DNA of 64,000 nt, from assembly GCA_029551285.1 (NCBI GenBank), contig JAKPFT010000044.1:1-64000 (forward strand), in the 5' to 3' direction. Shown here piece after piece: positions 1 through 64,000 of this stretch. The notes beneath the pieces are model-generated. The model was not told the origin of the DNA. It saw only the letters and a program-made list of their open reading frames with translations, and did no database searches. Source of the stretch: a bacterium (GTDB lineage: Bacteria; Ratteibacteria; UBA8468; B48-G9; DSTR01). The position numbers and the translations under genes were made by a program. How positions within the stretch are numbered: position 1 is the stretch's first letter; each line of letters begins with the position of its first letter.

Positions 1-123
1 TCTGAGCTCGCCTCTGGGCGAGCGAGTTCGCCGAGCAACCGATTTCGGCGTAGTCCTTGTCTGTGCCGGAGCAGCTTGAGTGAGCCAGTTCGTTCCCTTT
101 CTTTTCATTCCTCTTTCATTCAT
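1..123 (-). CDS. 5' end of a gene following exbD (partial, unrecognised)
   Basis: An open frame runs off the left edge of the window. It can start at the ATG at 123, which overlaps the exbD stop codon, or at the in-frame ATG at 108. A GAGG-like sequence lies just before the second ATG, though very close to it. About 36-41 codons are visible. They are basic and rich in Thr, Pro and Arg, with no membrane segment. Its place after exbB-exbD suggests a TonB-like or other energy-transduction partner, but the visible residues do not show the usual TonB N-terminal anchor, so the function is open. Real coding status is uncertain. Confidence 0.3.
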   Translation of the reverse strand, partial: MNERGMKRKGTNWLTQAAPAQTRTTPKSVARRTRSPRGELR

Positions 124-550
124 TTTTTGACACTACCTCTCTTTCTGCTGGTTCGGCCTGTGTGGCCAGGCCAACCAGGCTTACTTCTGCCCTTTTTACT
201 ATATCAAGCACTCTGGCCAGTTCGCCGTAGGAGATTTGCTCGTCACCCTTGACCACCACCATCAGGTCCGGGTCCCTGACTTTTCTTTCTTTGAGAGAAC
301 TAAACAATTGCTCTGCTGTGACCGGCACGCCTCCTAAGTAGTAAACGCCGCCAGGCGCCACCGTGAGTACAACCATCTTTTCCGCGCTGATGCGGGATGG
401 AGAAGTTGTGGGTAGTTTTACTTCCAGCCCCTGCTCAATAAACGGGGAAATCATCAGCAGGACTACCACCAGAGTGAGAGCGATATCCACCAGGTTGGTG
501 ATGTTAATCGGCGGGAAAGGCGGAGCCGTAATCATCTTCCTGACACTCAT
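116..550 (-). CDS. exbD: ExbD/TolR biopolymer transport protein
   Basis: A 144-residue inner-membrane protein of the ExbD/TolR family, which with ExbB/TolQ forms a proton-driven motor powering outer-membrane uptake or envelope integrity. One membrane segment spans roughly residues 18-38 and carries the conserved proton-path Asp (Asp22, in NLVDIALTL). It is followed by a periplasmic domain of normal length. It directly follows exbB with a 4-base ATGA-type overlap, so the two are translationally coupled. ExbD and TolR cannot be separated from sequence alone, and no Pal, TolB or TonB gene is visible to decide. Confidence 0.9.
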   Translation of the reverse strand: MSVRKMITAPPFPPINITNLVDIALTLVVVLLMISPFIEQGLEVKLPTTSPSRISAEKMVVLTVAPGGVYYLGGVPVTAEQLFSSLKERKVRDPDLMVVVKGDEQISYGELARVLDIVKRAEVSLVGLATQAEPAEREVVSKNE

Positions 551-1161
551 GGTTTTCCCTGTTTAGTGAGAATACTGGCCACTTCCGGAAGAATGGCGTC
601 CAGGTAACCGGCTAACTTTTTCAATGACTCGCTGAAATAACTGTAGCCAACAGCCGCGGGAATAGCGACCACCAGACCGATAACCGTGGTTACCAGGGCC
701 TCAGCCACTCCGGAGGCGACCACTTTGATGGAGGAAGAACCGGTCAGGTACATGTTGTGGAAGGCAATCAGCAGCCCCCAGACAGTACCTAAAAGGCCGA
801 GAAACGGTGCGACCGTGGCAATCGCGGCCAGAAAACTGATATTGCTGCCCAGGGTCTCCACTTCCCGCAGCGCGACCTTTTCCAGATGAGGAATTAGTTT
901 TTCTTCGGGCAGGTTTTCTTTCTTAAGGAAGTTTTCTCCGAAGGTGAAGACCTGCTGCAGCGGGGAAATTTCTTCCGGGAGCCACTGGCCGGTTAGCAGT
1001 GCCTGCTCAAAGTTTCTGTGCCTTCGCTGAATGCGCCGCAGCAGGATAAATTTCTCAATCATAATCCACCAGGAGACCACAGAAAGTAATGCCAGGACCA
1101 GAAGGTCAAGTTTTCCAGCCCAGTCGCAGTGACGCCACGACGCCAGCAGGATAGTACCCAT
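547..1161 (-). CDS. exbB: ExbB/TolQ-type motor protein (MotA/TolQ/ExbB family)
   Basis: About 204 residues with three membrane segments: one near residues 18-34 (ending in WWIMIEKF), then a pair around 105-135 and 145-175. This is the ExbB/TolQ pattern, with the family-typical GLLGTVWGLL stretch in the second segment. The protein forms the pentameric stator around ExbD. I chose the ATG at 1161 rather than an upstream TTG at 1212 because a strong promoter (TTGACG, 17-bp spacer, TATCCT) sits between them, with its -10 box 7 bases before this ATG. The TTG reading would place the promoter inside the gene. There is no ribosome-binding site before 1161, so the message is probably leaderless. It overlaps exbD by 4 bases. 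Confidence 0.9.
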   Translation of the reverse strand: MGTILLASWRHCDWAGKLDLLVLALLSVVSWWIMIEKFILLRRIQRRHRNFEQALLTGQWLPEEISPLQQVFTFGENFLKKENLPEEKLIPHLEKVALREVETLGSNISFLAAIATVAPFLGLLGTVWGLLIAFHNMYLTGSSSIKVVASGVAEALVTTVIGLVVAIPAAVGYSYFSESLKKLAGYLDAILPEVASILTKQGKP

Positions 1162-1168
1162 AAGATTA

Positions 1169-1197
1169 AGGATAACAGTTTCTCCTGCAGGCGTCAA
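1169..1197 (-). promoter_or_regulatory. Sigma-70-type promoter of exbB-exbD
   Basis: On the minus strand, TTGACG (1197-1192) is followed by a 17-base spacer and TATCCT (1174-1169). The predicted transcript start is about 1162, one base before the exbB ATG. The match to consensus is good in both boxes with optimal spacing. It lies inside the open frame of the alternative TTG start, which argues against that start. Confidence 0.65.
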
Positions 1198-1270
1198 TTT
1201 GACCCGCGGCAAAACGTTGACTACAATAAGTCTGCCTTCTGGACGCCGACAGGAAGAGCAGGGTCAATCC

Positions 1271-2050
1271 ATGGAAAAACTGTTTTCCTTTGTTCTGGGA
1301 CTGGTGCTGGGTAGTTTTGCCAACGTGTGCATTTATCGTTTACCCAAAGGGCGTTCCATCGTGAGCCCCGGGTCCCAGTGTCCGGCCTGTGGCCATTCAA
1401 TTCCCTGGTACGATAATATCCCCTTGCTCAGCTGGCTGCTTCTCAAAGGCCGGTGTCGCTTCTGTCACGGCGAGATTTCCTGGCGATATTTTCTGGTGGA
1501 GCTGTTGACGGGAATTCTGTTTCTTGGTCTTTACCTCAAGTGTGGTTTCTCCTGGCAGTTTGCGGCCCTGGGAGTTTTTGTTCTCTCCCTGGTAATTGTT
1601 TCCTTCATTGACCTTGATACCTTCTTTATTCCGGATGTCATTGTCCTGCCCGGGATCCTTCTGGGACTGGTCGGGGCCGTTTTAATTCCCGGCTATTTTT
1701 CGGAGATGGACAGGTTGTCCCGCGCTCTCTATTCCCTGACCGGCCTTTTTTCCGGAGGTGGGTTGCTCTGGCTCATCGCCATCTTTGGTCGGCTGGCCTA
1801 CAAGAAGGATGCGATGGGCGGCGGAGATGTGAAACTTCTGGCCATGATCGGTGCTTACCTTGGCTGGAAAAGTGTGTTGATTACGCTTTTTTTTGCTGCT
1901 CTGCTGGGTAGTATCATCAGCCTGGTTCTGATTGCCCTGAAAGTAAAGAAAATGGATGATTACATCCCCTTTGGACCATATCTTGCTCTGGGTGCGGTTG
2001 TCGCCCTGGCCTGGAAGGGTTATACTTTCTACGGTTTCCTTATCCCTTGA
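1271..2050 (+). CDS. pilD: Prepilin peptidase (A24 family leader peptidase/N-methyltransferase)
   Basis: An integral membrane aspartic protease that cleaves and N-methylates type IV prepilins and type II secretion pseudopilins. The 259-residue protein has the N-terminal GSFANVCIYRLP motif. A zinc-ribbon methyltransferase region with two CxxC pairs follows (CPAC near residue 38 and CRFC near 63). The two catalytic Asp regions are FIDLDTFFIPD and MGGGDVK. Multiple membrane segments follow. The start is the ATG at 1271, preceded by AGCAGGG at 7 bases; an upstream in-frame codon would only add non-conserved sequence. It is divergent from exbB and heads a six-gene run. No pilin genes are seen here. 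Confidence 0.93.
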   Translation: MEKLFSFVLGLVLGSFANVCIYRLPKGRSIVSPGSQCPACGHSIPWYDNIPLLSWLLLKGRCRFCHGEISWRYFLVELLTGILFLGLYLKCGFSWQFAALGVFVLSLVIVSFIDLDTFFIPDVIVLPGILLGLVGAVLIPGYFSEMDRLSRALYSLTGLFSGGGLLWLIAIFGRLAYKKDAMGGGDVKLLAMIGAYLGWKSVLITLFFAALLGSIISLVLIALKVKKMDDYIPFGPYLALGAVVALAWKGYTFYGFLIP

Positions 2051-2080
2051 AGAAGTAGGGAGGAAGACAGGGTATCTGCT

Positions 2081-2620
2081 ATGAGTTACACCAGTATTCT
2101 CCTGGTCAAGGAATTTTTCTCCCTTCATGGCTTTCTGGCTCTTCCTTACGAGGACATCCTTCTGGTTAAAAACTCAAACCCGGGAAAGGGCGGGACCCGG
2201 TCATACCTTATGGAAATTGAAGATGTGCTGAGGATAGAGCAGGCCGTTGTCAAGCCGGTGGCCTGGCACACCCTTAAGTTTGTGCCGTCGGTGCTGAAGC
2301 AGTCGCCGGAGATTTTCCGATTTCTGGAGGGAGATTTCCTCAGCCTGACAAAAAAGGTTTTCAGCGCAGAGGGCTTCAGTCGCGTTCTGGTAATTCCGGG
2401 TTTGCCTGCTTCTTCAGAACTGAAGGAACAATCAATTACCTATCTCAAGGAAAAGGGAATTGACGGAGTGATTTGTTTCCCCACGGTTCTGGCGGCGCTC
2501 ATCAAAAAGATTAATCCGCGGCGCGTTTATCTTTCGCAGACGAACGAACTCCTGCGCATTCTTAAGTTTTACGAGTTTTTCAAAGAGGAGCAACCGTCGC
2601 TACCGTTCAGGGGAAAATGA
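2081..2620 (+). CDS. Conserved-looking protein of unknown function upstream of recG
   Basis: A 179-residue protein I do not recognise. It opens with VKEFFSLHGFLALPYEDILLVKN, which resembles the first strand-helix part of small nuclease-like domains of uncultured bacteria, but no catalytic motif is clear. The second half contains a hydrophobic strand (VLVIPGLP) and an amphipathic region and ends in a basic tail with a short LPF peptide. It lies 30 bases after pilD and its stop overlaps the recG start (ATGA), so it is coupled to recG. This suggests, but does not prove, a DNA-related role. Base composition and codon use look like the neighbours. Confidence 0.7.
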   Translation: MSYTSILLVKEFFSLHGFLALPYEDILLVKNSNPGKGGTRSYLMEIEDVLRIEQAVVKPVAWHTLKFVPSVLKQSPEIFRFLEGDFLSLTKKVFSAEGFSRVLVIPGLPASSELKEQSITYLKEKGIDGVICFPTVLAALIKKINPRRVYLSQTNELLRILKFYEFFKEEQPSLPFRGK

Positions 2621-4656
2621 GTTTCGGACTGAAGACACCACTTCACTGTTTACCCTCGGTCGGTGAGAAACGTCGTCATTACCTCGACCGGCTGGGTCTG
2701 GTAACCGTAGAGGATTTGCTCTTTTTCTTTCCGCGGCGCTACCACGATTTACGCAATTTCAAAAAAATTTCTCAGTTGATTCCCGGGGAAACGGCTTCGG
2801 TGAAAGGTAAAGTGCTGGTCAGGGAAGAGAAAAAAATTCACCCGAGATTTGGCTACCTGAAAGTGGCCGTCCACGACGGCAGCGGAGTTCTTTTTCTGAC
2901 CTTTTTTAACCAGGTTTATCTGAAAAATGTTTTTCTGCCGGAAAAGGAGTTTTTTATCAACGGCAAAGTGGAATTTTACCGGGGAGAGATGCAGATGGTC
3001 AACCCGGTTTACGAGGAAGTGCGTGGTACAAGGCACGACTGGCTGCTACCGGTTTATCCCCTGACCCGGGGCCTGACCATGACCTACCTTCGGCGGCTGG
3101 TCAAACTGGTGCTCAGGAATCTTCAGGATTATCCAGGAGAACTGCTCTCCCTGAAAAAGCGACAGGAACTGAATCTGGCCAACATCCGTTTTGCTCTGGC
3201 CAATATTCATTTCCCACGCTCCGACATAGAACTGGAAAAGGCCAGGGATTATCTTATCTTCCACGAGTTCTTCCGCCTTCAGTTAGGGCTGGTTTTTAAG
3301 AAAAAGACAGAGCAAAGCAGGACCAGGCAAACTTCCGAGGCGGCCGGAGTTGACGCCGGGGTTATTGAAGAATTTGAAAGGCTACTTCCTTTCACGCTCA
3401 CCGGCGGTCAAAAGCAGGTGATGGCTGAGGTCCTTCAGGACCTGGTCGGGGGTAAACTGGTGCAGCGTCTGGTTCAGGGAGAAGTGGGATGCGGCAAGAC
3501 TACCGTAGCCATGTTTGTTCTCTGGCTTTTCGCCAGAAGTGGAGGGCAGGGGGTTTTCCTGAGTCCGACGGAAATTCTGGCAGAGCAACATTTTCTTAAC
3601 TGGCAGGAATTTTTTCTGAAACAGGGTATTCCGGTAACGTTGCTGGTGGGCGAGCTGCCCGGCAGGGAAAAGAAAAACATTCTTGAAGGACTTCGAGATG
3701 GCCGCATCAAGATTGCCATCGGCACCCATGCCCTTCTGGCGGAAGAGGTAAACTTTCGTGCTCTGAAAGTAGCTGTGGTGGACGAACAGCATAAGTTCGG
3801 GGTGAAACAGCGGGAAAAGTTGAGAGAAAAAGGGGAAGAGGTCCACTACCTGGTTCTGAGTGCGACCCCCATTCCGCGAAGCATTGCTTTAACCTTTTAC
3901 GGGACGATGGATTTTTCCATTTTAGGAGGCCTGCCGAAAGGTGAGCGACGCGTGTCCACTTACCTGGTTCCGGCTCAAGAGAAAGAGGCTGTCTATCAAT
4001 TTATCGGGGAACAACTTCACCAGTGCTGCCAGGGATACCTGGTAACACCGGCTATTTCCGGAAATGAGGATATTCAGTCGGCTGTTCGGGAGTTCCATTA
4101 TCTGAGCCAGCGGCTGCCGGCAGAGAGAATTGGGTTAATTCATGGCCGTCTGGACAGGCTGGAACAGGAAAATTTGCTGGAGCGGTTTCGGCGGAAGGAA
4201 CTTTATCTTCTGGTCTCCACCAGCGTGGTGGAATCAGGCCTTGACGTTCCGGAAGCAAGTTTCATCATTATTGACCAGGCTGAACGTTTCGGGCTGGCGC
4301 AGTTGCACCAGTTACGGGGCAGGGTCGGTCGCAGCGGACAGACCGGGTATTGTTTTCTGGTGGTTTACAGCCAGGAGAAAGAAGTGATAGAGCGGCTGGA
4401 GAATTTTCTTCAGGTGGAGACCGGGCTGGAAGTTGCCGAGATGGACCTTAAAATTCGCGGCCCAGGAGACGTGCTGGGTACCAGACAACACGGGATTCTG
4501 CCTTTAAGAATTGGCAATATCGTTTCGGACCTGAAGATGTTAGACCTGGCCCGTCAGGAGGCCGAACGTATTTTCCGGGAGGACCCGGAGCTGAAACAGC
4601 CACAGCATTCAGCCATCAGAGATTACTTAACCGAGATGAAAATTTATGGAGCCTGA
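2617..4656 (+). CDS. recG: ATP-dependent DNA helicase RecG
   Basis: A 679-residue superfamily 2 helicase that reverses stalled replication forks and branch-migrates Holliday junctions; length matches the family. Order: N-terminal wedge/OB domain (to about residue 220, with FFPRRYHDLR near 37), then the helicase core. The core has Walker A GEVGCGKTT near residue 290, motif II DEQHKFG near 390, motif III LSATPIPRS, and the C-terminal RFGLAQLHQLRGRVGRSG signature near residue 560. The start ATG overlaps the stop of the preceding unknown gene, and the end overlaps the next gene by 11 bases. Confidence 0.97.
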   Translation: MSFGLKTPLHCLPSVGEKRRHYLDRLGLVTVEDLLFFFPRRYHDLRNFKKISQLIPGETASVKGKVLVREEKKIHPRFGYLKVAVHDGSGVLFLTFFNQVYLKNVFLPEKEFFINGKVEFYRGEMQMVNPVYEEVRGTRHDWLLPVYPLTRGLTMTYLRRLVKLVLRNLQDYPGELLSLKKRQELNLANIRFALANIHFPRSDIELEKARDYLIFHEFFRLQLGLVFKKKTEQSRTRQTSEAAGVDAGVIEEFERLLPFTLTGGQKQVMAEVLQDLVGGKLVQRLVQGEVGCGKTTVAMFVLWLFARSGGQGVFLSPTEILAEQHFLNWQEFFLKQGIPVTLLVGELPGREKKNILEGLRDGRIKIAIGTHALLAEEVNFRALKVAVVDEQHKFGVKQREKLREKGEEVHYLVLSATPIPRSIALTFYGTMDFSILGGLPKGERRVSTYLVPAQEKEAVYQFIGEQLHQCCQGYLVTPAISGNEDIQSAVREFHYLSQRLPAERIGLIHGRLDRLEQENLLERFRRKELYLLVSTSVVESGLDVPEASFIIIDQAERFGLAQLHQLRGRVGRSGQTGYCFLVVYSQEKEVIERLENFLQVETGLEVAEMDLKIRGPGDVLGTRQHGILPLRIGNIVSDLKMLDLARQEAERIFREDPELKQPQHSAIRDYLTEMKIYGA

Positions 4657-5323
4657 AATAGCCGTTGTTCTTCCCGCTCACAATGAAGCCCGGACGATTG
4701 GCCAACTGGTTTCCCGGCTGAAAGAGACCTTTCACCTGGTGGTGGTGGTAGACGATGGTTCCCGGGACGACACCGGAAAACTGGCTGCTCGGGCCGGAGC
4801 CGTTGTTATCCGGCACCAGACCTGCCAGGGTAAAGGCGCTGCGCTGAAGACCGGTTTTCAGCAGGTCATCAAAGCAGGTGTTAAGGCGGTCCTGACCATG
4901 GACGCTGACGGACAACACTCTGTTGAAGAAACACGGCTGTTTCTAACTGCCTGGAGGGAGCGCCCGGAGGTGGACCTCTGGTTAGGTCGGAGAAATCTCC
5001 GGGCCAGCCGAATGCCCTTTCTGCGCAGGTTAACCAACCGTTTAATGTCCCTGATGATTTCTTTGCTGGCCGGCCAGTTCATCCCTGACACTCAGAACGG
5101 ATTTCGTTTAATTAAAAGAGAGGTAATTGAGATCGTGAAACTGGTAACCAACCACTTTGAAACAGAATCAGAACTGCTGCTGAAGGCTGCCTGGCAGGGT
5201 TTTCGCATCGCCTCTGTTCCGGTGGCGACGCTTTACGGCCAGGAAAAAAGCAAGATACAGCCCCTTCGGGATACGGGACGATTTTTTCTGATGCTCTTCA
5301 GGTTACTGACAGCGAGGAACTAG
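4646..5323 (+). CDS. Family 2 glycosyltransferase (polyprenyl-phosphate mannosyl/glucosyltransferase-like)
   Basis: A 225-residue GT-A enzyme of the dolichol-phosphate-mannose-synthase type. Motifs in order: LPAHNEARTIG at the N-terminus, VVDDGSRDDT near residue 35, the metal-binding TMDADGQH near 85, DTQNGFRLI near 148, and an acidic FETESELLLKA near 165. It has no C-terminal membrane domain, so it is probably a soluble or peripheral sugar transferase to a lipid carrier. It overlaps the end of recG by 11 bases and is immediately followed by pcm. The donor sugar cannot be told from sequence. Confidence 0.85.
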   Translation: MEPEIAVVLPAHNEARTIGQLVSRLKETFHLVVVVDDGSRDDTGKLAARAGAVVIRHQTCQGKGAALKTGFQQVIKAGVKAVLTMDADGQHSVEETRLFLTAWRERPEVDLWLGRRNLRASRMPFLRRLTNRLMSLMISLLAGQFIPDTQNGFRLIKREVIEIVKLVTNHFETESELLLKAAWQGFRIASVPVATLYGQEKSKIQPLRDTGRFFLMLFRLLTARN

Positions 5324-6010
5324 GTGAAAGTTCTTCAGGGAAAAGGGGAAGACCGTTTTTCTCAGGAGCGGGAGGCCATGGTCCAGGAACAGTTGATTAC
5401 CAGGGGAATTCATGACGGTCGCGTTCTGGAGGCTTTCCGGAAGGTGAAGAGAGAACTTTTTGTTCCAGAAAATATGGTCGGCTCTGCGTACGACGATAGT
5501 CCCCTTCCCATTGGCGAGGGGCAGACCATCAGTCAGCCGTACATGGTGGCTCTGATGACCGAGGCGCTGGGGTTGAAGGGTGGAGAAAAAGTTCTGGAGA
5601 TAGGTACCGGCAGCGGATATCAGACAGCGATTTTGTGCGAACTGGCCAGAGATGTTTACTCGGTAGAGAGACTGCCCACTTTAGCGGAAAGGGCCAGGAA
5701 AATTCTAGAGGAGTGCGGCTATCGGGTGCACCTGAAAGTGGGTGACGGGAGCCTGGGCTGGCCAGAGTTTGCTCCTTATGAAGCAATTGTGGTCACCGCC
5801 GGGGGGCCTAAGATTCCAGAAAGCCTTTTGCGCCAGTTGAAGGATGGCGGGCGGCTGGTGATGCCGGTGGGAGACCGCTTCATTCAGGAACTTTTGGTGG
5901 TGACCAGATCTGGTCAGAGGCTGGAAAAACAAAGCCTGGGCGGCTGCAAGTTTGTGCCCCTGAAGGGCAAGGAGGGGTGGGATTCCACCGGGGAAGAGGA
6001 ATATCAATGA
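5324..6010 (+). CDS. pcm: Protein-L-isoaspartate O-methyltransferase
   Basis: A 228-residue cytosolic repair enzyme that methylates isoaspartyl residues with S-adenosylmethionine. Seen motifs: REAMVQEQL, the substrate-side DSPLPIGEGQTISQPYMVA, the SAM-binding VLEIGTGSGYQTA near residue 90, and a C-terminal FVPLKGKEGW typical of the family. The start is GTG at 5324, which directly follows the upstream stop; a later in-frame ATG exists at residue 19 but would remove residues usually present. Its stop overlaps the next gene (ATGA). Confidence 0.94.
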   Translation: MKVLQGKGEDRFSQEREAMVQEQLITRGIHDGRVLEAFRKVKRELFVPENMVGSAYDDSPLPIGEGQTISQPYMVALMTEALGLKGGEKVLEIGTGSGYQTAILCELARDVYSVERLPTLAERARKILEECGYRVHLKVGDGSLGWPEFAPYEAIVVTAGGPKIPESLLRQLKDGGRLVMPVGDRFIQELLVVTRSGQRLEKQSLGGCKFVPLKGKEGWDSTGEEEYQ

Positions 6011-6456
6011 AACAGCATCTGATAGTGGTTATCTTAGGGATGCTGCCCATTTCCGAGTTGCGGGGCGCCATTCCTTACGGACTGGGTTGCGGGCTATCCC
6101 TGGAGAAGGTGGTTGCCCTGGCGATTTTAGGAAATTTCATTCCGGTAATTCCCCTCTTTCTTTTTCTGAAGCAACTCTTAGATTATTTGAAACACTGGTC
6201 TTTTGGAAGGAAAATGGCTGACTGGCTGGTGCACAGAACCCTGAGCCAGTCCAGGGTGGTGGAAGTTTACAAGACTTTAGGACTGCTTATCTTTGTAGGT
6301 ATTCCTCTGCCGATGACCGGTGCCTGGACCGGAACGATGGCTGCAGTGTTGCTGGGGATGAGTTTTCGTGATTGCTTGATTGGTGTAACAGGCGGTATTC
6401 TGATGGCTGCGGTCATCGTTTCCCTGGTCAGTCTCGGCCTGATCTCTCTCTTCTGA
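6007..6456 (+). CDS. Small membrane protein, COG2426 / Sm_multidrug_ex family
   Basis: A 149-residue inner-membrane protein of the family annotated as small multidrug export proteins, whose real role is not established. Family hallmarks are visible: LPISELRGAIPYG at residues 15-27, NFIPVIPLFLF, and PLPMTGAWTG near residue 102. There are about four hydrophobic segments. The ATG at 6007 overlaps the pcm stop and is preceded by GGGGAAGAGGA; upstream in-frame codons would be non-conserved. It is the last gene of the pilD run and converges on the MgtC-like gene. Confidence 0.82.
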   Translation: MKQHLIVVILGMLPISELRGAIPYGLGCGLSLEKVVALAILGNFIPVIPLFLFLKQLLDYLKHWSFGRKMADWLVHRTLSQSRVVEVYKTLGLLIFVGIPLPMTGAWTGTMAAVLLGMSFRDCLIGVTGGILMAAVIVSLVSLGLISLF

Positions 6457-6467
6457 AAGTTGTGGAC

Positions 6468-7142
6468 TCAATGCCAGTCCACCATCACCACGCCAGGGTA
6501 AGAAGCCAGCCGGTCCACGATTTCATGCCTGTCGTAAGGGCCGCGGTGTCTCAGGGTCACTCGGTAGGTGGTCTTTTTTTCTGAAACTTCCCGGGTGACT
6601 CCCACCGAAAGAATAGTGAAGTTTTCTTTCAAAAGGAATTGTCTCAGGGTAGCAAATTCTGTTTGAGCCTCTGCCAGACTAACCCGGAGATAGTGATACT
6701 CATCCCTGGGAATTTTGCGCTCTACCAGTTTGAGTAAATTCAGGGTAATCAGGGAAAGTCCGGTGGTCAGGAGGGAGAGCAGGTAATGACCGCAGCCCAC
6801 AGTTAGGCTGATTGCCATGGCGGCCCAGAGACAGGCTGCGGTGGTCAGTCCCCGGACCCGCTGGGCATCTTTCACAATAGCGCCGGCCCCGAGGAAACCG
6901 ATACCGGTGACAACTCCGTAAGCAATCCTGGCCGGGTCAATGGAAATTCGCGGGTCAGCCTGTCCGAGGAAAATTTCGTGGATGCGAAGGGAAGTAATCA
7001 TAATTGCGGCCGTACCCAGGCCCACCAGGATTGTGGTCCGCAAGCCGGCTTCGCGTCCGTGACGTTCTCTTTCCCAGCCGATGATGCCGCTGCAGAGACC
7101 AGCCAGAAACAACCTCAGACTCCATTCCCATTCAGAAGTCAT
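6468..7142 (-). CDS. MgtC/SapB family membrane protein
   Basis: A 224-residue protein. The N-terminal half is the MgtC membrane domain, with GIIGWERERHGREAGLRT near residue 20, GFLGAGAIVK near residue 90 and RGLTTAACLWAAMA near 100. The C-terminal half (about 140-224) is a small cytosolic ACT-like domain. Family members are linked to Mg2+ homeostasis and, in pathogens, to control of the ATP synthase; function here is inferred only. Start ATG at 7142 has a GGAAAGAGACAGG leader. It is divergent from rpoN and shares the -10 region between them. Confidence 0.9.
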   Translation of the reverse strand: MTSEWEWSLRLFLAGLCSGIIGWERERHGREAGLRTTILVGLGTAAIMITSLRIHEIFLGQADPRISIDPARIAYGVVTGIGFLGAGAIVKDAQRVRGLTTAACLWAAMAISLTVGCGHYLLSLLTTGLSLITLNLLKLVERKIPRDEYHYLRVSLAEAQTEFATLRQFLLKENFTILSVGVTREVSEKKTTYRVTLRHRGPYDRHEIVDRLASYPGVVMVDWH

Positions 7143-7180
7143 GCCTGTCTCTTTCCGTTAACTGGTTTTTCCTGCCTTTG

Positions 7181-7190
7181 TGGTATTATA
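7181..7190. promoter_or_regulatory. Overlapping divergent -10 elements between mgtC-like gene and rpoN
   Basis: On the plus strand TGG followed by TATTAT (7184-7189) is an extended -10 pointing to rpoN. On the minus strand the same bases read TATAAT (7190-7185) towards the MgtC-like gene. No good -35 box is seen for either. Because the two -10 boxes overlap, the two promoters should compete. Confidence 0.4.
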
Positions 7191-7217
7191 TCACAGAGCA
7201 CAAAGGATGAAAGCAGA

Positions 7218-8456
7218 ATGAAGCCACAACTGAAATTGGGACCGCAGGTCCGGCCGGGGCTGGCCCCGCAGCAGCAACTGTTTTTCCGCCTTCTCTGTTT
7301 ACCGGTCAGCGCCCTCAGGGAATATCTTGAGGAGCAGGCCGAGGAAAATCCTGTTCTGGAAATCACCGGGCCGGAAGAAGTGGTGCTACCTGCCTCCCAG
7401 CCGGAACCGGAGAGGGCTGATTCTTTCCGGGAATTGCTGAAAGAAGAGTTGAGGCTCAAAGTAGATTCTTCCGAGATTGTGGAGGCGGGTGATTATCTGA
7501 TAGAGAATCTGGAGGAAGACGGTTTTCTGAAGTTGTCCCTTGAGGAACTGGCCGAAGCCGGCGGATACCCTGTGAAGAGAATGCGGCAGGCACTGAAAGC
7601 CGTCCAGAGCCTGGAGCCAGCCGGGGTGGCAGCCAGGGACTTCCAGGAACTTTTTCTACTTCAACTGGAAAGAAAAAAGGCCCGCGGGAGTTTACCATAC
7701 GGCATCATTAAACATTGCTGGAAGGAGTTTTGCCAGGGGAATGAGAGGGAGATAGCCAGAAGACTGAAGCGGCCGGTGTCAGAAGTGAAACAGGCACTGC
7801 AGGAACTCCTTTGCCTGCGGGTTCATCCCCTCTCCGGTTATTTGCGGAATAGTTACCATCGGACCCTTCAGGTTGACGGGCTGGTGAGATACCAGGATGG
7901 ACGGCTAAGAGTTTCTCTCTGCGAAAACTACATGCCTGTCCTGTGGGTGAATCCCGAATACCTGAAATTGGCCCGTGACCTGACTGTGCCCGGTCAGCAA
8001 CGCCGCTTCTTAAAGGCGAAAATAAGTGAAGCCGAAACGCTGATTCTTGCAGTGGAGCAGTGGAAGGTAACCCACCAGAGAATTTTTGAAGAAATTGTTT
8101 TTTCCCAGGAGAGTTACTGGCGCGGCGGCATGATCAGGTCTCTGACAGAACAGGAGATAGCCACAAGGACAGGATTTCACGTCTCCACTGTCAGCCGCGC
8201 GGTAGCTGGCAAGTATCTGGCCACTCCGCGTGGGATTGTCCCTGTTCGTCACCTCCTTTCCAGATGTTCCGCCGGTCAGCTCAGTCAGGCGGGCCTGAAG
8301 GAGATGATCCGGCGACTGCTTTCTTCAGAAACAAGACCACTTTCTGACCGTCAGCTTGCTCAGAAGTTAGGAGAAATGGGAGTTTCTGTGGCGGTGCGTA
8401 CCGTGAACAAATACCGGACACGGTTACAGGTGCCCAACTCCTATCAGCGTCAGTAG
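7218..8456 (+). CDS. rpoN: RNA polymerase sigma-54 factor
   Basis: A 412-residue sigma-54. Region I is Gln/Leu-rich (LAPQQQLFFRLLCLPVSALREYL, ending AEENPVLEI). The core-binding domain follows (about 80-230). Then comes the -12 recognition helix-turn-helix with SLTEQEIATRTGFHVSTVSR near residue 310, and finally a C-terminal RpoN box AVRTVNKYR, varied from the usual ARRTVAKYR. It is somewhat shorter than enterobacterial RpoN, with a short acidic region II. The start is the ATG at 7218 after AAAGGATG; the frame stays open upstream but that part is not sigma-54-like. It converges on the hybrid kinase gene. Confidence 0.96.
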   Translation: MKPQLKLGPQVRPGLAPQQQLFFRLLCLPVSALREYLEEQAEENPVLEITGPEEVVLPASQPEPERADSFRELLKEELRLKVDSSEIVEAGDYLIENLEEDGFLKLSLEELAEAGGYPVKRMRQALKAVQSLEPAGVAARDFQELFLLQLERKKARGSLPYGIIKHCWKEFCQGNEREIARRLKRPVSEVKQALQELLCLRVHPLSGYLRNSYHRTLQVDGLVRYQDGRLRVSLCENYMPVLWVNPEYLKLARDLTVPGQQRRFLKAKISEAETLILAVEQWKVTHQRIFEEIVFSQESYWRGGMIRSLTEQEIATRTGFHVSTVSRAVAGKYLATPRGIVPVRHLLSRCSAGQLSQAGLKEMIRRLLSSETRPLSDRQLAQKLGEMGVSVAVRTVNKYRTRLQVPNSYQRQ

Positions 8457-8478
8457 CCGGCGGGCAGTCCATTGTTGT

Positions 8479-9627
8479 TCAGGAAGTATCTACTCCGCTG
8501 TTGGCACGGCCTGCTGGAAGAAAAATGGTGAAGGTTGTGCCCTGGTCCAATCTGGAGGCGACCTCAATTCGTCCCTGATGAAGAGAAATGATTTTCCGGG
8601 TTAGAGAAAGTCCCAGTCCGGTGCCGCCTGTTTTTCCCTGAGTGAAAAAGGGCTGGAAGATATGGGGCAGGTCTTCTTCCGGGATGCCCTTCCCGTTGTC
8701 GGAAAGAGAAGTGACTATCCAGTCATTCTCTGACCGGGATGACACGCTGATTTTTAGAGACCGCTCCGGATGAGAAGCCTGCAAGCTGTTAAGGAAGATG
8801 TTGAGATAAGCCTGGTGAAGCTGGTGAGGGTCGCCGTAAAGAAGCGGTAACTGGCGGGCTAAGTTTAGCTGGAACACAGCGGCCCGACCCATTTTTGATT
8901 GCTGCAAAAACCCGACTATTTTGACCAGAATCTCATTGAGATTGACCGGTTGAAAAGCAGGTTTTTCCCGGCTATAGTCAAGGATATTCCGGGCCAGGAT
9001 TTGACACCGCTGGATTTCTTCTTCAATGGTCTGCAGATATTGCCGGTAGACCGGAGAGGCATGTTCTTCCCCGGCCATTTCCTGAAGGAGTAGCTGGGTA
9101 AATCCCTGGATGACGGTGAGAGGATTGTTAATTTCATGCAGAATTTCCACTGAAAGCAAACCCAGGGTTGACAATTTTTCCATCTCGGTCAGTTTTTCCT
9201 GAAGCTGCCTGTTGAGCGCGGTCAGTTCTTCCGTGAGACGCGCTGCAGCCAGGTGGCTGACTCTTTTTTCCACAGCCTTTCTCACCAACTGCCTCATCTC
9301 TTCTATGTCAAAAGGTTTGGTGAGGAACTCCACGGCGCCAAGATGAATGGCTTTTCTGGCAGCTTCCATGGTTCCGTAACCGGTCAGGATGATCACCGGA
9401 ACTTCCCTGTCAAGGTGACGAAGCTCCTCCAGGGTTTGAAGCCCGTCCTTCTCAGGCATCTTCAGATCAAGAATAATGACCTGGGCAGGTTGCTGGCGAT
9501 GAAGAACCAGCCCCTCATCGCCGGAGCCGGCCAGGACCACTTCGTACTCGTCTTTGAAGAGCATCCGGAGGGATTCTCGTGGTCCTAACTCGTCATCAAT
9601 TACCAGAACACGAAATTTTTCTTCCAT
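8479..9627 (-). CDS. Hybrid protein: N-terminal receiver domain fused to a histidine kinase
   Basis: A 382-residue soluble signalling protein. The receiver domain (1-120) has the acidic pair IDDE, phospho-acceptor Asp in ILDLKMPEKDG and Lys in LTKPF. A short coiled coil (about 125-155) follows. The kinase part has the phospho-His in EILHEINNPL, an N-box (NIFLNSLQ), DNGKGIP and GGTGLGLS, so ATP binding looks intact. Having the receiver in front of the kinase suggests that another kinase controls it. It lies 11 bases downstream of the FadL-type gene, so it is probably expressed from the same sigma-54 promoter. Confidence 0.93.
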   Translation of the reverse strand: MEEKFRVLVIDDELGPRESLRMLFKDEYEVVLAGSGDEGLVLHRQQPAQVIILDLKMPEKDGLQTLEELRHLDREVPVIILTGYGTMEAARKAIHLGAVEFLTKPFDIEEMRQLVRKAVEKRVSHLAAARLTEELTALNRQLQEKLTEMEKLSTLGLLSVEILHEINNPLTVIQGFTQLLLQEMAGEEHASPVYRQYLQTIEEEIQRCQILARNILDYSREKPAFQPVNLNEILVKIVGFLQQSKMGRAAVFQLNLARQLPLLYGDPHQLHQAYLNIFLNSLQASHPERSLKISVSSRSENDWIVTSLSDNGKGIPEEDLPHIFQPFFTQGKTGGTGLGLSLTRKIISLHQGRIEVASRLDQGTTFTIFLPAGRANSGVDTS

Positions 9628-9638
9628 TTTTTACCTTT

Positions 9639-10814
9639 TCACCAGAAACGCTGACAGCTGAGGTTCAGGAAATAGGCGCTGGAGCGATACTGCCCGTCAT
9701 AAGGAGCGCCTGATTGTCCATGTCTTTTCTTAAAGAAGGATGAGGTAACGCTGGCTTCCACGGTTGCCCAGGAGAACTTTCTCTGACCACCAAAGGAAAC
9801 GGCCAGACGGTCGGCGTCAGCCAGCGTTGGTTCCAGGGTGGTAGCCGGTACCGGAGTTTGCAGGTAAGCCAGCCCGCCACGCAGTTTCCACCTGTCCTGG
9901 TGCTGATATTCAGTTCCGAGAGAAAAGGTGTAACAATCCCGCCAGTGTCGCGGCTGCGGCTGGCTCAATCCGGCCACGACCAGGTTGATCTGATCCAGAA
10001 CCGAGTAGCCAATCCATTCCACATCTGTTTCTATCTTCCAGGACGGTGTGGGACGGAAGGCAAAGCCTGCACCAGCAAGAGCCGGGAAATTAATGGTGGC
10101 TTCAGCCGGCAGTTCCCCGAAATTCAGCCAGCGCAATTTCCCGTCATAATCAATGGAAAACTTGGCCTTATAGGTCAGACCGAAACTGTAGCGGCTCTGG
10201 CGGTAGAGAAGGCCCAGGGCCGGGGCTGCTGCGTAGCCGGTAACTCTGATTTTGGCTTCACTTTCCACCGGGAAGGGCAGAAGATTATTGATTGCCAGAC
10301 GGCTGCTGTAGACATGAAGTGCCACCCCCAGAGAAAGCTCCGGGCTCAACTTCCAGCAACCAGCAGTGATAACGTCGGCTGTCTGGAGCCCTGCATAATA
10401 AGGGGAGGCATAATTCCACTTTCTTACTGTTTCCTGAGACCATTCCGTACTCTGACCGAAGGGAATGGTTACACCCACTCCCACTCGGAACTTCTCTTTT
10501 CCCAAATCTGAGGAGAGAAAGACGTAGGGCAGCATGATGGGCGAGAAATCTTTTTTATCTGAGAATAAATCTGACCGGTACCAGGTATTACTCAGGATAG
10601 TGTTAACGCCAGCCAGCCACTCTGTTCCTGTAATCTGAATGAGACCGGCCGGGTTATGGGTAATGGCTGAAGGGTCATCACACTGAGCAATAAAGGCTCC
10701 GGCCTGTCCCAGGGCGGCGTTACCCTCAGGTGGATTGCGCATGCCCTGGGCACCAGCCAGGGAAAGGGAAGCCCAGAAGACAAGAACCAACCAGCGCCAG
10801 AAGTATCTGGCCAT
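9639..10814 (-). CDS. Outer membrane protein of the OmpP1/FadL/TodX family
   Basis: A 391-residue predicted beta-barrel for uptake of hydrophobic compounds. It has a signal peptide (MARYFWRWLVLVFWASLSLAGA). The FadL-type start of the mature protein follows: ARN-like GMRNPPEGNAALGQAGAF, then DDPSAITHNPAG near residue 47. Alternating beta-strand pattern continues to an aromatic C-terminus ending in F-W, as barrels require for BAM recognition. Substrate specificity is unknown; TodX-like relatives move aromatics and FadL moves fatty acids. A sigma-54 promoter and a 5' hairpin precede it. It is divergent from the radical SAM gene. Confidence 0.9.
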   Translation of the reverse strand: MARYFWRWLVLVFWASLSLAGAQGMRNPPEGNAALGQAGAFIAQCDDPSAITHNPAGLIQITGTEWLAGVNTILSNTWYRSDLFSDKKDFSPIMLPYVFLSSDLGKEKFRVGVGVTIPFGQSTEWSQETVRKWNYASPYYAGLQTADVITAGCWKLSPELSLGVALHVYSSRLAINNLLPFPVESEAKIRVTGYAAAPALGLLYRQSRYSFGLTYKAKFSIDYDGKLRWLNFGELPAEATINFPALAGAGFAFRPTPSWKIETDVEWIGYSVLDQINLVVAGLSQPQPRHWRDCYTFSLGTEYQHQDRWKLRGGLAYLQTPVPATTLEPTLADADRLAVSFGGQRKFSWATVEASVTSSFFKKRHGQSGAPYDGQYRSSAYFLNLSCQRFW

Positions 10815-10833
10815 TTTTCCTCCCCGTGTTTTC

Positions 10834-10854
10834 CAGGAGCCATCAGGGCTCCTG
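10834..10854 (-). promoter_or_regulatory. Hairpin at the 5' end of the FadL-type mRNA
   Basis: CAGGAGCC, a 5-base loop and GGCTCCTG form a perfect 8-bp stem. From the sigma-54 promoter the first transcribed base is predicted at about 10854, so the hairpin would occupy +1 to +21 of the message, 19 bases before the start codon region with GGGGAGG. Such 5'-terminal stems are known to stabilise mRNAs, ompA being the classic case. That role here is inference. Confidence 0.55.
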
Positions 10855-10865
10855 CATGGATATAA

Positions 10866-10880
10866 GCAAATTTCATGCCA
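10866..10880 (-). promoter_or_regulatory. Sigma-54 (-24/-12) promoter of the FadL-type operon
   Basis: On the minus strand TGGCATG-AAAT-TTGCTT is present: GG at 10879-10878 and GC at 10867-10866, exactly 10 bases apart, matching the sigma-54 consensus TGGCAYR-N4-TTGCW. The start is predicted 12 bases downstream at about 10854. No competing sigma-70 boxes of quality are seen on this strand before the gene. Confidence 0.75.
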
Positions 10881-10983
10881 GGTGCCGCGGAATTCCTCAT
10901 AAGTTATTGAAACATAAAAGGAAACTCGCGTTAACTGAGCTTAGAGGACCTTCCCCCTTTGGTTTGAAACCTTAATAAAAAAT

Positions 10984-10997
10984 GGACAATTTTGTCC
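10984..10997. promoter_or_regulatory. Inverted repeat, candidate activator or repressor site
   Basis: GGACAA-TT-TTGTCC, a perfect 6-bp inverted repeat with a 2-base centre. It lies about 130 bp upstream of the predicted sigma-54 start (a usual distance for NtrC-type enhancer sites) and 6 bp upstream of the -35 box of the divergent radical SAM promoter. A second palindrome, GGTTTGAAACC, lies at 10961-10971. Which protein binds is not shown by the sequence. Confidence 0.45.
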
Positions 10998-11003
10998 GCT
11001 GGT

Positions 11004-11032
11004 TTGACAAAGTCTATTGCTACTAATATCAT
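11004..11032 (+). promoter_or_regulatory. Sigma-70 promoter of the radical SAM/ketosynthase operon
   Basis: TTGACA (11004-11009), 17-base spacer, TATCAT (11027-11032). The predicted start falls at 11039-11040, on the ATG of the radical SAM gene itself, so the mRNA should be leaderless. Confidence 0.75.
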
Positions 11033-11038
11033 AAGAGT

Positions 11039-12670
11039 ATGGGTGCAAGATGTCTTTTGCTCTCTCTGGCCGGGACGCCAAAGATACTTTCAGACTTTGT
11101 GCCTGATAACGGACTGGCCAGTCTGGCTGCCTGTCTTCTTAAGGCGGGCCATGAAGTAATAATTCGCGATTACAACAATCCTGATTTGTTTGACCGTATC
11201 TACCCTGCCGCCTGCAAAAGGTTTCTGAATTCCTTCGCCGAGAAAGTCTTTCTCTACCAGCGGCGACCAGCCTTCAATGACCTGGTTCTGCTCAGAGCAG
11301 TGGAACAGGTTCTTGCCTTAAGGAAAAGGATGTTTCTTCAGGAAGTGAAAGAGGAGTTGCTCCAGCAGGTGGAGACAGCAGGGATTAACCTTGTGGGGAT
11401 AAAACTCTGGGCCGGCGAAGGTTTTCACTGGTCTGTAGAAATCGCCGGCTTTTTGAAAAAGAAAGTCCCCGGGTTGTGGGTTTTTGGTGGTGGGCCGCAG
11501 GTGGACATTTTTGGACATCACCTTTTCTCGGTCTGTCCATTTTTTGACGGCCTCTGTTACGGCGAAGGTGAGGAAACAATTGTCCAGCTGGCCAACGTGG
11601 CTCTAGGAAGAACAAACTTGTCCGAAGTGTTCAATATCTACTACCGGAAAGACGGGCAGGTCGTTAAAAATCCTGCCAGAGAAATTCAGGACCTCAACCA
11701 GCTTCCGATCCCTGTTTATGAAGAAGCGGTCTACCAGGAAATTCACAAGAAAATCAAGATGTTAGTAATTGATGAAAGTCGCGGGTGCCCCAACCGGTGT
11801 TTTTTTTGTATTCATCCGGTTAAAAGCGGACGCCGCCGCGAGAAAAGTCCGGACCGGGTGCTGAAAGAGATGGAGCAGGCCAGGCAGGCTTATGGGGTTT
11901 CCCTTTTCCGGTTTGCCGGTTCCAGCACTCCCCCGGTTCTGATGACTGAAGTAGCCCGGCGGCTGGTGGAGCGAGGTCTAAGAGTTCGCTATTCCAGTTT
12001 CGGTAGCCTCAGAGAATTCCAGGGTCAGGAAGATTTTTCCCTCTGGAAAGATTCAGGGTGTCAGTCCATTTTCTTCGGGGTGGAATCAGCCAGCGAGACT
12101 ATCCTGAGACTGGCGATGAATCGCCGGATAAAGAAAGAGACGATGGCCCATATTCTGAAGAAGTGCCAGAGCGCCGGTATTTTTACGGTGGTCAGTATCA
12201 TCCACCCGGCACCGATGGAAACCCGGGAAAGCCGAAGAGAAACCATGGAATTCCTGAAGGATGTGCGGCCAGATTCTGTTCTGGTTCAGTTTCCCGGCAT
12301 CTATCCTGGTACGCCCTGGTTTGAGCAGGCAGAACGTTTCGGTTTTTCCCTGGACAGAGAAAAGTATCCCCGGCAGGTGATGGGCTATCAAATAAAATCG
12401 CTTTTCCCCCCTCGTTACTGGCGGCCCTTACCCTACCTCATTAATGGAATGCCTTTTCGTGTTTTTGCCAGAGAAACCGAACTTTTCCAGGAAGAACTGA
12501 ACCGCTCCGGTATCCTGACAGGTGTTTCCGATGAAGCCTATCTCCTTTTTCAGGCAGCCAGCCCTGGCAGCCTGGAGGCTTTCATCCGGAATAATCGCTG
12601 CTGGTTCTATGCTGGAGATGCCAGGCGTCTGACCGAGGAGATTGACACAATTAACAGGGGCAGTGGATGA
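11039..12670 (+). CDS. B12-binding-type radical SAM protein next to a ketosynthase
   Basis: A 543-residue enzyme. The N-terminal 200 residues have the layout of a cobalamin-binding domain (opening strand CLLLSLAG, FVPDNGLASLAACL, VGIKLWAG, FGGGPQVD), though no DxHxxG motif is evident, so cobalamin binding may be lost. The radical SAM core starts near residue 245 with the cluster motif RGCPNRCFFC. SAM-site features SIFFGVESAS and a C-terminal domain follow. Substrate is unknown. No ribosome-binding site precedes the ATG. Its stop overlaps the ketosynthase start (ATGA), so the two act together in all likelihood. B12-type radical SAM enzymes methylate, cyclise or rearrange unactivated carbons. 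Confidence 0.88.
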   Translation: MGARCLLLSLAGTPKILSDFVPDNGLASLAACLLKAGHEVIIRDYNNPDLFDRIYPAACKRFLNSFAEKVFLYQRRPAFNDLVLLRAVEQVLALRKRMFLQEVKEELLQQVETAGINLVGIKLWAGEGFHWSVEIAGFLKKKVPGLWVFGGGPQVDIFGHHLFSVCPFFDGLCYGEGEETIVQLANVALGRTNLSEVFNIYYRKDGQVVKNPAREIQDLNQLPIPVYEEAVYQEIHKKIKMLVIDESRGCPNRCFFCIHPVKSGRRREKSPDRVLKEMEQARQAYGVSLFRFAGSSTPPVLMTEVARRLVERGLRVRYSSFGSLREFQGQEDFSLWKDSGCQSIFFGVESASETILRLAMNRRIKKETMAHILKKCQSAGIFTVVSIIHPAPMETRESRRETMEFLKDVRPDSVLVQFPGIYPGTPWFEQAERFGFSLDREKYPRQVMGYQIKSLFPPRYWRPLPYLINGMPFRVFARETELFQEELNRSGILTGVSDEAYLLFQAASPGSLEAFIRNNRCWFYAGDARRLTEEIDTINRGSG

Positions 12671-13896
12671 AGAAAAGTCGTGTGGTAATCACCGGACTGG
12701 GAGTGGTGGCGCCAAACGGGATAGGAAGAGATATCTTCTGGCAGGCGCTGACTTCAGGCAGGAGCGGTATCAGCACCATTAGTACCTTTGACACCTGCAA
12801 TTTTCCTACCAGGATTGCCGGGCAGGTTTCAGACTTTGTCCCGGAAAGGTATATGGAGGGTAAAAAGGCTAAGAGACTTTCCCGAACCAGTCAGATGGCG
12901 GTAGCCAGTGCCAGACTGGCTCTAAATGACGCCAGACTTGACACCGCTGCTCTCCGGGGGGACAGGGTGGCTGTTATTTTCGGAGTAAGTACCAGCGCCA
13001 TGGATTTGATTGAGAAGCAGCATCGTCACTTTCTGGACAGGGGAGTGAAGGCGGTGCTGCCCTTCAGTATTGTGGCGGCCACGCCTCATACCACCTCGGG
13101 AGAAGTTACGGCGGAACTCGGTCTGGAAGGGTCGCTGTGTACCCTGGCTACGGGCTGTGCGGCTGGGCTGGACAGTATCGGTCTTGGCTTTACCAGGATT
13201 TCTCGCGGGGAGGCAACTGTGGTGGTGGCAGGTGGTGCCGATGCGCCCATTACCCCGTTGATTATGGCCGGTCTGTGCGCCACCCGAATCATGTCGGTCA
13301 GGAACGATTGTCCGGAGAAGGCCAGTCGGCCGTTTGACCGCTTACGAGACGGAGGAGTTCTGGCGGAAGGGGGTTCAGCCGTTGTTCTGGAGGAGTACGG
13401 TCACGCCCTTTCCCGGGGAGTGAAACCCTATGCTGAGGTGGTTGGCTACGCTGATGCGGCTGAAATTGATCTGATGTCACCAGGCCGTGGACTGGAAAGG
13501 GCGATGAGCAAAGCATTGCAGCAGGCCGGACTTTCCCCTGAGACCGTTGGGCACATTTCCGCCCATGCGCCCTCTGACCCGTTCCTGGACAGAATTGAGA
13601 CCGCGGCGATAAAGAAGGTTTTCGGCAAGCGGGCCTATCGGATTCCGATTACCTCAATTAAGTCTATGATTGGTAACCCCTTTGCAGCCATCGGTGGTTT
13701 CCAGGTAGCGGCCGCAGCTCTCACCTTTATTAGAGAGATCATTCCCCCAACGATTAATTACGAGCACTTTGACCCTGAATGTGACCTTGACTATACGCCC
13801 AATCACTCCAGGCTTGCTCAGGTGGAATATATTCTCATCAATGCCCACGGCTTTGGCGGCGGAAATTCTACGCTGATTCTGAAAAGGTGCGACTGA
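12667..13896 (+). CDS. FabF-like beta-ketoacyl synthase with altered active site
   Basis: A 409-residue thiolase-fold ketosynthase. The nucleophile is Cys164 in ATGCAAG and the first His is His300 in SAHAPSD. Lys332 in SIKSM is kept. The normal second His of the GHxxGAAG motif is replaced by Asn337 (SMIGNPFAAIGG). The C-terminal gate motif HGFGGGN is present. A Cys-His-Asn set occurs in KAS III and chalcone synthases but is unusual in the FabF branch. No acyl carrier protein, reductase or acyltransferase is nearby. Cotranscribed with the radical SAM gene. Likely a specialised lipid or polyketide step rather than bulk fatty acid synthesis. Confidence 0.9.
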   Translation: MKKSRVVITGLGVVAPNGIGRDIFWQALTSGRSGISTISTFDTCNFPTRIAGQVSDFVPERYMEGKKAKRLSRTSQMAVASARLALNDARLDTAALRGDRVAVIFGVSTSAMDLIEKQHRHFLDRGVKAVLPFSIVAATPHTTSGEVTAELGLEGSLCTLATGCAAGLDSIGLGFTRISRGEATVVVAGGADAPITPLIMAGLCATRIMSVRNDCPEKASRPFDRLRDGGVLAEGGSAVVLEEYGHALSRGVKPYAEVVGYADAAEIDLMSPGRGLERAMSKALQQAGLSPETVGHISAHAPSDPFLDRIETAAIKKVFGKRAYRIPITSIKSMIGNPFAAIGGFQVAAAALTFIREIIPPTINYEHFDPECDLDYTPNHSRLAQVEYILINAHGFGGGNSTLILKRCD

Positions 13897-13899
13897 AAA

Positions 13900-16371
13900 A
13901 TGAGTTACTTCACCCTCTCCATGCTGCTGGCCGGAGTCATCAACCTGATTTTCGGAATTATTGTCTTCAAGAGAAATCGGCGCAGATTACCCAACCGTAT
14001 CTTTCCTCTGTTTTCCTTTTTTCTGGCCTGCTGGTGCTGGGTGGTGGCTGGCATCATGCTGGCTTCTGACCTCAGCGTGGCCGGAATACTGGTCCGGGCA
14101 GCCTTCGGGGTAGGCGCCTTTCTACCGTCTCATTTTTACCTTTTCTCCCTGGTTCTTACCATGAGGGAAAACCAGCTCAGCCGTGCCAGCCGGATTAAGG
14201 CAGCTGGTGTTTATCTGTTCTGTGCCCTGCTGGCCGCCAGCTGTTTTCATCCTGCCTTTGTGGAAAAGATTTATTTTCAGCCACTGGCACCCTTACCTGG
14301 GCCGGAGGTGATTTATAACCGGGGGCTCTTCATAGTCTATGTTGGCTCTGTGACAGGGCTGATGGCCTACTCTCTGTTTCTGCTGTTGTTTAGGTTACGA
14401 CAACTTTCCGGCGTCCGGCGGCAGGAGGCCCAGTATGTTTTTTTCGGGGTACTGGCCGGGACGCTCTTTACTTTGCTGACCTCGCTGCTACCACCGCTTT
14501 TAGGCAGCACCTTACCCACCCGGTTTGCCCCTTTTTCCTCAGTGGTGATGACCGCAATAATTAGTTACGCCATCGCCAAGTATCGCATTATGGATATCCA
14601 GCTCGTGTTTGAAGTGACCACCGCCTACGTTCTTTCCAGCATTATTCTCATCTTCATCTATCTGGTGGCGGTTCTGGCTACGAATAAGCTTCTGGCAGTT
14701 TTTACTACCTCTTCCCAGTGGAAGAATCTTCCTTTGCTGGTAGGAGCCTTTATTGTCGCCGTAGTTTTTGTGCCGTTGCGTTCCAGGCTCCAGATACTTC
14801 TGCGGGGATTAATCTTCAAGGATCAGTACGAGGTCAGTACGGTTTCCAGGAAACTAACGCAGCTTTTGAGCCAGCCGGTGAAATCCGGGGAACTTCTGGA
14901 AGAGGTGGTTAAACTTCTCAACTCCTCGCTGGGACTGGTTCCCCGGGCTGGTCTGGTTCTTCGTCAGAGTCGGCAGGACCTGATCGTTTTTCCTTTTCCG
15001 GCTTGCTGGCAGGTGCGCTTCAAAGAGGAGGGACCGTTCTGGCCGTGGTTTGAGCGCCATCGGGAAGCGGTGGTCCGGGAAGAGCTCCTGCGGCTATCCG
15101 AAAATGAGCAGGCCCAGCAAGTGGCCAGAGAGCTGACTGACCTGGAAGCAGAGGCTGCGGCACCGGTGCCCATCCAGGGAGATGTCGCTGGCGTTTTGGT
15201 GGTCGGACAGAAGGTTTCTGGAGCGGCGTTTGGGGAGAATGACCGTCTGGTGCTGGAGCACCTTGGCCTTCAGTTAGGACTGGCTCTGGAAACCACGGGT
15301 CTTTATCAGGAACTGTTCCGCGTGAACCTGTATCTTGACAGTCTTCTGGATAACTCGCCTGCGGGGGTGGTCGGAGTAGATGCGAACGGCCGGGTGACTG
15401 TTCTGAACCGGGAGGCAGAAAGGCTTACCGGCCTTGTCCGCAAAGAGGTAATCGGACAGCCGTATTCGGTTTTGCCTGGCCCATTAGTTTCAGCGGTGGA
15501 GAGCAGTTTGAAGAAAAAGCAGGAGATTCGTAATGAGGAAGTAAGTTTCCTTCCCAGACCTTCGGACCTGGCTTTTTCGGCGATTCTGCAGACCTCGTCT
15601 TTTTACGATAGAAAGGGCCAGCCTCTTGGCGTCCAGGTAATCCTTCAGGACGTTACCCAGGTACGGGTTTTGCAGGAAGACCTGCGGCGGAAAGACAAAC
15701 TGGCCTCGTTCGGAGTGATGGCCGCCCGGATCGCGCACGAAATCAAAAATCCCCTGGTGGCCATTCGTACCCTGGCCCAGCTTTTGCCCTCTCGGTATCA
15801 GGATAGCGAATTCCGGAATACATTTGCTAACTTGGCTTCCCGGGAAGTGGAAAGGATTAACAGCCTGGTGGAAGAAATCCTGAGTTTTGCCAGTCCGCGG
15901 CAATTATACCCGCGGGAAGTGAATCTGATAGAATTAATAGAGGCAACCCTGACCATGCTAACAGTTCAGACCGAGGGCCGGAAGATCACCGTCCACCGTT
16001 CCTGGCCTTCGGAAAGGGTGATGATTGAAGTTGACGAAGGAAAAATGCGCCAGGCCTTGTTGAACATCTTCCTTAACAGCCGTGATGCCATGGGAGAAGA
16101 AGGAAATTTGATGGTCCAGGTTCAGGAGTCTTCCGAAATGGTCACGGTACTCATCCGGGATGATGGCTGCGGTATGAATCCGGAAGTCCTGAAACGGGTC
16201 TTTGATCCCTTTTATACCACCAAACCGCGCGGCACTGGACTGGGGCTGCCGATAGTGGCCAGCATTGTTGATGAACATGGGGGGACTATTCGGATGGAAA
16301 GCCAGGAAAACAGGGGTACCCTGGTGATTCTCCAGATACCCAGATCGCAGCGTTTCCGGAGGAAAACATGA
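13900..16371 (+). CDS. Membrane histidine kinase (7TM-GAF-PAS-HisKA-HATPase)
   Basis: An 823-residue sensor. Order: seven or eight membrane helices over the first 250 or so residues (7TM sensor type), a cytosolic GAF-like domain (about 300-460), a PAS domain (about 475-590, VGVDANGRVTVLNREAERLTG), a dimerisation domain with phospho-His613 in AHEIKNPLVAI, and an intact ATP domain (NIFLNSRDAM, DDGCGM, GTGLGLPI). The layout resembles PrsK-type kinases that partner NtrC-family regulators. It starts 3 bases after the ketosynthase and its end overlaps the next kinase by 4 bases. Confidence 0.93.
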   Translation: MSYFTLSMLLAGVINLIFGIIVFKRNRRRLPNRIFPLFSFFLACWCWVVAGIMLASDLSVAGILVRAAFGVGAFLPSHFYLFSLVLTMRENQLSRASRIKAAGVYLFCALLAASCFHPAFVEKIYFQPLAPLPGPEVIYNRGLFIVYVGSVTGLMAYSLFLLLFRLRQLSGVRRQEAQYVFFGVLAGTLFTLLTSLLPPLLGSTLPTRFAPFSSVVMTAIISYAIAKYRIMDIQLVFEVTTAYVLSSIILIFIYLVAVLATNKLLAVFTTSSQWKNLPLLVGAFIVAVVFVPLRSRLQILLRGLIFKDQYEVSTVSRKLTQLLSQPVKSGELLEEVVKLLNSSLGLVPRAGLVLRQSRQDLIVFPFPACWQVRFKEEGPFWPWFERHREAVVREELLRLSENEQAQQVARELTDLEAEAAAPVPIQGDVAGVLVVGQKVSGAAFGENDRLVLEHLGLQLGLALETTGLYQELFRVNLYLDSLLDNSPAGVVGVDANGRVTVLNREAERLTGLVRKEVIGQPYSVLPGPLVSAVESSLKKKQEIRNEEVSFLPRPSDLAFSAILQTSSFYDRKGQPLGVQVILQDVTQVRVLQEDLRRKDKLASFGVMAARIAHEIKNPLVAIRTLAQLLPSRYQDSEFRNTFANLASREVERINSLVEEILSFASPRQLYPREVNLIELIEATLTMLTVQTEGRKITVHRSWPSERVMIEVDEGKMRQALLNIFLNSRDAMGEEGNLMVQVQESSEMVTVLIRDDGCGMNPEVLKRVFDPFYTTKPRGTGLGLPIVASIVDEHGGTIRMESQENRGTLVILQIPRSQRFRRKT

Positions 16372-18320
16372 GTTATTTGCTAATTATTACCGAAGACAGG
16401 GCTGTCGGGTACTCCCTGCGCATGATTCTGAAAGACTCTTTTCTGGTGGAAGAGTCATCCTTCGGAGAAGCATCGGCAGTGGTGGCTTCCAGACGTCCGG
16501 ACGTCATCTTCCTGGACGACCGGTCCCGGGGAGACAGTCTGGAAGTATTAGCAAGCCTGCTCCGGCAGGAGCCTTCATTGACGATTATCAGCCTGGTACC
16601 AAGTTTGACTTGCGGCGCGAGCGTTTTTCTGGAGCACGGAGCTTTTGACCTTCTGGAAAAACCTTTTACGGCAGAGCAAGTAAAACAGGTAGTTTCAAGG
16701 GCTCTGGAAAGAGAAAGGTTGCTGGCGGAGAACCGACAACTGAAAAGTATGGGGCGAGAAGAGCCCAGAAGGGATCATCTGGCCAGAGAAAATGAGATTC
16801 GCACTCACGACTTCTACAAGCGGCTGCTGCAGACGATAAGTGAAACCCTCGGCCGGCCGGAACAGCTGCCCCGGGCGGTGGTGGTTACCCTGCGTCAGCA
16901 TTTTCGGTTCAACCCGATTGCCTTTTTCACCAGCCAGTCTGGAATTTTTAAAGTCGTAGCTTCCTGTGGTCTTGATGAAAATTTAATCAGGCAGTTACAA
17001 GTGCCTTCATCCCATAGTCTAATCAGCTGGTTTCTGAAAAAAAGGAGTCTGCTTCGGACCGCGCGGGAAGCGAATCTGAGCGGGGAAATTTATTCTCTCT
17101 CGGAATTGCTCGGCGGCCAGTTTTTCTTTCCACTGCTCACCACCCGGGGAAGCCTATCCGGCTTTCTCTCCCTCGGGGGGAAACTGACCGGCGAGGAAAC
17201 CACGAGGGAGGAATTGGGGCTGCTCAGTTTAGTCTGCGATTACCTGACCGCTATCCAGGAGAATCTCCAGCTCACTCAGGAAATAAATCTTCAGGCCGGA
17301 TACCAGGAGGCAATTCTGGGAAGTATCCCCACAGGCATTGTGGCCGTTGATATGCGGGGCCGGGTCACCATTATGAACCGTTCCGCAGAAAGGATTACAG
17401 GGGTCAGAGCCGAGGAGGTTCAGGGACAGTCGGTGGAAACACTGGGCTCGCAAATCGCTGATTTTTTGAGACGGGCTTTGCGGGGGGATGAAGTTTCCCG
17501 AATTGAGCTTACTTATGTGCCCACAAAAGCTGTCTTGGGCATCAGCACCCGAACCCTGCAACACGGGGAAGAATTTCAGGGAGCCGTGGCTGCCTTCCAG
17601 GATCTGACGGAGGTCAAGAAGATGGACCGGGAGCGGGCTGAAGTGGAACGAAATCGCTACTGGAATACAGTGGCGGCTCGGCTTTCACATGAATTGAAAA
17701 ATCCGCTGGTGGCCATCAAGACATTTGCCCAGATGTTGCCGCTGAAATATGAGGACAGTGAGTTCCGGTCAGGCTTTGCGCAGATTGTTCAGCAGGAGAT
17801 AGCCAAACTTAACCGGATCATTGAGGGCATCAACCGGCTGGCGGAGCCGCTGAATTTAACTGTGGCTCCGGTGCATCTGCTGGAGCTCCTGAACAGTGTT
17901 GGTCAGGGAATTGCAGAGTGTCCTGCAGGGAAACTGGAGGTGAAGTGCGCCGAACCGTTTGATGACCTGATGCTCGCGGATGCTTTACGGCTAAGAGAGG
18001 CTTTTGGGTATATCCTGCAGTTTTGCTGGAGGGATAACCGAGGGGAAAAACCGGTACTTTGCTCCGTGAAGGCTGACAATCAGACCGTCACGGTGGAGTA
18101 TCGTGAGGAAGGGTCCACCCTGGCTCTTCCGTCAGGAGAGGAGATTTTTCTGCCCTTCGTTTCCACTCTGGAAAGCAACCTGTCCATCGGGCTGGTTCTC
18201 GCGAAGAAAATCGTGGAGGCTCATGAAGGAAGAATGGAACTGGTTACCGAAGGAAACAGCAGGAAATTTGTGATAACCCTATCCTTAAAACGGGATGAGA
18301 AAAATCTTAGTGGTGGATGA
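16368..18320 (+). CDS. Receiver-GAF-PAS-histidine kinase-like protein with decayed ATP domain
   Basis: A 650-residue soluble protein. Receiver domain at 1-120 (Asp in VIFLDDRSRG, Lys in EKPF), GAF-like region about 150-305, PAS about 315-425, and a dimerisation domain with His441 in SHELKNPLVAI. The downstream ATP domain lacks the N-box Asn (REAFGYILQF) and has no DxGxG or GxGLG loop (REEGSTLA, LSIGLVLA). It should not bind ATP normally. Its dimerisation region is strikingly like that of the upstream kinase, so it probably arose by duplication. It may act as a phospho-relay partner or inhibitor. It overlaps the regulator gene by 26 bases. Confidence 0.9.
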   Translation: MSYLLIITEDRAVGYSLRMILKDSFLVEESSFGEASAVVASRRPDVIFLDDRSRGDSLEVLASLLRQEPSLTIISLVPSLTCGASVFLEHGAFDLLEKPFTAEQVKQVVSRALERERLLAENRQLKSMGREEPRRDHLARENEIRTHDFYKRLLQTISETLGRPEQLPRAVVVTLRQHFRFNPIAFFTSQSGIFKVVASCGLDENLIRQLQVPSSHSLISWFLKKRSLLRTAREANLSGEIYSLSELLGGQFFFPLLTTRGSLSGFLSLGGKLTGEETTREELGLLSLVCDYLTAIQENLQLTQEINLQAGYQEAILGSIPTGIVAVDMRGRVTIMNRSAERITGVRAEEVQGQSVETLGSQIADFLRRALRGDEVSRIELTYVPTKAVLGISTRTLQHGEEFQGAVAAFQDLTEVKKMDRERAEVERNRYWNTVAARLSHELKNPLVAIKTFAQMLPLKYEDSEFRSGFAQIVQQEIAKLNRIIEGINRLAEPLNLTVAPVHLLELLNSVGQGIAECPAGKLEVKCAEPFDDLMLADALRLREAFGYILQFCWRDNRGEKPVLCSVKADNQTVTVEYREEGSTLALPSGEEIFLPFVSTLESNLSIGLVLAKKIVEAHEGRMELVTEGNSRKFVITLSLKRDEKNLSGG

Positions 18321-19638
18321 TGAGACCGGAGTGAGAACCTCGTTGAAGTTTGCGCTTCAGGACACTTACTGTGTCCAGATGGTCTCTTCCGGTCAGGCGG
18401 CCATCTCTCAGGTGAACCAGGAGATGCCGGATGCGGTCATCCTTGACCTGGTTTTGCCGGATACCGGGGGACTGGAAGTCTTAAAAAGGTTGCGCGAAGT
18501 CAATGAGGAGTTACCGGTAATTATTCTCACCGCCCACAGCAGTATTCGCTCGGCGGTGGAGGCGATGCGTCTGGGCGCTACTGATTACCTAACCAAACCG
18601 TTTGATGTGGAAGAGATGAAACTGATTCTCGCCCGGGTAATCAAGGAAAAAAAGTTGAAAGAGCGCGTGGGGCTCCTCCAAAAAGAGGTGGATGAAGAAT
18701 ATCCGGCAGAAAATGTGGTCTTCAAAAGTCAGGCTATGGCGCAGGTCATGGCGGTGGCCAAACAGGTGGCGGCCACTGAAGCCACGGTTCTTCTTCTTGG
18801 TCCGAGTGGCTGTGGTAAAGAATTAATCGCCCGGGCCATCCACGCCTTTAGCGGCAGGCGTGAAGAACCATTCGTGCCGATACACTGTGCGGCTATTCCG
18901 GAAAGTTTGTTTGAGAGTGAAATCTTCGGTTATGAAAAGGGAGCTTTTACCAACGCTTTTCAGCGTAAACCCGGGAAGATTGAGCTGGCCGGGTCCGGCA
19001 CGCTTTTCCTTGACGAAGTCAGCGAAATACCGCCGGCGGTCCAGGTAAAACTGCTGCGCTTTCTTCAGGAAAAAGAATTTTCCCGTCTGGGCGGTAACGA
19101 AATTTTGAAAAGCCAGGCGAGGCTTCTGGCGGCTTCAGCCCGGGACCTTAAGAAACAGGTGGCTGAGGGCAATTTCCGGGAAGACCTTTATTACCGGTTG
19201 TGCGTTGTGCCACTGGAAATTCTGCCGCTGAACCAGCGCCGGGAGGACATTGAAGTTCTCCTTGATTTCTATCTGGAGAAGTTTCGCCGCCGGCTGGGTG
19301 CCCGCACCAGAGATTTTACCAGGGAAGCGCGGCAGCAACTGGTAGCCTATGACTGGCCAGGGAATGTCCGGGAACTGAAAAACATTGTGGAAAGGATGCT
19401 GGTTCTTTACGGTCAGCGGGAGGAGATTGGCAGTGAGTGTTTGCCAGGCGAAATCCGCGGTCAGAGCTGCCCCGAAGTTGGCCTGGAACAGGCCGTGGAA
19501 TCTTTTGAAAAGAGGCTCATCTTAGAGGCACTGGAACGCTGTAACTGGAATCAAAACCAGGCCGCGCGGTTGCTGAAAACAACCCGGCGCGTTATCCGGT
19601 ACAAAGCGGAAAAATACGGACTGAAAAAAACAAAATGA
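18295..19638 (+). CDS. NtrC-family sigma-54 activator (receiver-AAA+-Fis)
   Basis: A 447-residue response regulator. Receiver (1-120): VVDDE, Asp in ILDLVLPDTGG, Lys in TKPF. AAA+ domain: Walker A GPSGCGKE near residue 166, Walker B GTLFLDEVSE near 238, and the sigma-54 contact loop written GAFTNA instead of GAFTGA. C-terminal Fis-type helix-turn-helix around 405-440 (NQNQAARLLKTTRRVIRYK). It is the natural activator for the sigma-54 promoter at 10866-10880. It is encoded in the same operon as the kinases and rpoN lies about 10 kb away. GAFTNA occurs in other activators and is presumably functional. Confidence 0.95.
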   Translation: MRKILVVDDETGVRTSLKFALQDTYCVQMVSSGQAAISQVNQEMPDAVILDLVLPDTGGLEVLKRLREVNEELPVIILTAHSSIRSAVEAMRLGATDYLTKPFDVEEMKLILARVIKEKKLKERVGLLQKEVDEEYPAENVVFKSQAMAQVMAVAKQVAATEATVLLLGPSGCGKELIARAIHAFSGRREEPFVPIHCAAIPESLFESEIFGYEKGAFTNAFQRKPGKIELAGSGTLFLDEVSEIPPAVQVKLLRFLQEKEFSRLGGNEILKSQARLLAASARDLKKQVAEGNFREDLYYRLCVVPLEILPLNQRREDIEVLLDFYLEKFRRRLGARTRDFTREARQQLVAYDWPGNVRELKNIVERMLVLYGQREEIGSECLPGEIRGQSCPEVGLEQAVESFEKRLILEALERCNWNQNQAARLLKTTRRVIRYKAEKYGLKKTK

Positions 19639-21077
19639 GGAAACAACCAAGAATTCTGGTGATTGATGATGACGAGGGAATTCGCCGGCTTTACCAGGCT
19701 GTTCTTGGGAGGAAAAATTACCGGGTAACCCTGGCCAGCAGCACGGAAGAAGCTCTGGCGGTCCTTTCCCGGGAAAAGTTTGACCTGGTTCTTCTGGATT
19801 TGCAGATGCCCGGCAGTGACGGGTTTGTGTTTCTTGACCGGTTACAGCAATATGAGCAGCCGCCAGCCGTGGTTGTCTCCTCCGGCCTGGCCACAGTGGA
19901 AAATGCTGTGAAGGCGGTGCGGCTGGGTGCGAAAGATTTTATCGTCAAGCCCTTCAAGGTGGAGCAACTTCTCCAGACAATTGAGCGAACCTTAACCATT
20001 GAGGCTCTGACGGCGGAGCTAAGCGACCTGCAAATGGTGCGTTCGGTGCTGGAATTAAGTACTGCGGTCCTGTCCGTAACCGAAGTGGAGCCGCTGCTGG
20101 AGCGGCTGGCTGACCTTCTCTGGAATCTTTTCAAACCGGAAGCCATCTTTTTCTTTATCCGCAGCAGCGAAACGGCCAATTTTATTCTGCGTAAGTACCG
20201 ACCCCAGCCTCAACCTGAACGGATAAGTCTTTTTCTGAGCGAAGAAGAAGTTAAAAAAGAGCTGGGTGGGGAAAGAGTCGGGATGAAGGAACTTTCCGGG
20301 AAAAGGCAACTTCTGGCGCTGTTGCAGGGACAGGGGCGGGAGCTGGGAGTGGTGCGTTTTGACTTCCCGGCGGAGCGGCCTGGCCTGACCGAGAAAGAGC
20401 AAAGTTTCCTTTCTGGTTTGCTGGTCCAGTCAGGTATCGCTCTGGAAAACGCCATGCTTTTTCAGGCACTTAACGAGGCCTATCTGAAAACAATTCGTTC
20501 TCTGGTTAATTCCCTTGAGGCTCGTGACGCCTATACCCGGGGTCATTCCGAGCAGGTAGCCTACTATGCGGTACTGATCGGTCGGCAGATGAAACTCTCC
20601 GAGAGGCAGTTAGAAATTCTTCGCAACATAGGTTATCTGCACGACTTAGGAAAACTGGGAATTAAAGATGCCATCCTGTTGAAAGAGGGTAAGTTGACCC
20701 CGGAGGAATATCAAATTATCCGGGAACACCCGCGGCTTACCGCCAGGATTCTGGAACCGTTAACTCTGGAGGAGGGAGAGTTAGAAGCCTGTCTTTATCA
20801 CCACGAGTGGTTCAATGGTAGAGGCTATCCCGCCGGTTTGAAGGAGGACCAGATACCATTGATGGCCAGAATCATTGCTGTCGCAGACGCTTACAGCGCG
20901 ATGACTTCAAATCGTCCCTACAGCCGCGTGCGCACCAGGGAAGAGGCGCTGGCAGAGTTGAAACGCTGTCGGGGAAGCCAGTTTGATGCCTCGGTGGTGG
21001 ATGCTTTTGTTTCTCTGATGGAAGGGAACGAACCGCCCCCGACAAAATTTGCGCCGAAAGAGATATCCGGTCTATAA
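19635..21077 (+). CDS. Response regulator with HD-GYP domain (c-di-GMP phosphodiesterase)
   Basis: A 480-residue protein. The receiver domain (1-120) has IDDDE, Asp in LLDLQMPGSDG and Lys in VKPF. A GAF-like region (about 145-280) follows, then an HD-GYP domain (about 290-460) with RGHSEQVA, YLHDLGKLGI, HHEWFNGRGYP and IIAVADAYSAMTSNRPY. All metal-binding His/Asp motifs are present, so c-di-GMP hydrolysis is likely. It overlaps the NtrC-type gene by 4 bases, so it ends the operon and links it to c-di-GMP signalling. Its stop codon lies within the -10 box of the mreB promoter. Confidence 0.94.
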   Translation: MRKQPRILVIDDDEGIRRLYQAVLGRKNYRVTLASSTEEALAVLSREKFDLVLLDLQMPGSDGFVFLDRLQQYEQPPAVVVSSGLATVENAVKAVRLGAKDFIVKPFKVEQLLQTIERTLTIEALTAELSDLQMVRSVLELSTAVLSVTEVEPLLERLADLLWNLFKPEAIFFFIRSSETANFILRKYRPQPQPERISLFLSEEEVKKELGGERVGMKELSGKRQLLALLQGQGRELGVVRFDFPAERPGLTEKEQSFLSGLLVQSGIALENAMLFQALNEAYLKTIRSLVNSLEARDAYTRGHSEQVAYYAVLIGRQMKLSERQLEILRNIGYLHDLGKLGIKDAILLKEGKLTPEEYQIIREHPRLTARILEPLTLEEGELEACLYHHEWFNGRGYPAGLKEDQIPLMARIIAVADAYSAMTSNRPYSRVRTREEALAELKRCRGSQFDASVVDAFVSLMEGNEPPPTKFAPKEISGL

Positions 21078-21078
21078 T
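21049..21078 (+). promoter_or_regulatory. Promoter of the mreB operon
   Basis: TATAAT (21073-21078) with TTGCGC 18 bases upstream (21049-21054). It is embedded in the last codons of the HD-GYP gene. Predicted start is about 21085, giving a 42-base leader with GGAG before the mreB ATG. Confidence 0.5.
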
Positions 21079-21126
21079 AACACACCAGGGTATAACAGAG
21101 CATCCATTTAACACGGAGACCGAAGA

Positions 21127-22152
21127 ATGAAGGACTTCTTATCCTTTTTTTCCAATGACCTGGGAATCGACCTGGGTACCGCCAACACCTGTGTGTATGT
21201 CCGGCGTAAGGGCGTGGTGCTGATGGAGCCTTCCATTGTGGCGATGAACGTTAGTAGCAAAGAAGTGGTGGCTGTGGGTCATGAAGCCAAGCGGATGATC
21301 GGCAAGACCCCGGCTAACATTGTCGCTATGAAACCGATGAAGGATGGGGTGATTGCTGATTTTGAAGCCTGCGAAGCGATGTTACGATATTTCATCAATA
21401 AGGTCAAAACCCAGAAGCACCGTTTTCTGTTGCCGCCCCGTATGGTTATTGCCATTCCTTCAGGGATTACCAGTGTGGAAAGAAGGGCTGTCAGGGAAAC
21501 GGCTTTAAGGGCCGGTGCCAGGTCGGTCCGGCTGGTAGAAGAACCGATGGCTTCGGCCATCGGTGTGGGTTTGCCAGTGGGCGAGCCCTGTGGCAGTTTT
21601 ATAATTGATATCGGGGGCGGAACTATGGAAATGGCGGTCATTTCGCTCGGCGGGATTGTCCTGACCAAGAGTCTGCGTGTCGCCGGCAATGAAATGGATG
21701 AAGCCATTATTGATTATCTCAAGAAGAAGTACAATCTTCTGATTGGCGAACGCACCGCTGAGGAGATTAAGATAGAAATTGGTTCTGCCTATCCGCTGGA
21801 GGAGGAGTTGACAGTGGAGGTTAACGGACGAGACCTGGTGGAAGGGTTGCCCAAAATGGTGCGGATTAACTCCGAGGAAATCAGAGAGGCTTTGCGGGAA
21901 ACATTGAATACTATCGTTAACGCGGTCAGAGACATCCTGGAAGAAACCCCGCCGGAGTTATCCAGCGACCTCATTGAGCGAGGCGTAGTTCTGGCCGGGG
22001 GGGGAGCGCTCCTTCGGTCTCTGGACAAACTCATTTCCCAGGAAACCAAGTTGCCGGTAAAGGTAGCGGAAGACCCTTTAACATCGGTGGTTAGAGGTAC
22101 CGGGAAGATGCTGGAAGAGGATAAATACCTGCGTCTTTTCCCGCACGAGTGA
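21127..22152 (+). CDS. mreB: Rod-shape determining actin homologue MreB
   Basis: A 341-residue bacterial actin that guides lateral cell wall synthesis. Phosphate-1 loop GIDLGTANTCVYV near residue 13, phosphate-2 IIDIGGGTMEMAV near residue 160, and adenosine motif GVVLAGGGALL near residue 288. Normal family length. It heads the mreBCD-mrdA-rodA group, so the organism should be rod-shaped or otherwise elongating. RBS GGAG lies 8 bases before the ATG. Confidence 0.98.
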   Translation: MKDFLSFFSNDLGIDLGTANTCVYVRRKGVVLMEPSIVAMNVSSKEVVAVGHEAKRMIGKTPANIVAMKPMKDGVIADFEACEAMLRYFINKVKTQKHRFLLPPRMVIAIPSGITSVERRAVRETALRAGARSVRLVEEPMASAIGVGLPVGEPCGSFIIDIGGGTMEMAVISLGGIVLTKSLRVAGNEMDEAIIDYLKKKYNLLIGERTAEEIKIEIGSAYPLEEELTVEVNGRDLVEGLPKMVRINSEEIREALRETLNTIVNAVRDILEETPPELSSDLIERGVVLAGGGALLRSLDKLISQETKLPVKVAEDPLTSVVRGTGKMLEEDKYLRLFPHE

Positions 22153-22235
22153 AAACTGAAGTCTCTCCGGTGGAAGGCGACCAGCCACAAAAAAATCATC
22201 CAGATAAATTGCCATCAGGAAATTTGTGAAAGACC

Positions 22236-22913
22236 ATGATCTGGCGTTTCCGGCGCGAACTCCTCTTGTGTTTGCTATTAGTTGTGTGCTTACTGATTCT
22301 CAGACGTGGTCAGTGGCAGAACTCATTTTTCTCGCTGAGGGGGATGAACGGCTCCGAGATTCACCTGAATTCTGAAGAACTGCTCCGGGAGAACCGGAGG
22401 CTGCGCCGGTTGCTCCATCTTCAGGAAAAGAAACTTTCACCTTTTTCGTCTGTGGTCACGGCTGAGGTGGTTAAGATTCAACCATCTGTCTGGCCTGGTC
22501 AACTGCTGGTGAATAAGGGTAGCCGTGACGGGGTCAAGCCGAACATGGTAGTGGTTTCTCCCGAAGGAAGTCTGATCGGGCGGGTAATTGAAACCGGGGA
22601 AACGACGGCTACGGTTTTCACCCTCTTTCATCCCTCCACCAAAATCAGTGTTATGGTTCAGAGTACCCGGGAAATCGGGGTGCTGGAAGGTGCTTCTCTG
22701 CCTTATCTGCTGGTACGCTATCTACCCCGGGAAAGCCACGTGCAACCGGGTGACACGGTAATTACCTCCGGTCTGAGTGATTACTACCCGAAGGGACTGG
22801 TGGTGGGCAGAATTTATCGTGCGGTGACGGAAAAGAATCAGTTTTTTCTTGTGGCCTGGGTAAAGCCAGAAGCTGGTTTTTCTCAGCTTGACGAGGTGCT
22901 CCTTGCCCGTTAG
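22236..22913 (+). CDS. mreC: Rod-shape determining protein MreC
   Basis: A 225-residue bitopic protein. One membrane helix (about residues 8-22) is followed by a short coiled coil with LLRENRRLRRLL near 48-60. Two periplasmic beta-barrel domains come next (LLVNKGSRDGVKPNMVV, GDTVITSGLSDYYPKGLVVG). It is shorter than E. coli MreC because of a shorter C-terminus. The start has only a weak ribosome site. It links MreB to the wall synthases. Confidence 0.92.
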   Translation: MIWRFRRELLLCLLLVVCLLILRRGQWQNSFFSLRGMNGSEIHLNSEELLRENRRLRRLLHLQEKKLSPFSSVVTAEVVKIQPSVWPGQLLVNKGSRDGVKPNMVVVSPEGSLIGRVIETGETTATVFTLFHPSTKISVMVQSTREIGVLEGASLPYLLVRYLPRESHVQPGDTVITSGLSDYYPKGLVVGRIYRAVTEKNQFFLVAWVKPEAGFSQLDEVLLAR

Positions 22914-23373
22914 AAGATTCCTGGAACAGTTGGCAGTGGTAGTGATTCTGCAGCTTCTGCTGACCAGAGTTCTGAACTGGTATCAACTGGGTCCGTTGAG
23001 CTTTTTTGTCTGGGTACTACTGCTGGGCTGGTGGCAGCAGGAGAGCCTGAGTATCATCATGGGTTTTGCCACCGGGCTGCTGTATGACTTTCTTGTCCGG
23101 GGAACTCCCGGTTGGAGTAGTTTGTTGATGATTCTGGTGGCTTACTTCAATGGCTACTTTCCTCATGAAAAACTCATGGAAAGGGTAGCCGCGGCGGTTG
23201 TCTTCGGCCTGTTCTATTCCGCGGCTCTTGCCGTTGACACCAATTACGGACTGGTGTGGCAGGGGGGACAGGTAATCAGGTTTTCCCTCTGCTTTGCGGG
23301 TCTGAGCGGGCTGCTGGCCGTTTTCCTTTCAGCCTCAGGAATAGCCTCATGGAACAGGAAAAATTACTGGTAA
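22903..23373 (+). CDS. mreD: Rod-shape determining protein MreD
   Basis: About 156 residues with five or so membrane helices. The helix with GFATGLLYDFLVRGTPG is typical of MreD. I place the start at TTG 22903, inside the end of mreC, because GAGGTG lies 4-5 bases upstream. Another TTG at 22888 would add five residues and lacks such a site. No ATG is available near the N-terminus. It sits between mreC and mrdA and overlaps mrdA by 25 bases. Confidence 0.85.
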   Translation: MPVRRFLEQLAVVVILQLLLTRVLNWYQLGPLSFFVWVLLLGWWQQESLSIIMGFATGLLYDFLVRGTPGWSSLLMILVAYFNGYFPHEKLMERVAAAVVFGLFYSAALAVDTNYGLVWQGGQVIRFSLCFAGLSGLLAVFLSASGIASWNRKNYW

Positions 23374-25082
23374 ATCTGGTAAGGGTAAGCCTGGCCATCC
23401 TTCTCCTGCGCTGTTTTTACCTGCAGATTATCCGTTTTCCTTATTACTCGGCGCTTTCCAGGAAGCAATCCATTCGCACCATTGAAAGTGGTATCCCCCG
23501 GGGTAAGATTCTTGACCGCAACGGCCGGGTTCTGGCTGAAGATAATCCCTGTTTTGACCTGGTCTTTGTCCCGTATGATTTGAAGTCTCCTGCCGAAGAG
23601 GCAGAGCTGTTAAAGGGCTACATTCAGATGGACCGGGATAAACTGAGGGAAATTTTTACCCGACGCTATCGCAACCCGTTTGACCGCATCGTTATCAAGA
23701 AGAATCTCTCACCTGAAGAAGTGGCGGTTGTTTCCGAAAATGCTTTTCGTCTGCCGGGTATTTTCGTCCAGACAGGAATAAGACGCCACTATTTGTTAGG
23801 GAAAGCCGCAGCCCATCTTCTGGGTCATCTGGGTGAAATTTCTGAAGAACAGCTGGACCGCTGGAAGGACCGGGGGTTGAAAGCCGGGGATGTTATCGGA
23901 CAGGACGGGCTGGAAAGGTATTATGATGATTTTCTTAGAGGTCTTCCAGGCGGAATTCTGGTGGAAGTGGATGCGCTGGGTCATCACCGGAGAATCCTTG
24001 GAGAAAAGGAGCTGCGACCGGGCCATGACCTCTATCTTACGGTTGACCGGACGTTTCAGGAGGTGGCGGCTGAAGCCTTGGGAGAGAATGAAGGATGTGT
24101 GGTCGCCATGGACCCCAGAAACGGACAGGTTCTGGCGCTGGTAAGCTGGCCAGCCTTTGACCCGGAAAATCCGGAAAAAGCTCTTGCCAGTTCGGGCAAA
24201 CCTTTTTTGAACAGGGTTATTCAGGGTCAGTATCCGCCAGGCTCGGTTTTCAAGATTGTTACCGAGATTGCTGCCCTGGAGACGATGAGTATTGAAGAAC
24301 ACGACCGGATTGAGTGTACAGGGGAAATGGTTGTAGGAGATGTGGTTTTCCACTGCTGGAAAGAGGAAGGGCACGGCTGGCTGGATATTAATCTGGCCCT
24401 TCCTTTTTCCTGCAACATTTTCTTCGGTACCATCGGGATGAAGACCGGGGTTGCCCGTCTGTTAGACTACGCCCGGCTTTTTCACCTGGGGCAGCCCACG
24501 GGCATTGATTTACCCGGCGAGAAAAGTGGTCTGGTACCTGAGGTTAACCAGTCAGGTGGACCGCTGAATATTGCTATCGGCCAGGGGTCCCTGCTGACGA
24601 CTCCGCTGCAACTATTGTCGCTGGTGGCTTCTGTGGCTAACGGGGGCAACATCTGGAAGCCCTATGTGGTGAAAAAAGTGATTTCTCCCACCGGAAAACT
24701 GGTGCGCGATGTTACCCCCCAGTTGTTGCGGACAGTGTATGTGACTCCGGAGACCATGGAAGTTTTGAAAAGGGGCCTTAAGAATGTGGTGGCTTTTGGG
24801 ACTGGAAGTGCCGCGGCTGTTCCGGGGGTGGAAGTAGCGGGGAAGACAGGCACAGCCCAGCGGGGGACCAGTGAAACCGGGATGAGCACCCATGGAGCTT
24901 TTGCCTGTTATGCTCCGGCTGATAATCCCAGCCTGTCACTGGTCGTTTTCCTGGACCGGGGGGCCTCCAAACAGGCTGCCAGAATTGCCGGTGTGATTCT
25001 GAGGAAGATACTGCTGTCGCTGGAGGAAGATGGTTCGGGAGAGACGGCAGTGAGTTCGGGGGGAACGGATGAAGATTTCTGA
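23349..25082 (+). CDS. mrdA: Penicillin-binding protein 2 (elongation transpeptidase)
   Basis: A 577-residue class B PBP that cross-links peptidoglycan in the elongasome. Short N-terminal membrane helix (about 12-27), dimerisation/pedestal domain with SIRTIESGIPRGKILDRNGR, and transpeptidase domain with the active-site PGSVFK, then SCN and KTGTAQ. The start at 23349 (MEQEKLL) lies within the end of mreD; the frame is open further upstream but that sequence is not PBP-like. The C-terminus overlaps rodA by 14 bases. Confidence 0.96.
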   Translation: MEQEKLLVNLVRVSLAILLLRCFYLQIIRFPYYSALSRKQSIRTIESGIPRGKILDRNGRVLAEDNPCFDLVFVPYDLKSPAEEAELLKGYIQMDRDKLREIFTRRYRNPFDRIVIKKNLSPEEVAVVSENAFRLPGIFVQTGIRRHYLLGKAAAHLLGHLGEISEEQLDRWKDRGLKAGDVIGQDGLERYYDDFLRGLPGGILVEVDALGHHRRILGEKELRPGHDLYLTVDRTFQEVAAEALGENEGCVVAMDPRNGQVLALVSWPAFDPENPEKALASSGKPFLNRVIQGQYPPGSVFKIVTEIAALETMSIEEHDRIECTGEMVVGDVVFHCWKEEGHGWLDINLALPFSCNIFFGTIGMKTGVARLLDYARLFHLGQPTGIDLPGEKSGLVPEVNQSGGPLNIAIGQGSLLTTPLQLLSLVASVANGGNIWKPYVVKKVISPTGKLVRDVTPQLLRTVYVTPETMEVLKRGLKNVVAFGTGSAAAVPGVEVAGKTGTAQRGTSETGMSTHGAFACYAPADNPSLSLVVFLDRGASKQAARIAGVILRKILLSLEEDGSGETAVSSGGTDEDF

Positions 25083-26169
25083 AAGATCTCCGGGGCAGCG
25101 TTTGCTGGTTCTCACCTATGTTCTGATCTGTTTCGGACTGGTTCTGCTCTTCAGTGCTTCCAAGGGGACCTTTACCCGTACGGTAAGTACCTTCAAGGGC
25201 AGTGGAGACCTGTTTTTCTGGCAGCAACTGGTCTGGATAGTGCTGGGCACGGCCGGTCTCATGCTGACCAGACGCTTTCCTTATAGGAATTATCGGCGTC
25301 TGGTGTGGTTACTCTATCCGCTAACGATTCTTCTGCTGCTGGTGGTGCTCCTGGTGGGGCATGGTCGCGCCGCCCGGTGGATTCGCGTCGGACCGTTCAA
25401 TTTTCAGCCAGCTGAGCTGGCCAAGGTGGTACTGGTTCTCTCCCTGGCCGCGTATCTTACTGAAAGGGATATCAACCGACCGGCAGTTTTTGCCGGCAGT
25501 CTGATGCTCACGGCGCTACCGGCCGTCCTTATCTTCAAGCAGCCAAATTTAGGGACGGCCTTTCTTCTTGTCCTGGTTTGCCTGGTGATGATGTTTCAAG
25601 CCGGGTTGGCCCCCCGACGGTTGCTGGTTATTTTCATCCTAATTTTAGTGAGCAGCCCCTTGCTCTGGTTGACGATGGAACCGTATCAGAAGGAAAGAAT
25701 TTTGACCTTTCTCTGGCCCCAGCGAGACCCCTTCGGCCGCGGCTACAATCTTCTTCAGTCAAAAATCACCATCGGTTCCGGGGGGCTGATCGGGAAGGGG
25801 TACCTGCACGGTACCCAGACCAAATTAGCCTTTCTTCCCGAATACCATACCGATTTCATCTTCTGTCTTCTGGCCGAAGAGTTCGGGTTGCTGGGCGTCA
25901 CCATTTTTTTGGGCCTGTATTATCTTTTCCTGAAGGAACTTCTCTCTGTAGTCTCTTTCACCCGGGACGAATTTGGCCGGCTGGTAACCACCGGGCTTTT
26001 TGCTATTTTCTTTCTCCAGGCCGTGATTAACATCAGCATGACTCTGGGACTTTTCCCGGTAGCCGGCATCCCCCTGCCTTTTATCAGTTATGGTGGTTCC
26101 TTCATGCTGATGGCTCTTCTTGCCGTGGGACTGCTGGCCAACATCAGAGAAAACCCGGTGATTTTTTAG
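25069..26169 (+). CDS. rodA: SEDS-family peptidoglycan glycosyltransferase RodA
   Basis: A 366-residue polytopic membrane enzyme that polymerises lipid II together with PBP2. SEDS features: GRAARWIRVGPFNFQPAELAK near residue 98, GTAFLLVLVC, TDFIFCLLAEEFGLLG near residue 258 and the C-terminal PLPFISYGGSF. Its gene lies directly after mrdA, the usual RodA context. No second SEDS protein (FtsW) is in this window, so a dual role cannot be judged. Confidence 0.93.
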   Translation: MKISERSPGQRLLVLTYVLICFGLVLLFSASKGTFTRTVSTFKGSGDLFFWQQLVWIVLGTAGLMLTRRFPYRNYRRLVWLLYPLTILLLLVVLLVGHGRAARWIRVGPFNFQPAELAKVVLVLSLAAYLTERDINRPAVFAGSLMLTALPAVLIFKQPNLGTAFLLVLVCLVMMFQAGLAPRRLLVIFILILVSSPLLWLTMEPYQKERILTFLWPQRDPFGRGYNLLQSKITIGSGGLIGKGYLHGTQTKLAFLPEYHTDFIFCLLAEEFGLLGVTIFLGLYYLFLKELLSVVSFTRDEFGRLVTTGLFAIFFLQAVINISMTLGLFPVAGIPLPFISYGGSFMLMALLAVGLLANIRENPVIF

Positions 26170-26182
26170 ACTTCTGGCCGTG

Positions 26183-27787
26183 ATGAACACTGCCGTGAGG
26201 GAAATCATCAGACGTGTGGAAAAGCCGGCCCGTTACACCGGCTGTGAAATCAATGTCTGCCCTCCGAAAAGTATCTCCCCCTGTCTGAGAATTGCTCTGG
26301 GATATCCTGACCTGTACGAAGTGGGCATGTCCTCTCTGGGGATAAGAATTTTGTATGGCCTTCTTAATGACCTGAAAGGTGTTTCCTGCGAGCGTTTTTT
26401 TGCTCCGGGAGAGGACCTGGAAACTATCCTCAGGCAGGAGCGCCGGCCACTTTTCGCTCTGGAATCCGGAGAACCCCTTCGCGTTTTTGACCTGGTGGCT
26501 TTCAGTCTTTCTTCGGAACTCAACTACACCAATGTCCTGAATCTGCTGGACCTGGCCGGTATTCCTCTTCTGGCCAGCCAGCGTGGACCGGAGGTGCCCC
26601 TGATTTTAGCCGGAGGTTCCTGTACCGTAAACCCGATGCCGTTAACTCCTTTTGTTGACGCTTTTGTCATTGGCGAGGGAGAAGAAGTTGTCAGAGAAAT
26701 TGTCACTGTCTGTCAGGAGATGAAAGGGCAGCCACGGTGGCAAAAGCTGGAAAGTCTGGCCAGGCTGAAAGGAGTTTATGTTCCCGGGAAAACAACCGGA
26801 CCGGTAGCCCGACGGCTTCTGGCTGATTTTAATAACAGTTATTTCCCTGTACGCTGGATAGTCCCTTTGACAGAAATAATTCATGACCGGATCAGCCTGG
26901 AGATTATGCGCGGTTGTCCTCAGGGTTGCCGCTTCTGTGCCGCCGGTTACTGCTGGCGGCCGGTGAGGTATCGCTGTCCGGAACGGATTGTGGAACTTGC
27001 CAGGGAGGCTTACCGCTGGTCTGGTTACGAAGAAATTTCATTGCTGTCCTTTTCTTCGGGGGACCACCCTCAGATTGAGGCGATAGTTGAAGGTCTGATG
27101 AAGGAATTTGCTGGTCGGCAGGTGGCGATTTCCTTTCCTTCACTAAGGGTGGATACTTTTTCCTTTGACCTGGCCAGCAGGTTAAAAGAGATCAGGAAGA
27201 CCGGGCTCACCTTTGCTCCGGAAACCAGCCAGCGCTTGCGATGGCAGCTGGGCAAGAAAATTACTGATGGCGAGGTAATTAACCTGGCTAACAGGGCCAG
27301 GAATTCTGGCTGGAGACAGATTAAACTTTATTTTATGTTAGGGTTGCCTGGAGAAACGGAAGGAGACCTTCAGGAGGTCGTGAAACTCATTCGGGAAGTG
27401 TCAAGAATAATGGCGGTCCATGTTTCCCTGAACACCTTTGTTCCGAAGGCCCACACTCCTCTGGAAAGAGAAACCTTCAACTCCCGCGAAGAAATCATTA
27501 CCAGGACACACTATCTCAGGAACCAACTGGGAAGCTCCCCGCGGATTAAACTCTCTTTCCATCCTTACGAAATGAGTCTGGTAGAAACCTTCCTCGGACG
27601 CGGGGACGAGCAATTATCTCAGGTGCTGCTCAGTGCCTGGAGACACGGTGCCCGGCTGGAGAACTGGTCAGAACATTTTTCTCTGGCCTGCTGGGAAAGT
27701 GCCTTCCGGGAGTGTGGCCTGAGTGTGGAAAAATATACCGGAAGGCAGCAGCAGCCTGTCTTACCCTGGCAGGTTATTCAGGTCTAA
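26183..27787 (+). CDS. TIGR03960-type radical SAM protein with B12-binding-like N-terminus
   Basis: About 534 residues. N-terminal B12-binding-like region (1-220) with ALGYPDLYEVGMSSLGIRIL, SLSSELNYTNVLNLLDLAGI and AGGSCTVNPMPL. The radical SAM core from about 235 has the cluster motif MRGCPQGCRFCAAG, and the rest matches the family of uncharacterised proteins often encoded beside rodA or the ribonuclease G/rplU region. The ATG at 26183 is chosen; the preceding GTG adds one residue. No strong ribosome site. Function in the family is unproven, although links to tRNA or ribosome maturation are often suspected. Confidence 0.88.
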   Translation: MNTAVREIIRRVEKPARYTGCEINVCPPKSISPCLRIALGYPDLYEVGMSSLGIRILYGLLNDLKGVSCERFFAPGEDLETILRQERRPLFALESGEPLRVFDLVAFSLSSELNYTNVLNLLDLAGIPLLASQRGPEVPLILAGGSCTVNPMPLTPFVDAFVIGEGEEVVREIVTVCQEMKGQPRWQKLESLARLKGVYVPGKTTGPVARRLLADFNNSYFPVRWIVPLTEIIHDRISLEIMRGCPQGCRFCAAGYCWRPVRYRCPERIVELAREAYRWSGYEEISLLSFSSGDHPQIEAIVEGLMKEFAGRQVAISFPSLRVDTFSFDLASRLKEIRKTGLTFAPETSQRLRWQLGKKITDGEVINLANRARNSGWRQIKLYFMLGLPGETEGDLQEVVKLIREVSRIMAVHVSLNTFVPKAHTPLERETFNSREEIITRTHYLRNQLGSSPRIKLSFHPYEMSLVETFLGRGDEQLSQVLLSAWRHGARLENWSEHFSLACWESAFRECGLSVEKYTGRQQQPVLPWQVIQV

Positions 27788-27802
27788 AAGGAGGAGGGGG
27801 CG

Positions 27803-28573
27803 ATGGACGAAGACATTCTTTCCTTATTTTCGCTCAAGGGAAAGGTGGCTCTGGTGACCGGAGGCCGCCGGGGCCTGGGCCTGGCAATTGCCACCGGTCT
27901 GGCCCGGGCTGGTGCCTGGCTGGCAGTGGCTGCCAGGTCTAAAGACTACCAGGAACTGGCAATCAGGATTGAGTCTACCGGTATGCCGTTAGCCTACTTT
28001 CCGGTTGATTTAAGCCGGCGGACTGAGAGAAAGAAACTGATAGACCGGGTGCTCGGCCGCTACGGTCGGTTAGATATCCTGGTTAATTGCGCCGGCCTTC
28101 AGCACCGTCAGCCAGCCGTAGACTTTTCCCTGAAACAGTGGGACCTTCTGTTGAGTGTGATGCTCACCGCTGTTTTTGAGTTATGTCAGCAGGCCGCCAG
28201 GGTGATGCTGCCCCGGGGGAAGGGTAAGATTATCAATATCGCTTCGCTGTTAAGTTTTCAGGGCGGCTGGACTGTTTCCGCTTATGCGGCGGCCAAGCAT
28301 GGTGTGGCCGGACTGACCAGGGCGCTGGCTAACGAATGGGCCAGTAAAGGAATCAATGTCAACGCGATTGCCCCCGGTTATTTTGATACCGAGATGTGCG
28401 CGGCTTTGAAGAATGACCCCAACCGAGAAAGAGCCATCAGAGAAAGAATTCCCGCCGGCCGCTGGGGCCGGCCTGAAGATTTAGTCGGTGCTACCATTTT
28501 TCTGGCCAGTGCGGCTTCGGATTACGTGCACGGTCACATTCTAATAGTGGATGGAGGCTGGCTGGCCCGTTAG
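27803..28573 (+). CDS. kduD: Short-chain dehydrogenase, KduD-like (2-dehydro-3-deoxy-D-gluconate 5-dehydrogenase)
   Basis: A 256-residue NAD(P)-dependent oxidoreductase. Rossmann motif TGGRRGLGLAIA, NCAG, catalytic Ser region IASLLSFQGG, YAAAK, and the C-terminal AGRWGRPEDLVGATIFLAS and VDGGWLAR. The SFQGG and GGWLAR pieces and the SLKGKVALVTGG start are close to KduD and gluconate 5-dehydrogenase, enzymes of uronate and gluconate breakdown. RBS AAGGAGGAGGGG precedes the start. It lies 15 bases after the radical SAM gene. Substrate assignment is from similarity only. Confidence 0.82.
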   Translation: MDEDILSLFSLKGKVALVTGGRRGLGLAIATGLARAGAWLAVAARSKDYQELAIRIESTGMPLAYFPVDLSRRTERKKLIDRVLGRYGRLDILVNCAGLQHRQPAVDFSLKQWDLLLSVMLTAVFELCQQAARVMLPRGKGKIINIASLLSFQGGWTVSAYAAAKHGVAGLTRALANEWASKGINVNAIAPGYFDTEMCAALKNDPNRERAIRERIPAGRWGRPEDLVGATIFLASAASDYVHGHILIVDGGWLAR

Positions 28574-28590
28574 GGTTGTTACGGCGCCTG

Positions 28591-28599
28591 TGTTAAACT
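28591..28599 (+). promoter_or_regulatory. Extended -10 just before the nucleotidyltransferase gene
   Basis: TGT followed by TAAACT (28594-28599), five bases before the ATG at 28605. No usable -35 box and no ribosome-binding site are seen. If used, the transcript would begin at or next to the start codon. Confidence 0.35.
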
Positions 28600-28604
28600 A
28601 AGAT

Positions 28605-29600
28605 ATGACCAGAAAAAGCCTGACGGCTATCATTCCTGCAGCTGGTCTTGGGACCAGACTGAGGCCTCTTACCTATAGCCGGCCGAAAGCACTCTTGCCC
28701 CTGGCCGGCAAACCCATGATTGGCTATGTGCTGGAAGCCGTCAGAGAACTTGGGGCCAGTAGAGTAGTGTTGATCGTAGGACATCTGGCCGGCCAGGTGG
28801 CTCAATATGTGAAAGAAAATTTTACTTCCGGGGTGGTGCTGGTGGAACAGAAACAATTCCTGGGACTGGGGCACGCAATTTTTCAGGCGGCCGGATCCGT
28901 GGAGGATGAGGCCCTAATTTTTCTGGGAGATACGCTGGTTGAGGGAGATTTTACCAGGCATATCGGGGCCGGTTACAGCTGGCTGGCTGTGAAAGAAGTT
29001 GAAGACCCCAGACCTTTTGGCGTGGTGGTGACTGACCGGGCTGGCTGGATCCGCAACCTGGTGGAAAAGCCGGCCACACCTGTTTCGCGGAAAGCGATTG
29101 TTGGTGTTTATTATCTGAGAAACAGCCGGTTGCTTTTCCAGTGTCTTTCCGATTTGGTCACTGGAGATATCCGGACCAGAGGTGAATACCAGTTGACTGA
29201 TGCCATCCAGATGATGGTACAGCGGGGAGAGAAGATTAGAACCGTACCTGTAGAGAAATGGTATGACTGTGGCCGGGTAGAGACACTTCTTCAGACCAAC
29301 CAATTTTTTCTCCAGAAATACTGTCGGAAGACACCGCAAATTTCTGGAGCCGTTATTACTCCGCCTGTTTACTTTGGCCCTGAAGTCAAAATTACCGGGG
29401 GCCGTCTGGGTCCCCATGTCGCGCTCAGCCGCGGGGTTGTGGCCACAAACTGCGTTTTAAGAAATGTTATTGTGGATGAGGGAGCCCACTTAGAGGATGT
29501 CTGGTTAGAGGACTCAGTAGTGGGCCAGCGGACCAGGGTGACTGGCTTCCGGGGCCGCCTCAATATCGGGGATGACGCCGAGGTATCAGCCTATCGGTGA
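28605..29600 (+). CDS. Sugar-1-phosphate nucleotidyltransferase (RmlA/GlmU-like, with left-handed helix domain)
   Basis: A 331-residue enzyme that activates sugar phosphates to NDP-sugars. N-terminal catalytic domain with IIPAAGLGTRLRPLTYSRPKALLPLAGKPM (signature GxGTRLxPLT and Lys), FLGDTLVEGDF, EKP and YQLTDAIQ. A C-terminal hexapeptide-repeat stretch (about 255-331) resembles the beta-helix tail of GlmU or archaeal glucose-1-phosphate thymidylyltransferases. Nucleotide and sugar are not determined. It ends 4 bases before the convergent lysC stop. No SD sequence precedes the start. Confidence 0.88.
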   Translation: MTRKSLTAIIPAAGLGTRLRPLTYSRPKALLPLAGKPMIGYVLEAVRELGASRVVLIVGHLAGQVAQYVKENFTSGVVLVEQKQFLGLGHAIFQAAGSVEDEALIFLGDTLVEGDFTRHIGAGYSWLAVKEVEDPRPFGVVVTDRAGWIRNLVEKPATPVSRKAIVGVYYLRNSRLLFQCLSDLVTGDIRTRGEYQLTDAIQMMVQRGEKIRTVPVEKWYDCGRVETLLQTNQFFLQKYCRKTPQISGAVITPPVYFGPEVKITGGRLGPHVALSRGVVATNCVLRNVIVDEGAHLEDVWLEDSVVGQRTRVTGFRGRLNIGDDAEVSAYR

Positions 29601-29604
29601 GGCT

Positions 29605-30816
29605 TTAATTCTTCTCAATAAATTCCCGGTGGGCGGCCTCAAGACTCTTCTGGGCATCTGCCCGACGCACCACGCAGGAAATTTTGATTTCAGAGGTACT
29701 GATCATCTCTATGTTCACGCCGGCCCTGGCCAGCGCCTGAAACATTCGGCCGGCCACACCTGGATGGTTCATCATACCGATGCCAATAATGGAGACCTTG
29801 GCAATGTCATCATCAGCGCTAACCCGTTCTGCGCCCAGGCAGCCGGCCACTTCCCGGGTAAGGGAAAGTGCTTTTTCCAGGTCAGTCAGGTTAACGGTAA
29901 AGGAAATGTCGGCGTGATTGTCCCGTCCCACATTCTGGACAATCATATCCACATTGATATTTTCTGAACCAAGAGCCTGGAAAAGTTTGGCCGCAATTCC
30001 CGGTCGGTCCGGAACGCGAAACACGGAGATTTTGGCCTGATTTTCATCCACGGAGACAGAAGAGACAACAGCCCCTTCCTGAACCTCAATCTCTTTGACC
30101 ATGGTACCCTCTCCCTCCTCAAAAGTGGATTTCACGCTGAAGACTACCTGGTATTTCTTGGCAAACTCCACCGCCCGTGACTGCATCACCTTGGCTCCGG
30201 TGGAAGCCATTTCTAACATTTCCTCGTAAGCCAGACAGCGGATTAATCTGGCGCCGGGGATACGATGGGGATCCGCGGTGAACACACCAGGAACATCGGT
30301 GTAAATTTCGCAGAGGTCTGCCTTCAAACTGGCGGCCAGGGCTATCGCCGTAAGGTCTGAGCCTCCCCGTCCCAGGGTGGTGATGATGTTTTCCGGCCCC
30401 AATCCCTGAAAACCGGCTACCACGACAATTTTTCCCGCTTCCAGTTCTTTGCGGATTCGGGCCGGGTCAATCTTCATAATCCTGGCTTTGGTGTGAACGC
30501 TGTCTGTTTTAATCCCGGCGAAATAACCCGGGAAACCCTCTGCTTCCTCTCCCAGTTCCTCAATGGCCATGGACATGAGCGCCACCGAAACCATTTCTCC
30601 GGTAGCCAGAAGCAGGTCCAGCTCGCGTCCTGGCGGCTGGTGGTGGACCTGGCGGGCCAGGGCAATGAGATTATCGGTGGTTTTTCCCATGGCCGAGACA
30701 ACAACCACCACCTGGTGGTTCTGTCTTTTAACGGCAACAACCCGGGCGGCCACCTTTTTTATTTTCTCAGCCGTGGCCAGAGAACTGCCGCCAAACTTCT
30801 GGACGATGAGTGCCAT
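29605..30816 (-). CDS. lysC: Aspartate kinase
   Basis: A 403-residue enzyme catalysing the first step to lysine, threonine and methionine. Kinase domain: VQKFGGSSLA at the N-terminus, GFQGL, TLGRGGSDLTAIALA near residue 150, and TDVPGVFTADPR-like residues. Two C-terminal ACT domains (about 260-403, VPDRPGIAAKLFQAL and MNHPGVAGRMFQAL) provide feedback control. The start is the ATG at 30816, matching the family N-terminus; upstream codons in frame would overlap the promoter. There is no ribosome-binding site; the -10 box is 6 bases upstream. Confidence 0.96.
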   Translation of the reverse strand: MALIVQKFGGSSLATAEKIKKVAARVVAVKRQNHQVVVVVSAMGKTTDNLIALARQVHHQPPGRELDLLLATGEMVSVALMSMAIEELGEEAEGFPGYFAGIKTDSVHTKARIMKIDPARIRKELEAGKIVVVAGFQGLGPENIITTLGRGGSDLTAIALAASLKADLCEIYTDVPGVFTADPHRIPGARLIRCLAYEEMLEMASTGAKVMQSRAVEFAKKYQVVFSVKSTFEEGEGTMVKEIEVQEGAVVSSVSVDENQAKISVFRVPDRPGIAAKLFQALGSENINVDMIVQNVGRDNHADISFTVNLTDLEKALSLTREVAGCLGAERVSADDDIAKVSIIGIGMMNHPGVAGRMFQALARAGVNIEMISTSEIKISCVVRRADAQKSLEAAHREFIEKN

Positions 30817-30822
30817 AGAATT

Positions 30823-30852
30823 ATGATAACAGGAAAAAGGTATTTTTGACAA
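30823..30852 (-). promoter_or_regulatory. Promoter of lysC
   Basis: On the minus strand TTGTCA (30852-30847), 18-base spacer, TATCAT (30828-30823). The predicted start coincides with the A of the lysC ATG, so this is a leaderless mRNA. Confidence 0.65.
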
Positions 30853-30853
30853 G

Positions 30854-30867
30854 TAACCAGCTGGTTA
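30854..30867. promoter_or_regulatory. 14-bp palindrome upstream of the lysC promoter
   Basis: TAACCAGCTGGTTA is a perfect palindrome that ends one base before the lysC -35 box. Its location fits an activator or repressor site. No partner protein can be named. Confidence 0.45.
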
Positions 30868-30899
30868 ATACGGGATAAACAAAGGTGGTGAAGAAATGC

Positions 30900-30989
30900 G
30901 GGTGACCTGAATAACTCTGGCTGCCCACCCCTGGGGGTGTATCGCGACCTTCACCTGGTCGGCTTGAGAATCTCTTCTGTTTGTCACCC
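30900..30989 (-). ncRNA. Candidate structured RNA with perfect terminal stem
   Basis: On the minus strand GGGTGAC (30989-30983) and GTCACCC (30906-30900) pair perfectly to close a 90-base element. Inside are hairpins GACC/GGTC around a 7-base loop and CACCC/GGGTG around a 4-base loop. A perfect TATAAT (30999-30994) lies so that transcription would begin at 30989-30987, precisely at the closing stem. It has a weak -35 only (CTGACA at 15 bases). No signature of SRP RNA, tRNA, tmRNA or a known riboswitch is seen. Direction and reality need testing. Confidence 0.4.
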
Positions 30990-31041
30990 GGAAATTATAG
31001 CGCAGTTTCAGAGATGTCAGTCTTGAAAAATCAGAAGCGGT

Positions 31042-32007
31042 TCAACTGTCAGGTCCTGTTTGCTTTTCGCAGGCTCCGCCAAGAATTGTTCCCGGAGAAA
31101 GGGAGATGCCCTTGAGGAATTCCGGTGCTGAGAGCGCGCGTTTACCTTCAAGTTGAACCGTTAACAGCGCCAGTGTCCCCTGGCCGCAGGCTACCAGAAA
31201 CCGTTGACCTGTTTCCAGAACCATCCCGGGTTTCTCGTGGGTTTCCTGAAGCGAAAATATTTTTGTTTGCCTGATTTTGAGCAGTTTGGTTTTCTCTCCG
31301 TGAACCAGCCAGGTATAGGCCACCGGCCAGTCAGCCAGGGCTCTGACCTGGTTGTAAATTTCGCGGGCAGAACGGCCCCAGTGGATCTCACCATCTTTCT
31401 TGGAGAGCCTTGGCGCATAAGAAACCTTGCCCTGCTGGGGTTCAGGCTTTTCACCGGCCAGTAACTTACGGATGGCCTCCTGAAGCAACTCCGGAGCCAG
31501 AGCCATCAAACGAGAACGTAGAGAAAAAATGTCCTCGTCCTCACCAACAGAAAGACTTTTCTGAGCCAGGATACCACCAGCATCAAGTTCCTTTTCCAGG
31601 GTGATCACAGTGACCCCGGTTTCCTTCTCTCCGTTGAGGAGCGCCCATTCTATTGGCGCGGCGCCCCGGTAAGCGGGCAAAAGTGAGGGGTGCACATTGA
31701 CCGCGCCCAGCTTCCCGCAGCGAATAACTTTTTCTGGCAGAATTTTTCCGTAAGCCACCAGAACAAGCAATTCAGGATCAAACTGCCGCATGGCTCTAAC
31801 AAAAACTTCGTCAAAATGTTCTGGCTGGAGAAGAGGAAGGGAGTGGCTCAGAGCGTAGCGCTTGATGGGTGTCTGTCCAGGATGATAGCCGCGGCCGCAG
31901 GGCCGGTCCGGCGCGGTAACCACGGCTACCAACTGATAACTCTGGTGGAGCCTTTCCAGACAGGGAAGGCCAAACTGGTCGCTGCCAAAAAAACCTATTT
32001 TTATCAT
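31042..32007 (-). CDS. fmt: Methionyl-tRNA formyltransferase
   Basis: A 321-residue enzyme that formylates initiator Met-tRNA using 10-formyl-tetrahydrofolate. Seen: GSDQFGLPCLE at the N-terminus, VVTAPDRPCGRG, the catalytic NVHPSLLPAYRGAAPIEWAL near residue 107 (Asn, His), TVITLEKELDAGGIL with the catalytic Asp, and the C-terminal OB-like domain from about 205. It follows the ROK kinase by 14 bases with no clear ribosome site. No def gene is adjacent, unlike in many bacteria. Confidence 0.95.
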   Translation of the reverse strand: MIKIGFFGSDQFGLPCLERLHQSYQLVAVVTAPDRPCGRGYHPGQTPIKRYALSHSLPLLQPEHFDEVFVRAMRQFDPELLVLVAYGKILPEKVIRCGKLGAVNVHPSLLPAYRGAAPIEWALLNGEKETGVTVITLEKELDAGGILAQKSLSVGEDEDIFSLRSRLMALAPELLQEAIRKLLAGEKPEPQQGKVSYAPRLSKKDGEIHWGRSAREIYNQVRALADWPVAYTWLVHGEKTKLLKIRQTKIFSLQETHEKPGMVLETGQRFLVACGQGTLALLTVQLEGKRALSAPEFLKGISLSPGTILGGACEKQTGPDS

Positions 32008-32021
32008 TAGCTCTGAGAAGA

Positions 32022-33011
32022 TTAGAGGGTCATGGCTGACCCTAAAACCAGCGCGGCGGCAGAGATGATGCCCGTGTTCTCACCCAGTCCTGCCGGGACA
32101 AATTTAACGCTGGCGGAAAGTTTTTTCATGGCATGCTGGCGGACAATTTTTCTGATTTGTTGAAAGAGAGGCTTTCCGGCCCGGGCAATTCCGCCTCCGA
32201 TCACTACCCTGTCCGGATTAAAAATATTCACCAGACCAACGAAGAAGAAACCAAGACAGGTTCCCACATCTTCCCAGATTTCAGCCGCCAGTCTATCCCC
32301 GCGGCGGTAGGCTTCTGAGATCATCTTCGGGGTTATTTTTTTCGGGTCTCCACCGGAAAGTGAAACCAGGAGGGTCTCTCTTCCGGAGGCGATAGCTTTA
32401 GTGGCCCGTTCAACAATGGCATCACGGCTGACAAACCGTTCAATACATCCTAAATTGCCACAGTTGCACGCCGGGCCATGGTAATCAATGGTGACGTGTC
32501 CCAGTTCGGCTGCAGAAAAAACTGCGCCTCTCAACAGACGACCGTTGACCACCACCCCGCCGCCCAGCCCTGTTCCCAGGGTGATGCAGACCATCGTCTG
32601 GCTACCCCGACCGGCTCCGAAAAGAAACTCTCCCCAGGTAATGCTGTTCACATCGTTTTCCACCCTCACCGGGACGCGGTAGGTCTGCTCAAAAATCCTG
32701 CCCAGGGCAAGATTGTGCCAGTTGGGCAGGTTCGGGGCTTCAAAGACCCGGCCCTGATTGTCCACCAGGCCCGGTGTTCCGATGCCAATACCGGCCAGCG
32801 CCGGTGCCGGCCTGTGACCCAGAAGGCTGTCCACAGCCGTTTTCATCTGGTTAATAACAATCTGCCGTTTTCCGTGCTCGGCCAGGGTAGGCCATTGCCC
32901 CTTCTTCAGGATTTTTCCCTGTTGATTTACCAGGCCGGCCTTAATGAAGGTGCCACCCAGGTCAAGTCCCACGACCAGCTCTTTCTTTTTTCTCTGTCTG
33001 GCCACTTTCAT
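32022..33011 (-). CDS. ROK-family sugar kinase (glucokinase-like)
   Basis: A 329-residue ATP-dependent kinase of the ROK family without a DNA-binding domain. Phosphate motif GLDLGGTFIKAGLV near residue 15, catalytic Asp in VENDVNS near 114, GTGLGGG, and the zinc motif CNCGNLGCIE near residue 178. ROK glucokinases and N-acetylmannosamine kinases share this pattern; the sugar is not certain. It overlaps the UroD-like gene upstream by 4 bases, and fmt follows. Confidence 0.88.
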   Translation of the reverse strand: MKVARQRKKKELVVGLDLGGTFIKAGLVNQQGKILKKGQWPTLAEHGKRQIVINQMKTAVDSLLGHRPAPALAGIGIGTPGLVDNQGRVFEAPNLPNWHNLALGRIFEQTYRVPVRVENDVNSITWGEFLFGAGRGSQTMVCITLGTGLGGGVVVNGRLLRGAVFSAAELGHVTIDYHGPACNCGNLGCIERFVSRDAIVERATKAIASGRETLLVSLSGGDPKKITPKMISEAYRRGDRLAAEIWEDVGTCLGFFFVGLVNIFNPDRVVIGGGIARAGKPLFQQIRKIVRQHAMKKLSASVKFVPAGLGENTGIISAAALVLGSAMTL

Positions 33012-34282
33012 TTCGGTTCACCCTTTTTTTTGAAAAAGGAAAAAGATTTCCTGGCCGGAGGTGGACTGGCCGGGGGTTTTTCGGCCACCGGTTCTGGTGT
33101 CTTCGCCTCTGGTTGGGGCTTTTTCTTCAGAAGGGAAAACCTCGCAGTTTTTGCGGCTGGCGCAGCAGGTGGTGGAGCGGCTGCCGGTACTGCTGCCTCT
33201 GCAGCCGGTTTTTCCTGGTATTCCGGATAAACGCCATACTTCTTTACCAGTTCCATCACCCGGCAGTACTGCTGAAAGCCGACATTCTTAGGAATGGAAT
33301 GGTCAGAATGGTATATGTAGCCACCATTTTTCTTGGCGATCTCAAACTTGGTTTTGATTTCTTCCTCAATCTTAGCCGGGTCAGGGTCAGCCATGAGACG
33401 AACATCAATTCCGCCCATAAAGGCCAGCCTGTCGCCATATTTTTCTTTCAGGGAAACCAGGTCCATTCCGGCCTTGACCTCCAGGGGCTGCAGGCAGTCA
33501 AGACCGGCTTCAATCAGCATGGGTACCAGTTCCGTAACATTGCCGCAACTGTGAAGGATTGTCTTCATCCCCTTGGAATGGAAGTAACCGTAAAGGAGGC
33601 GATCCGCGTCGTAGTGGGTTTTGAGATAGGTGTCCGGGGAGAAAAGCAGTCCATTGCGATAGCCCATGTCGTTATAAATCCAGCCACCGTCAAAGACAAA
33701 CCCGTTGGTGATCATTAATTCTGCCATGACCACGATCAATTCCGCCATCGTCATAATCATTTCCTTGACCCACCCTGGATCATCAACCATCGCCATGAGC
33801 AACTGTTCGCTTTTTAAATAGGCCTGTAAACCATCGTAGCCGCAGGCTGCCGAGAAAAAGGTGAACTTGCCTTCCTGCCTGGCCTGTTCGTTTCTCGGCA
33901 AGCCGCTGGCCCAGTCCACGCGGGTGAAATCCGGTTTTAGACGCTTTTTGATTTCCTGCCAGTCTTCTTTGGACTTGATAGGCCAGTCAATAATCTCCGG
34001 AGTGGTAGAATAATCAAGGTGGTTTCTTCGTTTGCCGCCCATGGGCGTGGTGGTGACGATGTATTCTTCTGTCTTCTCCAGTACTCTTACCGGGAAACGT
34101 GGTGTGATATCAGCGCCAAAACCTACCATCTCATAGCCAAAATACTCTGCCGGGGAGATATCCTCAGGTAGACCTTCCCGGTGCCAGCGTTTCACCGTAG
34201 CCGCCCAGGGACTGTCCTGAATTGGTACGCGGTCCGGAATTTGATGATTCAGCGCGGCCAGTACCCGTTCTCTACTTGTCAT
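33008..34282 (-). CDS. UroD-like (MtaA/CmuA-type) protein with a Pro/Ala/Lys tail
   Basis: A 424-residue protein. Residues 1-350 form a uroporphyrinogen-decarboxylase fold (MTSRERVLAALNHQIPDRVPI start, then HSCGNVTELVPMLIEAG with the zinc-type His/Cys region and CLQPLEVKAGMD). It looks more like corrinoid-dependent methyltransferases or their uncharacterised relatives than heme-pathway UroD, whose partners are absent. Residues about 355-424 are a low-complexity Pro/Ala-rich tail containing two basic F-S-x-x-K-K-K motifs. AGGAGG precedes the start. It heads an operon with the ROK kinase and fmt. Confidence 0.82.
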   Translation of the reverse strand: MTSRERVLAALNHQIPDRVPIQDSPWAATVKRWHREGLPEDISPAEYFGYEMVGFGADITPRFPVRVLEKTEEYIVTTTPMGGKRRNHLDYSTTPEIIDWPIKSKEDWQEIKKRLKPDFTRVDWASGLPRNEQARQEGKFTFFSAACGYDGLQAYLKSEQLLMAMVDDPGWVKEMIMTMAELIVVMAELMITNGFVFDGGWIYNDMGYRNGLLFSPDTYLKTHYDADRLLYGYFHSKGMKTILHSCGNVTELVPMLIEAGLDCLQPLEVKAGMDLVSLKEKYGDRLAFMGGIDVRLMADPDPAKIEEEIKTKFEIAKKNGGYIYHSDHSIPKNVGFQQYCRVMELVKKYGVYPEYQEKPAAEAAVPAAAPPPAAPAAKTARFSLLKKKPQPEAKTPEPVAEKPPASPPPARKSFSFFKKKGEPK

Positions 34283-34315
34283 CTTTCCTCCTGTTAAATG
34301 GAAGATATTGCCTGA

Positions 34316-34344
34316 ATTCTACCTTATTCGGGATAACCTTTCAA
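34316..34344 (-). promoter_or_regulatory. Promoter of the UroD-like/ROK/fmt operon
   Basis: TTGAAA (34344-34339), 17-base spacer, TAGAAT (34321-34316) on the minus strand. It lies in the last codons of tsaE and predicts a start near 34309 with a 27-base leader containing AGGAGG. Confidence 0.6.
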
Positions 34345-34774
34345 ACTCAACCAGGGAGATCTTTCGGACACACCGGTCTTCCCCGGAAAAGGTAACGATG
34401 AACCTGGCTTCCCTGAGTAACTCCGGATACCGGTCAGCCCATTCCACCAGAACAATTCCCCGGAAAAGGTATTCCTGCCAGCCGATGGTTTCCAGGTCGT
34501 CCGGCTTTCCCAGGCGATAAAAATCAAAATGGTAAACGGGTAACTTGCCCCGGTCATATTCGTGGAGGATGACAAAAGAAGGGCTGGCAGCCCGCTGACC
34601 GGTGAGGGACCGAACCAGTCCCTGAATCATGGTAGTTTTCCCACTTCCCAGCTCACCGCAGAAACAGACCAGGTCTCCCTGGCGCAGTTTTCTGGCCAGC
34701 CAGGCGCCCAATCTTTTGGTTTCACCCGGGGAGCGGCTAAAGAATGTTTGAGCCTTCTTTTTTTGAGGCCTCAT
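34319..34774 (-). CDS. tsaE: tRNA threonylcarbamoyladenosine biosynthesis ATPase TsaE
   Basis: About 151 residues. TsaE is the ATPase of the complex that makes t6A37 in ANN-decoding tRNAs. Walker A GELGSGKTT near residue 41, ASPSFVILHEY (TSPTF-like), HFDFYRL, and VEWADR near the C-terminus are all present. The start at 34774 (MRPQKKK) follows GAGGG at 7 bases; the frame is open for 42 more codons upstream, but that part would overlap the 6S RNA promoter and is not conserved. TsaB and TsaD are not in the window. Confidence 0.92.
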   Translation of the reverse strand: MRPQKKKAQTFFSRSPGETKRLGAWLARKLRQGDLVCFCGELGSGKTTMIQGLVRSLTGQRAASPSFVILHEYDRGKLPVYHFDFYRLGKPDDLETIGWQEYLFRGIVLVEWADRYPELLREARFIVTFSGEDRCVRKISLVEFERLSRIR

Positions 34775-34805
34775 CAGTAAGCCCTCAGGATTTTTTGTAA
34801 TGCAT

Positions 34806-34834
34806 TTTACTTCTTTCTCAAACCGGGGTAAAAT
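34806..34834 (+). promoter_or_regulatory. Promoter of 6S RNA
   Basis: TTTACT (34806-34811), 17-base spacer, TAAAAT (34829-34834), predicting a start at about 34841, the first base of the 6S terminal stem. Confidence 0.6.
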
Positions 34835-34840
34835 ACATGT

Positions 34841-35006
34841 GGCTGTTCCGTGCGTGGGGAGCAAGAACCCTTGAGCCAACACCCATGCAAAGGGAGCCAA
34901 GGCTGGCAGGGCCGGAGTTCGCTACGGCAAACACCGAAACTGTCCAGGGCGGCACCCACCTGAAACTTCAGGTCTCAAAGGGTGATATCCCGGCGGCGGA
35001 ACGGCC
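34841..35006 (+). ncRNA. ssrS: 6S RNA
   Basis: A 166-base RNA that mimics an open promoter and sequesters the housekeeping RNA polymerase holoenzyme. The terminal stem GGCTGTTCCG (34841-34850) pairs with CGGAACGGCC (34997-35006), with one G-U. The 5' part holds GAGCAAGAACCCTTGAGCC and the 3' part CACCTGAAACTTCAGG, then a CAAAGGGTGATAT stretch and GCGGCGGAAC. These match the arrangement of known 6S RNAs around a large central bubble. It has its own promoter and is followed within 23 bases by tRNA-Tyr. Confidence 0.85.
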
Positions 35007-35028
35007 ATTTCATCATCAAATTTACTGA

Positions 35029-35112
35029 GGGCAGGTTGCGGAGTGGCCAATCGCAGCAGACTGTAAATCTGCCGGCTCTATGCCTTCGGAGGTTCGAATC
35101 CTCCCCTGCCCA
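35029..35112 (+). tRNA. tRNA-Tyr (GTA)
   Basis: A class II tRNA of 84 bases. Acceptor stem GGGCAGG pairs with CCTGCCC and the discriminator is A. Anticodon loop CTGTAAA gives anticodon GTA. A long variable arm precedes the T-arm GGAGG-TTCGAAT-CCTCC. The 3' CCA is not encoded. Confidence 0.96.
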
Positions 35113-35150
35113 CAGATTTAATGCTGGTCTCCGGGAACGCAAAAGAGGAC

Positions 35151-35221
35151 GCGGGGTTGGTTTAGTGGTAAAACATCAGCCTTCCAAGCTGAGGACACGG
35201 GTTCAATTCCCGTACCCCGCT
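35151..35221 (+). tRNA. tRNA-Gly (TCC)
   Basis: A 71-base tRNA. Acceptor GCGGGGT pairs with ACCCCGC, discriminator T. D-arm GTTT/AAAC. Anticodon stem TCAGC/GCTGA with loop CTTCCAA, giving anticodon TCC. T-arm ACGGG-TTCAATT-CCCGT. CCA is not encoded. It lies 42 bases before tig. Confidence 0.96.
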
Positions 35222-35263
35222 TTTCCGGGACAGCGGGTAGTTTAAGGAAAGGGCGGAGACAGA

Positions 35264-36277
35264 ATGGAGATACAAATAGAGTCTGTTTCTGAATTAGGGC
35301 GGGAACTTTTCTTCAGGATAGAGCCCGAGCCGGTGTTTGCGGAAAGAGAAAAGATAGTTGAGGAATTTCGCCGGCAGGCAGAAATAGAAGGTTTCCGGAA
35401 GGGGAAAGCGCCTGCCTGCCTGGTGGAGACGCGCTACGGCCAGGCCATTGAAGAACAACTTTTGAAAAAACTTATTCCCGCGGCCTATCTGGAAGGTATC
35501 CGGCAACACAATCTGGCAGTGATTACTGACCCGGAAATTTCCGAGGTGAAACTTGACCGGGAGGGTCTCCGGTTCAAGGTCTACGTTGAAGTAAAACCTG
35601 AAGTCTCCGTAAAAAAGTATCTGGGTCTCACCCTGAAAAAGGTGGAACCGGAACCGGTCACGGATGAGATGGTAGACCAGATTCTAAAGGAATGGGAGAA
35701 AAGGCCGGAACTGGCCGTATCCATTATTGACCCTGAGAAAAGACGGGCCTGGCGGCAACGGATTAGAGAACAGTTGGAAACCATGGCCAGGAACCGGGCC
35801 AGGGCCGCTGAGGAGAAGCAAATCTGGGATCAACTTCTTCAAGAGGCTCGGTTTCCGGTGCCGGAGAAACTGGTGCGGGAAAGAGCCAGACATTATACCG
35901 AAGAGGAGTTGAAACGTCAGAACTTACAGGGGAAATCAGAGAAAGAAATCAGGCGCCTGGCTGAGGAAATTTTTGAAAAGGTTAAGCCCAAGGGCGAAGA
36001 GGATGTCCGGAAGTACTTTATTCTGGAGAAAGTTGCGGAGCTGGAAGGTGTCGGCTGCAACCAGGAGGAATTAAACGCTCGTATTCAGCACATTGCCCGG
36101 GTGGTGGGCGAACCGGAAGAAGAAGTTCGGCAGAAACTGGAAAAAGCCGGCCGGCTTGAAGAATTGCAGAATGAGATACGGCTGGATAAAACCTTTGGAT
36201 TGATTCTGGAGAAAGCCCAGGTTATCTCCAGGGTAATCCTGCCCGGGGAAACGTCTGGAAACGCGGTTAGGACATGA
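35264..36277 (+). CDS. tig: Trigger factor lacking the FKBP-type PPIase domain
   Basis: A 337-residue ribosome-bound chaperone, about 100 residues shorter than usual. The N-terminal ribosome-binding domain is clear, with the signature GFRKGKAP at residues 43-50 and the family-typical [15 protein letters not shown] near 108-122. After [10 protein letters not shown] the sequence runs directly into the helical C-terminal chaperone domain ([17 protein letters not shown] and onward). The middle peptidyl-prolyl isomerase domain, normally about 150-245, is absent. Its stop overlaps the clpP start region. The classic tig-clpP order is kept but clpX is replaced by lon. Confidence 0.9.
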
Positions 36278-36279
36278 GG

Positions 36280-36909
36280 ATGAGTGGCCAGTTAATTCCG
36301 TATGTGATTGAAACGACCGAAAGAGGCGAAAGAGCGTACGATATCTATTCCCGGCTGCTGCGGGACCGGATCATCTTTGTTGGTTCCGTGATCAACGATG
36401 CTGTCGCTAACATTATTATTGCCGAGTTACTCTTTCTTCAGAATGAGGATGCCCAGAAGGATGTCCATCTTTATCTTAACACTCCAGGGGGTTCCATCAC
36501 GGCCGGCCTGGCGATTTACGATACCATGCAGTTTATCTCATGTCCGGTGGCCACTTACTGTCTGGGTCAGGCTGCCAGCATGGGCGCTGTGTTGCTGGCT
36601 GGTGGAACCAGGGGTAAACGGTTTGTGCTGCCGCACAGCCGTGTGCTCATTCATCAACCCTGGGGCGGAGTGGAAGGCAGTACCACCGATGTCAACATTC
36701 ACACAAAAGAGATGTTGAGGCTGCGGCAACTGGTGAACGAAGTGTTAGCACTTCATACCGGGCAGACGCTGAAAAAAATTCAGGTGGATACAGAACGCGA
36801 TTACTTTATGAGCGCCCAGCAGGCCGTAGAATACGGTCTGGCCGATGAGATACTCTCTCCGGTAAAGCTCAAAGGGATGACTTCCCATGGTGCTGCTGAA
36901 CAGGAGTGA
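36280..36909 (+). CDS. clpP: ATP-dependent Clp protease proteolytic subunit
   Basis: About 209 residues. The catalytic triad is visible: Ser in [11 protein letters not shown] near residue 97, His in [11 protein letters not shown] near 122, and Asp in [21 protein letters not shown] near 172. ClpP forms a 14-mer chamber for ClpX or ClpA, neither of which is encoded nearby. I prefer the ATG at 36280, since AGGA lies 7 bases upstream; the ATG at 36274 adds two residues and overlaps the tig stop. Confidence 0.96.
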
Positions 36910-39226
36910 GCGGGTTTTGAAGAAGTTGATGCCGGCTGTCCCCCTGCGGGACTTAATTGTCTATCCCCATATGGTGGTCCCGCTGCTGGTGGGTCGGACG
37001 CGGTCGCTCAATGCGGTGGAAGAAGCCCTGTCCCAGGAAAGCCATCTGGTCATTTGCTTTCAGAAGGACCCCCAGGTGGAGGAACCGGGTCTGGAAGATG
37101 TTTATTCCGTGGGGGTACTGGCGAAAATCCTTCAGAGTGCTCGCGAGCCTAACGGCACGATGAGAATTCTGGTGGAATGTCTGGAACGGGTGAGACTGAA
37201 GGAGATTGTCAGGAATCGTCGTTACTTTGCCTGTGTCACAGAGCGTCTCAAGGAAGAACGAGTGGCCGGTAAGGAGACAGAGGCCCTGGCGCGTCTGGCT
37301 ACGGACCTTCTGGACAAGTATCTGAAATTGAATCCATCCATGCCCCGGGAACTTTACGGGACAGTAATGACCATTGATGACCATTCAAAGCTATGTGACA
37401 CCATCGCCGGGTATCTCCCGCTAAAATTGAAGGACAAGGGCCGGATTCTGGAAACTCTACCGGTGGCGGCCCGCCTGGAGGCCCTGATAGATATTCTCAA
37501 TGCCGAGATCGGCGTGCTGGAGGTTCAGAAGGATATCCAGGACAAAGTGATTAAAAGGATTGAAGAAAGTCAGAAGCAGTATCTGCTGACGGAGCAACTG
37601 AAGACTATCCAGAAGGAACTGGGCCGGGAAGAAGAAGGTCCGGAGATTGCCCAGTTAAAGGAGAGAATTAAAAAAGCGCAGATGCCAAAAGCAGCTGAGG
37701 ACAAAGCCCTGGAAGAACTGGCCCGTCTGAGTAAGATGATGCCTCTTTCTCCTGAGGCGACTGTCTCCAGGACATACTTAGAGTGGCTTACCAATTTGCC
37801 CTGGAATGTTTCCACTGAGGATAACCTTGATGTCAACCACGCGGCCCGGATTCTGGACGAGGACCATTACGGGCTGGAAAAGGTGAAGGAAAGAATCGTG
37901 GAATATCTGGCCGTGAGGAAGAGAACCAATTCTCTGCGAGGACCGATCCTTTGTTTTGTCGGGCCGCCAGGCGTGGGTAAGACCTCACTGGGTCGGTCCA
38001 TCGCCCGGGCCATGGGCAGAAAGTTGGTGCGGGTTTCTCTGGGCGGGGTGCGGGACGAGGCGGAGATTCGTGGTCACCGCAGGACCTATATTGGTGCTTT
38101 ACCCGGCCGCATCATCCAGTCTATCAAGAAGGCAGGGGTCAACAATCCGGTTTTTCTTCTGGACGAAATAGACAAGTTAGGCAAGGATTTCCGGGGGGAC
38201 CCGGCCAGCGCCCTGCTGGAAGTACTTGACCCTGAACAGAACAACAGTTTTTCTGACCACTACCTGGAAGTGGAGTTTGACCTTTCCAGGGTCCTTTTCA
38301 TTACCACCGCCAATACTGAATTTACTATACCGCCGGCGCTTCTGGACAGGATGGAGATTATTTCTCTTCCGGGCTACACCATCTGGGAGAAGATGGAGAT
38401 CGCCCGGAGGTTTCTCCTGCCCAAACAGATGAAGGAGCATGGGCTAAGTGAGAAGAACCTGAAACTTTCGGATGAGGCTCTGGAGGCGATCATCAGAAAC
38501 TACACCCGGGAAGCCGGAGTGAGAAATCTGGAGAGAGAAATTGCCGGCGTTTGCAGGAAAGTAACCAAAAAACTGGTGGAAGCCAGCAGGGAGTACCAGG
38601 TCAAAATAAGCGTGAAAAGTCTCCCCGGGTATCTTGGTCCGGAGAAGTTTACCTCCCAGCAGGTGGAAAAGGAAGGCAAGGTGGGTGTGGCTACCGGTAT
38701 GGCCTGGACCTGGTATGGCGGGGACATCATCTTCACCGAAGTGGTCACGATGTCCGGCTCCGGTGAACTCATCCTTACCGGACAATTGGGCGAGGTGATG
38801 AGGGAATCAGCTCAGGCCGCCAGAAGTTATGTGCGGGCCAATGCCCAGCGTCTGGGTGTTGACCCTCAGTTTTACAGAGAACTTGATATCCACATTCATG
38901 TCCCCGAAGGTGCTATTCCCAAAGACGGTCCTTCCGCCGGGGTAACAATTGCCACGGCTCTGATTTCTTCACTGACCGGCCAGCCGGTTAATCCTGCGGT
39001 GGCCATGACCGGTGAGGTCACCCTCCAGGGCAAGGTGCTGAAGATAGGAGGGTTGAAAGCCAAGATTCTGGCCGCGCACCGGGCCGGAATTAAAACGGTG
39101 CTGATTCCAAGGGAAAACGATAAAGAACTGGAGGAGATACCAAAGAAGGTGCGCGAGGAACTGGATATCCGGTTCGTGCAGAGTATTGAAGATGTTCTGG
39201 CGGTGGCTTTGATAAAGAAAGAGTAA
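36887..39226 (+). CDS. lon: ATP-dependent protease Lon
   Basis: Up to 779 residues. LAN substrate-binding domain at the N-terminus ([21 protein letters not shown]), a coiled-coil region, then AAA+ with Walker [10 protein letters not shown] near residue 362 and the Lon-specific [22 protein letters not shown]. The C-terminal protease has the catalytic Ser in [17 protein letters not shown] near 684 and Lys in [21 protein letters not shown] near 727. The frame opens inside clpP with no ribosome site at the first ATG. A TTG at 36917 after AGGAG, or the ATG at 36929, may be the true start; the conserved part begins there. Confidence 0.96.
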
Positions 39227-39246
39227 CCCAGGTAAAAGGGGGAAAG

Positions 39247-40392
39247 ATGAAACGACCGAGGTTGTTTACACCAGGACCAACGGCTGTTCCGGAAAGTGTC
39301 TTGCTGGAAATGGCCCAGCCGATGATGCACCATCGTACCGATGAGTTTATCGCCATCGCTTCCGAAGTTTTCCAGGATTTGAAGTATGTCTTTCAGACGG
39401 AGAACGATGTTTTTATCCTGGCCGCTTCCGGCACAGGCGCCATGGAGGCAGCGGTGGTGAATCTTCTTTCTCCAGGCGATAGGGTCATCGCCATTTCCGC
39501 CGGTAAGTTTGGCGAACGCTGGGTCTCGCTGGCGAAGACCTACGGAGCCGAAGTGACCGTTCTGAAGGTTGAATGGGGACGGCGATTTGATACCAGTTTG
39601 TTAGAAGAAGCCCTGATAAAGGCCCCGGAGACCAGGGCGGTGTTAGCCACCCTGTGTGAGACTTCTACAGGCACACACTTTGATGTGGAAAAGATGGGCC
39701 AGATTGTGGCCCGGCATCCGCAAACAGTTCTGGTGGTTGATGCCATCAGCAGTCTGGGCGCTGTTCCCTGTCAAACTGACCGCTGGCAGCTGGACGTCGT
39801 GGTCACCGGTTCCCAGAAAGCACTGATGCTGCCGCCTGGCTTATCCTTTATCAGTATGAGTTCCAAAGCTTGGAAGCTGGCGGAAAATTCGAAGTTGCCA
39901 AAATACTATTTTGACCTGAAAAAATACCGGCAGGTGCTGGCCAAAAGCGATTTTCCCTTCACCATGGCCGTTTCTCTGGTGGTAGGGTTGAGAAGGTCCC
40001 TCCAGTTGATTAAGGAAGTGACTCTGGAAAAAATCTGGCAGGAACATCACCGCCGGGCCGAGGCCACCAGAAGGGCTGTGGCGGCCATGGGTCTGAGATT
40101 GTTTTCCGAAGCTCCTTCTGACGCCGTGACAGCAGTTGTCCTCCCGGAAAAAGTTGACGGGGAAAAGTTGTGCCGTCTGTTGCGGACCAGATACGGCATC
40201 TCCGTGGCCGGTGGACAGGACCATCTGAAAGGGAAAGTCGTTCGGATTTCCCATCTGGGCTGGCAGGATGAATTTGATGCCCTGACGGCTATCAGCAGTC
40301 TGGGAATTGCGCTTTCTCTTTCTGGCCATCCAGTCAACACGGCTCAGGGCATAGAAGAGGCCATCCGGGTTCTTTTCTCTTCGGAAGATTAA
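39247..40392 (+). CDS. Class V aminotransferase (alanine-glyoxylate / serine-pyruvate type)
   Basis: A 381-residue PLP enzyme. N-terminal FTPGPTAVPESVL, ASGTGAMEAAVVNLL near residue 60, VDAISSLGAVP near 166, and the PLP-binding Lys in TGSQKALMLPPGL near residue 194. Members make serine or glycine by transamination between amino acids and glyoxylate or hydroxypyruvate, and in some anaerobes act as phosphoserine aminotransferase. No serA is adjacent. It lies 20 bases after lon with GGTAAAAGGGGG upstream, so it may be cotranscribed or merely follow. It converges on the PIG-L gene. Confidence 0.88.
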   Translation: MKRPRLFTPGPTAVPESVLLEMAQPMMHHRTDEFIAIASEVFQDLKYVFQTENDVFILAASGTGAMEAAVVNLLSPGDRVIAISAGKFGERWVSLAKTYGAEVTVLKVEWGRRFDTSLLEEALIKAPETRAVLATLCETSTGTHFDVEKMGQIVARHPQTVLVVDAISSLGAVPCQTDRWQLDVVVTGSQKALMLPPGLSFISMSSKAWKLAENSKLPKYYFDLKKYRQVLAKSDFPFTMAVSLVVGLRRSLQLIKEVTLEKIWQEHHRRAEATRRAVAAMGLRLFSEAPSDAVTAVVLPEKVDGEKLCRLLRTRYGISVAGGQDHLKGKVVRISHLGWQDEFDALTAISSLGIALSLSGHPVNTAQGIEEAIRVLFSSED

Positions 40393-40420
40393 GTCGGGAG
40401 AAGCCGAAGCACCGGGAAGG

Positions 40421-41878
40421 TTATCTCTTAGTTACAATTATCACCCGCCAGGCCAGACGCTCCAGAAAGTAATTTTCTGTTTCGGTGGCGTAGTCGGTGA
40501 AGATTCTTTCTGGCTCACCCAGCAGTTTCAACGGTATTTTCAGGACGAAAAGAGAATTCTCACGTTTAACCAGAACCGAGTCATCCGGCAAAGCGCGGCC
40601 CAGACTGAAAACATGATGGTGGACCGGCCCCAGTTTTAACCGGATTTTGGGCATTTCGGAAAAGGGCCGATCAGCCCGATAACCAAAGAGATGGATTGTC
40701 GCAAAAATTTCTCTGGCCAGCGGCCGGGAAAGCCGGATAGTCAGCACCAGATGCTCCTTTTCCAGGGAAATCAGTTTTTCTTTCAGCAGGATAGAGTGTT
40801 CCACTCCTTGCTCGCTTTTTGCGGCTAACTCTTCCATTTCTGCGGCGGTGCGTGTTAACACCAGAACCGGAGGCTGACCCTCGCGGAGAAGAACCGGCGG
40901 CAAATTTCCAAATAATTCGTTGGTGCGCATGAAGGAAAGGAGATAACCGCGGTGGGAACGATACTGGGAGCGATGCTGCTTCAAAGCAGCTGTCTTTCGG
41001 AAAACTTGCTCCCCGGTGAGAGGCAGCTGGCACCACTGGAGATCTGTCTCTGTCCGGCCAGGGGGTAGCAGAGCCAGTTGCGGTCGGTAGCCTGGTGGGA
41101 CTGGCCACTTCGGAAAATGGGTTAAATAGGGGAAGATTTCAGCCGGAGATTTTAAATCCCAGAGGGAAACCAGACTGAAAAGGTAAAGACTGCGGTGGTC
41201 TGGATGCCAGTCCAGAGGATGGGAGACGAAAATTTTTGTTGGCTGAAATTCTTTGATGATGGCCTCCAGGTCACGGAGGATTTCTTCGCCTTTGTAGGCA
41301 GCGCCTGGCCGGAAGGCTGTGGCATAAGGAACGGCACGCGCCCGGCTTAATAGCCCTGCGGCTGGTGGTTGGTCCGCCCAGTGTTCCTCCCAGATTTTCA
41401 GCGTTCCCGCATCAGGGTAACCGAGGAAGATAAGGCTATTTTCCGGCAGATTGAAAACCTTACCGGCCTTCAGGGCTTCCCGGCGTCTGGTTTCTCCCAT
41501 CAATCTCACCTCAGGAGGAAAAAGCACCGGATGTTTTCTGGAGACGAGAAAAGCCCATTGGTTGCTTTCGCCATAGGTAAAAAAAACAATCCGCACAGGA
41601 ATTTTCAAAGAAACTGCTTCCTGGATGAGGCCGCCGCAGTTGAGTGTTTCGTCATCAGGGTGCGGAGCCAGAACAAGGAGGCGGTCCTCGGCCTTCAGGG
41701 TAAGAGAAGGCAGCGTCGGAGGAAACGGGTTCTCAGGAAAGACAGGGTCTGTGTCTGCGGCCAGCCAGAAGAGAAGCACCAGCAGAAGGCTTCGCCAGAA
41801 CCGGTGTGTTAACTGACCCTGACAGGAGGATTGAAACTTGGTCTGGCTTTCGGTAAAAAAAACCTTATACCTTTTCAT
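40421..41878 (-). CDS. PIG-L family deacetylase with N-terminal membrane or signal segment
   Basis: About 485 residues. A hydrophobic stretch (about residues 27-42, WRSLLLVLLFWLAADT) acts as signal or anchor. The LmbE/PIG-L zinc domain has APHPDDETLNCGGLI near residue 73 and SHPLDWHPDHR near residue 200. The remaining 200 residues form an extra, unrecognised C-terminal domain. The family removes N-acetyl groups from GlcNAc-type substrates; an exported location would suit polysaccharide modification. The start at 41878 lies within the end of lipA (14-base overlap). The frame is open further upstream inside lipA but that stretch is not conserved. Confidence 0.82.
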   Translation of the reverse strand: MKRYKVFFTESQTKFQSSCQGQLTHRFWRSLLLVLLFWLAADTDPVFPENPFPPTLPSLTLKAEDRLLVLAPHPDDETLNCGGLIQEAVSLKIPVRIVFFTYGESNQWAFLVSRKHPVLFPPEVRLMGETRRREALKAGKVFNLPENSLIFLGYPDAGTLKIWEEHWADQPPAAGLLSRARAVPYATAFRPGAAYKGEEILRDLEAIIKEFQPTKIFVSHPLDWHPDHRSLYLFSLVSLWDLKSPAEIFPYLTHFPKWPVPPGYRPQLALLPPGRTETDLQWCQLPLTGEQVFRKTAALKQHRSQYRSHRGYLLSFMRTNELFGNLPPVLLREGQPPVLVLTRTAAEMEELAAKSEQGVEHSILLKEKLISLEKEHLVLTIRLSRPLAREIFATIHLFGYRADRPFSEMPKIRLKLGPVHHHVFSLGRALPDDSVLVKRENSLFVLKIPLKLLGEPERIFTDYATETENYFLERLAWRVIIVTKR

Positions 41879-42764
41879 TTTTTTCAGAAGCAGCCAGGCA
41901 TTCCGGGGCGCGGTAAGAACTGCGGCAGAAAGGCCCGGCAAAAACCTTCTTAAAGCCCATTTCCACAGCCAGTTTCCAGTATTGCTGGAAAACCTCTGGC
42001 GGAAGGTATTCTTTAACCGGCACAGCCCGGGGATGAGGCCGCAGGTATTGACCGAGAACCAGAAAGTCACAACCGGCCCGGGACAAGTCTTTAAGCACAA
42101 AGCTGACTTCTTCCTGTGTTTCTCCCAGGCCTAACATCAGGCTGGACTTTGTCAGGAAACCGGCTTTTTTTATTTTTCTGATGACATTCAGGGAAATTTC
42201 GTAACTGGCGCCGGGACGAACCCGGGGGTAGAGCGAGGGAACGGTTTCCAGATTATGGCCGATGACATCAGGCTCACTGTCAAAAACAAGGTGGAGACTT
42301 TCCTCCTTACCCTGGAAATCAGGCAGGAGCAGTTCCACTTTAGCCACAGAAGAGTTTTTGATAGCCCGGGTTACTGCGCGAAAGTGAGAGGCCCCGCCGT
42401 CCGGCAGGTCATCCCGGGTGACCGAGGTAATAACGGTATAGGCCAGGTTAAGTGCGGCTACTGCCCGGGCGATGCGCCACGGTTCATCATCTTCAGGTGG
42501 CTCAGGCTTTCCCTGGGTAACACCGCAGAAACGGCAATTTCTGGTGCAGATGTTGCCCAGAATCATAAAGGTTACATGACGCTGGCTGAAACACTCGTAG
42601 ATATTCGGGCAGAAGGCACTTTCACAGACGCTGTGGAGACCGCTTTGCTTCAGCAGGTCTTTGAGCTGCCTGTATTCATCTGACAGGACTGCCCGTCTGG
42701 TTAACCAGGCAGGTATCTTCCCTGAAGCCGTAACCGGGCAATCAATCTGATGAGGAAGAGACAT
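41865..42764 (-). CDS. lipA: Lipoyl synthase
   Basis: A 299-residue radical SAM enzyme that inserts sulfur into octanoyl-protein. Both clusters are represented: the auxiliary CESAFCPNIYEC near residue 47 with the terminal ligand Ser in FCRSSYRA, and the SAM-cluster motif CTRNCRFC near residue 73. It overlaps the upstream lpdA gene by 23 bases. No lipB or lipoylated E2/GcvH gene is in the window. Confidence 0.96.
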   Translation of the reverse strand: MSLPHQIDCPVTASGKIPAWLTRRAVLSDEYRQLKDLLKQSGLHSVCESAFCPNIYECFSQRHVTFMILGNICTRNCRFCGVTQGKPEPPEDDEPWRIARAVAALNLAYTVITSVTRDDLPDGGASHFRAVTRAIKNSSVAKVELLLPDFQGKEESLHLVFDSEPDVIGHNLETVPSLYPRVRPGASYEISLNVIRKIKKAGFLTKSSLMLGLGETQEEVSFVLKDLSRAGCDFLVLGQYLRPHPRAVPVKEYLPPEVFQQYWKLAVEMGFKKVFAGPFCRSSYRAPECLAASEKNEKV

Positions 42765-44079
42765 TTTTTCTTAAGGGCAGGTGCAGGCATCGTCCGGCGG
42801 CATCAGCCACCGCTTCCATAATGGCCTCGGCGAAGGTGGGGTGACAGAAAAAGGTCTGTTCAATGTCAGTAAGTTTAAGACCAAATTTAACCATCAGGGT
42901 AGCCGCCGCCACCAGTTCCGTGGCGCGTTCACCAATGACATGAACGCCAAGAATTTTCATCGTTTCCGCCTCGGCGACCACCTTGGCCAGACCGGTCGTC
43001 TTCCCCTCAGCATGGGCTCGTCCCAGGGCCTGGAAAGGGAAACGGCCAATCCTTATCTTCAGACCGCGGGCCGTGGCTTCTTCTTCGGTCAAACCGCAGC
43101 AGCCTATTTCCGGTTCAGTAAAGATAGAAACCGGGAGAGCCTGGTAGTCTATCTCAGTTTTTTTCCCGCAGATGTTAGCCGCCGCTACCAGTCCTTCCCG
43201 GGTGGCCACATAGGCATACTGGTAAAGACCGTTGACGTCGCCGGCTGCGTAGACATGAGGCAGGTTTGTTCTCAGGCAGCGGTCAACCTTGAGGCCACCT
43301 TCCTGGACGGCTAAACCTTTTTCCTGAAAGGAGGAAAGGTTGGGCTTCCGGCCAATGGTTACCAGGAGACATTCTTCCTCCAGTTCTGTTGAGTTTTCTA
43401 TTCTCCGGCCAGTACAAATTCTTATACCGCGTTGCTGAAAACTTTTTTCCAGAAGAGAAACTATCTCGCTGTCCTGGCCGGGTAAAAGATGGGGAAGCAT
43501 TTCATAAATGGTGACCCTGACGCCGAAAGCCGAAAAAACAGAGGCCAGTTCACAACCGATTACCCCGCCGCCGATAACAGCCACGCTTTCTGGAAGTCTT
43601 TCCATCGTCCAGAGGCCATCACTGGTAAGCACACGCTTATCACTCAGGAAGGCAGCTGGCAGGTAAGGGGAGGCGCCGGTGGCCAGGATGATATTGCTGG
43701 TTTTCAAAACCTGGCCATTAACTTCAACACTTTCCTGGTCATGGAAAACTCCGGTGGCCGGGATGAGCTGGACTCCGCTGGCCTTAATCAGGGAGGAAAC
43801 ACCCATCCGGAGCCGCAAAACCACCTCATTCTTGATTGAGCGCAAGACCTGCTCCCAGGAAAAAGATGGCCGGGAGTTAATCCCGGAGGTAGACACAGGC
43901 TGGACCTGTCGGGCCGCATGAACGAGGGCCTTGGTGGGGATGCAGCCACGGTTGAGACAGACGCCGCCCAGTTCCTGTTCCTCAATGAGACCAACCTTCA
44001 GTCCTTTCCGGGCGCAGGAGATCGCGGCCGGATAGCCGGCCGGTCCCCCGCCGATGATGAGGAGATCAAACTTTTCCAT
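42742..44079 (-). CDS. lpdA: Dihydrolipoyl dehydrogenase
   Basis: A 445-residue FAD flavoprotein that reoxidises protein-bound lipoamide. GGGPAGYPAAISCARKG near the N-terminus binds FAD. The redox pair is in GGVCLNRGCIPTKAL near residue 40. NAD-binding GGGVIGCELASVF near residue 170 and the C-terminal His-Glu region FFCHPTFAEAI are present. It overlaps gmhB by 14 bases and lipA by 23, which supports a lipoate-linked role. Confidence 0.95.
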   Translation of the reverse strand: MEKFDLLIIGGGPAGYPAAISCARKGLKVGLIEEQELGGVCLNRGCIPTKALVHAARQVQPVSTSGINSRPSFSWEQVLRSIKNEVVLRLRMGVSSLIKASGVQLIPATGVFHDQESVEVNGQVLKTSNIILATGASPYLPAAFLSDKRVLTSDGLWTMERLPESVAVIGGGVIGCELASVFSAFGVRVTIYEMLPHLLPGQDSEIVSLLEKSFQQRGIRICTGRRIENSTELEEECLLVTIGRKPNLSSFQEKGLAVQEGGLKVDRCLRTNLPHVYAAGDVNGLYQYAYVATREGLVAAANICGKKTEIDYQALPVSIFTEPEIGCCGLTEEEATARGLKIRIGRFPFQALGRAHAEGKTTGLAKVVAEAETMKILGVHVIGERATELVAAATLMVKFGLKLTDIEQTFFCHPTFAEAIMEAVADAAGRCLHLPLRKNVSSSSD

Positions 44080-44635
44080 GGTCAGGCCTGGTTTGAGCAG
44101 TAATTATTTCCGCTGCTTCCGAGAGATCGCTGGCGATAAAATCCGGTTGCACCGGCCAGGTAGTTACCTCTGTTGCTGACCCTGTTTTTCCGGAAAGCAC
44201 CAGAATGGTTCTCACTCCGGCGTTTCTGCCAGCCTGGACATCCGTAGCGGCGTCGCCGATGAAAAAAACCCGGGCCGGGTCCTTAACTTCAAATTCTTGC
44301 AGGGCGCGAAGAAGCATCCCTGGTTTTGGCTTGCGGCAGTCGCAGTTGTTCTCATCGGTGTGGACACAGTAGTAAACGGCGGCTATCTTCACCTGGTGGC
44401 TGGCCAGGACCTTCAGCATTCGTTGAGTGATATCCTGCAGGGCTTGCCCGGAATAGATGCCCTTGCCGACCCCGGCCTGGTTGGAGGCAATTGTCAGAGT
44501 AAAACCAGCTGCTGAAAGTTTTTGCAGGGCCTGGATGGAACCAGGCAGGAACTCAAATTCCTCCCAGGTTTTAGCATAGTCGCCGGGGCGGAAACGACAG
44601 ATGACGCCATCACGGTCCAGAATAATCAGTTCCAT
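44066..44635 (-). CDS. gmhB: D-glycero-D-manno-heptose-1,7-bisphosphate 7-phosphatase
   Basis: A 189-residue HAD phosphatase of LPS core heptose synthesis. Nucleophile motif ILDRDGVI, threonine/serine motif ASNQAGVGKG near residue 50, zinc-binding YYCVHTDENNCDCRKPKPGM near residue 88, and the acid motif FIGDAATDV. Some relatives act as histidinol-phosphatase domains, but the zinc loop favours GmhB. It supports an outer membrane with heptose. It overlaps lpdA. Confidence 0.9.
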   Translation of the reverse strand: MELIILDRDGVICRFRPGDYAKTWEEFEFLPGSIQALQKLSAAGFTLTIASNQAGVGKGIYSGQALQDITQRMLKVLASHQVKIAAVYYCVHTDENNCDCRKPKPGMLLRALQEFEVKDPARVFFIGDAATDVQAGRNAGVRTILVLSGKTGSATEVTTWPVQPDFIASDLSEAAEIITAQTRPDHGKV

Positions 44636-44644
44636 TTTCTTGAA

Positions 44645-45676
44645 TCAGAGTCTGGAAGTATAGAAGGGTAAGGTCTCCGGAAAACCGAACATGAGATTCA
44701 TGTTTTGAACCGCCTGGCCGGCGGCGCCTTTGACCAGATTATCAAGAGCCGCCACCACGACCAGGGTTCGGCGATTAACCATTTTCAGGCCGAGGTCACA
44801 GAAATTAGTGTCCACAACATTTTTCGTCAGGGCCGACTGGCCGTAGGGCATCACCCTGACGAAGGGTTCCTGAGCATAAAAGTCCTCATAAAGACTCTGG
44901 AGTTTCTCTTCTTTTTCCGGTTTTTTCAGCGTGACATAAATGGTGGAAAGAATTCCCTGGTTGACCGGCACCAGGTGGGGAACAAAAATTACCCGGTATT
45001 TTTGTTTACCTGTCAGGGAAAGAATTTCCTCCATTTCCGGAGCGTGCCGGTGCTCGCCAATTTTGTAAGCCTTAACATTTTCATGGCATTCGGCAAAGAG
45101 AAGGCTTAGCGAAGGACTGCGGCCGGCGCCGGTGACTCCGCTTTTGGCGTCCACAATAATTTGTGGCTCCAGCATTTTTCTTCGGGCCAGGGGTAAAAGG
45201 CCAAGTAACACCGAAGTTGGATAGCAACCGGGATTGGCTATCAGACAGGCTTTTCTGATCCGCTCCCGCTGAAGTTCAGGCAGGCCATAAACGGCCTGGC
45301 GGCATAGTTCCGGACAAAGGTGTTTAGTGTAAAAAGCCTCGTATCTGGGGATTTTCTGGAAACGGAAGTCAGCGGAGAAGTCAATGATTTTTTTCCCTCG
45401 CTGCAGCAACGGAGGAACGAAGCGCATGGAGACCGCGTGGGGCAGGGCCAGAAAAACAACATCAGTCCGGGAAGCCACATCGTCCCACTCCGGCTGGTTG
45501 GCGCAGGTAAGACTGATAAGTTTTTTTACTCTGGGGATAACCTCGGTGAGAGCCGGCTGTCCTTCTTCTGGAGCGACATAGCCGCAGACTATCTCCACTT
45601 CAGGGTGACGCAACAGTAACTCCACCAGTTTCTGGCCAGCGTAACCAGAAACACCGAAGATACCTGCCCGGATCAT
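44645..45676 (-). CDS. argC: N-acetyl-gamma-glutamyl-phosphate reductase
   Basis: A 343-residue NADPH-dependent enzyme of arginine synthesis. N-terminal Rossmann motif GVSGYAGQKLVELLLRHP, catalytic Cys in ANPGCYPTSVLLGL near residue 148, and GEHRHAPEMEE near residue 207. No other arg genes are nearby. It follows rpsI by 37 bases, an order also seen in other bacterial groups. Confidence 0.96.
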   Translation of the reverse strand: MIRAGIFGVSGYAGQKLVELLLRHPEVEIVCGYVAPEEGQPALTEVIPRVKKLISLTCANQPEWDDVASRTDVVFLALPHAVSMRFVPPLLQRGKKIIDFSADFRFQKIPRYEAFYTKHLCPELCRQAVYGLPELQRERIRKACLIANPGCYPTSVLLGLLPLARRKMLEPQIIVDAKSGVTGAGRSPSLSLLFAECHENVKAYKIGEHRHAPEMEEILSLTGKQKYRVIFVPHLVPVNQGILSTIYVTLKKPEKEEKLQSLYEDFYAQEPFVRVMPYGQSALTKNVVDTNFCDLGLKMVNRRTLVVVAALDNLVKGAAGQAVQNMNLMFGFPETLPFYTSRL

Positions 45677-45713
45677 GCTGGGTTATCCCGGAGTAGTACC
45701 AGAAACAAAGGAA

Positions 45714-46112
45714 TTAACGTTTGGTCCACTGGAATCTTTTTCTGGCGCCTTTCTGACCGTACTTCTTTCGTTCTTTCATCCGGGAATCCCGGGTCAGCAG
45801 ACCAAATTCCCTGAGCCGGCCGGTCAGGGAGCTATCATACTTAACCAGCGCCCTGGCCAGACCAAGCCTGATGGCTCCTATCTGGCCACTGATGCCGCCA
45901 CCTTCGGTCTTGATCTCCACATCAAACCGGCTCTGCAGGTCAGTAACCGTCAGGGGCTGGATGGCTGCTTCCTGTTGATATTTCAGAGGAAAAAGGTGTG
46001 AAATTGGCCGTCGGTTAACCACTATTTTGCCGCTGCCCGATTTCAACTTTACCACCGCGGTTGAAGTTTTCCTCCGTCCGACACCCATAAAAAGAGAAGT
46101 CTGCGTTTCCAT
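45714..46112 (-). CDS. rpsI: 30S ribosomal protein S9 (uS9)
   Basis: About 132 residues, with MGVGRRKTSTAVVKL near the N-terminus, GQIGAIRLGLARALV, and the basic tail KKYGQKGARKRFQWTKR that reaches the P-site. The ATG at 46112 has AAAGGAG 6 bases upstream; the ATG at 46115 would leave only 3. Unlike most bacteria, rplM is not upstream: xylB ends 16 bases before this gene. Confidence 0.97.
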   Translation of the reverse strand: METQTSLFMGVGRRKTSTAVVKLKSGSGKIVVNRRPISHLFPLKYQQEAAIQPLTVTDLQSRFDVEIKTEGGGISGQIGAIRLGLARALVKYDSSLTGRLREFGLLTRDSRMKERKKYGQKGARKRFQWTKR

Positions 46113-46131
46113 CATTTTCTCCTTTGCTTCT

Positions 46132-47661
46132 TCAATAAAGAGAACTCAACTTTTCAAAAAGTGGTTTCACCTGCGGGTAAATTTCCCGATAGACCCGGTA
46201 AACCTTACCATATAGGCTAACATTTTTTCTGTTCGGTGTAAATCGGTCGGTTTCCTTCAGCAGGGTCTGGCAGGCACCCGGCACATCGCGGAAAAGACCA
46301 CAACCCACTCCAGCCAGAATGGCTGCACCCAGGGAAGGTCCTTCCTGATTGGCCAGCCTGACAATGTTACAACCAAAGATGTCCGCCTGCAGCTGACACC
46401 AGAAATCACTTCGGGCACCACCCCCGGAGGCACGCAACTTTTTTCCCACAGGCAGGTGAATTTCCTTCATGATTTCCAGGCTATCTCTCAGACCGAAGGT
46501 AACCCCCTCCATCACGGCCCTGGTCAGGTGGGCGTGGGTGTGACTTAAGGATAGCCCCAGAAAAACGCCCCGGGCGGACGGGTCAGCGTGGGGGCATCTT
46601 TCTCCGGTGAGGTAAGGCAGAAAGAAAAGACCTTCACACCCTGGTGGCACCGAGGCCGCGGCCCTGGTAAGGAGATCATAAGGTTCCAGGTGTTTCTCCC
46701 TGGCCAGGTTTTTTTCCATCTGGCAGCAGGTGTCCCGGAACCAGCGGAAAGCACCTCCGGCTGAGAGCATTACTCCCATCAGATGCCAGGTCCCTGGAAC
46801 AGCATGGCAGAAGGTGTGGAGCCGGCCGCCGGGGTCCTGGAGAACTTCATCCGAGTGGGCAAAAACAACTCCGCTGGTTCCAATAGTTACGGAAACTGAG
46901 CCTTTTCTCACAATACCGTTGCCCACTCCGCCCGCGGCCTGATCTCCGCCACCGGCCACCACCGGTGTTCCGGCTTTCAATCCGGTGGCTGCGGCGGCCA
47001 GGCGACTGACCTGGCCGGTTATTTCCGGGGATTCATAAACTCTGGGAAGAAAAGATAAGGGGATATCCAGCCTCTGGAGTATTTCTTCTGACCAGCGGCG
47101 CTGGCGAACATCAAAGAGGGAAGTACCGGAGGCATCGGAGACATCAGTAGCCAGTTCTCCGGTGAGCAGGTAGCGCAGATAGTCTTTGGGCAAAAGCACA
47201 TGCTGGAGCCGCCGGTAGCGATCGGGGAAATGTTCGCGCAGCCATAAAATCTTCGGCGCCTGAAAACCTGTAAGTACTGGATTACAGGTAATGGTCAGAA
47301 CTCGCTGGTCTCCCACCAGGTTGTTGATTGTCTGGCACTGCCGGGCCGTACGCTGATCACACCAGAGAATCGCCGGGGAAATAACCCGGTTCCTGCCATC
47401 AAGGAAGACCGCGCCGTGCATCTGCCCGGTAAGGCCGATGGCCATGATGTTCTCAGGCCGGATCCGGCCGGAGTGAAAGGCTGCCCGGATGGCCTTGACG
47501 GTGGCCTGCCACCAGTCCTGTGGCTGCTGCTGCGCCCAGCCGGGCCTGGGTGTCAGCAGAGGATACTCTTCTGTCTGACGGACGAGAACCTTCCCGGTCT
47601 GATTGATTACCAGAACCTTTACTCCGCTGGTACCAAGGTCAATACCCATTAAGAGTTTCAT
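46132..47661 (-). CDS. xylB: Xylulokinase
   Basis: A 509-residue FGGY-family kinase for D-xylulose. N-terminal GIDLGTSGVKVLVIN, the xylulokinase-typical GLTGQMHGAVFLD near residue 77, and the C-terminal RASGGGARSDFWCQLQAD near residue 408. It starts 4 bases inside the DUF6807 gene end. With the neighbouring Gfo/Idh, epimerase and DUF6807 genes it forms a sugar block within a housekeeping gene run. Confidence 0.93.
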   Translation of the reverse strand: MKLLMGIDLGTSGVKVLVINQTGKVLVRQTEEYPLLTPRPGWAQQQPQDWWQATVKAIRAAFHSGRIRPENIMAIGLTGQMHGAVFLDGRNRVISPAILWCDQRTARQCQTINNLVGDQRVLTITCNPVLTGFQAPKILWLREHFPDRYRRLQHVLLPKDYLRYLLTGELATDVSDASGTSLFDVRQRRWSEEILQRLDIPLSFLPRVYESPEITGQVSRLAAAATGLKAGTPVVAGGGDQAAGGVGNGIVRKGSVSVTIGTSGVVFAHSDEVLQDPGGRLHTFCHAVPGTWHLMGVMLSAGGAFRWFRDTCCQMEKNLAREKHLEPYDLLTRAAASVPPGCEGLFFLPYLTGERCPHADPSARGVFLGLSLSHTHAHLTRAVMEGVTFGLRDSLEIMKEIHLPVGKKLRASGGGARSDFWCQLQADIFGCNIVRLANQEGPSLGAAILAGVGCGLFRDVPGACQTLLKETDRFTPNRKNVSLYGKVYRVYREIYPQVKPLFEKLSSLY

Positions 47662-48773
47662 GTCACACTTACCTCCGGTGGAAACAGATAGTTGAGGTAA
47701 CGGTCACGGATATTAGCCTCCCGGGTTGTACCGCGGTGAATCAGAAGGCGATAACTCAGTTTTAGTTCCTGATATGCGGGCAAAAGATAGGTTCCGGAAT
47801 TGCGTTTGTCACCGGTAAAATCAGCAAGCCCCAGAAAGTTGGCGGTCATCAGTCCGTAATTCCGAATGTGCCACCACGTGGGATAGCGGAAATTGCCAGG
47901 ATGGTCAAAGACAGCTAGGCCTACCGACTCTTGCTCAACCCGGCCATAGTAATCACACCACATAGCTCGTTGGCCCCAGCATTCTTTTTCGTTGACGCCG
48001 CCATGAGCGTTCTCAAAACGTCCGCCGTTTCGTACCTCCAGGCAGGGATTCATCCGGACGCTGAGCAGGCCTGATTCCTTGGTATCCTTGAAGACCACCT
48101 CCCCTTCGCTGGCGCGCAAGATAATTGTATGGTCAATAATGCGGTGGTCAGCCGGTAAGGCATAAACAGTGATGGTTCGTTCCTCTTCCAGAATCTTTTT
48201 TTTATCAGCCGTGACCCAGTAGTTGAGGGCCTGAAGACGGCCAAAGACCGGCCCGGAGACTATTTTCAAGAATTTTTGATGGACGGTCCATCCGTGGCCG
48301 GATGCCTCTGACCAGTTATCGGTCCCGTTAACGTCTCCGTGCGCTACCCAGATGCCCCGGTGATGGGGATGGTCCAGATTTTCTGGATTGCCCGGCGGCA
48401 CAGGTTTTCTCACCAGAGAGATTTTTCCAGGACCCATGACCGGGTTGAGATAGGGCCTGACCACCTCTGGCCCATAGTGGTAGCTGGTGAAAAGTTCTTC
48501 TCCGACGAAAAAATTAACCGTACCCTGTTGGTCATCAACGGTGGTCACGCCTTCAGTTTCAGGAATGTCTTCTCTTACCTGCAGGGAAAGAGAACCATCC
48601 GCAGGTATCTCCGGTGGGATAAAGACAAGGAAACACTGCTTTCCGGTATCATCTACCTGCGTCGGAATTGCCTCTCTCTTGAAAGTCAGGGTGACTGCTG
48701 TTTTCGTCCAGGGAATAGCCACCGGTGTCAGTGAGAATGGTCGGTGAGCACTGCTTAAACTTATCCGGTACAT
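47658..48773 (-). CDS. DUF6807 (PmoA-like) family protein
   Basis: About 371 residues of the family once called PmoA-like, common in sugar catabolic loci of Planctomycetes and relatives; function unknown. The family core is HPHHRGIWVAHGDVNGTDNW around residue 136, followed by a beta-rich region, GGVNEKECWGQRAMWCDY near 248 and DHPGN. No signal peptide is seen. The ATG at 48773 has AAGGAGG 7 bases upstream. It overlaps xylB by 4 bases and follows the Gfo/Idh gene closely. Confidence 0.82.
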   Translation of the reverse strand: MYRISLSSAHRPFSLTPVAIPWTKTAVTLTFKREAIPTQVDDTGKQCFLVFIPPEIPADGSLSLQVREDIPETEGVTTVDDQQGTVNFFVGEELFTSYHYGPEVVRPYLNPVMGPGKISLVRKPVPPGNPENLDHPHHRGIWVAHGDVNGTDNWSEASGHGWTVHQKFLKIVSGPVFGRLQALNYWVTADKKKILEEERTITVYALPADHRIIDHTIILRASEGEVVFKDTKESGLLSVRMNPCLEVRNGGRFENAHGGVNEKECWGQRAMWCDYYGRVEQESVGLAVFDHPGNFRYPTWWHIRNYGLMTANFLGLADFTGDKRNSGTYLLPAYQELKLSYRLLIHRGTTREANIRDRYLNYLFPPEVSVT

Positions 48774-48790
48774 CTTTTGCCTCCTTTTGT

Positions 48791-49837
48791 TCAGCCAGTG
48801 GTGGCCAACCGCGCCATCCGGTGGCATTGTTCAGTCAGCCAGACGACGCGACGGGCGCTTCGCGGAGTAATAGCCAGGGGCTTTCCCTGCCGCAGGGTGG
48901 CGAAAAGGTCCCTGTAAAAATTGAGGGCATAATTTTTCTCCTGTTCCGCCATAGCCCAGCTCTCCTCGGGCTTCCAGGGCAGGGAATCAGCATTGTAGGA
49001 GCGGTCAGGCGTGGCCGCGGTTGATAGTTTTCTTACCGGGGCTTCTTCCGGCAGGAAGTACTTCCAGGAAAGGTGGCTGAAGGTCCCGTGCAGGCCACCC
49101 CGGGTGCCCATCACCAGCCAGTTCTCCTGAGGGTAAGCGCAGGCACTGCTGATTTCCAGGTCAATCACCGGAGCGTTCCTGGCTTTCAGAACAATCTTAA
49201 CATGGTCATCAGCGTCACCCAGGGAAAGGGCCCGGTCCATAACACAGAAAAGAGATGGCTTTTGTGGCCCAAAAAGCTGCAGGGCCTGATCAAGCGCGTG
49301 GGGCCCGGTATTGTTAAGGGTTCCCCCACCAAACTTTCTGAGGGTCTGCCAGTCCCAGCGCCGGCTGAAACTATGCCAGGCCATCCTGATGAGAAGAATC
49401 CGACCGAGTTTTCCTGAAGTGATTACTTCTTTCACCTTGAGAAAGTCAGGTGCGTAACGCCGGTTATGAAAGACAGCCAGCTTCCTTCTGGCCGCAACTG
49501 CGGCCGCAATCATAGCATCGGCCTCTCTGACTGAAAGAGCCATCGGTTTTTCGCAGACCACATGCCGGCCTGCCTTAAGAGCCTTGATAGTATCGGCACT
49601 GTGGAAACAGGAAGGCGTGGCTACCACCACCAGTTCAACTTCTTTATCCTCAAGCATGGCCTCCAGACTGGTATAGCAGTGGCAGCCAAACTTGCTTTCC
49701 GCTTCCTGTCGCCGGCTCTTCTGCGGGTCACACACGGCTTTCACCTGAAAAAGCTCAGGCAATTGTGAGAGAAGATTAGCGTGGATGTTCCACCCGCTCC
49801 GTCCCAGTCCCGCGATACCCACATTAATCGGTAACAT
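48791..49837 (-). CDS. Gfo/Idh/MocA family oxidoreductase
   Basis: A 348-residue NAD(P)-dependent sugar or polyol dehydrogenase. Rossmann motif VGIAGLGRSGWNIHAN, then VVATPSCFH and the catalytic Lys motif VVCEKPMAL near residue 95. The C-terminal domain has GGGTLNNTGPHALDQALQLFG near residue 168. The substrate is unknown; the neighbours suggest oxidation of a pentose- or inositol-like sugar. Confidence 0.88.
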   Translation of the reverse strand: MLPINVGIAGLGRSGWNIHANLLSQLPELFQVKAVCDPQKSRRQEAESKFGCHCYTSLEAMLEDKEVELVVVATPSCFHSADTIKALKAGRHVVCEKPMALSVREADAMIAAAVAARRKLAVFHNRRYAPDFLKVKEVITSGKLGRILLIRMAWHSFSRRWDWQTLRKFGGGTLNNTGPHALDQALQLFGPQKPSLFCVMDRALSLGDADDHVKIVLKARNAPVIDLEISSACAYPQENWLVMGTRGGLHGTFSHLSWKYFLPEEAPVRKLSTAATPDRSYNADSLPWKPEESWAMAEQEKNYALNFYRDLFATLRQGKPLAITPRSARRVVWLTEQCHRMARLATTG

Positions 49838-49871
49838 AAATCTCCTTTCGTTTACAGAAACAGCCTCACGG

Positions 49872-50690
49872 TCACAGAGAAGAAAGTATCTGTCTCAGAT
49901 ACTGAAAACTGCGTTCCGCAATCGTCTCCGGTCCTGGAGAAAAATCAAAGACTTCCAGGGAAGCCCAGTGCTGGTAGCCTATCTGCTGCAACGCGGCCAG
50001 AATAGGTTTGAAATCCGTTTGCCCCCATCCTGGGCCAAGAAGATTGGTATCGTTGAAGTGCACATGACGAAGCCAGGGGGCTGAATCACGGATGATTTCC
50101 GGAATGGGTTTTTCCTCATCGCTCATGGCCTTAACATCCAGGATGAGGCCCAGGGCAGGGTGGTTAAGTTCCTTGATAAACTGGATAGCCTGCTCAGCGG
50201 TATTGATGAAGTTGGTCTCTTTCCGGCTGAGTGGTTCCAGACAGATGGACACTGCCTGTTTCCCGGCTTCTTCCAGGGCTGGCTGAAGGGCTTCAGCCAC
50301 GTAGCCAGCCACCTCCGGGAACGTTTGTCCGCTGCCAAGGGAACGTTGTCGGGGAGAACCCAGGACCATAACTTCTCCACCGATTTCTGCGGTGAAGATA
50401 ACCAGTTCCCGCAGATATGCGGCGGTTCGGGCCCGGAGGGATTTTTCCGGGGATGACAGGGATAGTCCTTCGGGTTTTACCAGCAGCCAGTGCGTGCCGA
50501 CGATGGCCAGTTGATGTTGCCGGGCCTCATTCCGGATTTGCCGGCGCCAGGCCGGGGGAATCTCTGTAACCGACGGAGCCAGGGTGAAGGGGGCAATTTC
50601 CACACCCTGATAGCCTAATCTTCTGGCGCAGGCAAAAACTTCAGCCAGTGGCCAGCCCTGAAACATTTCATTGCACAGTGCCAGTTTCAT
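49872..50690 (-). CDS. Sugar phosphate isomerase/epimerase (xylose isomerase-like TIM barrel)
   Basis: A 272-residue AP-endonuclease-2-type TIM barrel. Metal ligands are recognisable: Glu in ICLEPL near residue 150, Asp in GLILDVKAMS near 186, His in HVHFND near 210 and Glu in ASLEVFDF near 245. Close to the D-tagatose/psicose 3-epimerase type. Its start overlaps the ftsZ stop (ATGA), so a sugar gene is coupled to a division gene. Confidence 0.84.
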   Translation of the reverse strand: MKLALCNEMFQGWPLAEVFACARRLGYQGVEIAPFTLAPSVTEIPPAWRRQIRNEARQHQLAIVGTHWLLVKPEGLSLSSPEKSLRARTAAYLRELVIFTAEIGGEVMVLGSPRQRSLGSGQTFPEVAGYVAEALQPALEEAGKQAVSICLEPLSRKETNFINTAEQAIQFIKELNHPALGLILDVKAMSDEEKPIPEIIRDSAPWLRHVHFNDTNLLGPGWGQTDFKPILAALQQIGYQHWASLEVFDFSPGPETIAERSFQYLRQILSSL

Positions 50691-51784
50691 TTCGGTGGTT
50701 GACCCTTCTGAGACTGGAGTTGTTCTCTCAATCTCGGGGGCAGGTCAATAACATTCTGGTCGTCATCGGTTAAAAGCGGTGCCTCCAGCGATTCCGATGT
50801 AATCGTCCTTTTTGGCTCAATATAAGGCTTTCCCAGACCGGTGGCCAGCAGGGTTACCTTCACTTCATTTTTCAGTCTGGGGTCCAGGGTTACTCCCACT
50901 TCGCGGGCATCCGCCGACATGCGAGTTTGAATAATATTCATGGCCTCGTGGACTTCATAGAGCGTCAGGTCATCACTTCCCGTAAAACTGATAAGGATTT
51001 TCTTGGCTTCCATAATCTCAGATTTTTCCAGCAGCGGGTCCTCAATGGCGGAACGGGCAGCCTTTTCAATCCGGTTTTCTCCCTGGCCATAACCCAGACC
51101 GACGATACCGCGACCGGCGTCCCGAACCATGGCGCAGATATCGGCAAAGTCAATGTCCAGCAGGGTAGGATGGGGCTTGTTGATGAGGTCGGCAATGGAG
51201 GAAATTATTCTGGAAATGATTTCGTCAACCTTGCCCAGGGCAGCTGACATAGCCGTGGATTGCTCTACAATTTCCGCCAGCCGTTCGTTGGAAATATGAA
51301 TAAGGGTATCCACATTTTTTTCCAGCACTTCCAGGCCGGTTTTGGCCTGCTCCATTTTTCTTGGTCCTTCAAAAGCAAAAGGCGTGGTGACCAGAGCAAT
51401 AACAATGGCCTGAAGGTCCTTGGCAATTCTGGCGATTACCGGAGAACTGCCGGTTCCGGTGCCTCCACCCAGGCCAGCCGTCAAAAAAACGATGCCCGAA
51501 CCTTTCAACACTTCCTCCAGGGCGGCCCGGTCTTCATTAGCCGCGAATTTGCCTTTCTCGGGGTCGCGTCCGGTACCTCCGCCGCCGGTGGTTTTCTTGC
51601 CGATGTGAAGTTTGACATGGGCACGGCTGAATTTCAGGCCACCGCCATCGGTGTTAATGGCATAGAAGTCAACTCCCTGAATCTGGTCAAAAATCCGGGA
51701 GATAATGCTGCAGCCGGCATTGCCCACTCCTACCACCCTGATTTTGACGCTGTTGCCTGTGTTTTCATCCAGAACTTTTACCAT
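50687..51784 (-). CDS. ftsZ: Cell division protein FtsZ
   Basis: About 365 residues of a tubulin-like GTPase that builds the Z-ring. The GTP signature is GGGTGTGSS and the synergy loop reads DIDFADI where NxDFAD is usual. The nucleotide end has VVGVGNAGCSI. The C-terminal peptide VIDLPPRLREQ binds FtsA. The start at 51784 has GGAGGG 8 bases upstream. In-frame ATGs at 51862 and 51868 would add 26-28 polar residues. It follows ftsA. Confidence 0.95.
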   Translation of the reverse strand: MVKVLDENTGNSVKIRVVGVGNAGCSIISRIFDQIQGVDFYAINTDGGGLKFSRAHVKLHIGKKTTGGGGTGRDPEKGKFAANEDRAALEEVLKGSGIVFLTAGLGGGTGTGSSPVIARIAKDLQAIVIALVTTPFAFEGPRKMEQAKTGLEVLEKNVDTLIHISNERLAEIVEQSTAMSAALGKVDEIISRIISSIADLINKPHPTLLDIDFADICAMVRDAGRGIVGLGYGQGENRIEKAARSAIEDPLLEKSEIMEAKKILISFTGSDDLTLYEVHEAMNIIQTRMSADAREVGVTLDPRLKNEVKVTLLATGLGKPYIEPKRTITSESLEAPLLTDDDQNVIDLPPRLREQLQSQKGQPPK

Positions 51785-51871
51785 GGTGTTGTCCCTCCTC
51801 TGTTCCGGGACAGGCTGCCCCTTTTCCTCCGGCAAAGAATTTATATTGGTGCGCCTTTCCATCTTCATTCC

Positions 51872-53113
51872 TCACCTTCTTCTGCTCAGCCTCCTCCACA
51901 AACGTTCCCACCATGATTCGGGTTCCTCACGCCGGAGGTCCTTTTCTGCCAGAAGAAGAAGTCCAATGCCTGCCGAGAAGGCTGGGGTGGCCAGGCTTCT
52001 GTCCAGACCGGGTCTGCTTCGGGGAACGCCAATTCTGGCTGGCAGGCCAAAGATTTGTTCCGCTAACCTGACAATTCCCTTCAATCTGGCAGAACCGCCG
52101 GTAAGAACGACCCCGCCGCTTAACCGGGGAAGGAGACGGGTGGAAACCAGGGATTCCCGCACGATTTTCCCCAGAATATCCTGGGTGCGTTCGGTGACAA
52201 TCTTAGAAAGGTCGGCCACAGTCACCTTCCGGTTGAGACGGCCGGCCGGCGTAAAGACATCCAGTTCTTCATTCAGCACTGGATTTTTCTCGGCGGCCAG
52301 GGTGTCGTAGTTACAGTAACCGTGATTTTTCTTCAACTCTTCCGCGTAGTTTGCCGGCAGATGGAGCAACATGCACAGGTCGCTGTCAACGTGGCCGCCA
52401 CCTACCCGAAAAGAATTGGTGAGCACCAGATTGTTATCCCGGTAGACAGCGATATTGGTGGTGCCCCGGCCCAGGTCTATCACCAGCGCCCCCAGCTTTT
52501 TCTCTTCTTCATTCAGTACAGCCTCAGCCGCGGCCCAGGCCCCGGGAAAGATAAGTTCTACTTCAATGTCCAGTCTCTTCAAACATTGCATAATATCCTG
52601 AATCGGATTGACTGCGGCGGTAATCGCGTTGACCCTGACTTCCAGGGTATGGGCGTGAAGTCCCAGCGGAGCCTTCCGGGTAGGGCTCTGATAGTCCACA
52701 AAGTACTGCTGGGGAAGAAGGTGAAGAATCTGACGGCCTGTCTGGTCAGCCGCTATCACATCGGCCCTGATAGCCTGGTCAAGTTCTTTAATGTCGGCTT
52801 CGGTAATCTCACGGCCGGCAGGTTCAATCTTCATCTCTTTCTGGTAGAGCTGGCCGCGGACATGGCCGCCACCGACACTGATGACGACCCATTCCACCTT
52901 TTCTTCAACGATCTGTTTCATCCTTTCAAAGAGTTCGGAGAGTTCGTTGGTGAGGCTATCCATGTCCACGACCCGTCCGGACTGAACAATCTCCTGGGAA
53001 GGATAGGCAACCTCACCGCCAAGAATCTCCAGGCCTCCTGAAGTTAACAGCCCGCTCACAGCGAAGAGTTTGCTGCTGCCGATATCCAGAGCCGTAATAA
53101 TCTGTTCATTCAT
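51872..53113 (-). CDS. ftsA: Cell division protein FtsA
   Basis: A 413-residue actin-like protein that tethers FtsZ to the membrane. N-terminal ALDIGSSKLFAV, the SHS2 (1C) domain about 85-170, phosphate-2 VIDLGRGTTNIAVY near residue 208, and adenosine motif GVVLTGGSARLKGI near 345. The C-terminal end (EPESWWERLWRRLSRRR) is a basic amphipathic membrane-targeting helix. It overlaps ftsQ by 8 bases. Confidence 0.96.
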   Translation of the reverse strand: MNEQIITALDIGSSKLFAVSGLLTSGGLEILGGEVAYPSQEIVQSGRVVDMDSLTNELSELFERMKQIVEEKVEWVVISVGGGHVRGQLYQKEMKIEPAGREITEADIKELDQAIRADVIAADQTGRQILHLLPQQYFVDYQSPTRKAPLGLHAHTLEVRVNAITAAVNPIQDIMQCLKRLDIEVELIFPGAWAAAEAVLNEEEKKLGALVIDLGRGTTNIAVYRDNNLVLTNSFRVGGGHVDSDLCMLLHLPANYAEELKKNHGYCNYDTLAAEKNPVLNEELDVFTPAGRLNRKVTVADLSKIVTERTQDILGKIVRESLVSTRLLPRLSGGVVLTGGSARLKGIVRLAEQIFGLPARIGVPRSRPGLDRSLATPAFSAGIGLLLLAEKDLRREEPESWWERLWRRLSRRR

Positions 53114-53885
53114 GGAGAGGTTTCAGGTAAGGGTCTCTGAAGCGCATGTCCACATACTGCCACTTAATCTGTTTCCGGGCGCATCCCTGGAGCACCTGCT
53201 TCAACTGGTACATTTTCACCCGGGGCTGGTCGGCACACAAATAAACCTCACCTTCTTGACTTTTTAAAACAATCCGGTTGATGTCAGTGAGATCAACTTC
53301 CTGCCAGTGAAAAAAAACCTTCAGGTTGTAAGCATTATACCATCTTTCTACCTCTCGCAAAAGAGCGATTTTGGAGTAATCTGCTGGTCTTACCCGGCCA
53401 TTTTCCAGTCCGATGCCTTTAACGGCGAGGAGAGAAACAGAATTTTCCCGGTCAGGAAGTTGCCAGCCATTCCTATCGATAACTACATCTTCTGGCAGGA
53501 TTCTTATCCAGGCGTGGCGCAGGGAGACGAAGACATCAAGGCCGTGGGGTAGCCTTTTCTGAATTTTGACCTCACCAGCGCCAGGCAGCGCCATCAGTTC
53601 ACGGTAAAGTCTTTCCAGGTCAATCCAGAGAAGATTCCTGGTAGGCTCTGCCTGGATTATTCTTTCCACTTCACCAAGGTATTCAGGAGGAGTAACCGAG
53701 ATTTGCTCCAGCGTAAAAAAGGGAAGAGACCTCAGATAGTTTTCCCAGAACTTTCTGACGATAAAACAGGAACTCACTATCAGAATGAGCGAAAGGCTGC
53801 CGGCTAAAAGTTTGAGCCGCTGCCAGCGTCTGACTTTTCTTTCCCCCCTTGTTCTTACCAGTCGCTTTCGTGTCTGTTCTTCCAT
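53106..53885 (-). CDS. ftsQ: Cell division protein FtsQ
   Basis: A 259-residue bitopic protein of the divisome. Basic cytosolic N-terminus, one membrane helix (about residues 24-44), a POTRA domain (about 58-127, LEQISVTPPEYLG to HAWIRI), and the FtsQ beta-domain ending in YVDMRFRDPYLKP, the typical VDLRF...P signature. Usual position between ddl and ftsA. Confidence 0.92.
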   Translation of the reverse strand: MEEQTRKRLVRTRGERKVRRWQRLKLLAGSLSLILIVSSCFIVRKFWENYLRSLPFFTLEQISVTPPEYLGEVERIIQAEPTRNLLWIDLERLYRELMALPGAGEVKIQKRLPHGLDVFVSLRHAWIRILPEDVVIDRNGWQLPDRENSVSLLAVKGIGLENGRVRPADYSKIALLREVERWYNAYNLKVFFHWQEVDLTDINRIVLKSQEGEVYLCADQPRVKMYQLKQVLQGCARKQIKWQYVDMRFRDPYLKPLHE

Positions 53886-53907
53886 GACTTCGCTTCTTTC
53901 CAGATCT

Positions 53908-54828
53908 TTACTGTCGGCATTGTCTGCTGATGGCTAAGGCTATCAGGCGGTCACAGAGCTCATCAAACTCAATACCGGCTGCTCTGGCGGCATCAGGCAC
54001 AAGGCTGGTTCTGGTAAAGCCAGGAATAGTATTGACATCAAGAATCCACGGGTGACCATCCCGGTCAACCATCAGGTCAATCCGGGCCAGGTCACGGCAG
54101 CCAAGAATCAGGTAAGCCTTTAGAGAGACCCGGGCTGCTTTCTTCCGGGCCTTTTCCGGCAGCTCAGGCGGAATGCGGTGCCGGCTTGCTCCGGGTGTAT
54201 ATTTAGCCTTGTAATCATAAAATCCGGAGGCGGTTTCAATCTGGATCATCGGCAAAACAGCGGGAGGGTCGTTGCCCAGGAGGCTCACAGTCACTTCCAC
54301 CCCCGAGATGTATTTCTCTATGAAGACTTCAGAATCGTGGGAGAAGGCCTTTTCTACCGCGGCTGCCAGATGCTTTTTCTCTTTAACGATGGAGATACCG
54401 ATGGTGGAACCCAGGCTGTTGGGTTTTACCACCACCGGGAAGTCAAAAGGCAGTTTTGAAGGAAAACTTCCTCGTGGCAGGGAGACATAGGGTGGTGTTG
54501 GCAATCCATGGAAAAGCAGAATTTCTTTGGTGCGGAGTTTGTTCAGACAGAGGGCCGAAGCGGTCACGCCCGAGCCGGTATAAGGCAGATTAAGAATCTC
54601 AAGAAACCCCTGAATGGCGCCACCTTCCCCCTTACCTCCGTGGAGGGCAATGAAAACGCAGTCAGGTTTAAGTCTCTGCAATCGGGTAACAAATGTAACT
54701 GAACTCGGGTCAAGGAAAAATACCCGGTGTCCCTTTCTTCTCAGGGCCGCGGAAACTGCTCGCGCGGAGTTTAACGAGGTTACCCGCTCCGGACTTTCAC
54801 CGCCGCCCAGAACCACAACTTTCATCAA
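53908..54828 (-). CDS. ddl: D-alanine-D-alanine ligase
   Basis: A 306-residue ATP-grasp ligase making the D-Ala-D-Ala end of the wall precursor. VVLGGGESPERVTSLNSARAV at the N-terminus, ALHGGKGEGGAIQGFLE near residue 59, VVKPNSLGSTIGISIV near 137, EKYISGVEVTVSLLG near residue 172, and DVNTIPGFTRTSLVPDAARAAG near 267. Overlaps murB by 32 bases. Confidence 0.96.
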   Translation of the reverse strand: MMKVVVLGGGESPERVTSLNSARAVSAALRRKGHRVFFLDPSSVTFVTRLQRLKPDCVFIALHGGKGEGGAIQGFLEILNLPYTGSGVTASALCLNKLRTKEILLFHGLPTPPYVSLPRGSFPSKLPFDFPVVVKPNSLGSTIGISIVKEKKHLAAAVEKAFSHDSEVFIEKYISGVEVTVSLLGNDPPAVLPMIQIETASGFYDYKAKYTPGASRHRIPPELPEKARKKAARVSLKAYLILGCRDLARIDLMVDRDGHPWILDVNTIPGFTRTSLVPDAARAAGIEFDELCDRLIALAISRQCRQ

Positions 54829-55729
54829 ATCTCCCCAGACAGTTTATTTCCAGTTCCAGACAGATATTATACTGCTGCTTTACCCGTTCCCGCACCAGTT
54901 GAATGAGCCGCCAGATCTCAGAAGAACTGGCCTGGCCGGTGTTAACAATAATATTAGCATGCTTCGGAGAAATCTGTGCCCCGCCCAGGCTATACCCCTT
55001 CAATCCACACCGTTCAATAAGTTCCCCGGCAAAATGGCCGGGCGGATTCTTGAAAACAGAACCGGCCGTCCCAAAAGGGGGCGGCTGTTTTTCTCGCCGT
55101 TTTCTCATAAAGGCCACCATCCGGGAATGGATGAGAGAAGGTTTCTCAGCCAGAAGTTGCAACTGGACCGAAAAGACAAAAGTGGAAGTGAGACTGCTGT
55201 AACGGTAGCCGAAGCAGATTTCTTCACGGCCAACAGTGGTTTGCTTCTCCGGAGTGAGCACGGTCACTGTCTTCACCCGTGAAGAAAACCAACTGGTTTT
55301 CAGTCCGGCGTTGGTGACAGCCGCTCCGCCCACGGTACCGGGAATTCCGGTCAGAAACTCAAGTCCACCCAGTTGCTCTTTCAGGCAAAATTTTAAGAGC
55401 GAAGCCAGCCGCACCCCGGCCTGGGCGGTCACCTCTGTTTCCTCCCGGGTAATCCCTTTCAGCCGGCGGGTCCAGATTACCAGCCCGGCCAGGCCTTCGT
55501 CGCTGACCAGCAGGTTTGACCCGCCCCCGAGAATAAAAGTGGGGACTTTTTCGCTGGCGGCCAGGGTCAGGAGTTTAAGCACCTCTTCGGCCGAGGTCGG
55601 CTCAACAAAAAATCGGGCCGGTCCACCAGTTTTATAAGTAGTAAAAGCCGCCAGGGGTACGTTCTCCTGAAAGCGCTGGCCCATCAATTGCCGGAGCTGC
55701 TGGCTGAATTTTTCTGAAAAAGAGCCCAT
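54797..55729 (-). CDS. murB: UDP-N-acetylenolpyruvoylglucosamine reductase
   Basis: About 310 residues; FAD enzyme that completes UDP-MurNAc. N-terminal TTYKTGGPARFFVEPTS, FAD loop LGGGSNLLVSDEGLAGLVI, GIPGTVGGAAVTNAG, YRYSSL with the Tyr/Arg pair, and the catalytic Ser in GTAGSVFKNPPGHFAGELI near 240. I start at the ATG 55729; a TTG at 55753 directly after the truA stop would add eight residues. murC and murG, usual neighbours, are absent. Confidence 0.93.
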   Translation of the reverse strand: MGSFSEKFSQQLRQLMGQRFQENVPLAAFTTYKTGGPARFFVEPTSAEEVLKLLTLAASEKVPTFILGGGSNLLVSDEGLAGLVIWTRRLKGITREETEVTAQAGVRLASLLKFCLKEQLGGLEFLTGIPGTVGGAAVTNAGLKTSWFSSRVKTVTVLTPEKQTTVGREEICFGYRYSSLTSTFVFSVQLQLLAEKPSLIHSRMVAFMRKRREKQPPPFGTAGSVFKNPPGHFAGELIERCGLKGYSLGGAQISPKHANIIVNTGQASSSEIWRLIQLVRERVKQQYNICLELEINCLGRFDESCGSGRR

Positions 55730-55753
55730 TCTTTCAAAAGCGGATGTTTTCAA

Positions 55754-56578
55754 TTACGGGTCTGGCCTCCGCTGAAGGTAAGATGAACCTGGCCTCATTC
55801 TTTCGTATTTAACCTTCTTAAGATAGAGTCCCGCGGCTGGAGCCGGTGGAGGGGCCTGTCGTCTGTCTCTGGCGGAAAGTATCCCGGGCACCTCGGCAAC
55901 CGGAAGCTTGTCCTGTCCTACCCTGACCAGAAGGCCCACGATGTTTCTGGCCATTTTATAGAGAAAGCCGGTGGACTCAATTTCAATCGTCAGAATCTTC
56001 ACTGCCGGGTCAAGGGTGAAACGAGATCGTCGCAGCTGGATCCGGCGTATCTCTCTTACGGTACTTTTTATTTTACTCCCGGCACTCTGGAAGGAAGCAA
56101 AGTCATGTTTGCCTGTTAGAAAGGCTGCGGCTGCTTTCATCTTGCTGATATCCAGCGGCCGGGTAATCACCCAGGCCGTGCTTTCCAGGAAGGGAGAGTA
56201 TCTATCAGCAATCAGATAGCGATAAATCTTGGAAACTGTTAGATAGCGGCTGTGGAAAGAAGGCGGGACACGGCTAACCTTAAGAACACGGATAGACTGC
56301 GGCAGATGGGCGTTTATGGCATTTTTTATCTGCGGTACGGGCAGCGCCCTGTCGGTGTAAAAATTGGCCAGGTAATTCAGGGCATGGGCGCCGGCGTCGG
56401 TCCGGCCACAACCGATTAGAGAGACCTGGCCCAGCCCGCTGGCCGCGATGGCTTCTTCCACGGTCTGCTGAATGGTGATCATCCCTTTTTGCCTTTGCCA
56501 GCCGTAAAAGCCTGTCCCTTTGTAGCAAAGGTGAAGCAGAATATTTTTCTGAGGACGAGCAGACTTTCTTAAATCCAT
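55754..56578 (-). CDS. truA: tRNA pseudouridine synthase A
   Basis: About 274 residues, forming pseudouridine at tRNA positions 38-40. YKGTGFYGWQRQKG near residue 22, the catalytic Asp in GCGRTDAGAHAL near 62, FHSRYLTVSKIYRYLI and GFLYKMARNIVG near residue 210. The start is the ATG at 56578; the frame is open upstream into rnfB but that sequence is not conserved. No strong ribosome site. Ends directly against murB. Confidence 0.93.
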   Translation of the reverse strand: MDLRKSARPQKNILLHLCYKGTGFYGWQRQKGMITIQQTVEEAIAASGLGQVSLIGCGRTDAGAHALNYLANFYTDRALPVPQIKNAINAHLPQSIRVLKVSRVPPSFHSRYLTVSKIYRYLIADRYSPFLESTAWVITRPLDISKMKAAAAFLTGKHDFASFQSAGSKIKSTVREIRRIQLRRSRFTLDPAVKILTIEIESTGFLYKMARNIVGLLVRVGQDKLPVAEVPGILSARDRRQAPPPAPAAGLYLKKVKYERMRPGSSYLQRRPDP

Positions 56579-56616
56579 AAGCCGTGTCACCGCGAAGAAG
56601 TCAGGAAGTCCTCTTC

Positions 56617-57423
56617 TTAAGCCAGTGGCTGGTAAACTTCCGGGGCGACAAAAATGACCTTGCGGGGACATTCGGGAACGCACCGGCCACAATTGGTGCA
56701 GCGTTCCGGGTCAATGACCGCCAGGTTATTCTCAAGGGTGATTGCCTTTTCGGGGCAGATTCTGACACAGCGGCCACAGCCGATACAGCCTATCTTGCAC
56801 ACCTTCATGACCGTGGCGCCGCGGTCGTGCGAAGAACAGGCCACATAAACTTTTTTTTCCAGCAGCGTCAGTTTTATAATCTCTTTAGGACAGACCTCAA
56901 CACACCGGCCGCAGCCCACACATTTTTTTTCGTCCACTTCCGGCAAAAGCCGGCCCATGCGGATGGCGCCAAAAGGGCAGGAGCGAACACAGCTGCCAAG
57001 GCCCAGGCACCCTGAGGGACAGGCCAGATGAGTATCAAAGAGGGCGTGGAGAGCGCGGCAATCCTGAAGGTTGGTAGTAAACCTTCTGACAGCGCTGACG
57101 CCACCGGAACAGAAGACCCTGGCGACAACAGCTTTTACTTCTGTTTCCGAAAGGCCCAGAAGTTGACACAACTGCTTTCTGTTTTCCTGGCTCAGAGCCA
57201 CACATCTGGCCGGTATTGCCTTCCCTTCAGCCAGTTTCTGGGCGAAACCAGCACAGCCGGCTTCCCCGCAGGCACCACAGTTGGCCCCGGGCAGAAGAGA
57301 AAGCAGGCTGGCTACCAGAGGATTTTCCTCAACGTGAAATTTCAGGAAGAAGTATGTGAGGAAAAGCCCAAAAAAAAGCCCCAGCCCTCCAAGCACCAGT
57401 CCCGCAGTTGCCTGGTTGCTCAT
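56617..57423 (-). CDS. rnfB: RnfB-type electron transport protein (Fe-S)
   Basis: A 268-residue membrane-anchored ferredoxin-like protein. N-terminal helix (about 7-28), then the 4Fe-4S domain of RnfB with NCGACGEAGCAGFAQKLAEG (48-67) and a further Cys. About four CxxCxxCxxxCP ferredoxin motifs follow, among them CLGLGSCVRSCP, CVGCGRCVEVCP, CIGCGRCVRICP and CTNCGRCVPECP. In Rnf complexes this subunit takes electrons from ferredoxin. No rnfACDEG genes are adjacent, so it may be a stand-alone protein. First gene of the long minus-strand run, with a leaderless-type promoter. Confidence 0.9.
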   Translation of the reverse strand: MSNQATAGLVLGGLGLFFGLFLTYFFLKFHVEENPLVASLLSLLPGANCGACGEAGCAGFAQKLAEGKAIPARCVALSQENRKQLCQLLGLSETEVKAVVARVFCSGGVSAVRRFTTNLQDCRALHALFDTHLACPSGCLGLGSCVRSCPFGAIRMGRLLPEVDEKKCVGCGRCVEVCPKEIIKLTLLEKKVYVACSSHDRGATVMKVCKIGCIGCGRCVRICPEKAITLENNLAVIDPERCTNCGRCVPECPRKVIFVAPEVYQPLA

Positions 57424-57431
57424 AGGGCTGG

Positions 57432-57462
57432 ATTATACAACAAACAAAAAAAGGGGTAAAAT
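57432..57462. promoter_or_regulatory. Interleaved divergent promoters of rnfB and the second UroD-like gene
   Basis: Minus strand: TTTACC (57460-57455), 17-base spacer, TATAAT (57437-57432), 8 bases before the rnfB ATG. Plus strand: TAAAAT (57457-57462), 6 bases before the UroD-like ATG, with TTATAC 18 bases upstream as a poor -35. The boxes of one promoter lie on the boxes of the other, so only one can be occupied at a time. Confidence 0.5.
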
Positions 57463-57468
57463 TAGCGC

Positions 57469-58455
57469 ATGGAAAAGAAATTTGAAAAGCAGAGCCCGGC
57501 CCGGACGCCGAGAGAGCGGTTTATCCTGGCCCTGGAAAGACGACCGCTCACTGGACTGGTGCCCCACTTTGAACTTGTTTTTTATCTGACCATGGAGGCT
57601 TTTCGTAAGGTTCATCCCGGCCATCGGAACTACGCTCAATGGGACCAGATGAGTGAGGAGGAACGTTCTCTCCATCGGCTTGACCAGGTTGAAATTTATG
57701 TCCGGACCGCGGAAGAGTTCGGTCACAGTGCCATTTTTCTTCATCCCAATCCGGGTACCCTTGAAGAAACAGTTCGTTTGATAGACCTTATCCGGGAAAA
57801 AACAGGGGATAAATTTTTTCTGATGATTCACGGTGACGCCACCATGGGAATTCCTGGCGGTCAGCAGATGATGGAGTTTTGCCAGAGGCTTTCTGACGAA
57901 CCGGAAAAGGTGAAAGAGGAGGCTACCATCAGGGTGGAGCAGGCTCTGCAGCGGGCCGAGGAATTGAAAAGGAGGACAAGCCTGGACGGTTTCGCTCTCT
58001 GCGCTGACTATTGTCTGAATTCTGGTCCTTTCCTGAGTCCGGCCATGTTCAGTGAGTTCGTGACGCCTTACCTGGCAAGGTTGGTCAGCGGTTATCGCCA
58101 GTTAGGCTTTTATACCATAAAGCATACTGACGGCAACATCATGCCCATTCTAAATCAGTTAGTGGAAGCCAACCCCCATGCTCTTCACTCTCTTGATCCT
58201 CAGGCCGGGGTAGATATCGCCGAAGTCAAACGGTTGGTCGGCCATCGCGTCTGTCTGATTGGCAATGTCAACTGCGGCCTTCTCCAGACAGGCAGTGAAC
58301 AGGACGTAATTGCTTCAGTCAGGTACGCGCTCAGGGCCGGTATGCCAGGATATGGCTACATCTTTTCCACTTCCAACTGTATCTATACCGGTTTGCCTCT
58401 GGCTCGGTACCGACTGATGCTCAAAGTCTGGAAAGAGGAGGGCTGGTATGTCTGA
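57469..58455 (+). CDS. UroD-like decarboxylase/methyltransferase-fold protein
   Basis: A 328-residue protein of the uroporphyrinogen-decarboxylase superfamily, distinct from the copy at 33008. Features: TPRERFILALERRPLTGLVP start, DGFALCADYCLNSGPFLSP near residue 173, KHTDGNIMPILNQLVEANPHALHSLDPQAG near residue 217 and GNVNCGLLQTGS near 264. Family members without heme genes nearby are often corrinoid methyltransferase-like; substrate unknown. No clear ribosome site at normal distance; AAGGGG lies 12 bases away inside the promoter. It overlaps the nuclease gene by 8 bases. Confidence 0.83.
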   Translation: MEKKFEKQSPARTPRERFILALERRPLTGLVPHFELVFYLTMEAFRKVHPGHRNYAQWDQMSEEERSLHRLDQVEIYVRTAEEFGHSAIFLHPNPGTLEETVRLIDLIREKTGDKFFLMIHGDATMGIPGGQQMMEFCQRLSDEPEKVKEEATIRVEQALQRAEELKRRTSLDGFALCADYCLNSGPFLSPAMFSEFVTPYLARLVSGYRQLGFYTIKHTDGNIMPILNQLVEANPHALHSLDPQAGVDIAEVKRLVGHRVCLIGNVNCGLLQTGSEQDVIASVRYALRAGMPGYGYIFSTSNCIYTGLPLARYRLMLKVWKEEGWYV

Positions 58456-59233
58456 GGACAGGGCGACCCTCTCGGCGTCCACGCTGAATCTTTTGAGAGA
58501 ATGCGAGCGTTGCTTCTGGCTGGCGGTGAAAAAAAATCTGAGGCGGCCACGGGGTCCGATGCCTTCCATTGCTACCGGGCTTGACTCTTTTGTTACCAGG
58601 TATTTTCACTATTACCGGAAAAGGGGCCAGCTGCCGCCGCTCCTTTCCGGCAAGTTAAGTGGCCACCTGGCCGGGGAGGAACTCTTTGATTTGAAAAAGG
58701 GAGTTAAGGCCAAATGGTTGGTTTACGAAGATCACCGACTAACCCTGGTCGGCAAATTAGATGACTGCCTTGTAGAAGCAGAAGGTTACTCTCCTCTGGA
58801 CTACAAGACCAGGGCTTCCCTGCCTGAAGAGATTCATCAGTCTTATCAACTGCAGATGGATATCTACACCTTCCTACTGGCGAAAAATAAGAGCCAGCGC
58901 TATCCGGTGAGCGGCCGGGCTTATCTCCTTTATTTCGTTCCGGCTTTTCCGGAAGTCCAGGAAGAATTTGAACTGGAGAAGATGGAAAGGCTTCACTTCC
59001 CCTTCAAGGCCGGGCTGAAGGTCCTCACTACCTGCCCGGAATCAATCCCCGGTCTTCTGGACCACGCTGCAGAAATTCTGCAGAGGGAGGAACCGCCGTC
59101 GCCTGGAGAGTGTGAGTACTGTCAGTGGGCGCAGCAATGGAAAGAGCAGGCTGACACCGCATCCTTTCCGGTGAAGGCGGAAGCAGCCTCAGAGGAAGTC
59201 CAGCCGGAAGATTCCAGGGAAACTCTTTTCTGA
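58448..59233 (+). CDS. PD-(D/E)XK nuclease of the Cas4/RecB type with probable Fe-S cluster
   Basis: A 261-residue nuclease. N-terminal LSASTLNLLRECERCFWLA supplies two Cys (near 18 and 21). Nuclease motifs follow: GKLDDCLVEAEGYSPLDYKTR (Asp, then DxK) near residue 115-133 and the YQLQMDIYTFLL QxxxY motif. Two more Cys are in GECEYCQWA near residue 220. Four Cys placed this way are typical of Cas4 and AddB-like 4Fe-4S nucleases. There are no CRISPR repeats or cas genes in the window, so it is a stand-alone DNA repair or unknown-role enzyme. The last 30 residues are a polar tail. Confidence 0.85.
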   Translation: MSEDRATLSASTLNLLRECERCFWLAVKKNLRRPRGPMPSIATGLDSFVTRYFHYYRKRGQLPPLLSGKLSGHLAGEELFDLKKGVKAKWLVYEDHRLTLVGKLDDCLVEAEGYSPLDYKTRASLPEEIHQSYQLQMDIYTFLLAKNKSQRYPVSGRAYLLYFVPAFPEVQEEFELEKMERLHFPFKAGLKVLTTCPESIPGLLDHAAEILQREEPPSPGECEYCQWAQQWKEQADTASFPVKAEAASEEVQPEDSRETLF

Positions 59234-59242
59234 GAAGTGTTC

Positions 59243-59344
59243 TTAATTTTTTTTCTGCCGCAGGGTAAGGGAGAGACAGTAAAGGAAAAAGGAAAGAATC
59301 CCCGTCCAGACAACCACCAGGAAAATCCAGCCACTGGGCCTCAT
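59243..59344 (-). CDS. 33-residue membrane protein paired with the NSS transporter (MetS-like)
   Basis: A short gene of one hydrophobic helix (GWIFLVVVWTGILSFFLYCLS) followed by a basic tail ending in RQKKN. Its ATG overlaps the transporter stop codon (ATGA), so it must be co-translated with it. MetS and similar one-helix proteins are known small partners of bacterial NSS-family amino acid importers such as MetP. Size, topology and position fit that role. Confidence 0.75.
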   Translation of the reverse strand: MRPSGWIFLVVVWTGILSFFLYCLSLTLRQKKN

Positions 59345-60882
59345 GCAGTTTCCTTCCCTTTTTTAGACCAGACCCGTTGTGCCATCAGGTAAAGTCCAAA
59401 GAGTAATAAAAGCAGCAGGAACCGGGTACAGATGAGATACGGCACATTTTCCGGGCTGGTGCCCCGGAGAAGAAAGACAGGAATGGCCTGCTGCCAGGTC
59501 CAGGCGAGGAGAATGGCCAGAAGAAAAAGCGGAGTGATGTACCGCATCACAAATCTGTAAACGCCAAGTAGTTTTATTGATGAACCGGCGTGCATCTCGG
59601 TCCAGGCTTTGTCTATGCCCATGACCCAGGCAAAAAGAATGGCCTCGGTCGTGGCAAAGACGACCAGGCTGAAGGTTCCTCCCCAGAAATCAAGCTCGTC
59701 CACCACCCCCCTGCCCAGAAGGATGACGGCAAAGTGGCAGAGAGCGAAAGTGCCGAGAGCAAAAATAACGACAGCCTGCCTTCTGGAGAGCCCCAGCTCA
59801 TCCTGTAGAAAAGCGAGGGCTGGCTGAGCCAGAGAAATGGATGAGGTCAGTCCTGCCAGAAAGAGAAGACTAAACCAGAGAAAACCAAAGAGCTGCCCCA
59901 GAGGAATGGTTTTCAGCACCAGCGGCATGGTGACAAATCCAAGGTCAAAGCTACCCTGACGGGCGATAGCCTGGATGCCAGCCGGACCGAAAAAAACAAA
60001 AGCGGCCGGGATAGCAATACTTCCTCCCAGGATGACCTCCGCCAGCTCATTGGAAGCAGCGGCCGTCATTCCGGAAACAATGATGTCACTGTCCCGGGAT
60101 AGATAACTGGCATAGGTAAGAATAACGCCAATGCCAACGCTGAGGGTGAAAAAAATCTGGCCGGCCGCTGCCAGCCAGACCCGGGCATCAGAAAGAGAGG
60201 AAAAATCAGGGTTCCACAGAAAGCCCAGACCAGCCAGGGGTGTCCATTCCTGGTGGACTACTGGTTTCAGGGTAAGAGTTCTGGCGACAATGGCCACGGC
60301 CAGCAGGAAAAGGAGCGGTACCGCCCACAGGCAGAGTTTTTCAATACCCCTGGTAACTCCCCGATAAACAACCAGAATGTTGAGGAAAAAGGTGATTAAA
60401 AAAAAGAAGTAGGCTGGTCCCACACTGGAAAAAAACTGATTTTTCTCCAGACCCTGATAGGCCCGAAGGAAAGAACTCATGGTTTGCTGGTCCGGGCAAT
60501 GCTGGTAACTGCCCAGCAGTGAGAAGACACTGTAACCTAATAACCACGATTCCACATATGTGTAATAAATGAAGATAACTACAGGGCCAAAAACACCCAG
60601 CAAACTTAAAAATCTGACCAGATTACTTTCAGCCCTGATTGTCTGAAATATTCCTGGAGCGCTGCCATGGCCGTGGTGACCGCCGAAACGGCCCAGTGTC
60701 CATTCTATCCACATCAGAGGTAGGCCCATCAGGACCAGCGTAATCAGGTACGGAATCAGGAAGGCGCCACCGCCATTTCTAACCGCCTGCACCGGAAAGC
60801 GTAAGAAATTTCCCAGCCCGATAGCACTTCCAGCAACGGCCAGAACCGCCCCTAACTTACTGCCCCATTTTTCTCGTTTCAT
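59341..60882 (-). CDS. Sodium-dependent transporter of the NSS (SNF) family
   Basis: A 513-residue LeuT-fold symporter with about 12 membrane helices. The N-terminal unwound helix has AVAGSAIGLGNFLRFP and NGGGAFLIPYLI, which carry sodium and substrate contacts. Later: SVGIGVILTYASYLSRDSDI and LFLAGLTSSISLAQP. Such bacterial proteins import amino acids such as methionine or alanine; the substrate is unknown. The 33-residue partner follows by ATGA overlap. Confidence 0.92.
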   Translation of the reverse strand: MKREKWGSKLGAVLAVAGSAIGLGNFLRFPVQAVRNGGGAFLIPYLITLVLMGLPLMWIEWTLGRFGGHHGHGSAPGIFQTIRAESNLVRFLSLLGVFGPVVIFIYYTYVESWLLGYSVFSLLGSYQHCPDQQTMSSFLRAYQGLEKNQFFSSVGPAYFFFLITFFLNILVVYRGVTRGIEKLCLWAVPLLFLLAVAIVARTLTLKPVVHQEWTPLAGLGFLWNPDFSSLSDARVWLAAAGQIFFTLSVGIGVILTYASYLSRDSDIIVSGMTAAASNELAEVILGGSIAIPAAFVFFGPAGIQAIARQGSFDLGFVTMPLVLKTIPLGQLFGFLWFSLLFLAGLTSSISLAQPALAFLQDELGLSRRQAVVIFALGTFALCHFAVILLGRGVVDELDFWGGTFSLVVFATTEAILFAWVMGIDKAWTEMHAGSSIKLLGVYRFVMRYITPLFLLAILLAWTWQQAIPVFLLRGTSPENVPYLICTRFLLLLLLFGLYLMAQRVWSKKGKETA

Positions 60883-60912
60883 CCGTTCCTGGCGACGCCT
60901 GCTCTTCTCACC

Positions 60913-61716
60913 TTAAAGATTGTTTCTCAGCCACTCCAGACACCTGGCGTAACCTGCCTCTTTGTCAGAACCTTCATATTCCGCACACCAGACTCCGGTA
61001 TAGCCAGCCTTCCGTAGAGCAGCCACGGCTTCTTTCAGGGGAATTTCTCCCTCACCCAGAACCCTGCCCTGATAAGCAGATCTCGTACCGGTACCATCTT
61101 TAAGGTGGGTGTGCTTGACAAAGGGTGCCATGGCCTGGTAAATGCCCGGAAGTTCTTCTACAGAATAACCGTACCAGCGGTAGTTCATGGTGTCCAGATT
61201 GGCTCCCAGACGAGGGGAGGCAACCCTGGAAAAAACTTCTAACTGCAACTGGTAGTTGTTGGTAACGCTGCCGTGATTATCCAGAGCCAGGTGAAGATTT
61301 TCACGCTCAGCGATTTCCACGGCCTGTTTCACTCCGTCAAGGATCAACTGGAAATATTTCTCTTCCGGCACGCCTTCCTTGGGCCAGCCGCCATCAATTC
61401 TCAACTGACTGGTACCTAAAATCTTAGCCAGCCGGCACACCTGAAGCAGACGCTCAATCTGGGCTTTAAATTCCGCGGGTGTTCTCTGAAGGAAATCATT
61501 GCCGGCCGAAAGCTGGGAAACCACGATCTGATGCTGGCGCAGCAACGCAGCCATCTTTTCTGCCTGCTTTTCCGGGTTGTTTCCAGCCTGGTAGATGGTA
61601 CCAGCCTGAATTTCCACAAAATTTGCCTGATGCTGCTGGCACCAGGTAACAAATTCAGGGAAAAAAGTAAAAGAAAAATTATAGTAAATCACACCAATCT
61701 TCTGGCGTTCGTTCAT
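60913..61716 (-). CDS. Sugar phosphate isomerase/epimerase (xylose isomerase-like TIM barrel)
   Basis: A 267-residue TIM-barrel enzyme related to the gene at 49872 but clearly diverged. Metal or acid residues: LALDNHG near residue 147, GANLDTMNY near residue 175, HTHLKDG near 203, CAEYEGSD near 247. GGGAGGAAGG precedes the ATG, and an extended -10 (TGG-TAAAAT, minus strand 61748-61740) lies about 24 bases before it. The substrate is not identifiable. Confidence 0.84.
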   Translation of the reverse strand: MNERQKIGVIYYNFSFTFFPEFVTWCQQHQANFVEIQAGTIYQAGNNPEKQAEKMAALLRQHQIVVSQLSAGNDFLQRTPAEFKAQIERLLQVCRLAKILGTSQLRIDGGWPKEGVPEEKYFQLILDGVKQAVEIAERENLHLALDNHGSVTNNYQLQLEVFSRVASPRLGANLDTMNYRWYGYSVEELPGIYQAMAPFVKHTHLKDGTGTRSAYQGRVLGEGEIPLKEAVAALRKAGYTGVWCAEYEGSDKEAGYARCLEWLRNNL

Positions 61717-61739
61717 CCTTCCTCCCGTTGGTTAGGACT

Positions 61740-61748
61740 ATTTTACCA
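61740..61748 (-). promoter_or_regulatory. Extended -10 before the TIM-barrel gene
   Basis: TGG-TAAAAT on the minus strand with no clear -35. It predicts a short leader that contains a strong ribosome-binding site. Confidence 0.35.
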
Positions 61749-61773
61749 TAAGATGGAGGCTTCCGGCAGCCAG

Positions 61774-62877
61774 TCAGGTCAGCCGGCGGGCCAGCCATGA
61801 TTTCTCCAGCTGGATAGCCTTATGGGGACATACCTCAAAACAACACAGGCACCGAATACACTTCGCCTCTAAAATTTTCGGCTCCCTGGATATAGCGGAA
61901 ACCGGGCAGACGCGGACACAGGCCAGACAGTGCCGGCAGTTTTTTTCTCTGAGAACAGGTCTGATAGTGAAAAATGGTCTCATCAGCCGGGCCGCGCTGG
62001 AGACGAAGGGTAACTTCAGCAGACTGCTGGAGGCAGAAAGGCCCGGCAGGGCAACGTCGGATAAAGGAAGAAGCCGGTCCCCCAGCAGGTCCACTTTCGG
62101 CAAGCCGTAGATTTCATCGTAAAGTTTCAGAAAGGGTATCTCAGCCGCTTTCAATCCCAGCAATTTTCCGCAGACTATATCAACGGCGAGAGCATCGCGT
62201 CCGGCGATCAAGTAGCCAGGACCGCGGAGTCTCCCGGCAGAGGGTCCGTTTCCGTCCATGATGGTAATTGCGTCCACCAGGTGAAAAAAGATGTTGTCTC
62301 GCAACATCCGGTACAGTTCAATGAGAAGATATGAAAAATCCTGCGGGGAAAGGAAGAGGCGGTGCAGCAAACTCTTCTGGTAGCCAGGGATGCACCCGTA
62401 AAGGTTTTTCGTCGCAGCAGTGATTACTGTCAGTCCGTGGGTCTTCAGTTTGGGCAGGTTGACCATGGGTATCTTCCGGGAAATGGCCGCTACCGGGATT
62501 TTCACATTTTTTTTCCTGACCTTCAGAGAAAGAAAAACGGGTTCCTCAAACTTAACCAGGCTGGCTTTGAGAGAAGCAGCCACAGCGGTCAAACCGCAGG
62601 TATCCCAGTATTCTTCAATGGGTCTGGCGGTGTTCGCTGGACTGTCTCCGATGAGGATGCGGCCAGCGAGGGCCTCTCCTAAGACCTTCAGGACGCCGGG
62701 GTGGGTGGTAACCCCTTCTTCTGGCCGGCGGGCTGAGAGCATATTGGGTTTGAAGAGCAGAGTGTCCGGCCTGGAAATGCGGTCTAACCGGAGCATTTCC
62801 AGCAGCCGGGTTACCGCCTCCCTCAGATGGTTTTCCTGGTAGTCAGGACAGCGGACAATACCTACTGTTTCTCTCAT
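61774..62877 (-). CDS. DUF362 protein with two C-terminal 4Fe-4S clusters
   Basis: About 367 residues. The DUF362 domain begins VGIVRCPDYQENHLREAV and contains LLFKPNMLSARRPEEGVTTHP, GDSPANTARP and NLPKLKTHGLTVITAATKNLYGCIPG. The C-terminal ferredoxin part has CRHCLACVRVCP and CIRCLCCFEVCP. Function in the family is unknown; some members sit with redox enzymes. I use the ATG at 62877, where family similarity begins and AGGG lies 8 bases upstream. An in-frame ATG at 62976 would add 33 residues and lies 7 bases after a -10 box, so a longer leaderless form is possible. Confidence 0.85.
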   Translation of the reverse strand: MRETVGIVRCPDYQENHLREAVTRLLEMLRLDRISRPDTLLFKPNMLSARRPEEGVTTHPGVLKVLGEALAGRILIGDSPANTARPIEEYWDTCGLTAVAASLKASLVKFEEPVFLSLKVRKKNVKIPVAAISRKIPMVNLPKLKTHGLTVITAATKNLYGCIPGYQKSLLHRLFLSPQDFSYLLIELYRMLRDNIFFHLVDAITIMDGNGPSAGRLRGPGYLIAGRDALAVDIVCGKLLGLKAAEIPFLKLYDEIYGLPKVDLLGDRLLPLSDVALPGLSASSSLLKLPFVSSAARLMRPFFTIRPVLREKNCRHCLACVRVCPVSAISREPKILEAKCIRCLCCFEVCPHKAIQLEKSWLARRLT

Positions 62878-62983
62878 CAAATTACCCTGGGCAGGTTGTT
62901 TGGCCAGATGTGGCGGCTGGTTCCAAAAGTCGGTTTCTTGCTGCCGCGTGAAAGGCCCCGGTCCTTGAAAATCCATCCCTGAG

Positions 62984-62992
62984 AGTATAGCA
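62984..62992 (-). promoter_or_regulatory. Extended -10 upstream of the DUF362 gene
   Basis: TGC-TATACT on the minus strand (TATACT at 62989-62984). The predicted start is at 62977, next to an in-frame ATG at 62976. No clear -35. Confidence 0.4.
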
Positions 62993-63095
62993 TATCTCCG
63001 GGCTGGAAACACTTGGGATATCCGGGTTGTCAGGTTCCAGCTTTCCCGGTTGACAGCCCGGGTCTTATGTCGGAATTTTAGTAGAATATCAAATT

Positions 63096-63124
63096 TTGAC
63101 TTGGGGGTTAATCTTGATTATCAT
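63096..63124 (+). promoter_or_regulatory. groESL: Promoter of groES-groEL
   Basis: TTGACT (63096-63101), 17-base spacer, TATCAT (63119-63124), start predicted near 63131. No CIRCE element (the inverted TTAGCACTC repeat of HrcA) is present between it and the gene. Confidence 0.65.
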
Positions 63125-63132
63125 AAGGGGAT

Positions 63133-63214
63133 GGGTTTGACCAGGTGAAGAGACCTTTGAAACCTTCCGGGTGGAGAAGGCATCAAAAGATGAGTGAAGC
63201 AGGCAGTCAAACCC
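63133..63214 (+). promoter_or_regulatory. Structured leader of groES with four-way-junction fold
   Basis: GGGTTTGAC (63133-63141) pairs perfectly with GTCAAACCC (63206-63214). Inside, three hairpins follow one another: AGGT/ACCT (63143-63156), CCTTC/GAAGG (63163-63180) and CATC/GATG with an AAAA loop (63181-63192). The closing stem begins two bases after the predicted transcription start. This could be a heat- or ligand-sensing leader. No known family was recognised. Confidence 0.45.
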
Positions 63215-63250
63215 GGGAAACCTTTTCAACCAACAAGAGGAGGTGTGAAG

Positions 63251-63553
63251 ATGGCTAAGTTTAAGATTAGACCGCTGGGTGACAGAGTGGTCGTGGAGCC
63301 TCTGGAGGCAGAGGAGAAGTCAAAGGGAGGTATCATTCTGCCGGACACCGCGAAAGAGAAACCTCAGGAAGGCAAGATCGTGGCTGTAGGCAAAGGCAAG
63401 GTTGATGACGAGGGCAAGACGGTGCCGATGGAAGTAAAGGTCGGCGACAAGGTTCTTTACGGCAAGTACGCCGGGACAGAGATCACCGTGGAAGGTAAGG
63501 AGTATATGATTTTGAAAGAAGAGGATATTCTGGCGGTTGTGGAGGAGAAGTAA
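63251..63553 (+). CDS. groES: Co-chaperonin GroES
   Basis: A 100-residue GroES of normal length: [29 protein letters not shown] with the mobile loop region, VAVGKG, and [14 protein letters not shown] near residue 73. The ATG at 63251 follows AAGAGGAGG. The message has a 120-base structured leader. groEL follows 15 bases later. Confidence 0.97.

Positions 63554-64000
<447 letters not shown>

Follow-up and report, generated by a model that had tools for sequence, protein, structure and literature searches.

Seven genes named by an earlier sequence-only reading of the stretch of DNA analysed here (64,000 nucleotides, the window) are very probably leaderless, with σ70-type promoters placed at the start codon and transcript starts predicted from the DNA. 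The housekeeping RNA polymerase would bind a σ70-type promoter in which 5-8 nt separate the -10 hexamer from the start codon, and transcription would begin at the A of the ATG or no more than 1-3 nt away. The resulting mRNA would carry no Shine-Dalgarno (SD) sequence, and ribosomes would bind its 5'-terminal AUG directly by the 70S route, in the way that 70S ribosomes initiate at the 5'-terminal AUG of leaderless mRNAs in other bacteria (PMC9031893). Most other genes of the genome would have ordinary leadered mRNAs, which are often SD-led.

As contig 57, the window belongs to a genome of 2.72 Mb in 99 contigs, with about 52% G+C in the sample described below. Judged by RecG, whose nearest named relatives (57-61% identical) come from metagenome bins that bear the labels Vermiphilus, Candidatus Omnitrophota or "bacterium", the host is an uncultured lineage near Omnitrophota; the 16S match ends at model position 1387, near a contig end. 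The comparison set is the order, with 28 genomes in three families (f1-f3).

Re-reading the sequence recovered the claimed promoters at exbB (TTGACG-17-TATCCT-7-ATG, 1197..1159, minus strand), the radical SAM gene (TTGACA-17-TATCAT-6-ATG, 11004..11041), lysC (TTGTCA-18-TATCAT-6-ATG, 30852..30814, minus strand) and rnfB (TTTACC-17-TATAAT-8-ATG, 57460..57421, minus strand), as well as the weaker promoter described at 57469 (TATACA-17-TAAAAT-6-ATG). Support for these elements as promoters comes from proper -35/-10 pairs at a spacing of 16-18 nt, with weak -35 boxes at rnfB and 57469. For the genes at 28605 and 62976 the near spacing stands (TGT-TAAACT-5-ATG, and TGC-TATACT-7-ATG on the minus strand), but their boxes are extended -10 elements (TGn) and not -35/-10 pairs, good -35 boxes being absent at both. 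At all seven sites a TANNNT hexamer precedes the start codon by about 10-12 bp, leaving the gap of 5-8 nt, and none carries an SD 4-mer (GGAG, GAGG or AGGA) at the usual place, as had been claimed for the first four. The features are collected in Table 1.

Table 1. Promoter elements and genes at the seven sites, with the basis for each entry.
Feature	Position	Strand	Basis
exbB -35 box TTGACG	1192..1197	-	sequence; TTGAC retained in 10 orthologs
exbB -10 box TATCCT, 17-nt spacer, ends 7 nt before ATG	1169..1174	-	sequence; 10 orthologs have TAnnnT at 6-8 nt
exbB/tolQ-like gene (MotA_ExbB), start ATG 1161	547..1161	-	Pfam PF01618 E=5e-30; ortholog starts align here
Radical SAM promoter TTGACA-17-TATCAT, 6 nt before ATG	11004..11032	+	sequence; conserved in families f1, f2
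B12-binding/radical SAM gene, predicted leaderless	11039..12670	+	Pfam PF04055, PF02310
Extended -10 box TGTTAAACT, 5 nt before ATG 28605	28591..28599	+	sequence; ortholog boxes in L321 and family f3
Nucleotidyl transferase gene, predicted leaderless	28605..29600	+	Pfam PF00483
lysC promoter TTGTCA-18-TATCAT, 6 nt before ATG	30823..30852	-	sequence; most relatives SD-led, -10 further upstream
lysC (aspartate kinase), start ATG 30816 (MALIVQKFGGSS)	29605..30816	-	Pfam AA_kinase and ACT domains; N-terminus aligned, 24 orthologs
rnfB promoter TTTACC-17-TATAAT, 8 nt before ATG	57432..57460	-	sequence; TATAAT-6-ATG in same-genus L291
rnfB-like ferredoxin gene	56617..57423	-	Pfam Fer4 and FeS domains
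uroD-like promoter TATACA-17-TAAAAT, 6 nt before ATG	57434..57462	+	sequence; TATAAT-7-ATG in same-genus L351
URO-D domain gene (uroD-like)	57469..58455	+	Pfam PF01208
Extended -10 box TGCTATACT, 7 nt before ATG 62976	62984..62992	-	sequence
DUF362/ferredoxin gene, probable start ATG 62976	61774..62976	-	Pfam PF04015; -10 box position

Comparison with relatives is the strongest evidence for the predicted leaderless arrangement. Conservation is clear at exbB, the radical SAM gene and the nucleotidyl transferase gene, is confined to the genus at rnfB and the uroD-like gene, and covers the own genome and two genomes of family f3 at lysC. The exbB arrangement, TTGAC(A/T/G)-16/17-TAnnnT-6..8-ATG, is found in 10 of 21 orthologs, from families f1 and f2 (shuffled mean 1.2, max 5), and these share the arrangement while their spacer sequences are unrelated. 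In family f3, most genomes have a tRNA gene upstream of exbB in place of the near promoter. For the radical SAM gene, a near promoter is present in 11 of 20 orthologs (shuffled mean 1.5, max 6). The nucleotidyl transferase gene at 28605 has a weak box of its own; its ortholog in the same genus (L321) has TGGTAAACT 7 nt before the ATG. By strict scoring 7 of 12 orthologs of this gene have a near box (shuffled mean 0.8, max 3), always at a distance of 6 nt, and seven orthologs of family f3 carry TATAAT or TATTAT exactly 6 nt before the ATG.

Among relatives, lysC and rnfB appear to switch between leaderless and SD-led expression. Outside its own genome and the two f3 genomes, lysC has an SD in 18 of 21 orthologs, and rnfB is SD-led in relatives outside the genus, several of which have TATAAT further upstream. 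In the SD-led relatives of both genes, TATAAT often lies about 20 nt from the ATG. Promoter position and SD thus vary in concert, the pattern to expect where one mode takes the place of the other.

Within the genus, near boxes occur at both rnfB and the uroD-like gene in both genomes. The ATGs of this divergent pair are 45 bp apart, a gap of identical length in the same-genus genome, and the two promoters between them (57424-57468) are interlocked, with each -10 overlapping the other's -35. Tentatively, and as one joint proposal, selection may keep particular genes, exbB above all, leaderless across families of this uncultured Omnitrophota-related order, and the 45-bp gap may act as a compact two-way switch in which interlocked leaderless promoters admit one polymerase at a time.

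The promoters could be real and yet start transcription a few bases upstream, giving a leader of 2-5 nt, or the main product could come from a later in-frame codon; we regard this as unlikely, though a serious alternative. The range of 5-8 nt between box and ATG across genes and orthologs speaks for a short leader, but a leader of a few bases without SD would be functionally leaderless, so that this reading overlaps with the preferred one. Ortholog N-termini, which align at these ATGs, speak against this alternative. At exbB, where the sequence-only reading had used the promoter to settle the start codon, the alignment agrees with ATG 1161: an ATG stands at this position in 20 of 21 orthologs and a GTG in one, while the upstream TTG 1212 is not conserved. 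The lysC ortholog starts likewise align at ATG 30816. The DUF362/ferredoxin gene, judged from its upstream box, probably starts at ATG 62976 rather than GTG 63012.

The region upstream of exbB (1192-1227) also holds a facing promoter on the plus strand, TTGACC-17-TACAAT, directed towards a prepilin-peptidase-like gene. Its -35 stands back to back with the minus-strand -35 of exbB within GGTCAAATTGAC, and this sequence is retained in L219.

Enrichment over chance was assessed in genes called in 1.07 Mb (39% of the genome), with ATG starts split into 279 unit-heading and 317 operon-internal genes. A promoter counted as near if it scored 9/12 or more and its -10 ended 5-8 nt ahead of the ATG, and dinucleotide shuffles served as the null. 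The sample came partly from contigs with known pattern matches, and its blind part comprises 162 genes. Near promoters precede 11 of the 279 unit-heading genes against 0.48 +/- 0.64 (max 3) in shuffled sequences, and 0 of the 317 operon-internal genes, which confines the class at this score to unit-heading genes. When extended -10 boxes are added, 18 unit-heading genes and one operon-internal gene fall at 5-8 nt, and the other bins hold 1 (1-4 nt), 7 (9-12), 3 (13-16) and 4 (17-20). The distances thus peak at 5-8 nt, fall to a trough at about 13-20 nt and rise to a broad hump beyond 20 nt. In two relatives sampled regardless of matches, the counts were 6 against 1.1 shuffled (G006) and 9 against 0.7 (G003); a peak at 6 nt is common to both and to the own genome, although G006 has still more promoters (11) at 9-12 nt than at 5-8 nt. 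In the E. coli K-12 control there were no near promoters (0/105), few of its promoters reaching the threshold at any distance.

By start codon, near promoters numbered 16 at ATG against 5 at the shifted distance, with no excess for GTG and TTG starts (3 and 4 against 4 and 4). An excess at ATG but not at GTG or TTG fits initiation at a 5'-terminal AUG.

The proposal of the sequence-only reading that two initiation modes coexist is supported: promoter distances are bimodal, and the SD, common where the promoter is far, is absent where it is near. Of the 65 genes with distant promoters 42 carry an SD 4-mer, and of the 11 with near promoters none does, the absence being partly geometric because a -10 box 6 nt before the ATG occupies the SD position. 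Within the window, an SD 4-mer precedes 5 of the 14 genes that head a unit. One pattern match there, at 63096-63133, was excluded as a leaderless protein gene because the frame that follows its ATG, within the groES leader, is only 5 codons long. This leader (63096-63148) has a promoter TTGACT..TATCAT with the 5-codon ORF (ATGGGTTTGACCAGGTGA) at the predicted transcript start, and groES itself probably begins at ATG 63251, which has a GGAGGTG site. The window further contains a 6S RNA (67.8 bits) at 34837-35011, directly before tRNA-Tyr and tRNA-Gly genes.

The claim that predicted leaderless genes recur holds within the window, and such genes are enriched in the sample, but genome-wide they are rarer than the window implies. 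Strong leaderless-type promoters precede 5 of 14 unit-heading genes in the window against 6 of 265 elsewhere (Fisher p=6e-5), a density that is probably, at least in part, a selection effect, to which the earlier reader's choice of the window may contribute. The blind part by itself gives a weak signal: its 162 genes have 2 near promoters, and once extended -10 boxes are included the number is 6, compared with 2 at 13-16 nt and 2 at 17-20 nt. Over the whole genome, TTGACN-N15-18-TATNNT-N3-8-ATG matches 17 sites, compared with 7 when the last gap is set to 13-18, and 2 of these 7 are leaderless-type promoters already among the 17. Because these blind-part and whole-genome counts are low, leaderless expression is a minor mode, in the range of 1-5% of first genes or below, with the window as an outlier.

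It is very unlikely that these boxes arose by chance in start regions rich in A/T, with leadered mRNAs made from upstream promoters and SD-less initiation through an unstructured region or ribosomal protein S1. Many first genes do have neither an SD nor a near promoter, an A/T bias before start codons is general (PMC5397173), and exact TATAAT before ATG shows hardly any enrichment across the genome: TATAAT-N4-8-ATG occurs 6243 times over the whole order against 5674 for the shifted control (about 1.1-fold), and 50 times against 32 in the own genome. A 2-3-fold excess of this pattern over its reversed form in the whole order was dropped as evidence because the distance-shifted control leaves only 1.1-fold. 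Against chance matches stand the confinement of the peak to 5-8 nt, its absence from operon-internal genes and shuffles, the paired -35 boxes, and the conservation of hexamers and spacing at the exbB, radical SAM and nucleotidyl transferase orthologs. In addition, gaps between divergent ATGs of down to 45 bp leave little room for another promoter.

That the conserved sequence near the ATG of the radical SAM gene is mainly a repressor operator, and not a promoter placed for leaderless expression, is highly improbable: a perfect palindrome, GGACAATTTTGTCC, which occurs once in the own genome, lies before the promoter at 10984-10997, the -35 is overlapped by a related sequence (10984-11020), similar palindromes are kept in some orthologs and TGTACAAAATTGAACA directly abuts the ATG in family f3, but this reading is limited to this one gene, f2 orthologs carry TATAAT 7-8 nt before the ATG without that palindrome, and an operator can coexist with a leaderless promoter. 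The palindrome itself is likely to be a repressor operator.

Leaderless signals of this kind are already known in bacteria, and what is new here is the Omnitrophota-related lineage. A literature search on leaderless expression in Omnitrophota or candidate phyla found no earlier report, only one paper on ribosome biogenesis. Zheng et al. 2011 described TA-led leaderless genes in 206 bacterial genomes, with a share above 20% of genes in Actinobacteria and Deinococcus-Thermus (PMC3160421). The genes described here resemble them in the TANNNT about 12 bp before the start codon, in the missing SD, in forming a unit-first minority beside SD-led genes and in the exchange of TA-led and SD-led starts between orthologs; they differ from those of the two phyla in their share, about 1-5% of first genes, and belong to a lineage that the paper, as far as consulted, does not name.

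In Deinococcus, mutation has shown that ORF-adjacent boxes are sigma -10 regions, and annotated starts were corrected (Zhong et al. 2025, PMC12340547). The Deinococcus-Thermus motif is similar in lying about 6-7 bp before the ORF and in coexisting with GGAG sites, but there it serves nearly one third of genes, expressed from a -10 motif without a -35 box (PMC12340547), whereas here the share is small and a good -35 or a TGn extension accompanies most of the strong cases. Leaderless and SD-led genes also stand side by side within one genome in mycobacteria, where leaderless transcripts were measured by RNA-seq and ribosome profiling (PMC3898074, PMC4633059) while here they are predicted from DNA.

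The findings add an uncultured lineage to the range of this known mode of expression. They also correct the start codons of exbB (1161), lysC (30816) and probably the gene at 62976, which gene finders based on SD sites or the longest ORF would miss. Within this lineage, the leaderless mode appears to be gained and lost gene by gene, as at lysC and rnfB, and kept at others, such as exbB.

Follow-up and report, generated by a model that had tools for sequence, protein, structure and literature searches.

A block of about ten genes, which joins a B12-type radical SAM enzyme and an altered FabF-like ketosynthase to a FadL-type outer-membrane channel and a set of kinase-like proteins, has been conserved in uncultured bacteria of several phyla. 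In the organism studied here, the sole sigma-54 and the sole sigma-54 activator appear to serve just this block. The conservation of the cassette, the dedication of its sigma-54 wiring and the alteration of the ketosynthase active site can be read from the sequences themselves; for what the cassette does, we put at about an even chance a circuit in which a hydrophobic signal derived from an acyl chain is made, transported and sensed, its chemistry and its signalling role being what we infer from the genes. The exact combination of genes is undescribed in the open PMC literature, which was the scope of the search (subscription papers lay outside it).

Composition and conservation of the block

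The window, i.e., the whole 64 kb stretch of DNA that was analysed, is contig C57 of a 2.72 Mb genome that is 93% complete. All genes of the block were identified with Pfam and NCBIfam, and everything that the sequence-only reading had named is present: sigma-54, an NtrC-type protein, kinases, an HD-GYP protein, a porin, a radical SAM enzyme and a ketosynthase. The run begins with genes for MgtC (minus strand), rpoN (plus), the receiver-kinase and FadL (both minus), and continues divergently on the plus strand with the radical SAM enzyme, the ketosynthase, the 7TM-GAF-PAS kinase, the receiver-GAF-PAS-HisKA protein, the NtrC-type activator and the receiver-GAF-HD-GYP protein, directly after which lies mreB-mreC-mrdA-rodA. 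The plus-strand genes of the block almost abut or overlap, the junction between radical SAM enzyme and ketosynthase being an ATGA overlap.

Table 1. Features of the block, with positions counted from the first nucleotide of the window
Feature	Position	Strand	Basis
rpoN, the sole sigma-54 gene of the genome	7218-8456	+	Pfam AID/CBD/DBD; ATG at 7218
Receiver-HisKA-HATPase hybrid kinase (RR-HK), 3' of FadL on the same strand	8479-9627	-	Pfam/NCBIfam
FadL/TodX-family outer-membrane channel for hydrophobic compounds	9639-10814	-	Toluene_X, 137.6 bits (cut-off 29.7)
-24/-12 sigma-54 promoter TGGCATGAAATTTGCT of the FadL/RR-HK unit	10865-10880	-	Consensus score
16-bp palindrome TGGACAATTTTGTCCG of TGTN10ACA type, candidate activator site	10983-10998		Conservation
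Sigma-70-like promoter TTGACA-17-TATCAT of the radical SAM operon	11004-11032	+	Sequence
B12-type radical SAM enzyme, CX3CX2C; class absent from current libraries	11039-12670	+	Pfam/NCBIfam
FabF-like ketosynthase, Cys-His-Lys-Asn instead of Cys-His-Lys-His	12667-13896	+	Pfam, alignment
7TM-GAF-PAS histidine kinase, inner-membrane sensor by its domains	13900-16371	+	Pfam
Receiver-GAF-PAS-HisKA pseudokinase, proposed phosphotransfer or partner protein	16368-18320	+	Pfam, alignment
NtrC-type activator: receiver, AAA+ with GAFTNA, Fis-type HTH	18295-19638	+	Pfam; the sole one of the genome
Receiver-GAF-HD-GYP protein, predicted c-di-GMP phosphodiesterase	19635-21077	+	Pfam; HDLGK and HHEx4GRGYP motifs present

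Gene order is retained almost throughout the order to which the organism belongs, so that the genes of relatives are not scattered, a check that the sequence-only reading had proposed. Beyond the order, Armatimonadota/Zipacnadia, Lentisphaerota and other lineages share a core composed of the radical SAM enzyme, the ketosynthase, the 7TM kinase, two receiver-kinases and a FadL-type barrel; at least 70 relatives of the radical SAM enzyme came from a peptide-pattern scan of genomes, and the distribution is thus a lower bound. Full flanks are available for 24 loci: the ketosynthase is encoded in 19 of them, always along with the 7TM kinase, while the pseudokinase is found in 20, the receiver-kinase in 19, and ketosynthase and FadL-type barrel together in 15. 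Counting every locus with a cassette ketosynthase, the 7TM kinase is present in 35/37. The FadL gene adjoins the radical SAM gene or stays near it across relatives. In Zipacnadia (Armatimonadota), barrel, ketosynthase, 7TM kinase, pseudokinase and receiver-kinase are grouped in a single operon that runs convergently to the radical SAM gene.

A sigma-54 regulon of apparently one promoter

RpoN has the AID, CBD and DBD domains above the Pfam cut-offs (regions I-III), and a genome-wide search with PF04552 gives this one match. The true sigma-54 activator is equally single: it scores about 218-221 bits with Sigma54_activat (PF00158), and the remaining three matches of the genome just 22-39 bits. 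It carries HTH_8, its receiver aspartate is found in 14/14 sequences, and the AAA+ loop, GAFTNA in this genome, reads GAFTGA, GAFTNA or GAFTSA among relatives.

The good GG-N10-GC promoter that had been noted ahead of FadL is confirmed: TGGCATGAAATTTGCT is a full match to the weighted -24/-12 consensus (16.7/16.7) and, within the window, the sole site with no more than one mismatch. TGGCAYRN4TTGCW, a somewhat broader pattern, has five exact sites genome-wide, and that of FadL alone is intergenic, three others lying in genes and the fifth (C74:27536) inside an open frame. In 11 relatives, a further 39 exact sites were examined, all of them intragenic. A sigma-54 regulon wider than the block was accordingly rejected, and at consensus strength the regulon is apparently one promoter, that of FadL and the receiver-kinase behind it, a count that comes from a consensus scan of a 93% complete genome, which weak sigma-54 promoters escape. 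Since sigma-54, its activator and the strong intergenic promoter each occur once genome-wide, and synteny extends almost throughout the order, the earlier description of a "self-contained sigma-54 module" holds well.

The same promoter can be followed in relatives. Upstream regions of FadL score at least 14.7 of 16.7 in 19 of 25 cases, Lentisphaerota and other lineages outside the order included, and in one genome (G006) FadL is lost and the sigma-54 promoter retained, now in front of the receiver-kinase. No sigma-54 site was found upstream of the Zipacnadia barrel gene, as expected, since the Zipacnadia cassette contains no activator.

The palindrome TGGACAATTTTGTCCG, read earlier as 10984-10997, is real and extends over 16 bp. 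The -24/-12 element follows 102 bp downstream of it, and in sequence it resembles TGTN10ACA, which is the spacing of NifA-type sites and fits the Fis-type HTH of the activator. At the sequence level, the region therefore combines the -24/-12 promoter and the upstream candidate activator site of sigma-54/NtrC circuits. Counting this one, 11 activator- or rpoN-positive genomes keep the palindrome in the same place as TGTACAATTTTGTACA or near variants; three (G006, G010 and G014) are activator-positive yet have no clear copy, and in G034 (77% complete) the palindrome is present upstream of the ketosynthase and no activator was found in the genome. The only other near match of the motif in our genome, at 11502-11517, was considered as a second operator and rejected: it lies within the radical SAM coding sequence and codes for a conserved VDIFGH motif.

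A sigma-70-like promoter, TTGACA-17-TATCAT, starts 5 bp past the palindrome, and no sigma-54 promoter was found for the operon of the radical SAM enzyme and the ketosynthase. The view that this pair is under sigma-54 is not borne out; the apparent targets of sigma-54 are FadL and the receiver-kinase, and not the radical SAM and ketosynthase genes. The arrangement suggests that from one and the same palindrome the activator likely enhances the FadL/receiver-kinase unit and touches the synthase/sensor operon.

Four relatives (G002, G004, G008 and G018) have no rpoN, no sigma-54 activator, no FadL promoter and no palindrome. Because these four form one clade in the ketosynthase tree, the joint absence is probably a single loss event.

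The enzyme pair, the channel and the kinases

The three cysteines of CX3CX2C are aligned in 62/62 radical SAM sequences, and the N-terminal domain is of the B12-binding type (PF02310, 38.1 against a cut-off of 32.1). The predicted structure (pLDDT 94.9) has as its best PDB matches the B12-dependent radical SAM enzymes TsrM, OxsB, MgmA, CysS and TokK, together with AprD4, whose fold is the same. With these enzymes the cassette family appears to share a two-domain fold, as modelled, and an invariant CX3CX2C; it differs in having 14-18% identity to them, and its use of cobalamin is predicted from fold and domain. The protein reached no equivalog cut-off in NCBIfam.

The ketosynthase shares the fold of FabF and keeps its Cys, His and Lys (with Cys164 and His300 retained). 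It is 45% identical to the genome's own FabF, encoded on C47, and falls below the FabF model TIGR03150 (406.5 vs 493.75), the Cys-His-His triad being broken by Asn. The second catalytic His of FabF is replaced by Asn in the order, in Lentisphaerota-like loci and in relatives, and by Gln in Zipacnadia and UBP13; in the tree, the cassette ketosynthases form CHKN and CHKQ(/RQ) clades apart from the genomes' own FabF proteins, all of which are CHKH. In FabF both His residues serve the decarboxylation of malonyl, while FabH works with Cys-His-Asn, so that the substitution could mean an altered condensation, an acyl transfer or a FabH-like site.

Some relatives of the radical SAM enzyme have no ketosynthase beside them. 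In two near-identical loci of this kind (L067 and L068), the next gene encodes an N-acyl amino acid synthase of the FeeM family (PF21926; E 6e-37 and 7e-39), and at a third locus (L076) the neighbour is an exosortase/OlsB-type acyltransferase. FeeM uses acyl-ACP. With FeeM or an acyltransferase standing in for the ketosynthase, the common partner of the radical SAM enzyme would be an enzyme that uses acyl donors. In the radical SAM family tree, the partner labels do not form clean clades.

By its Toluene_X score the channel belongs to the FadL/TodX/OmpP1 superfamily, while it remains well below the narrower FadL equivalog NF007988 (54.7 vs 585). The Zipacnadia barrel has no Pfam match, a weak match to PorV being all that was found, but 20/20 of the best PDB matches of its model (mean pLDDT 77.8, medium confidence) are TbuX, CymD, TodX or FadL. 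Because this Pfam-less barrel matches FadL-type structures, the cassette has, as judged from the model, the same kind of channel in two forms that are unrelated in sequence. The earlier proposal that the module senses or imports a hydrophobic substrate gains indirect support from such barrels recurring, even Pfam-less in another phylum; its other half, import of a nutrient, we reinterpret below.

Two kinase-like proteins had been described in the block, and for the 7TM kinase this stands: His and N box are present in 36/36 sequences, with the G1 box altered in 16. The second, the receiver-GAF-PAS-HisKA protein, is instead a predicted pseudokinase whose ATP-binding boxes are lost family-wide. 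It has no recognisable ATPase, the phospho-acceptor His is kept in 37/40 sequences, the N box is lost and the G1 box mostly so, and the protein may pass phosphate on or pair with an active kinase. The receiver-kinase, on the other hand, has all catalytic residues intact in nearly all of 44 sequences, across phyla. The HD-GYP protein retains the catalytic motifs HDLGK and HHEx4GRGYP, and six GGDEF proteins are encoded elsewhere in the genome, which makes a c-di-GMP output plausible.

A proposed acyl-signal circuit and its alternatives

In the circuit that we propose, the ketosynthase Cys would load an acyl chain from the fatty-acid pool and join or transfer it, and the B12-type radical SAM enzyme would methylate the product or alter it by some other radical reaction, so that a hydrophobic molecule of acyl origin results. 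This molecule, going by the family of the channel, would cross the outer membrane through the FadL-type barrel and, going by domain content, would be sensed by the 7TM-GAF-PAS kinase, from which phosphate would pass to the pseudokinase and the receiver-kinase and on to the NtrC-type activator and the HD-GYP protein. Bound to the palindrome, the activator, together with the genome's sole sigma-54, would switch on FadL and the receiver-kinase as feedback; the same palindrome abuts the sigma-70-like promoter, through which it probably adjusts the synthase/sensor operon. The HD-GYP protein would carry the signal to c-di-GMP. The recurrent sensor kinases, and the FeeM that replaces the ketosynthase in some relatives, point away from the import of a nutrient and towards a signal that the cassette both makes and senses.

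Two observations count against reading the molecule as a signal: FadL relatives also import nutrients and hydrocarbons, and a role in membrane lipids or envelope stress fits many of the same facts. The latter role, which we regard as unlikely although it is the main rival, would have the enzyme pair build or modify an unusual membrane or outer-membrane lipid without any cell-to-cell communication, FadL moving acyl chains or detergent-like compounds, and the kinases reading the state of lipid or envelope and feeding back on the pathway. In its favour, the block directly precedes mreB-mreC-mrdA-rodA in the order, hopanoids are among the lipids that FabF-like and B12 radical SAM enzymes build elsewhere (HpnJ, below its equivalog cut-off, is among the best NCBIfam matches in the block), and FadL belongs to a family of fatty-acid channels. 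However, the mre neighbourhood is absent in the other phyla, the block contains no conserved acyltransferase, desaturase or lipid carrier gene, and the output of sigma-54 is a channel and a soluble receiver-kinase, with lipid genes absent from it. The swap for a FeeM-type synthase is a better match to a small released amide.

Uptake and sensing of an outside hydrophobic compound, a hydrocarbon or fatty acid which the enzyme pair merely modifies, we consider improbable. Hydrocarbon uptake is commonly under sigma-54 control, the channel is of the FadL/TodX family and the best NCBIfam matches of kinase and activator are AtoS/AtoC-like, but no acyl-CoA ligase, dehydrogenase or oxygenase is found in the block or conserved nearby, the core includes a ketosynthase, which is a biosynthetic fold, and the sigma-54 regulon is seemingly limited to FadL and a kinase.

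More remote still is a regulator of exosortase/PEP-CTERM surface proteins of the PrsK/PrsR type. The PrsK/PrsR/PrsT system, which was found by phylogenetic profile (PMC1569441), resembles the cassette in its transmembrane kinase, its sigma-54 activator and its -24/-12 sites with an upstream activator motif, PrsR acting with sigma-54 sites, and our kinase and activator match TIGR02916 and TIGR02915. They do so below the curated cut-offs (118.7 vs 300 and 397.6 vs 502.6, respectively), the target genes are other ones, and exosortase (PF09721) is absent from 35/35 genomes of the group; on the scores and this absence, membership was rejected. Chance or shared regional ancestry, with ordinary regulators and two ordinary enzymes merely side by side, is scarcely credible even though synteny inside one order can last without a functional link, because the same core recurs in other phyla with changed order and orientation, a Pfam-unrelated barrel fills the same role there, and the sigma-54 elements are absent together.

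The acyl-signal circuit has partial counterparts among known systems. Dialkylresorcinols are quorum signals made by ketosynthases. Photopyrones, produced by PpyS, are ketosynthase-made signals as well (PMC4578411). In both, as proposed for the cassette, a ketosynthase that handles acyl chains gives a hydrophobic signal that is read by a regulator. The cassette differs from these systems in that a B12-type radical SAM enzyme accompanies its ketosynthase, which is FabF-like with Asn or Gln in place of His, and in that its proposed readers are membrane and soluble kinases instead of LuxR. In Sinorhizobium fredii, long-chain AHL signals are taken up via FadL (PMC9938287), a likeness in that a FadL channel would handle a hydrophobic acyl signal in the cassette too. 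Unlike that system, however, the cassette has neither AHL synthase nor LuxR, and its FadL gene is itself an apparent sigma-54 target; Pfam and NCBIfam found no LuxI or LuxR domains in the block, and the FeeM relative occurs in other loci only.

Somewhat short of an even chance, in our estimation, is the fuller claim that these loci represent a new class of bacterial signal, spread over several uncultured phyla and defined by a Cys-His-Asn/Gln ketosynthase with a B12-type radical SAM enzyme, FadL-type channels and a kinase relay, and that the sigma-54 regulon of this order has shrunk to one promoter within the circuit. If true, signalling of this kind would fall outside the LuxI, DSF, peptide, CqsA and PpyS classes described so far, and the genes could be expressed and assayed as a defined set from candidate phyla in which nearly nothing is known of cell-to-cell signalling. 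With its sole sigma-54, sole activator and apparently sole sigma-54 promoter in one 14-kb block, the organism would also have, by nature, a sigma-54 system of unusual simplicity, in which one could ask why such a factor is retained at all.

A further site in the FadL-radical SAM intergenic region

In family f3 (L037, L038, L039, L042 and L043), the intergenic region between the FadL and radical SAM genes carries an additional palindrome-like site, TTGTACAAAATTGAACA, which lies ~80 bp beyond the first palindrome (the proposed activator-binding site) and near the radical SAM start, and which is likely a second operator.

Radical SAM loci with other neighbours

At L091, the ketosynthase position is taken by two proteins, neither of which gave a match in a Pfam search. 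The Cys-containing protein of the FeeM-type loci L067 and L068 likewise has no Pfam match; by eye, it looks V4R-like. The neighbourhood of L068, on a contig titled Aenigmatarchaeota, is almost identical to that of L067 on a Phycisphaerae contig; L068 probably represents bacterial sequence that was mis-binned as archaeal, and the same may hold for two Woesearchaeota contigs, L076 and L094. In the related genome G005 (L014, G005:C173), the radical SAM reading contained a single in-frame TAG according to the first search.

Features flanking the cassette and radical SAM genes
Feature	Locus	Coordinates	Placement
mreB-mreC-(mreD-like)-mrdA-rodA	window	21127-26169	directly after cassette
PilZ-domain protein, then radical SAM relative	L089	8266-9942	Myxococcota
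PilZ-domain protein, then radical SAM relative	L095	6628-8949	Myxococcota
Two proteins, 134 + 664 aa	L091	2760-5255	between radical SAM gene and 7TM kinase
Cys-containing protein, 180-193 aa	L067	9415-9954	upstream of radical SAM gene
Cys-containing protein, 180-193 aa	L068	9376-9954	upstream of radical SAM gene

The mre-mrd-rodA genes and a PilZ domain

The mre-mrd-rodA genes adjoin the cassette in the order of the source bacterium, whereas the other cassette-bearing phyla lack such a neighbourhood. The PilZ-domain protein of the two Myxococcota loci, which has a long C-terminal part without assignment, is a possible further c-di-GMP link.

Follow-up and report, generated by a model that had tools for sequence, protein, structure and literature searches.

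The window, the 64,000-nucleotide stretch of DNA that was analysed, carries a ketosynthase gene (KS; positions 12667 to 13896, + strand) among genes for sensing and regulation. The open reading frame begins with ATG and encodes 409 amino acids. Its start is overlapped by 4 bp by the gene for a B12-binding radical SAM protein (11039 to 12670, + strand), recognized by Pfam and by searches of genomes of the window's class, and 4 bp after KS begins the gene for a 7TM (HisKA_7TM)-GAF-PAS-HisKA-HATPase sensor kinase (13900 to 16371, + strand), assigned by Pfam, a dedicated HMM and a structural model. Three further genes, all overlapping, lie 3' of the 7TM kinase. Domain searches identify their products as a second kinase-like protein with a weak receiver, PAS and HisKA (16368 to 18320, + strand), an NtrC-type response regulator with receiver, sigma-54 activator and Fis HTH domains (18295 to 19638, + strand) and a receiver-HD-GYP response regulator (19635 to 21077, + strand). 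The second kinase gave no HATPase_c match at E≤0.001 and, judging from its sequence, may be degenerate. The signalling operon then runs on, from 21127 to 26169, into mreB and other genes for cell shape, ending with one of the FtsW/RodA family; in relatives (locus L058), too, MreB is found 3' of the cassette. Farther along, at 34837 to 35221, are a 6S RNA and then tRNA-Tyr and tRNA-Gly.

Divergent from the radical SAM-KS operon is the gene for a FadL/OMPP1 outer-membrane channel (9639 to 10814, - strand; Pfam), the only copy in the genome. A pattern search places a sigma-54-type promoter, TGGCAT-N5-TTGC, 51 bp before its start (10866 to 10880, - strand). Domain searches show that the FadL gene is followed by a receiver-histidine kinase protein (8479 to 9627, - strand) and, on the + strand, by the sigma-54 factor RpoN (6978 to 8456), whose called GTG start is probably too far upstream.

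A preliminary description of this DNA, made from its letters alone, had singled out KS for its active site and for a lack of any acyl carrier protein (ACP) or reductase nearby. No ACP is present in the 64-kb window, and the two ACPs of the genome are on other contigs, one of them beside FabF. There is, however, a FabG-like reductase 14 kb downstream, outside the operon and scoring below the FabG cut-off. That description, whose interpretation our results support in part, did not mention the 7TM histidine kinase or the two-component and sigma-54 genes.

A KAS II-fold ketosynthase with an altered active site

The only Pfam matches of KS are PF00109 and PF02801, both of the KAS I/II type. It is 40-41% identical to FabF structures, and comparison with the Listeria enzyme (3o04) gave a Z score of 58.9 (3.3 Å over 399 residues), which identifies a KAS II fold. 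With E. coli and Listeria FabF it shares the full-length fold, the Cys nucleophile, the first His, the Lys and the GFGG loop. Alignment to E. coli FabF sets C164, H300, K332 and N337 against C163, H303, K335 and H340, and the bases at 13675 to 13677 (+ strand) read AAC, the codon for Asn337, just as had been reported; KS thus lacks the Cys-His-His triad of FabF at its second His. Unlike these enzymes, it also carries E349Q, T305P, T307D and F398H, is encoded outside a fab cluster and is paired with a 7TM sensor. The ordinary FabF of the same genome is encoded on another contig in a fab cluster, with ACP and a true FabG beside it. KS does not reach the cut-off of the NCBIfam fabF equivalog TIGR03150 (406.5 bits vs 493.75) but passes that of the looser PRK07314 subfamily (393.3 vs 387). 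Since such KSs pass this loose NCBI model, annotation probably labels them as routine FabF. We conclude that KS is a KAS II enzyme by fold, but not a FabF by its triad or by the equivalog cut-off.

The thiolase-fold enzymes KAS III, chalcone synthase and OleA use a Cys-His-Asn triad, to which the three residues of KS are equivalent in position. The KAS III-like solution first suggested for KS therefore holds for the types of catalytic residue; it does not extend to sequence and fold, which are those of KAS II, and the Pfam search of the window protein found no KAS III domain. KS is not a KAS III, and the likeness is confined to a convergent set of residues.

Elsewhere, the protein retains most of the basic residues that make up the ACP-docking patch (K66, K69, R70, K128 and R207). 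In KS orthologues of the class, AH[A/G]PSD replaces the FabF sequence AHGTST, and its Pro-x-Asp takes the place of the threonines that bind pantetheine.

Asn337 is fixed in the class and variable beyond it

A whole-protein search, free of motif bias, of 35 genomes of the window's class recovered 22 near-full-length KS orthologues (44-76% identity). All 22 have Asn at position 337, which rules out a sequencing error, chance or a lone mutation. C164, H300, K332, G336, N337 and P338 are invariant columns in these sequences, and Gln replaces Glu349 in the class. Ordinary FabF proteins keep the His (9/9 in the window's class, where they neighbor the KS orthologues in the tree, and 13/13 from other genomes). 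Asn, whose commonness among ordinary FabF proteins the preliminary description had named as a possible objection, was seen in none of them.

We extended the comparison with a GTDB scan covering some 85,000 species genomes, which yielded 62 loci, most of them in one main clade (L056-L105). Among 49 main-clade KSs, the position of H340 is Asn in 47 and Ser in 2, a count that is partly by construction because the scan patterns contained the GN motif or AH[AG]PSD. The other changes recur with it: E349 to Q in 48, T305 to P in 48, T307 to D in 43 and F398 to H in 29, with His303 kept in 46. This 49-member set omits main-clade member L078; L115, an unrelated match, was likewise left out of the residue comparison, and L105 is a fragment. 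The clade-wide H340N, E349Q, T305P and T307D, set beside the His that ordinary FabF retains, make the proposed change of reaction or substrate likely.

Besides the window's class, two sets are free of motif bias. In one Bacillota class, 18 of 97 genomes have a KS orthologue: position 340 is Asn in 15 and Ser in 3, the first His (303) is kept in 13/18 and replaced by Ser, Cys or Asn in 5/18, and Gln349 is present in 18/18. In the Bacillaceae, where 16 of 193 genomes have one, position 340 is Asn in 7 and His in 9, the first His is Gln in 16/16, and both Q349 and H398 are found in 16/16. Asn at position 340 is therefore not strict beyond the window's class; taken together, the two sets indicate that the residues for decarboxylation are lost in various ways, with Cys, Lys and Gln349 unchanged throughout. 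For FabB, von Wettstein-Knowles is said to have found in 2006 that a His298Gln mutant is dead for decarboxylation.

In a tree of ketosynthases, the Asn clade forms one group (support 95/90). The Bacillaceae KSs form a separate long branch of this unrooted tree. Rooting among FabF, FabB and other KSs would make them sister to the Asn clade, but they may be of independent origin.

A compensating histidine, which the preliminary description had also raised, has one candidate. His394 (codon 13846 to 13848, + strand, by direct reading and alignment) occupies the FabF Phe398 position and could serve as a base in place of the second His. F398 immediately precedes the GFGG loop (FabF 399-402), a contributor to the oxyanion hole and the acyl gate (PMC7138838). 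A His is found there in 29/49 main-clade members, 6/18 of the Bacillota set and 16/16 Bacillaceae, a distribution that makes a substitute-base role of His394 across the whole family a weak proposition. Its absence from many members leaves it no more than a candidate.

KS is paired with a 7TM sensor gene across phyla

The kinase adjoining KS scores 48.9 bits for HisKA_7TM (PF16927; cut-off 28.6), also matches HisKA and HATPase_c, and holds the only HisKA_7TM domain in the genome. A histidine kinase gene lies directly 3' of KS in 50 of the 62 scan loci and also, when the correct frame is read, in L086. In the remaining 11, two loci (L056 and L084) end at KS, six break off at a contig end within the following gene, two from Spirochaetes have an AAA+/Fis regulator in place of the kinase, and L115 is an unrelated scan match without a kinase neighbor. 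Within the main clade, an HMM of the 7TM domain finds the partner adjoining KS in 45 of 50 loci, among them the six contig-cut genes. Most of the loci later scanned with this HMM had also served to build it; the six contig-cut genes had not, and all of them match it (6/6). The partner of L086 is recovered via L123, and that of L097 (Spirochaetes) by profile comparison, which relates its seven-helix domain to that of the clade (hhalign, 92% probability). The remainder are L056 and L084, at contig edges, and L103, which has an N run.

The pair spans Omnitrophota/Ratteibacteria, Kiritimatiellota, Verrucomicrobiota, Armatimonadota and Bacillota, and the more distant homologues from Bacillaceae and Spirochaetes have the same arrangement. 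In the bias-free sets, the 7TM gene is directly 3' of KS in 18/18 loci of the Bacillota class and in 16/16 of the Bacillaceae, where its output is a kinase in 9 and a GGDEF domain in 7. By comparison, none of 13 ordinary FabF loci has a 7TM neighbor. Distances between KSs correlate with those between their kinases (r=0.874 over 39 loci), a value reached in 0 of 2000 permutations. An autoinducer synthase gene would be expected to adjoin, and to be inherited with, the gene for a multi-TM sensor, and the KS-7TM gene pair does both. Its conservation is clear. If KS acts on the sensor, the partner domain should stay constant while the output domain changes, and the output does vary among histidine kinase, GGDEF and AAA+ activator. 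Kinase-type and GGDEF-type 7TM domains of the Bacillaceae are one family (99.9% probability). Sequence HMMs of the clade 7TM domain did not match the Bacillaceae domain, and one profile-profile comparison between the two gave 69% probability (E 4.4e-5).

Modelled with AlphaFold from 38 sequences (pLDDT 92), the 7TM domain has seven helices and an inter-helix hairpin in its first 228 residues. All 50 PDB entries listed as matches to the model are GPCRs, the best being 6kpc, a cannabinoid receptor (Z 18.0; 3.2 Å over 215 residues). Foldseek matched the model to GPCRs with probability 1.00 but weak E-values (best 1.6e-3), and the predicted likeness is for this reason one of fold only, from which neither homology nor a ligand follows.

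Neighboring enzymes vary, and FadL often has a sigma-54 site

Of the 35 class genomes, the 22 with a near-full-length KS, and only these, have the radical SAM gene; it is missing from the other 13, among them G024, whose only trace of KS is a fragment at a contig end. The radical SAM partner named in the preliminary description is thus confirmed by adjacency and co-occurrence within the class; it is, however, specific to certain lineages, and elsewhere there are other methyltransferases or none. A B12-radical SAM protein is encoded beside KS in the window's relatives and in Poribacteria, a class I SAM methyltransferase in 13 Bacillota-type loci and an O-methyltransferase (PF00891) in one Verrucomicrobium. 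No finishing enzyme is conserved beside KS in the Bacillaceae, where the conserved pair consists of KS and the 7TM gene.

Other features were seen at single loci. Two loci from Armatimonadetes (L081:6858-7790 and L082:6841-7737) encode a double-zinc-ribbon/TPR protein, not a methyltransferase, 5' of KS. At L063:6361-7998 the radical SAM gene is broken by one TAG, and FadL at this locus is split into two ORFs, by decay or assembly error. In a Bacillota locus, L083:4571-7141 encodes a SelA-like PLP domain fused to PAS-GGDEF-HD, a fusion that looks unusual; it lies directly 5' of the methyltransferase, KS and 7TM kinase genes, and related genes occur in some other loci. The same locus encodes a 647-aa protein (L083:2610-4550; cluster C7) that is kept in 7 Bacillota KS loci and has no Pfam or NCBIfam match.

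FadL is found near KS in 16 other loci, all from diderm lineages. A sigma-54 site (at most one mismatch in ten positions) precedes it in the window and in 11 of these 16 (Omnitrophota-like, Kiritimatiellota and Verrucomicrobiota), and shuffled sequences reach this in 0-2 of 200 cases; the sites in L062, L063, L067, L068 and L074 belong to one family and are not independent. No such site was found in L064, L066, L071, L073 and L076. In several loci the FadL start given by the longest ORF lies past the site, so the true start would be further in if the promoter is real. Across the whole genome, the pattern has 16 matches against 7 in a reversed control, and no clear sigma-54 regulon beyond FadL can be read from this search.

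Discussion

The pairing of this ketosynthase with a 7TM sensor points to production or presentation of a lipid signal, not to synthesis of ordinary fatty acids. By analogy with CqsA/CqsS, we propose that KS is an acyl-signal enzyme with its own membrane receptor, not a FabF of fatty-acid elongation, and we put the probability of this reading at about 0.5. An acyl chain would probably pass from acyl-ACP onto Cys164, and the altered decarboxylation/condensation site (His300, Asn337 and perhaps His394) would convert it to a small acyl-derived molecule. This product would be finished by a methyltransferase that varies with lineage, in the window the B12-radical SAM protein, and would be sensed by the GPCR-like 7TM domain of the neighboring kinase. 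A phosphorelay from the kinase would then act through NtrC and sigma-54 on expression of FadL, the predicted outer-membrane channel for hydrophobic molecules. FadL takes up signals. The first and last links of this scheme rest on sequence, and the middle ones we infer. In its most specific form, with KS making a methylated acyl ligand for a GPCR-fold receptor whose outputs are a kinase, a diguanylate cyclase or a sigma-54 activator, the proposal is tentative, somewhat short of an even chance.

Several observations weigh against the signal enzyme. H394 is absent in many members, there is no ACP near KS, and within the class the gene order could have been kept by descent alone. In the Bacillaceae KSs the first His is gone and no finishing enzyme is encoded next to them, and for these proteins a non-catalytic acyl sensor fits better; their branch is long, and its tie to the main clade uncertain. 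Applied to the whole family, this would make KS a sensor subunit: Cys164 would be acylated by acyl-ACP, and the acylated protein would dock on the 7TM protein and report fatty-acid supply, with nothing released. The invariance of Cys and Lys while both decarboxylation histidines (His303 and His340) erode, the Bacillaceae pair reduced to just KS and the 7TM gene, and the largely intact ACP-docking patch of the window protein are all consistent with such a role. We nevertheless regard it as unlikely for the family at large, as three kinds of methyltransferase are found beside KS, FadL accompanies it in diderm lineages, and His303 is retained in 46/49 main-clade members. The signal synthase and the acyl sensor share one core, namely that KS serves the 7TM sensor.

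Known pairs of autoinducer synthase and multi-TM kinase include CqsA-CqsS and LqsA-LqsS, whose synthases are PLP enzymes. There, as in the window if KS has the analogous role, the gene for a small-molecule synthase adjoins that for a multi-helix membrane histidine kinase. The window protein differs in being a ketosynthase and not a PLP-dependent acyltransferase of the CqsA/LqsA family, and its partners also have GGDEF or AAA+ outputs. RpfF-RpfC-RpfG is a fatty-acid signal system in which RpfF has a crotonase fold. It comprises a lipid-signal enzyme, a sensor kinase and an HD-GYP regulator, the latter two also present in the window, but KS does not have a crotonase fold and the sensor domains differ.

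A further possibility is that KS and the radical SAM protein act together in the synthesis of an atypical membrane lipid, comparable to ladderanes, and that the two-component genes merely regulate envelope biosynthesis. PMC2649909 discusses pairs of B12-radical SAM proteins and unusual KSs for ladderane lipids and describes FabF paralogues, from ladderane clusters and from R. baltica, that have altered active sites and are encoded near radical SAM genes; in one of them, R. baltica NP_866153, position 333 (FabB numbering) is Asn. Among the paralogues listed there, those with Asn differ from KS in having Glu or Ser for the Cys, and they occur among fatty-acid genes with no 7TM sensor. The operon of the window's class also precedes mreB. 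Even so, a membrane lipid is a decidedly improbable product: ACP, dehydratase and other fab genes were not found in the operon, and outside the class the links to radical SAM and mreB are lost while the KS-7TM pair stays with changed outputs. A ladderane-like pathway as the sole context of KS is rejected on the same ground, since outside the class KS keeps the 7TM gene and not the radical SAM gene. We dismiss as highly improbable a FabF paralogue of near-normal activity that uses Asn as KAS III does and has an incidental neighborhood, despite its closeness to FabF structures (40-41% identity, Z about 59), the retention of His300 and Lys332 and the PRK07314 score, because the genome has a separate true FabF in its fab cluster, H340, E349, T305 and T307 have changed together, and a 7TM neighbor in several phyla is not incidental.

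A full-text search, which covered few subscription journals, found no published account of a ketosynthase-7TM kinase pair. Unusual active sites in FabF paralogues encoded close to radical SAM genes had been noted before, in ladderane clusters (PMC2649909). For the enzyme family, our results mean that a KAS II scaffold is able to drop its second His as a fixed trait of a clade. If KS is indeed a signal enzyme, it would represent a new class of signal synthase and provide a ligand route for HisKA_7TM receptors, a testable bacterial counterpart of the lipid mediators that act on GPCR-like receptors. KS marks a conserved sensory module in lineages known mostly from metagenomes.
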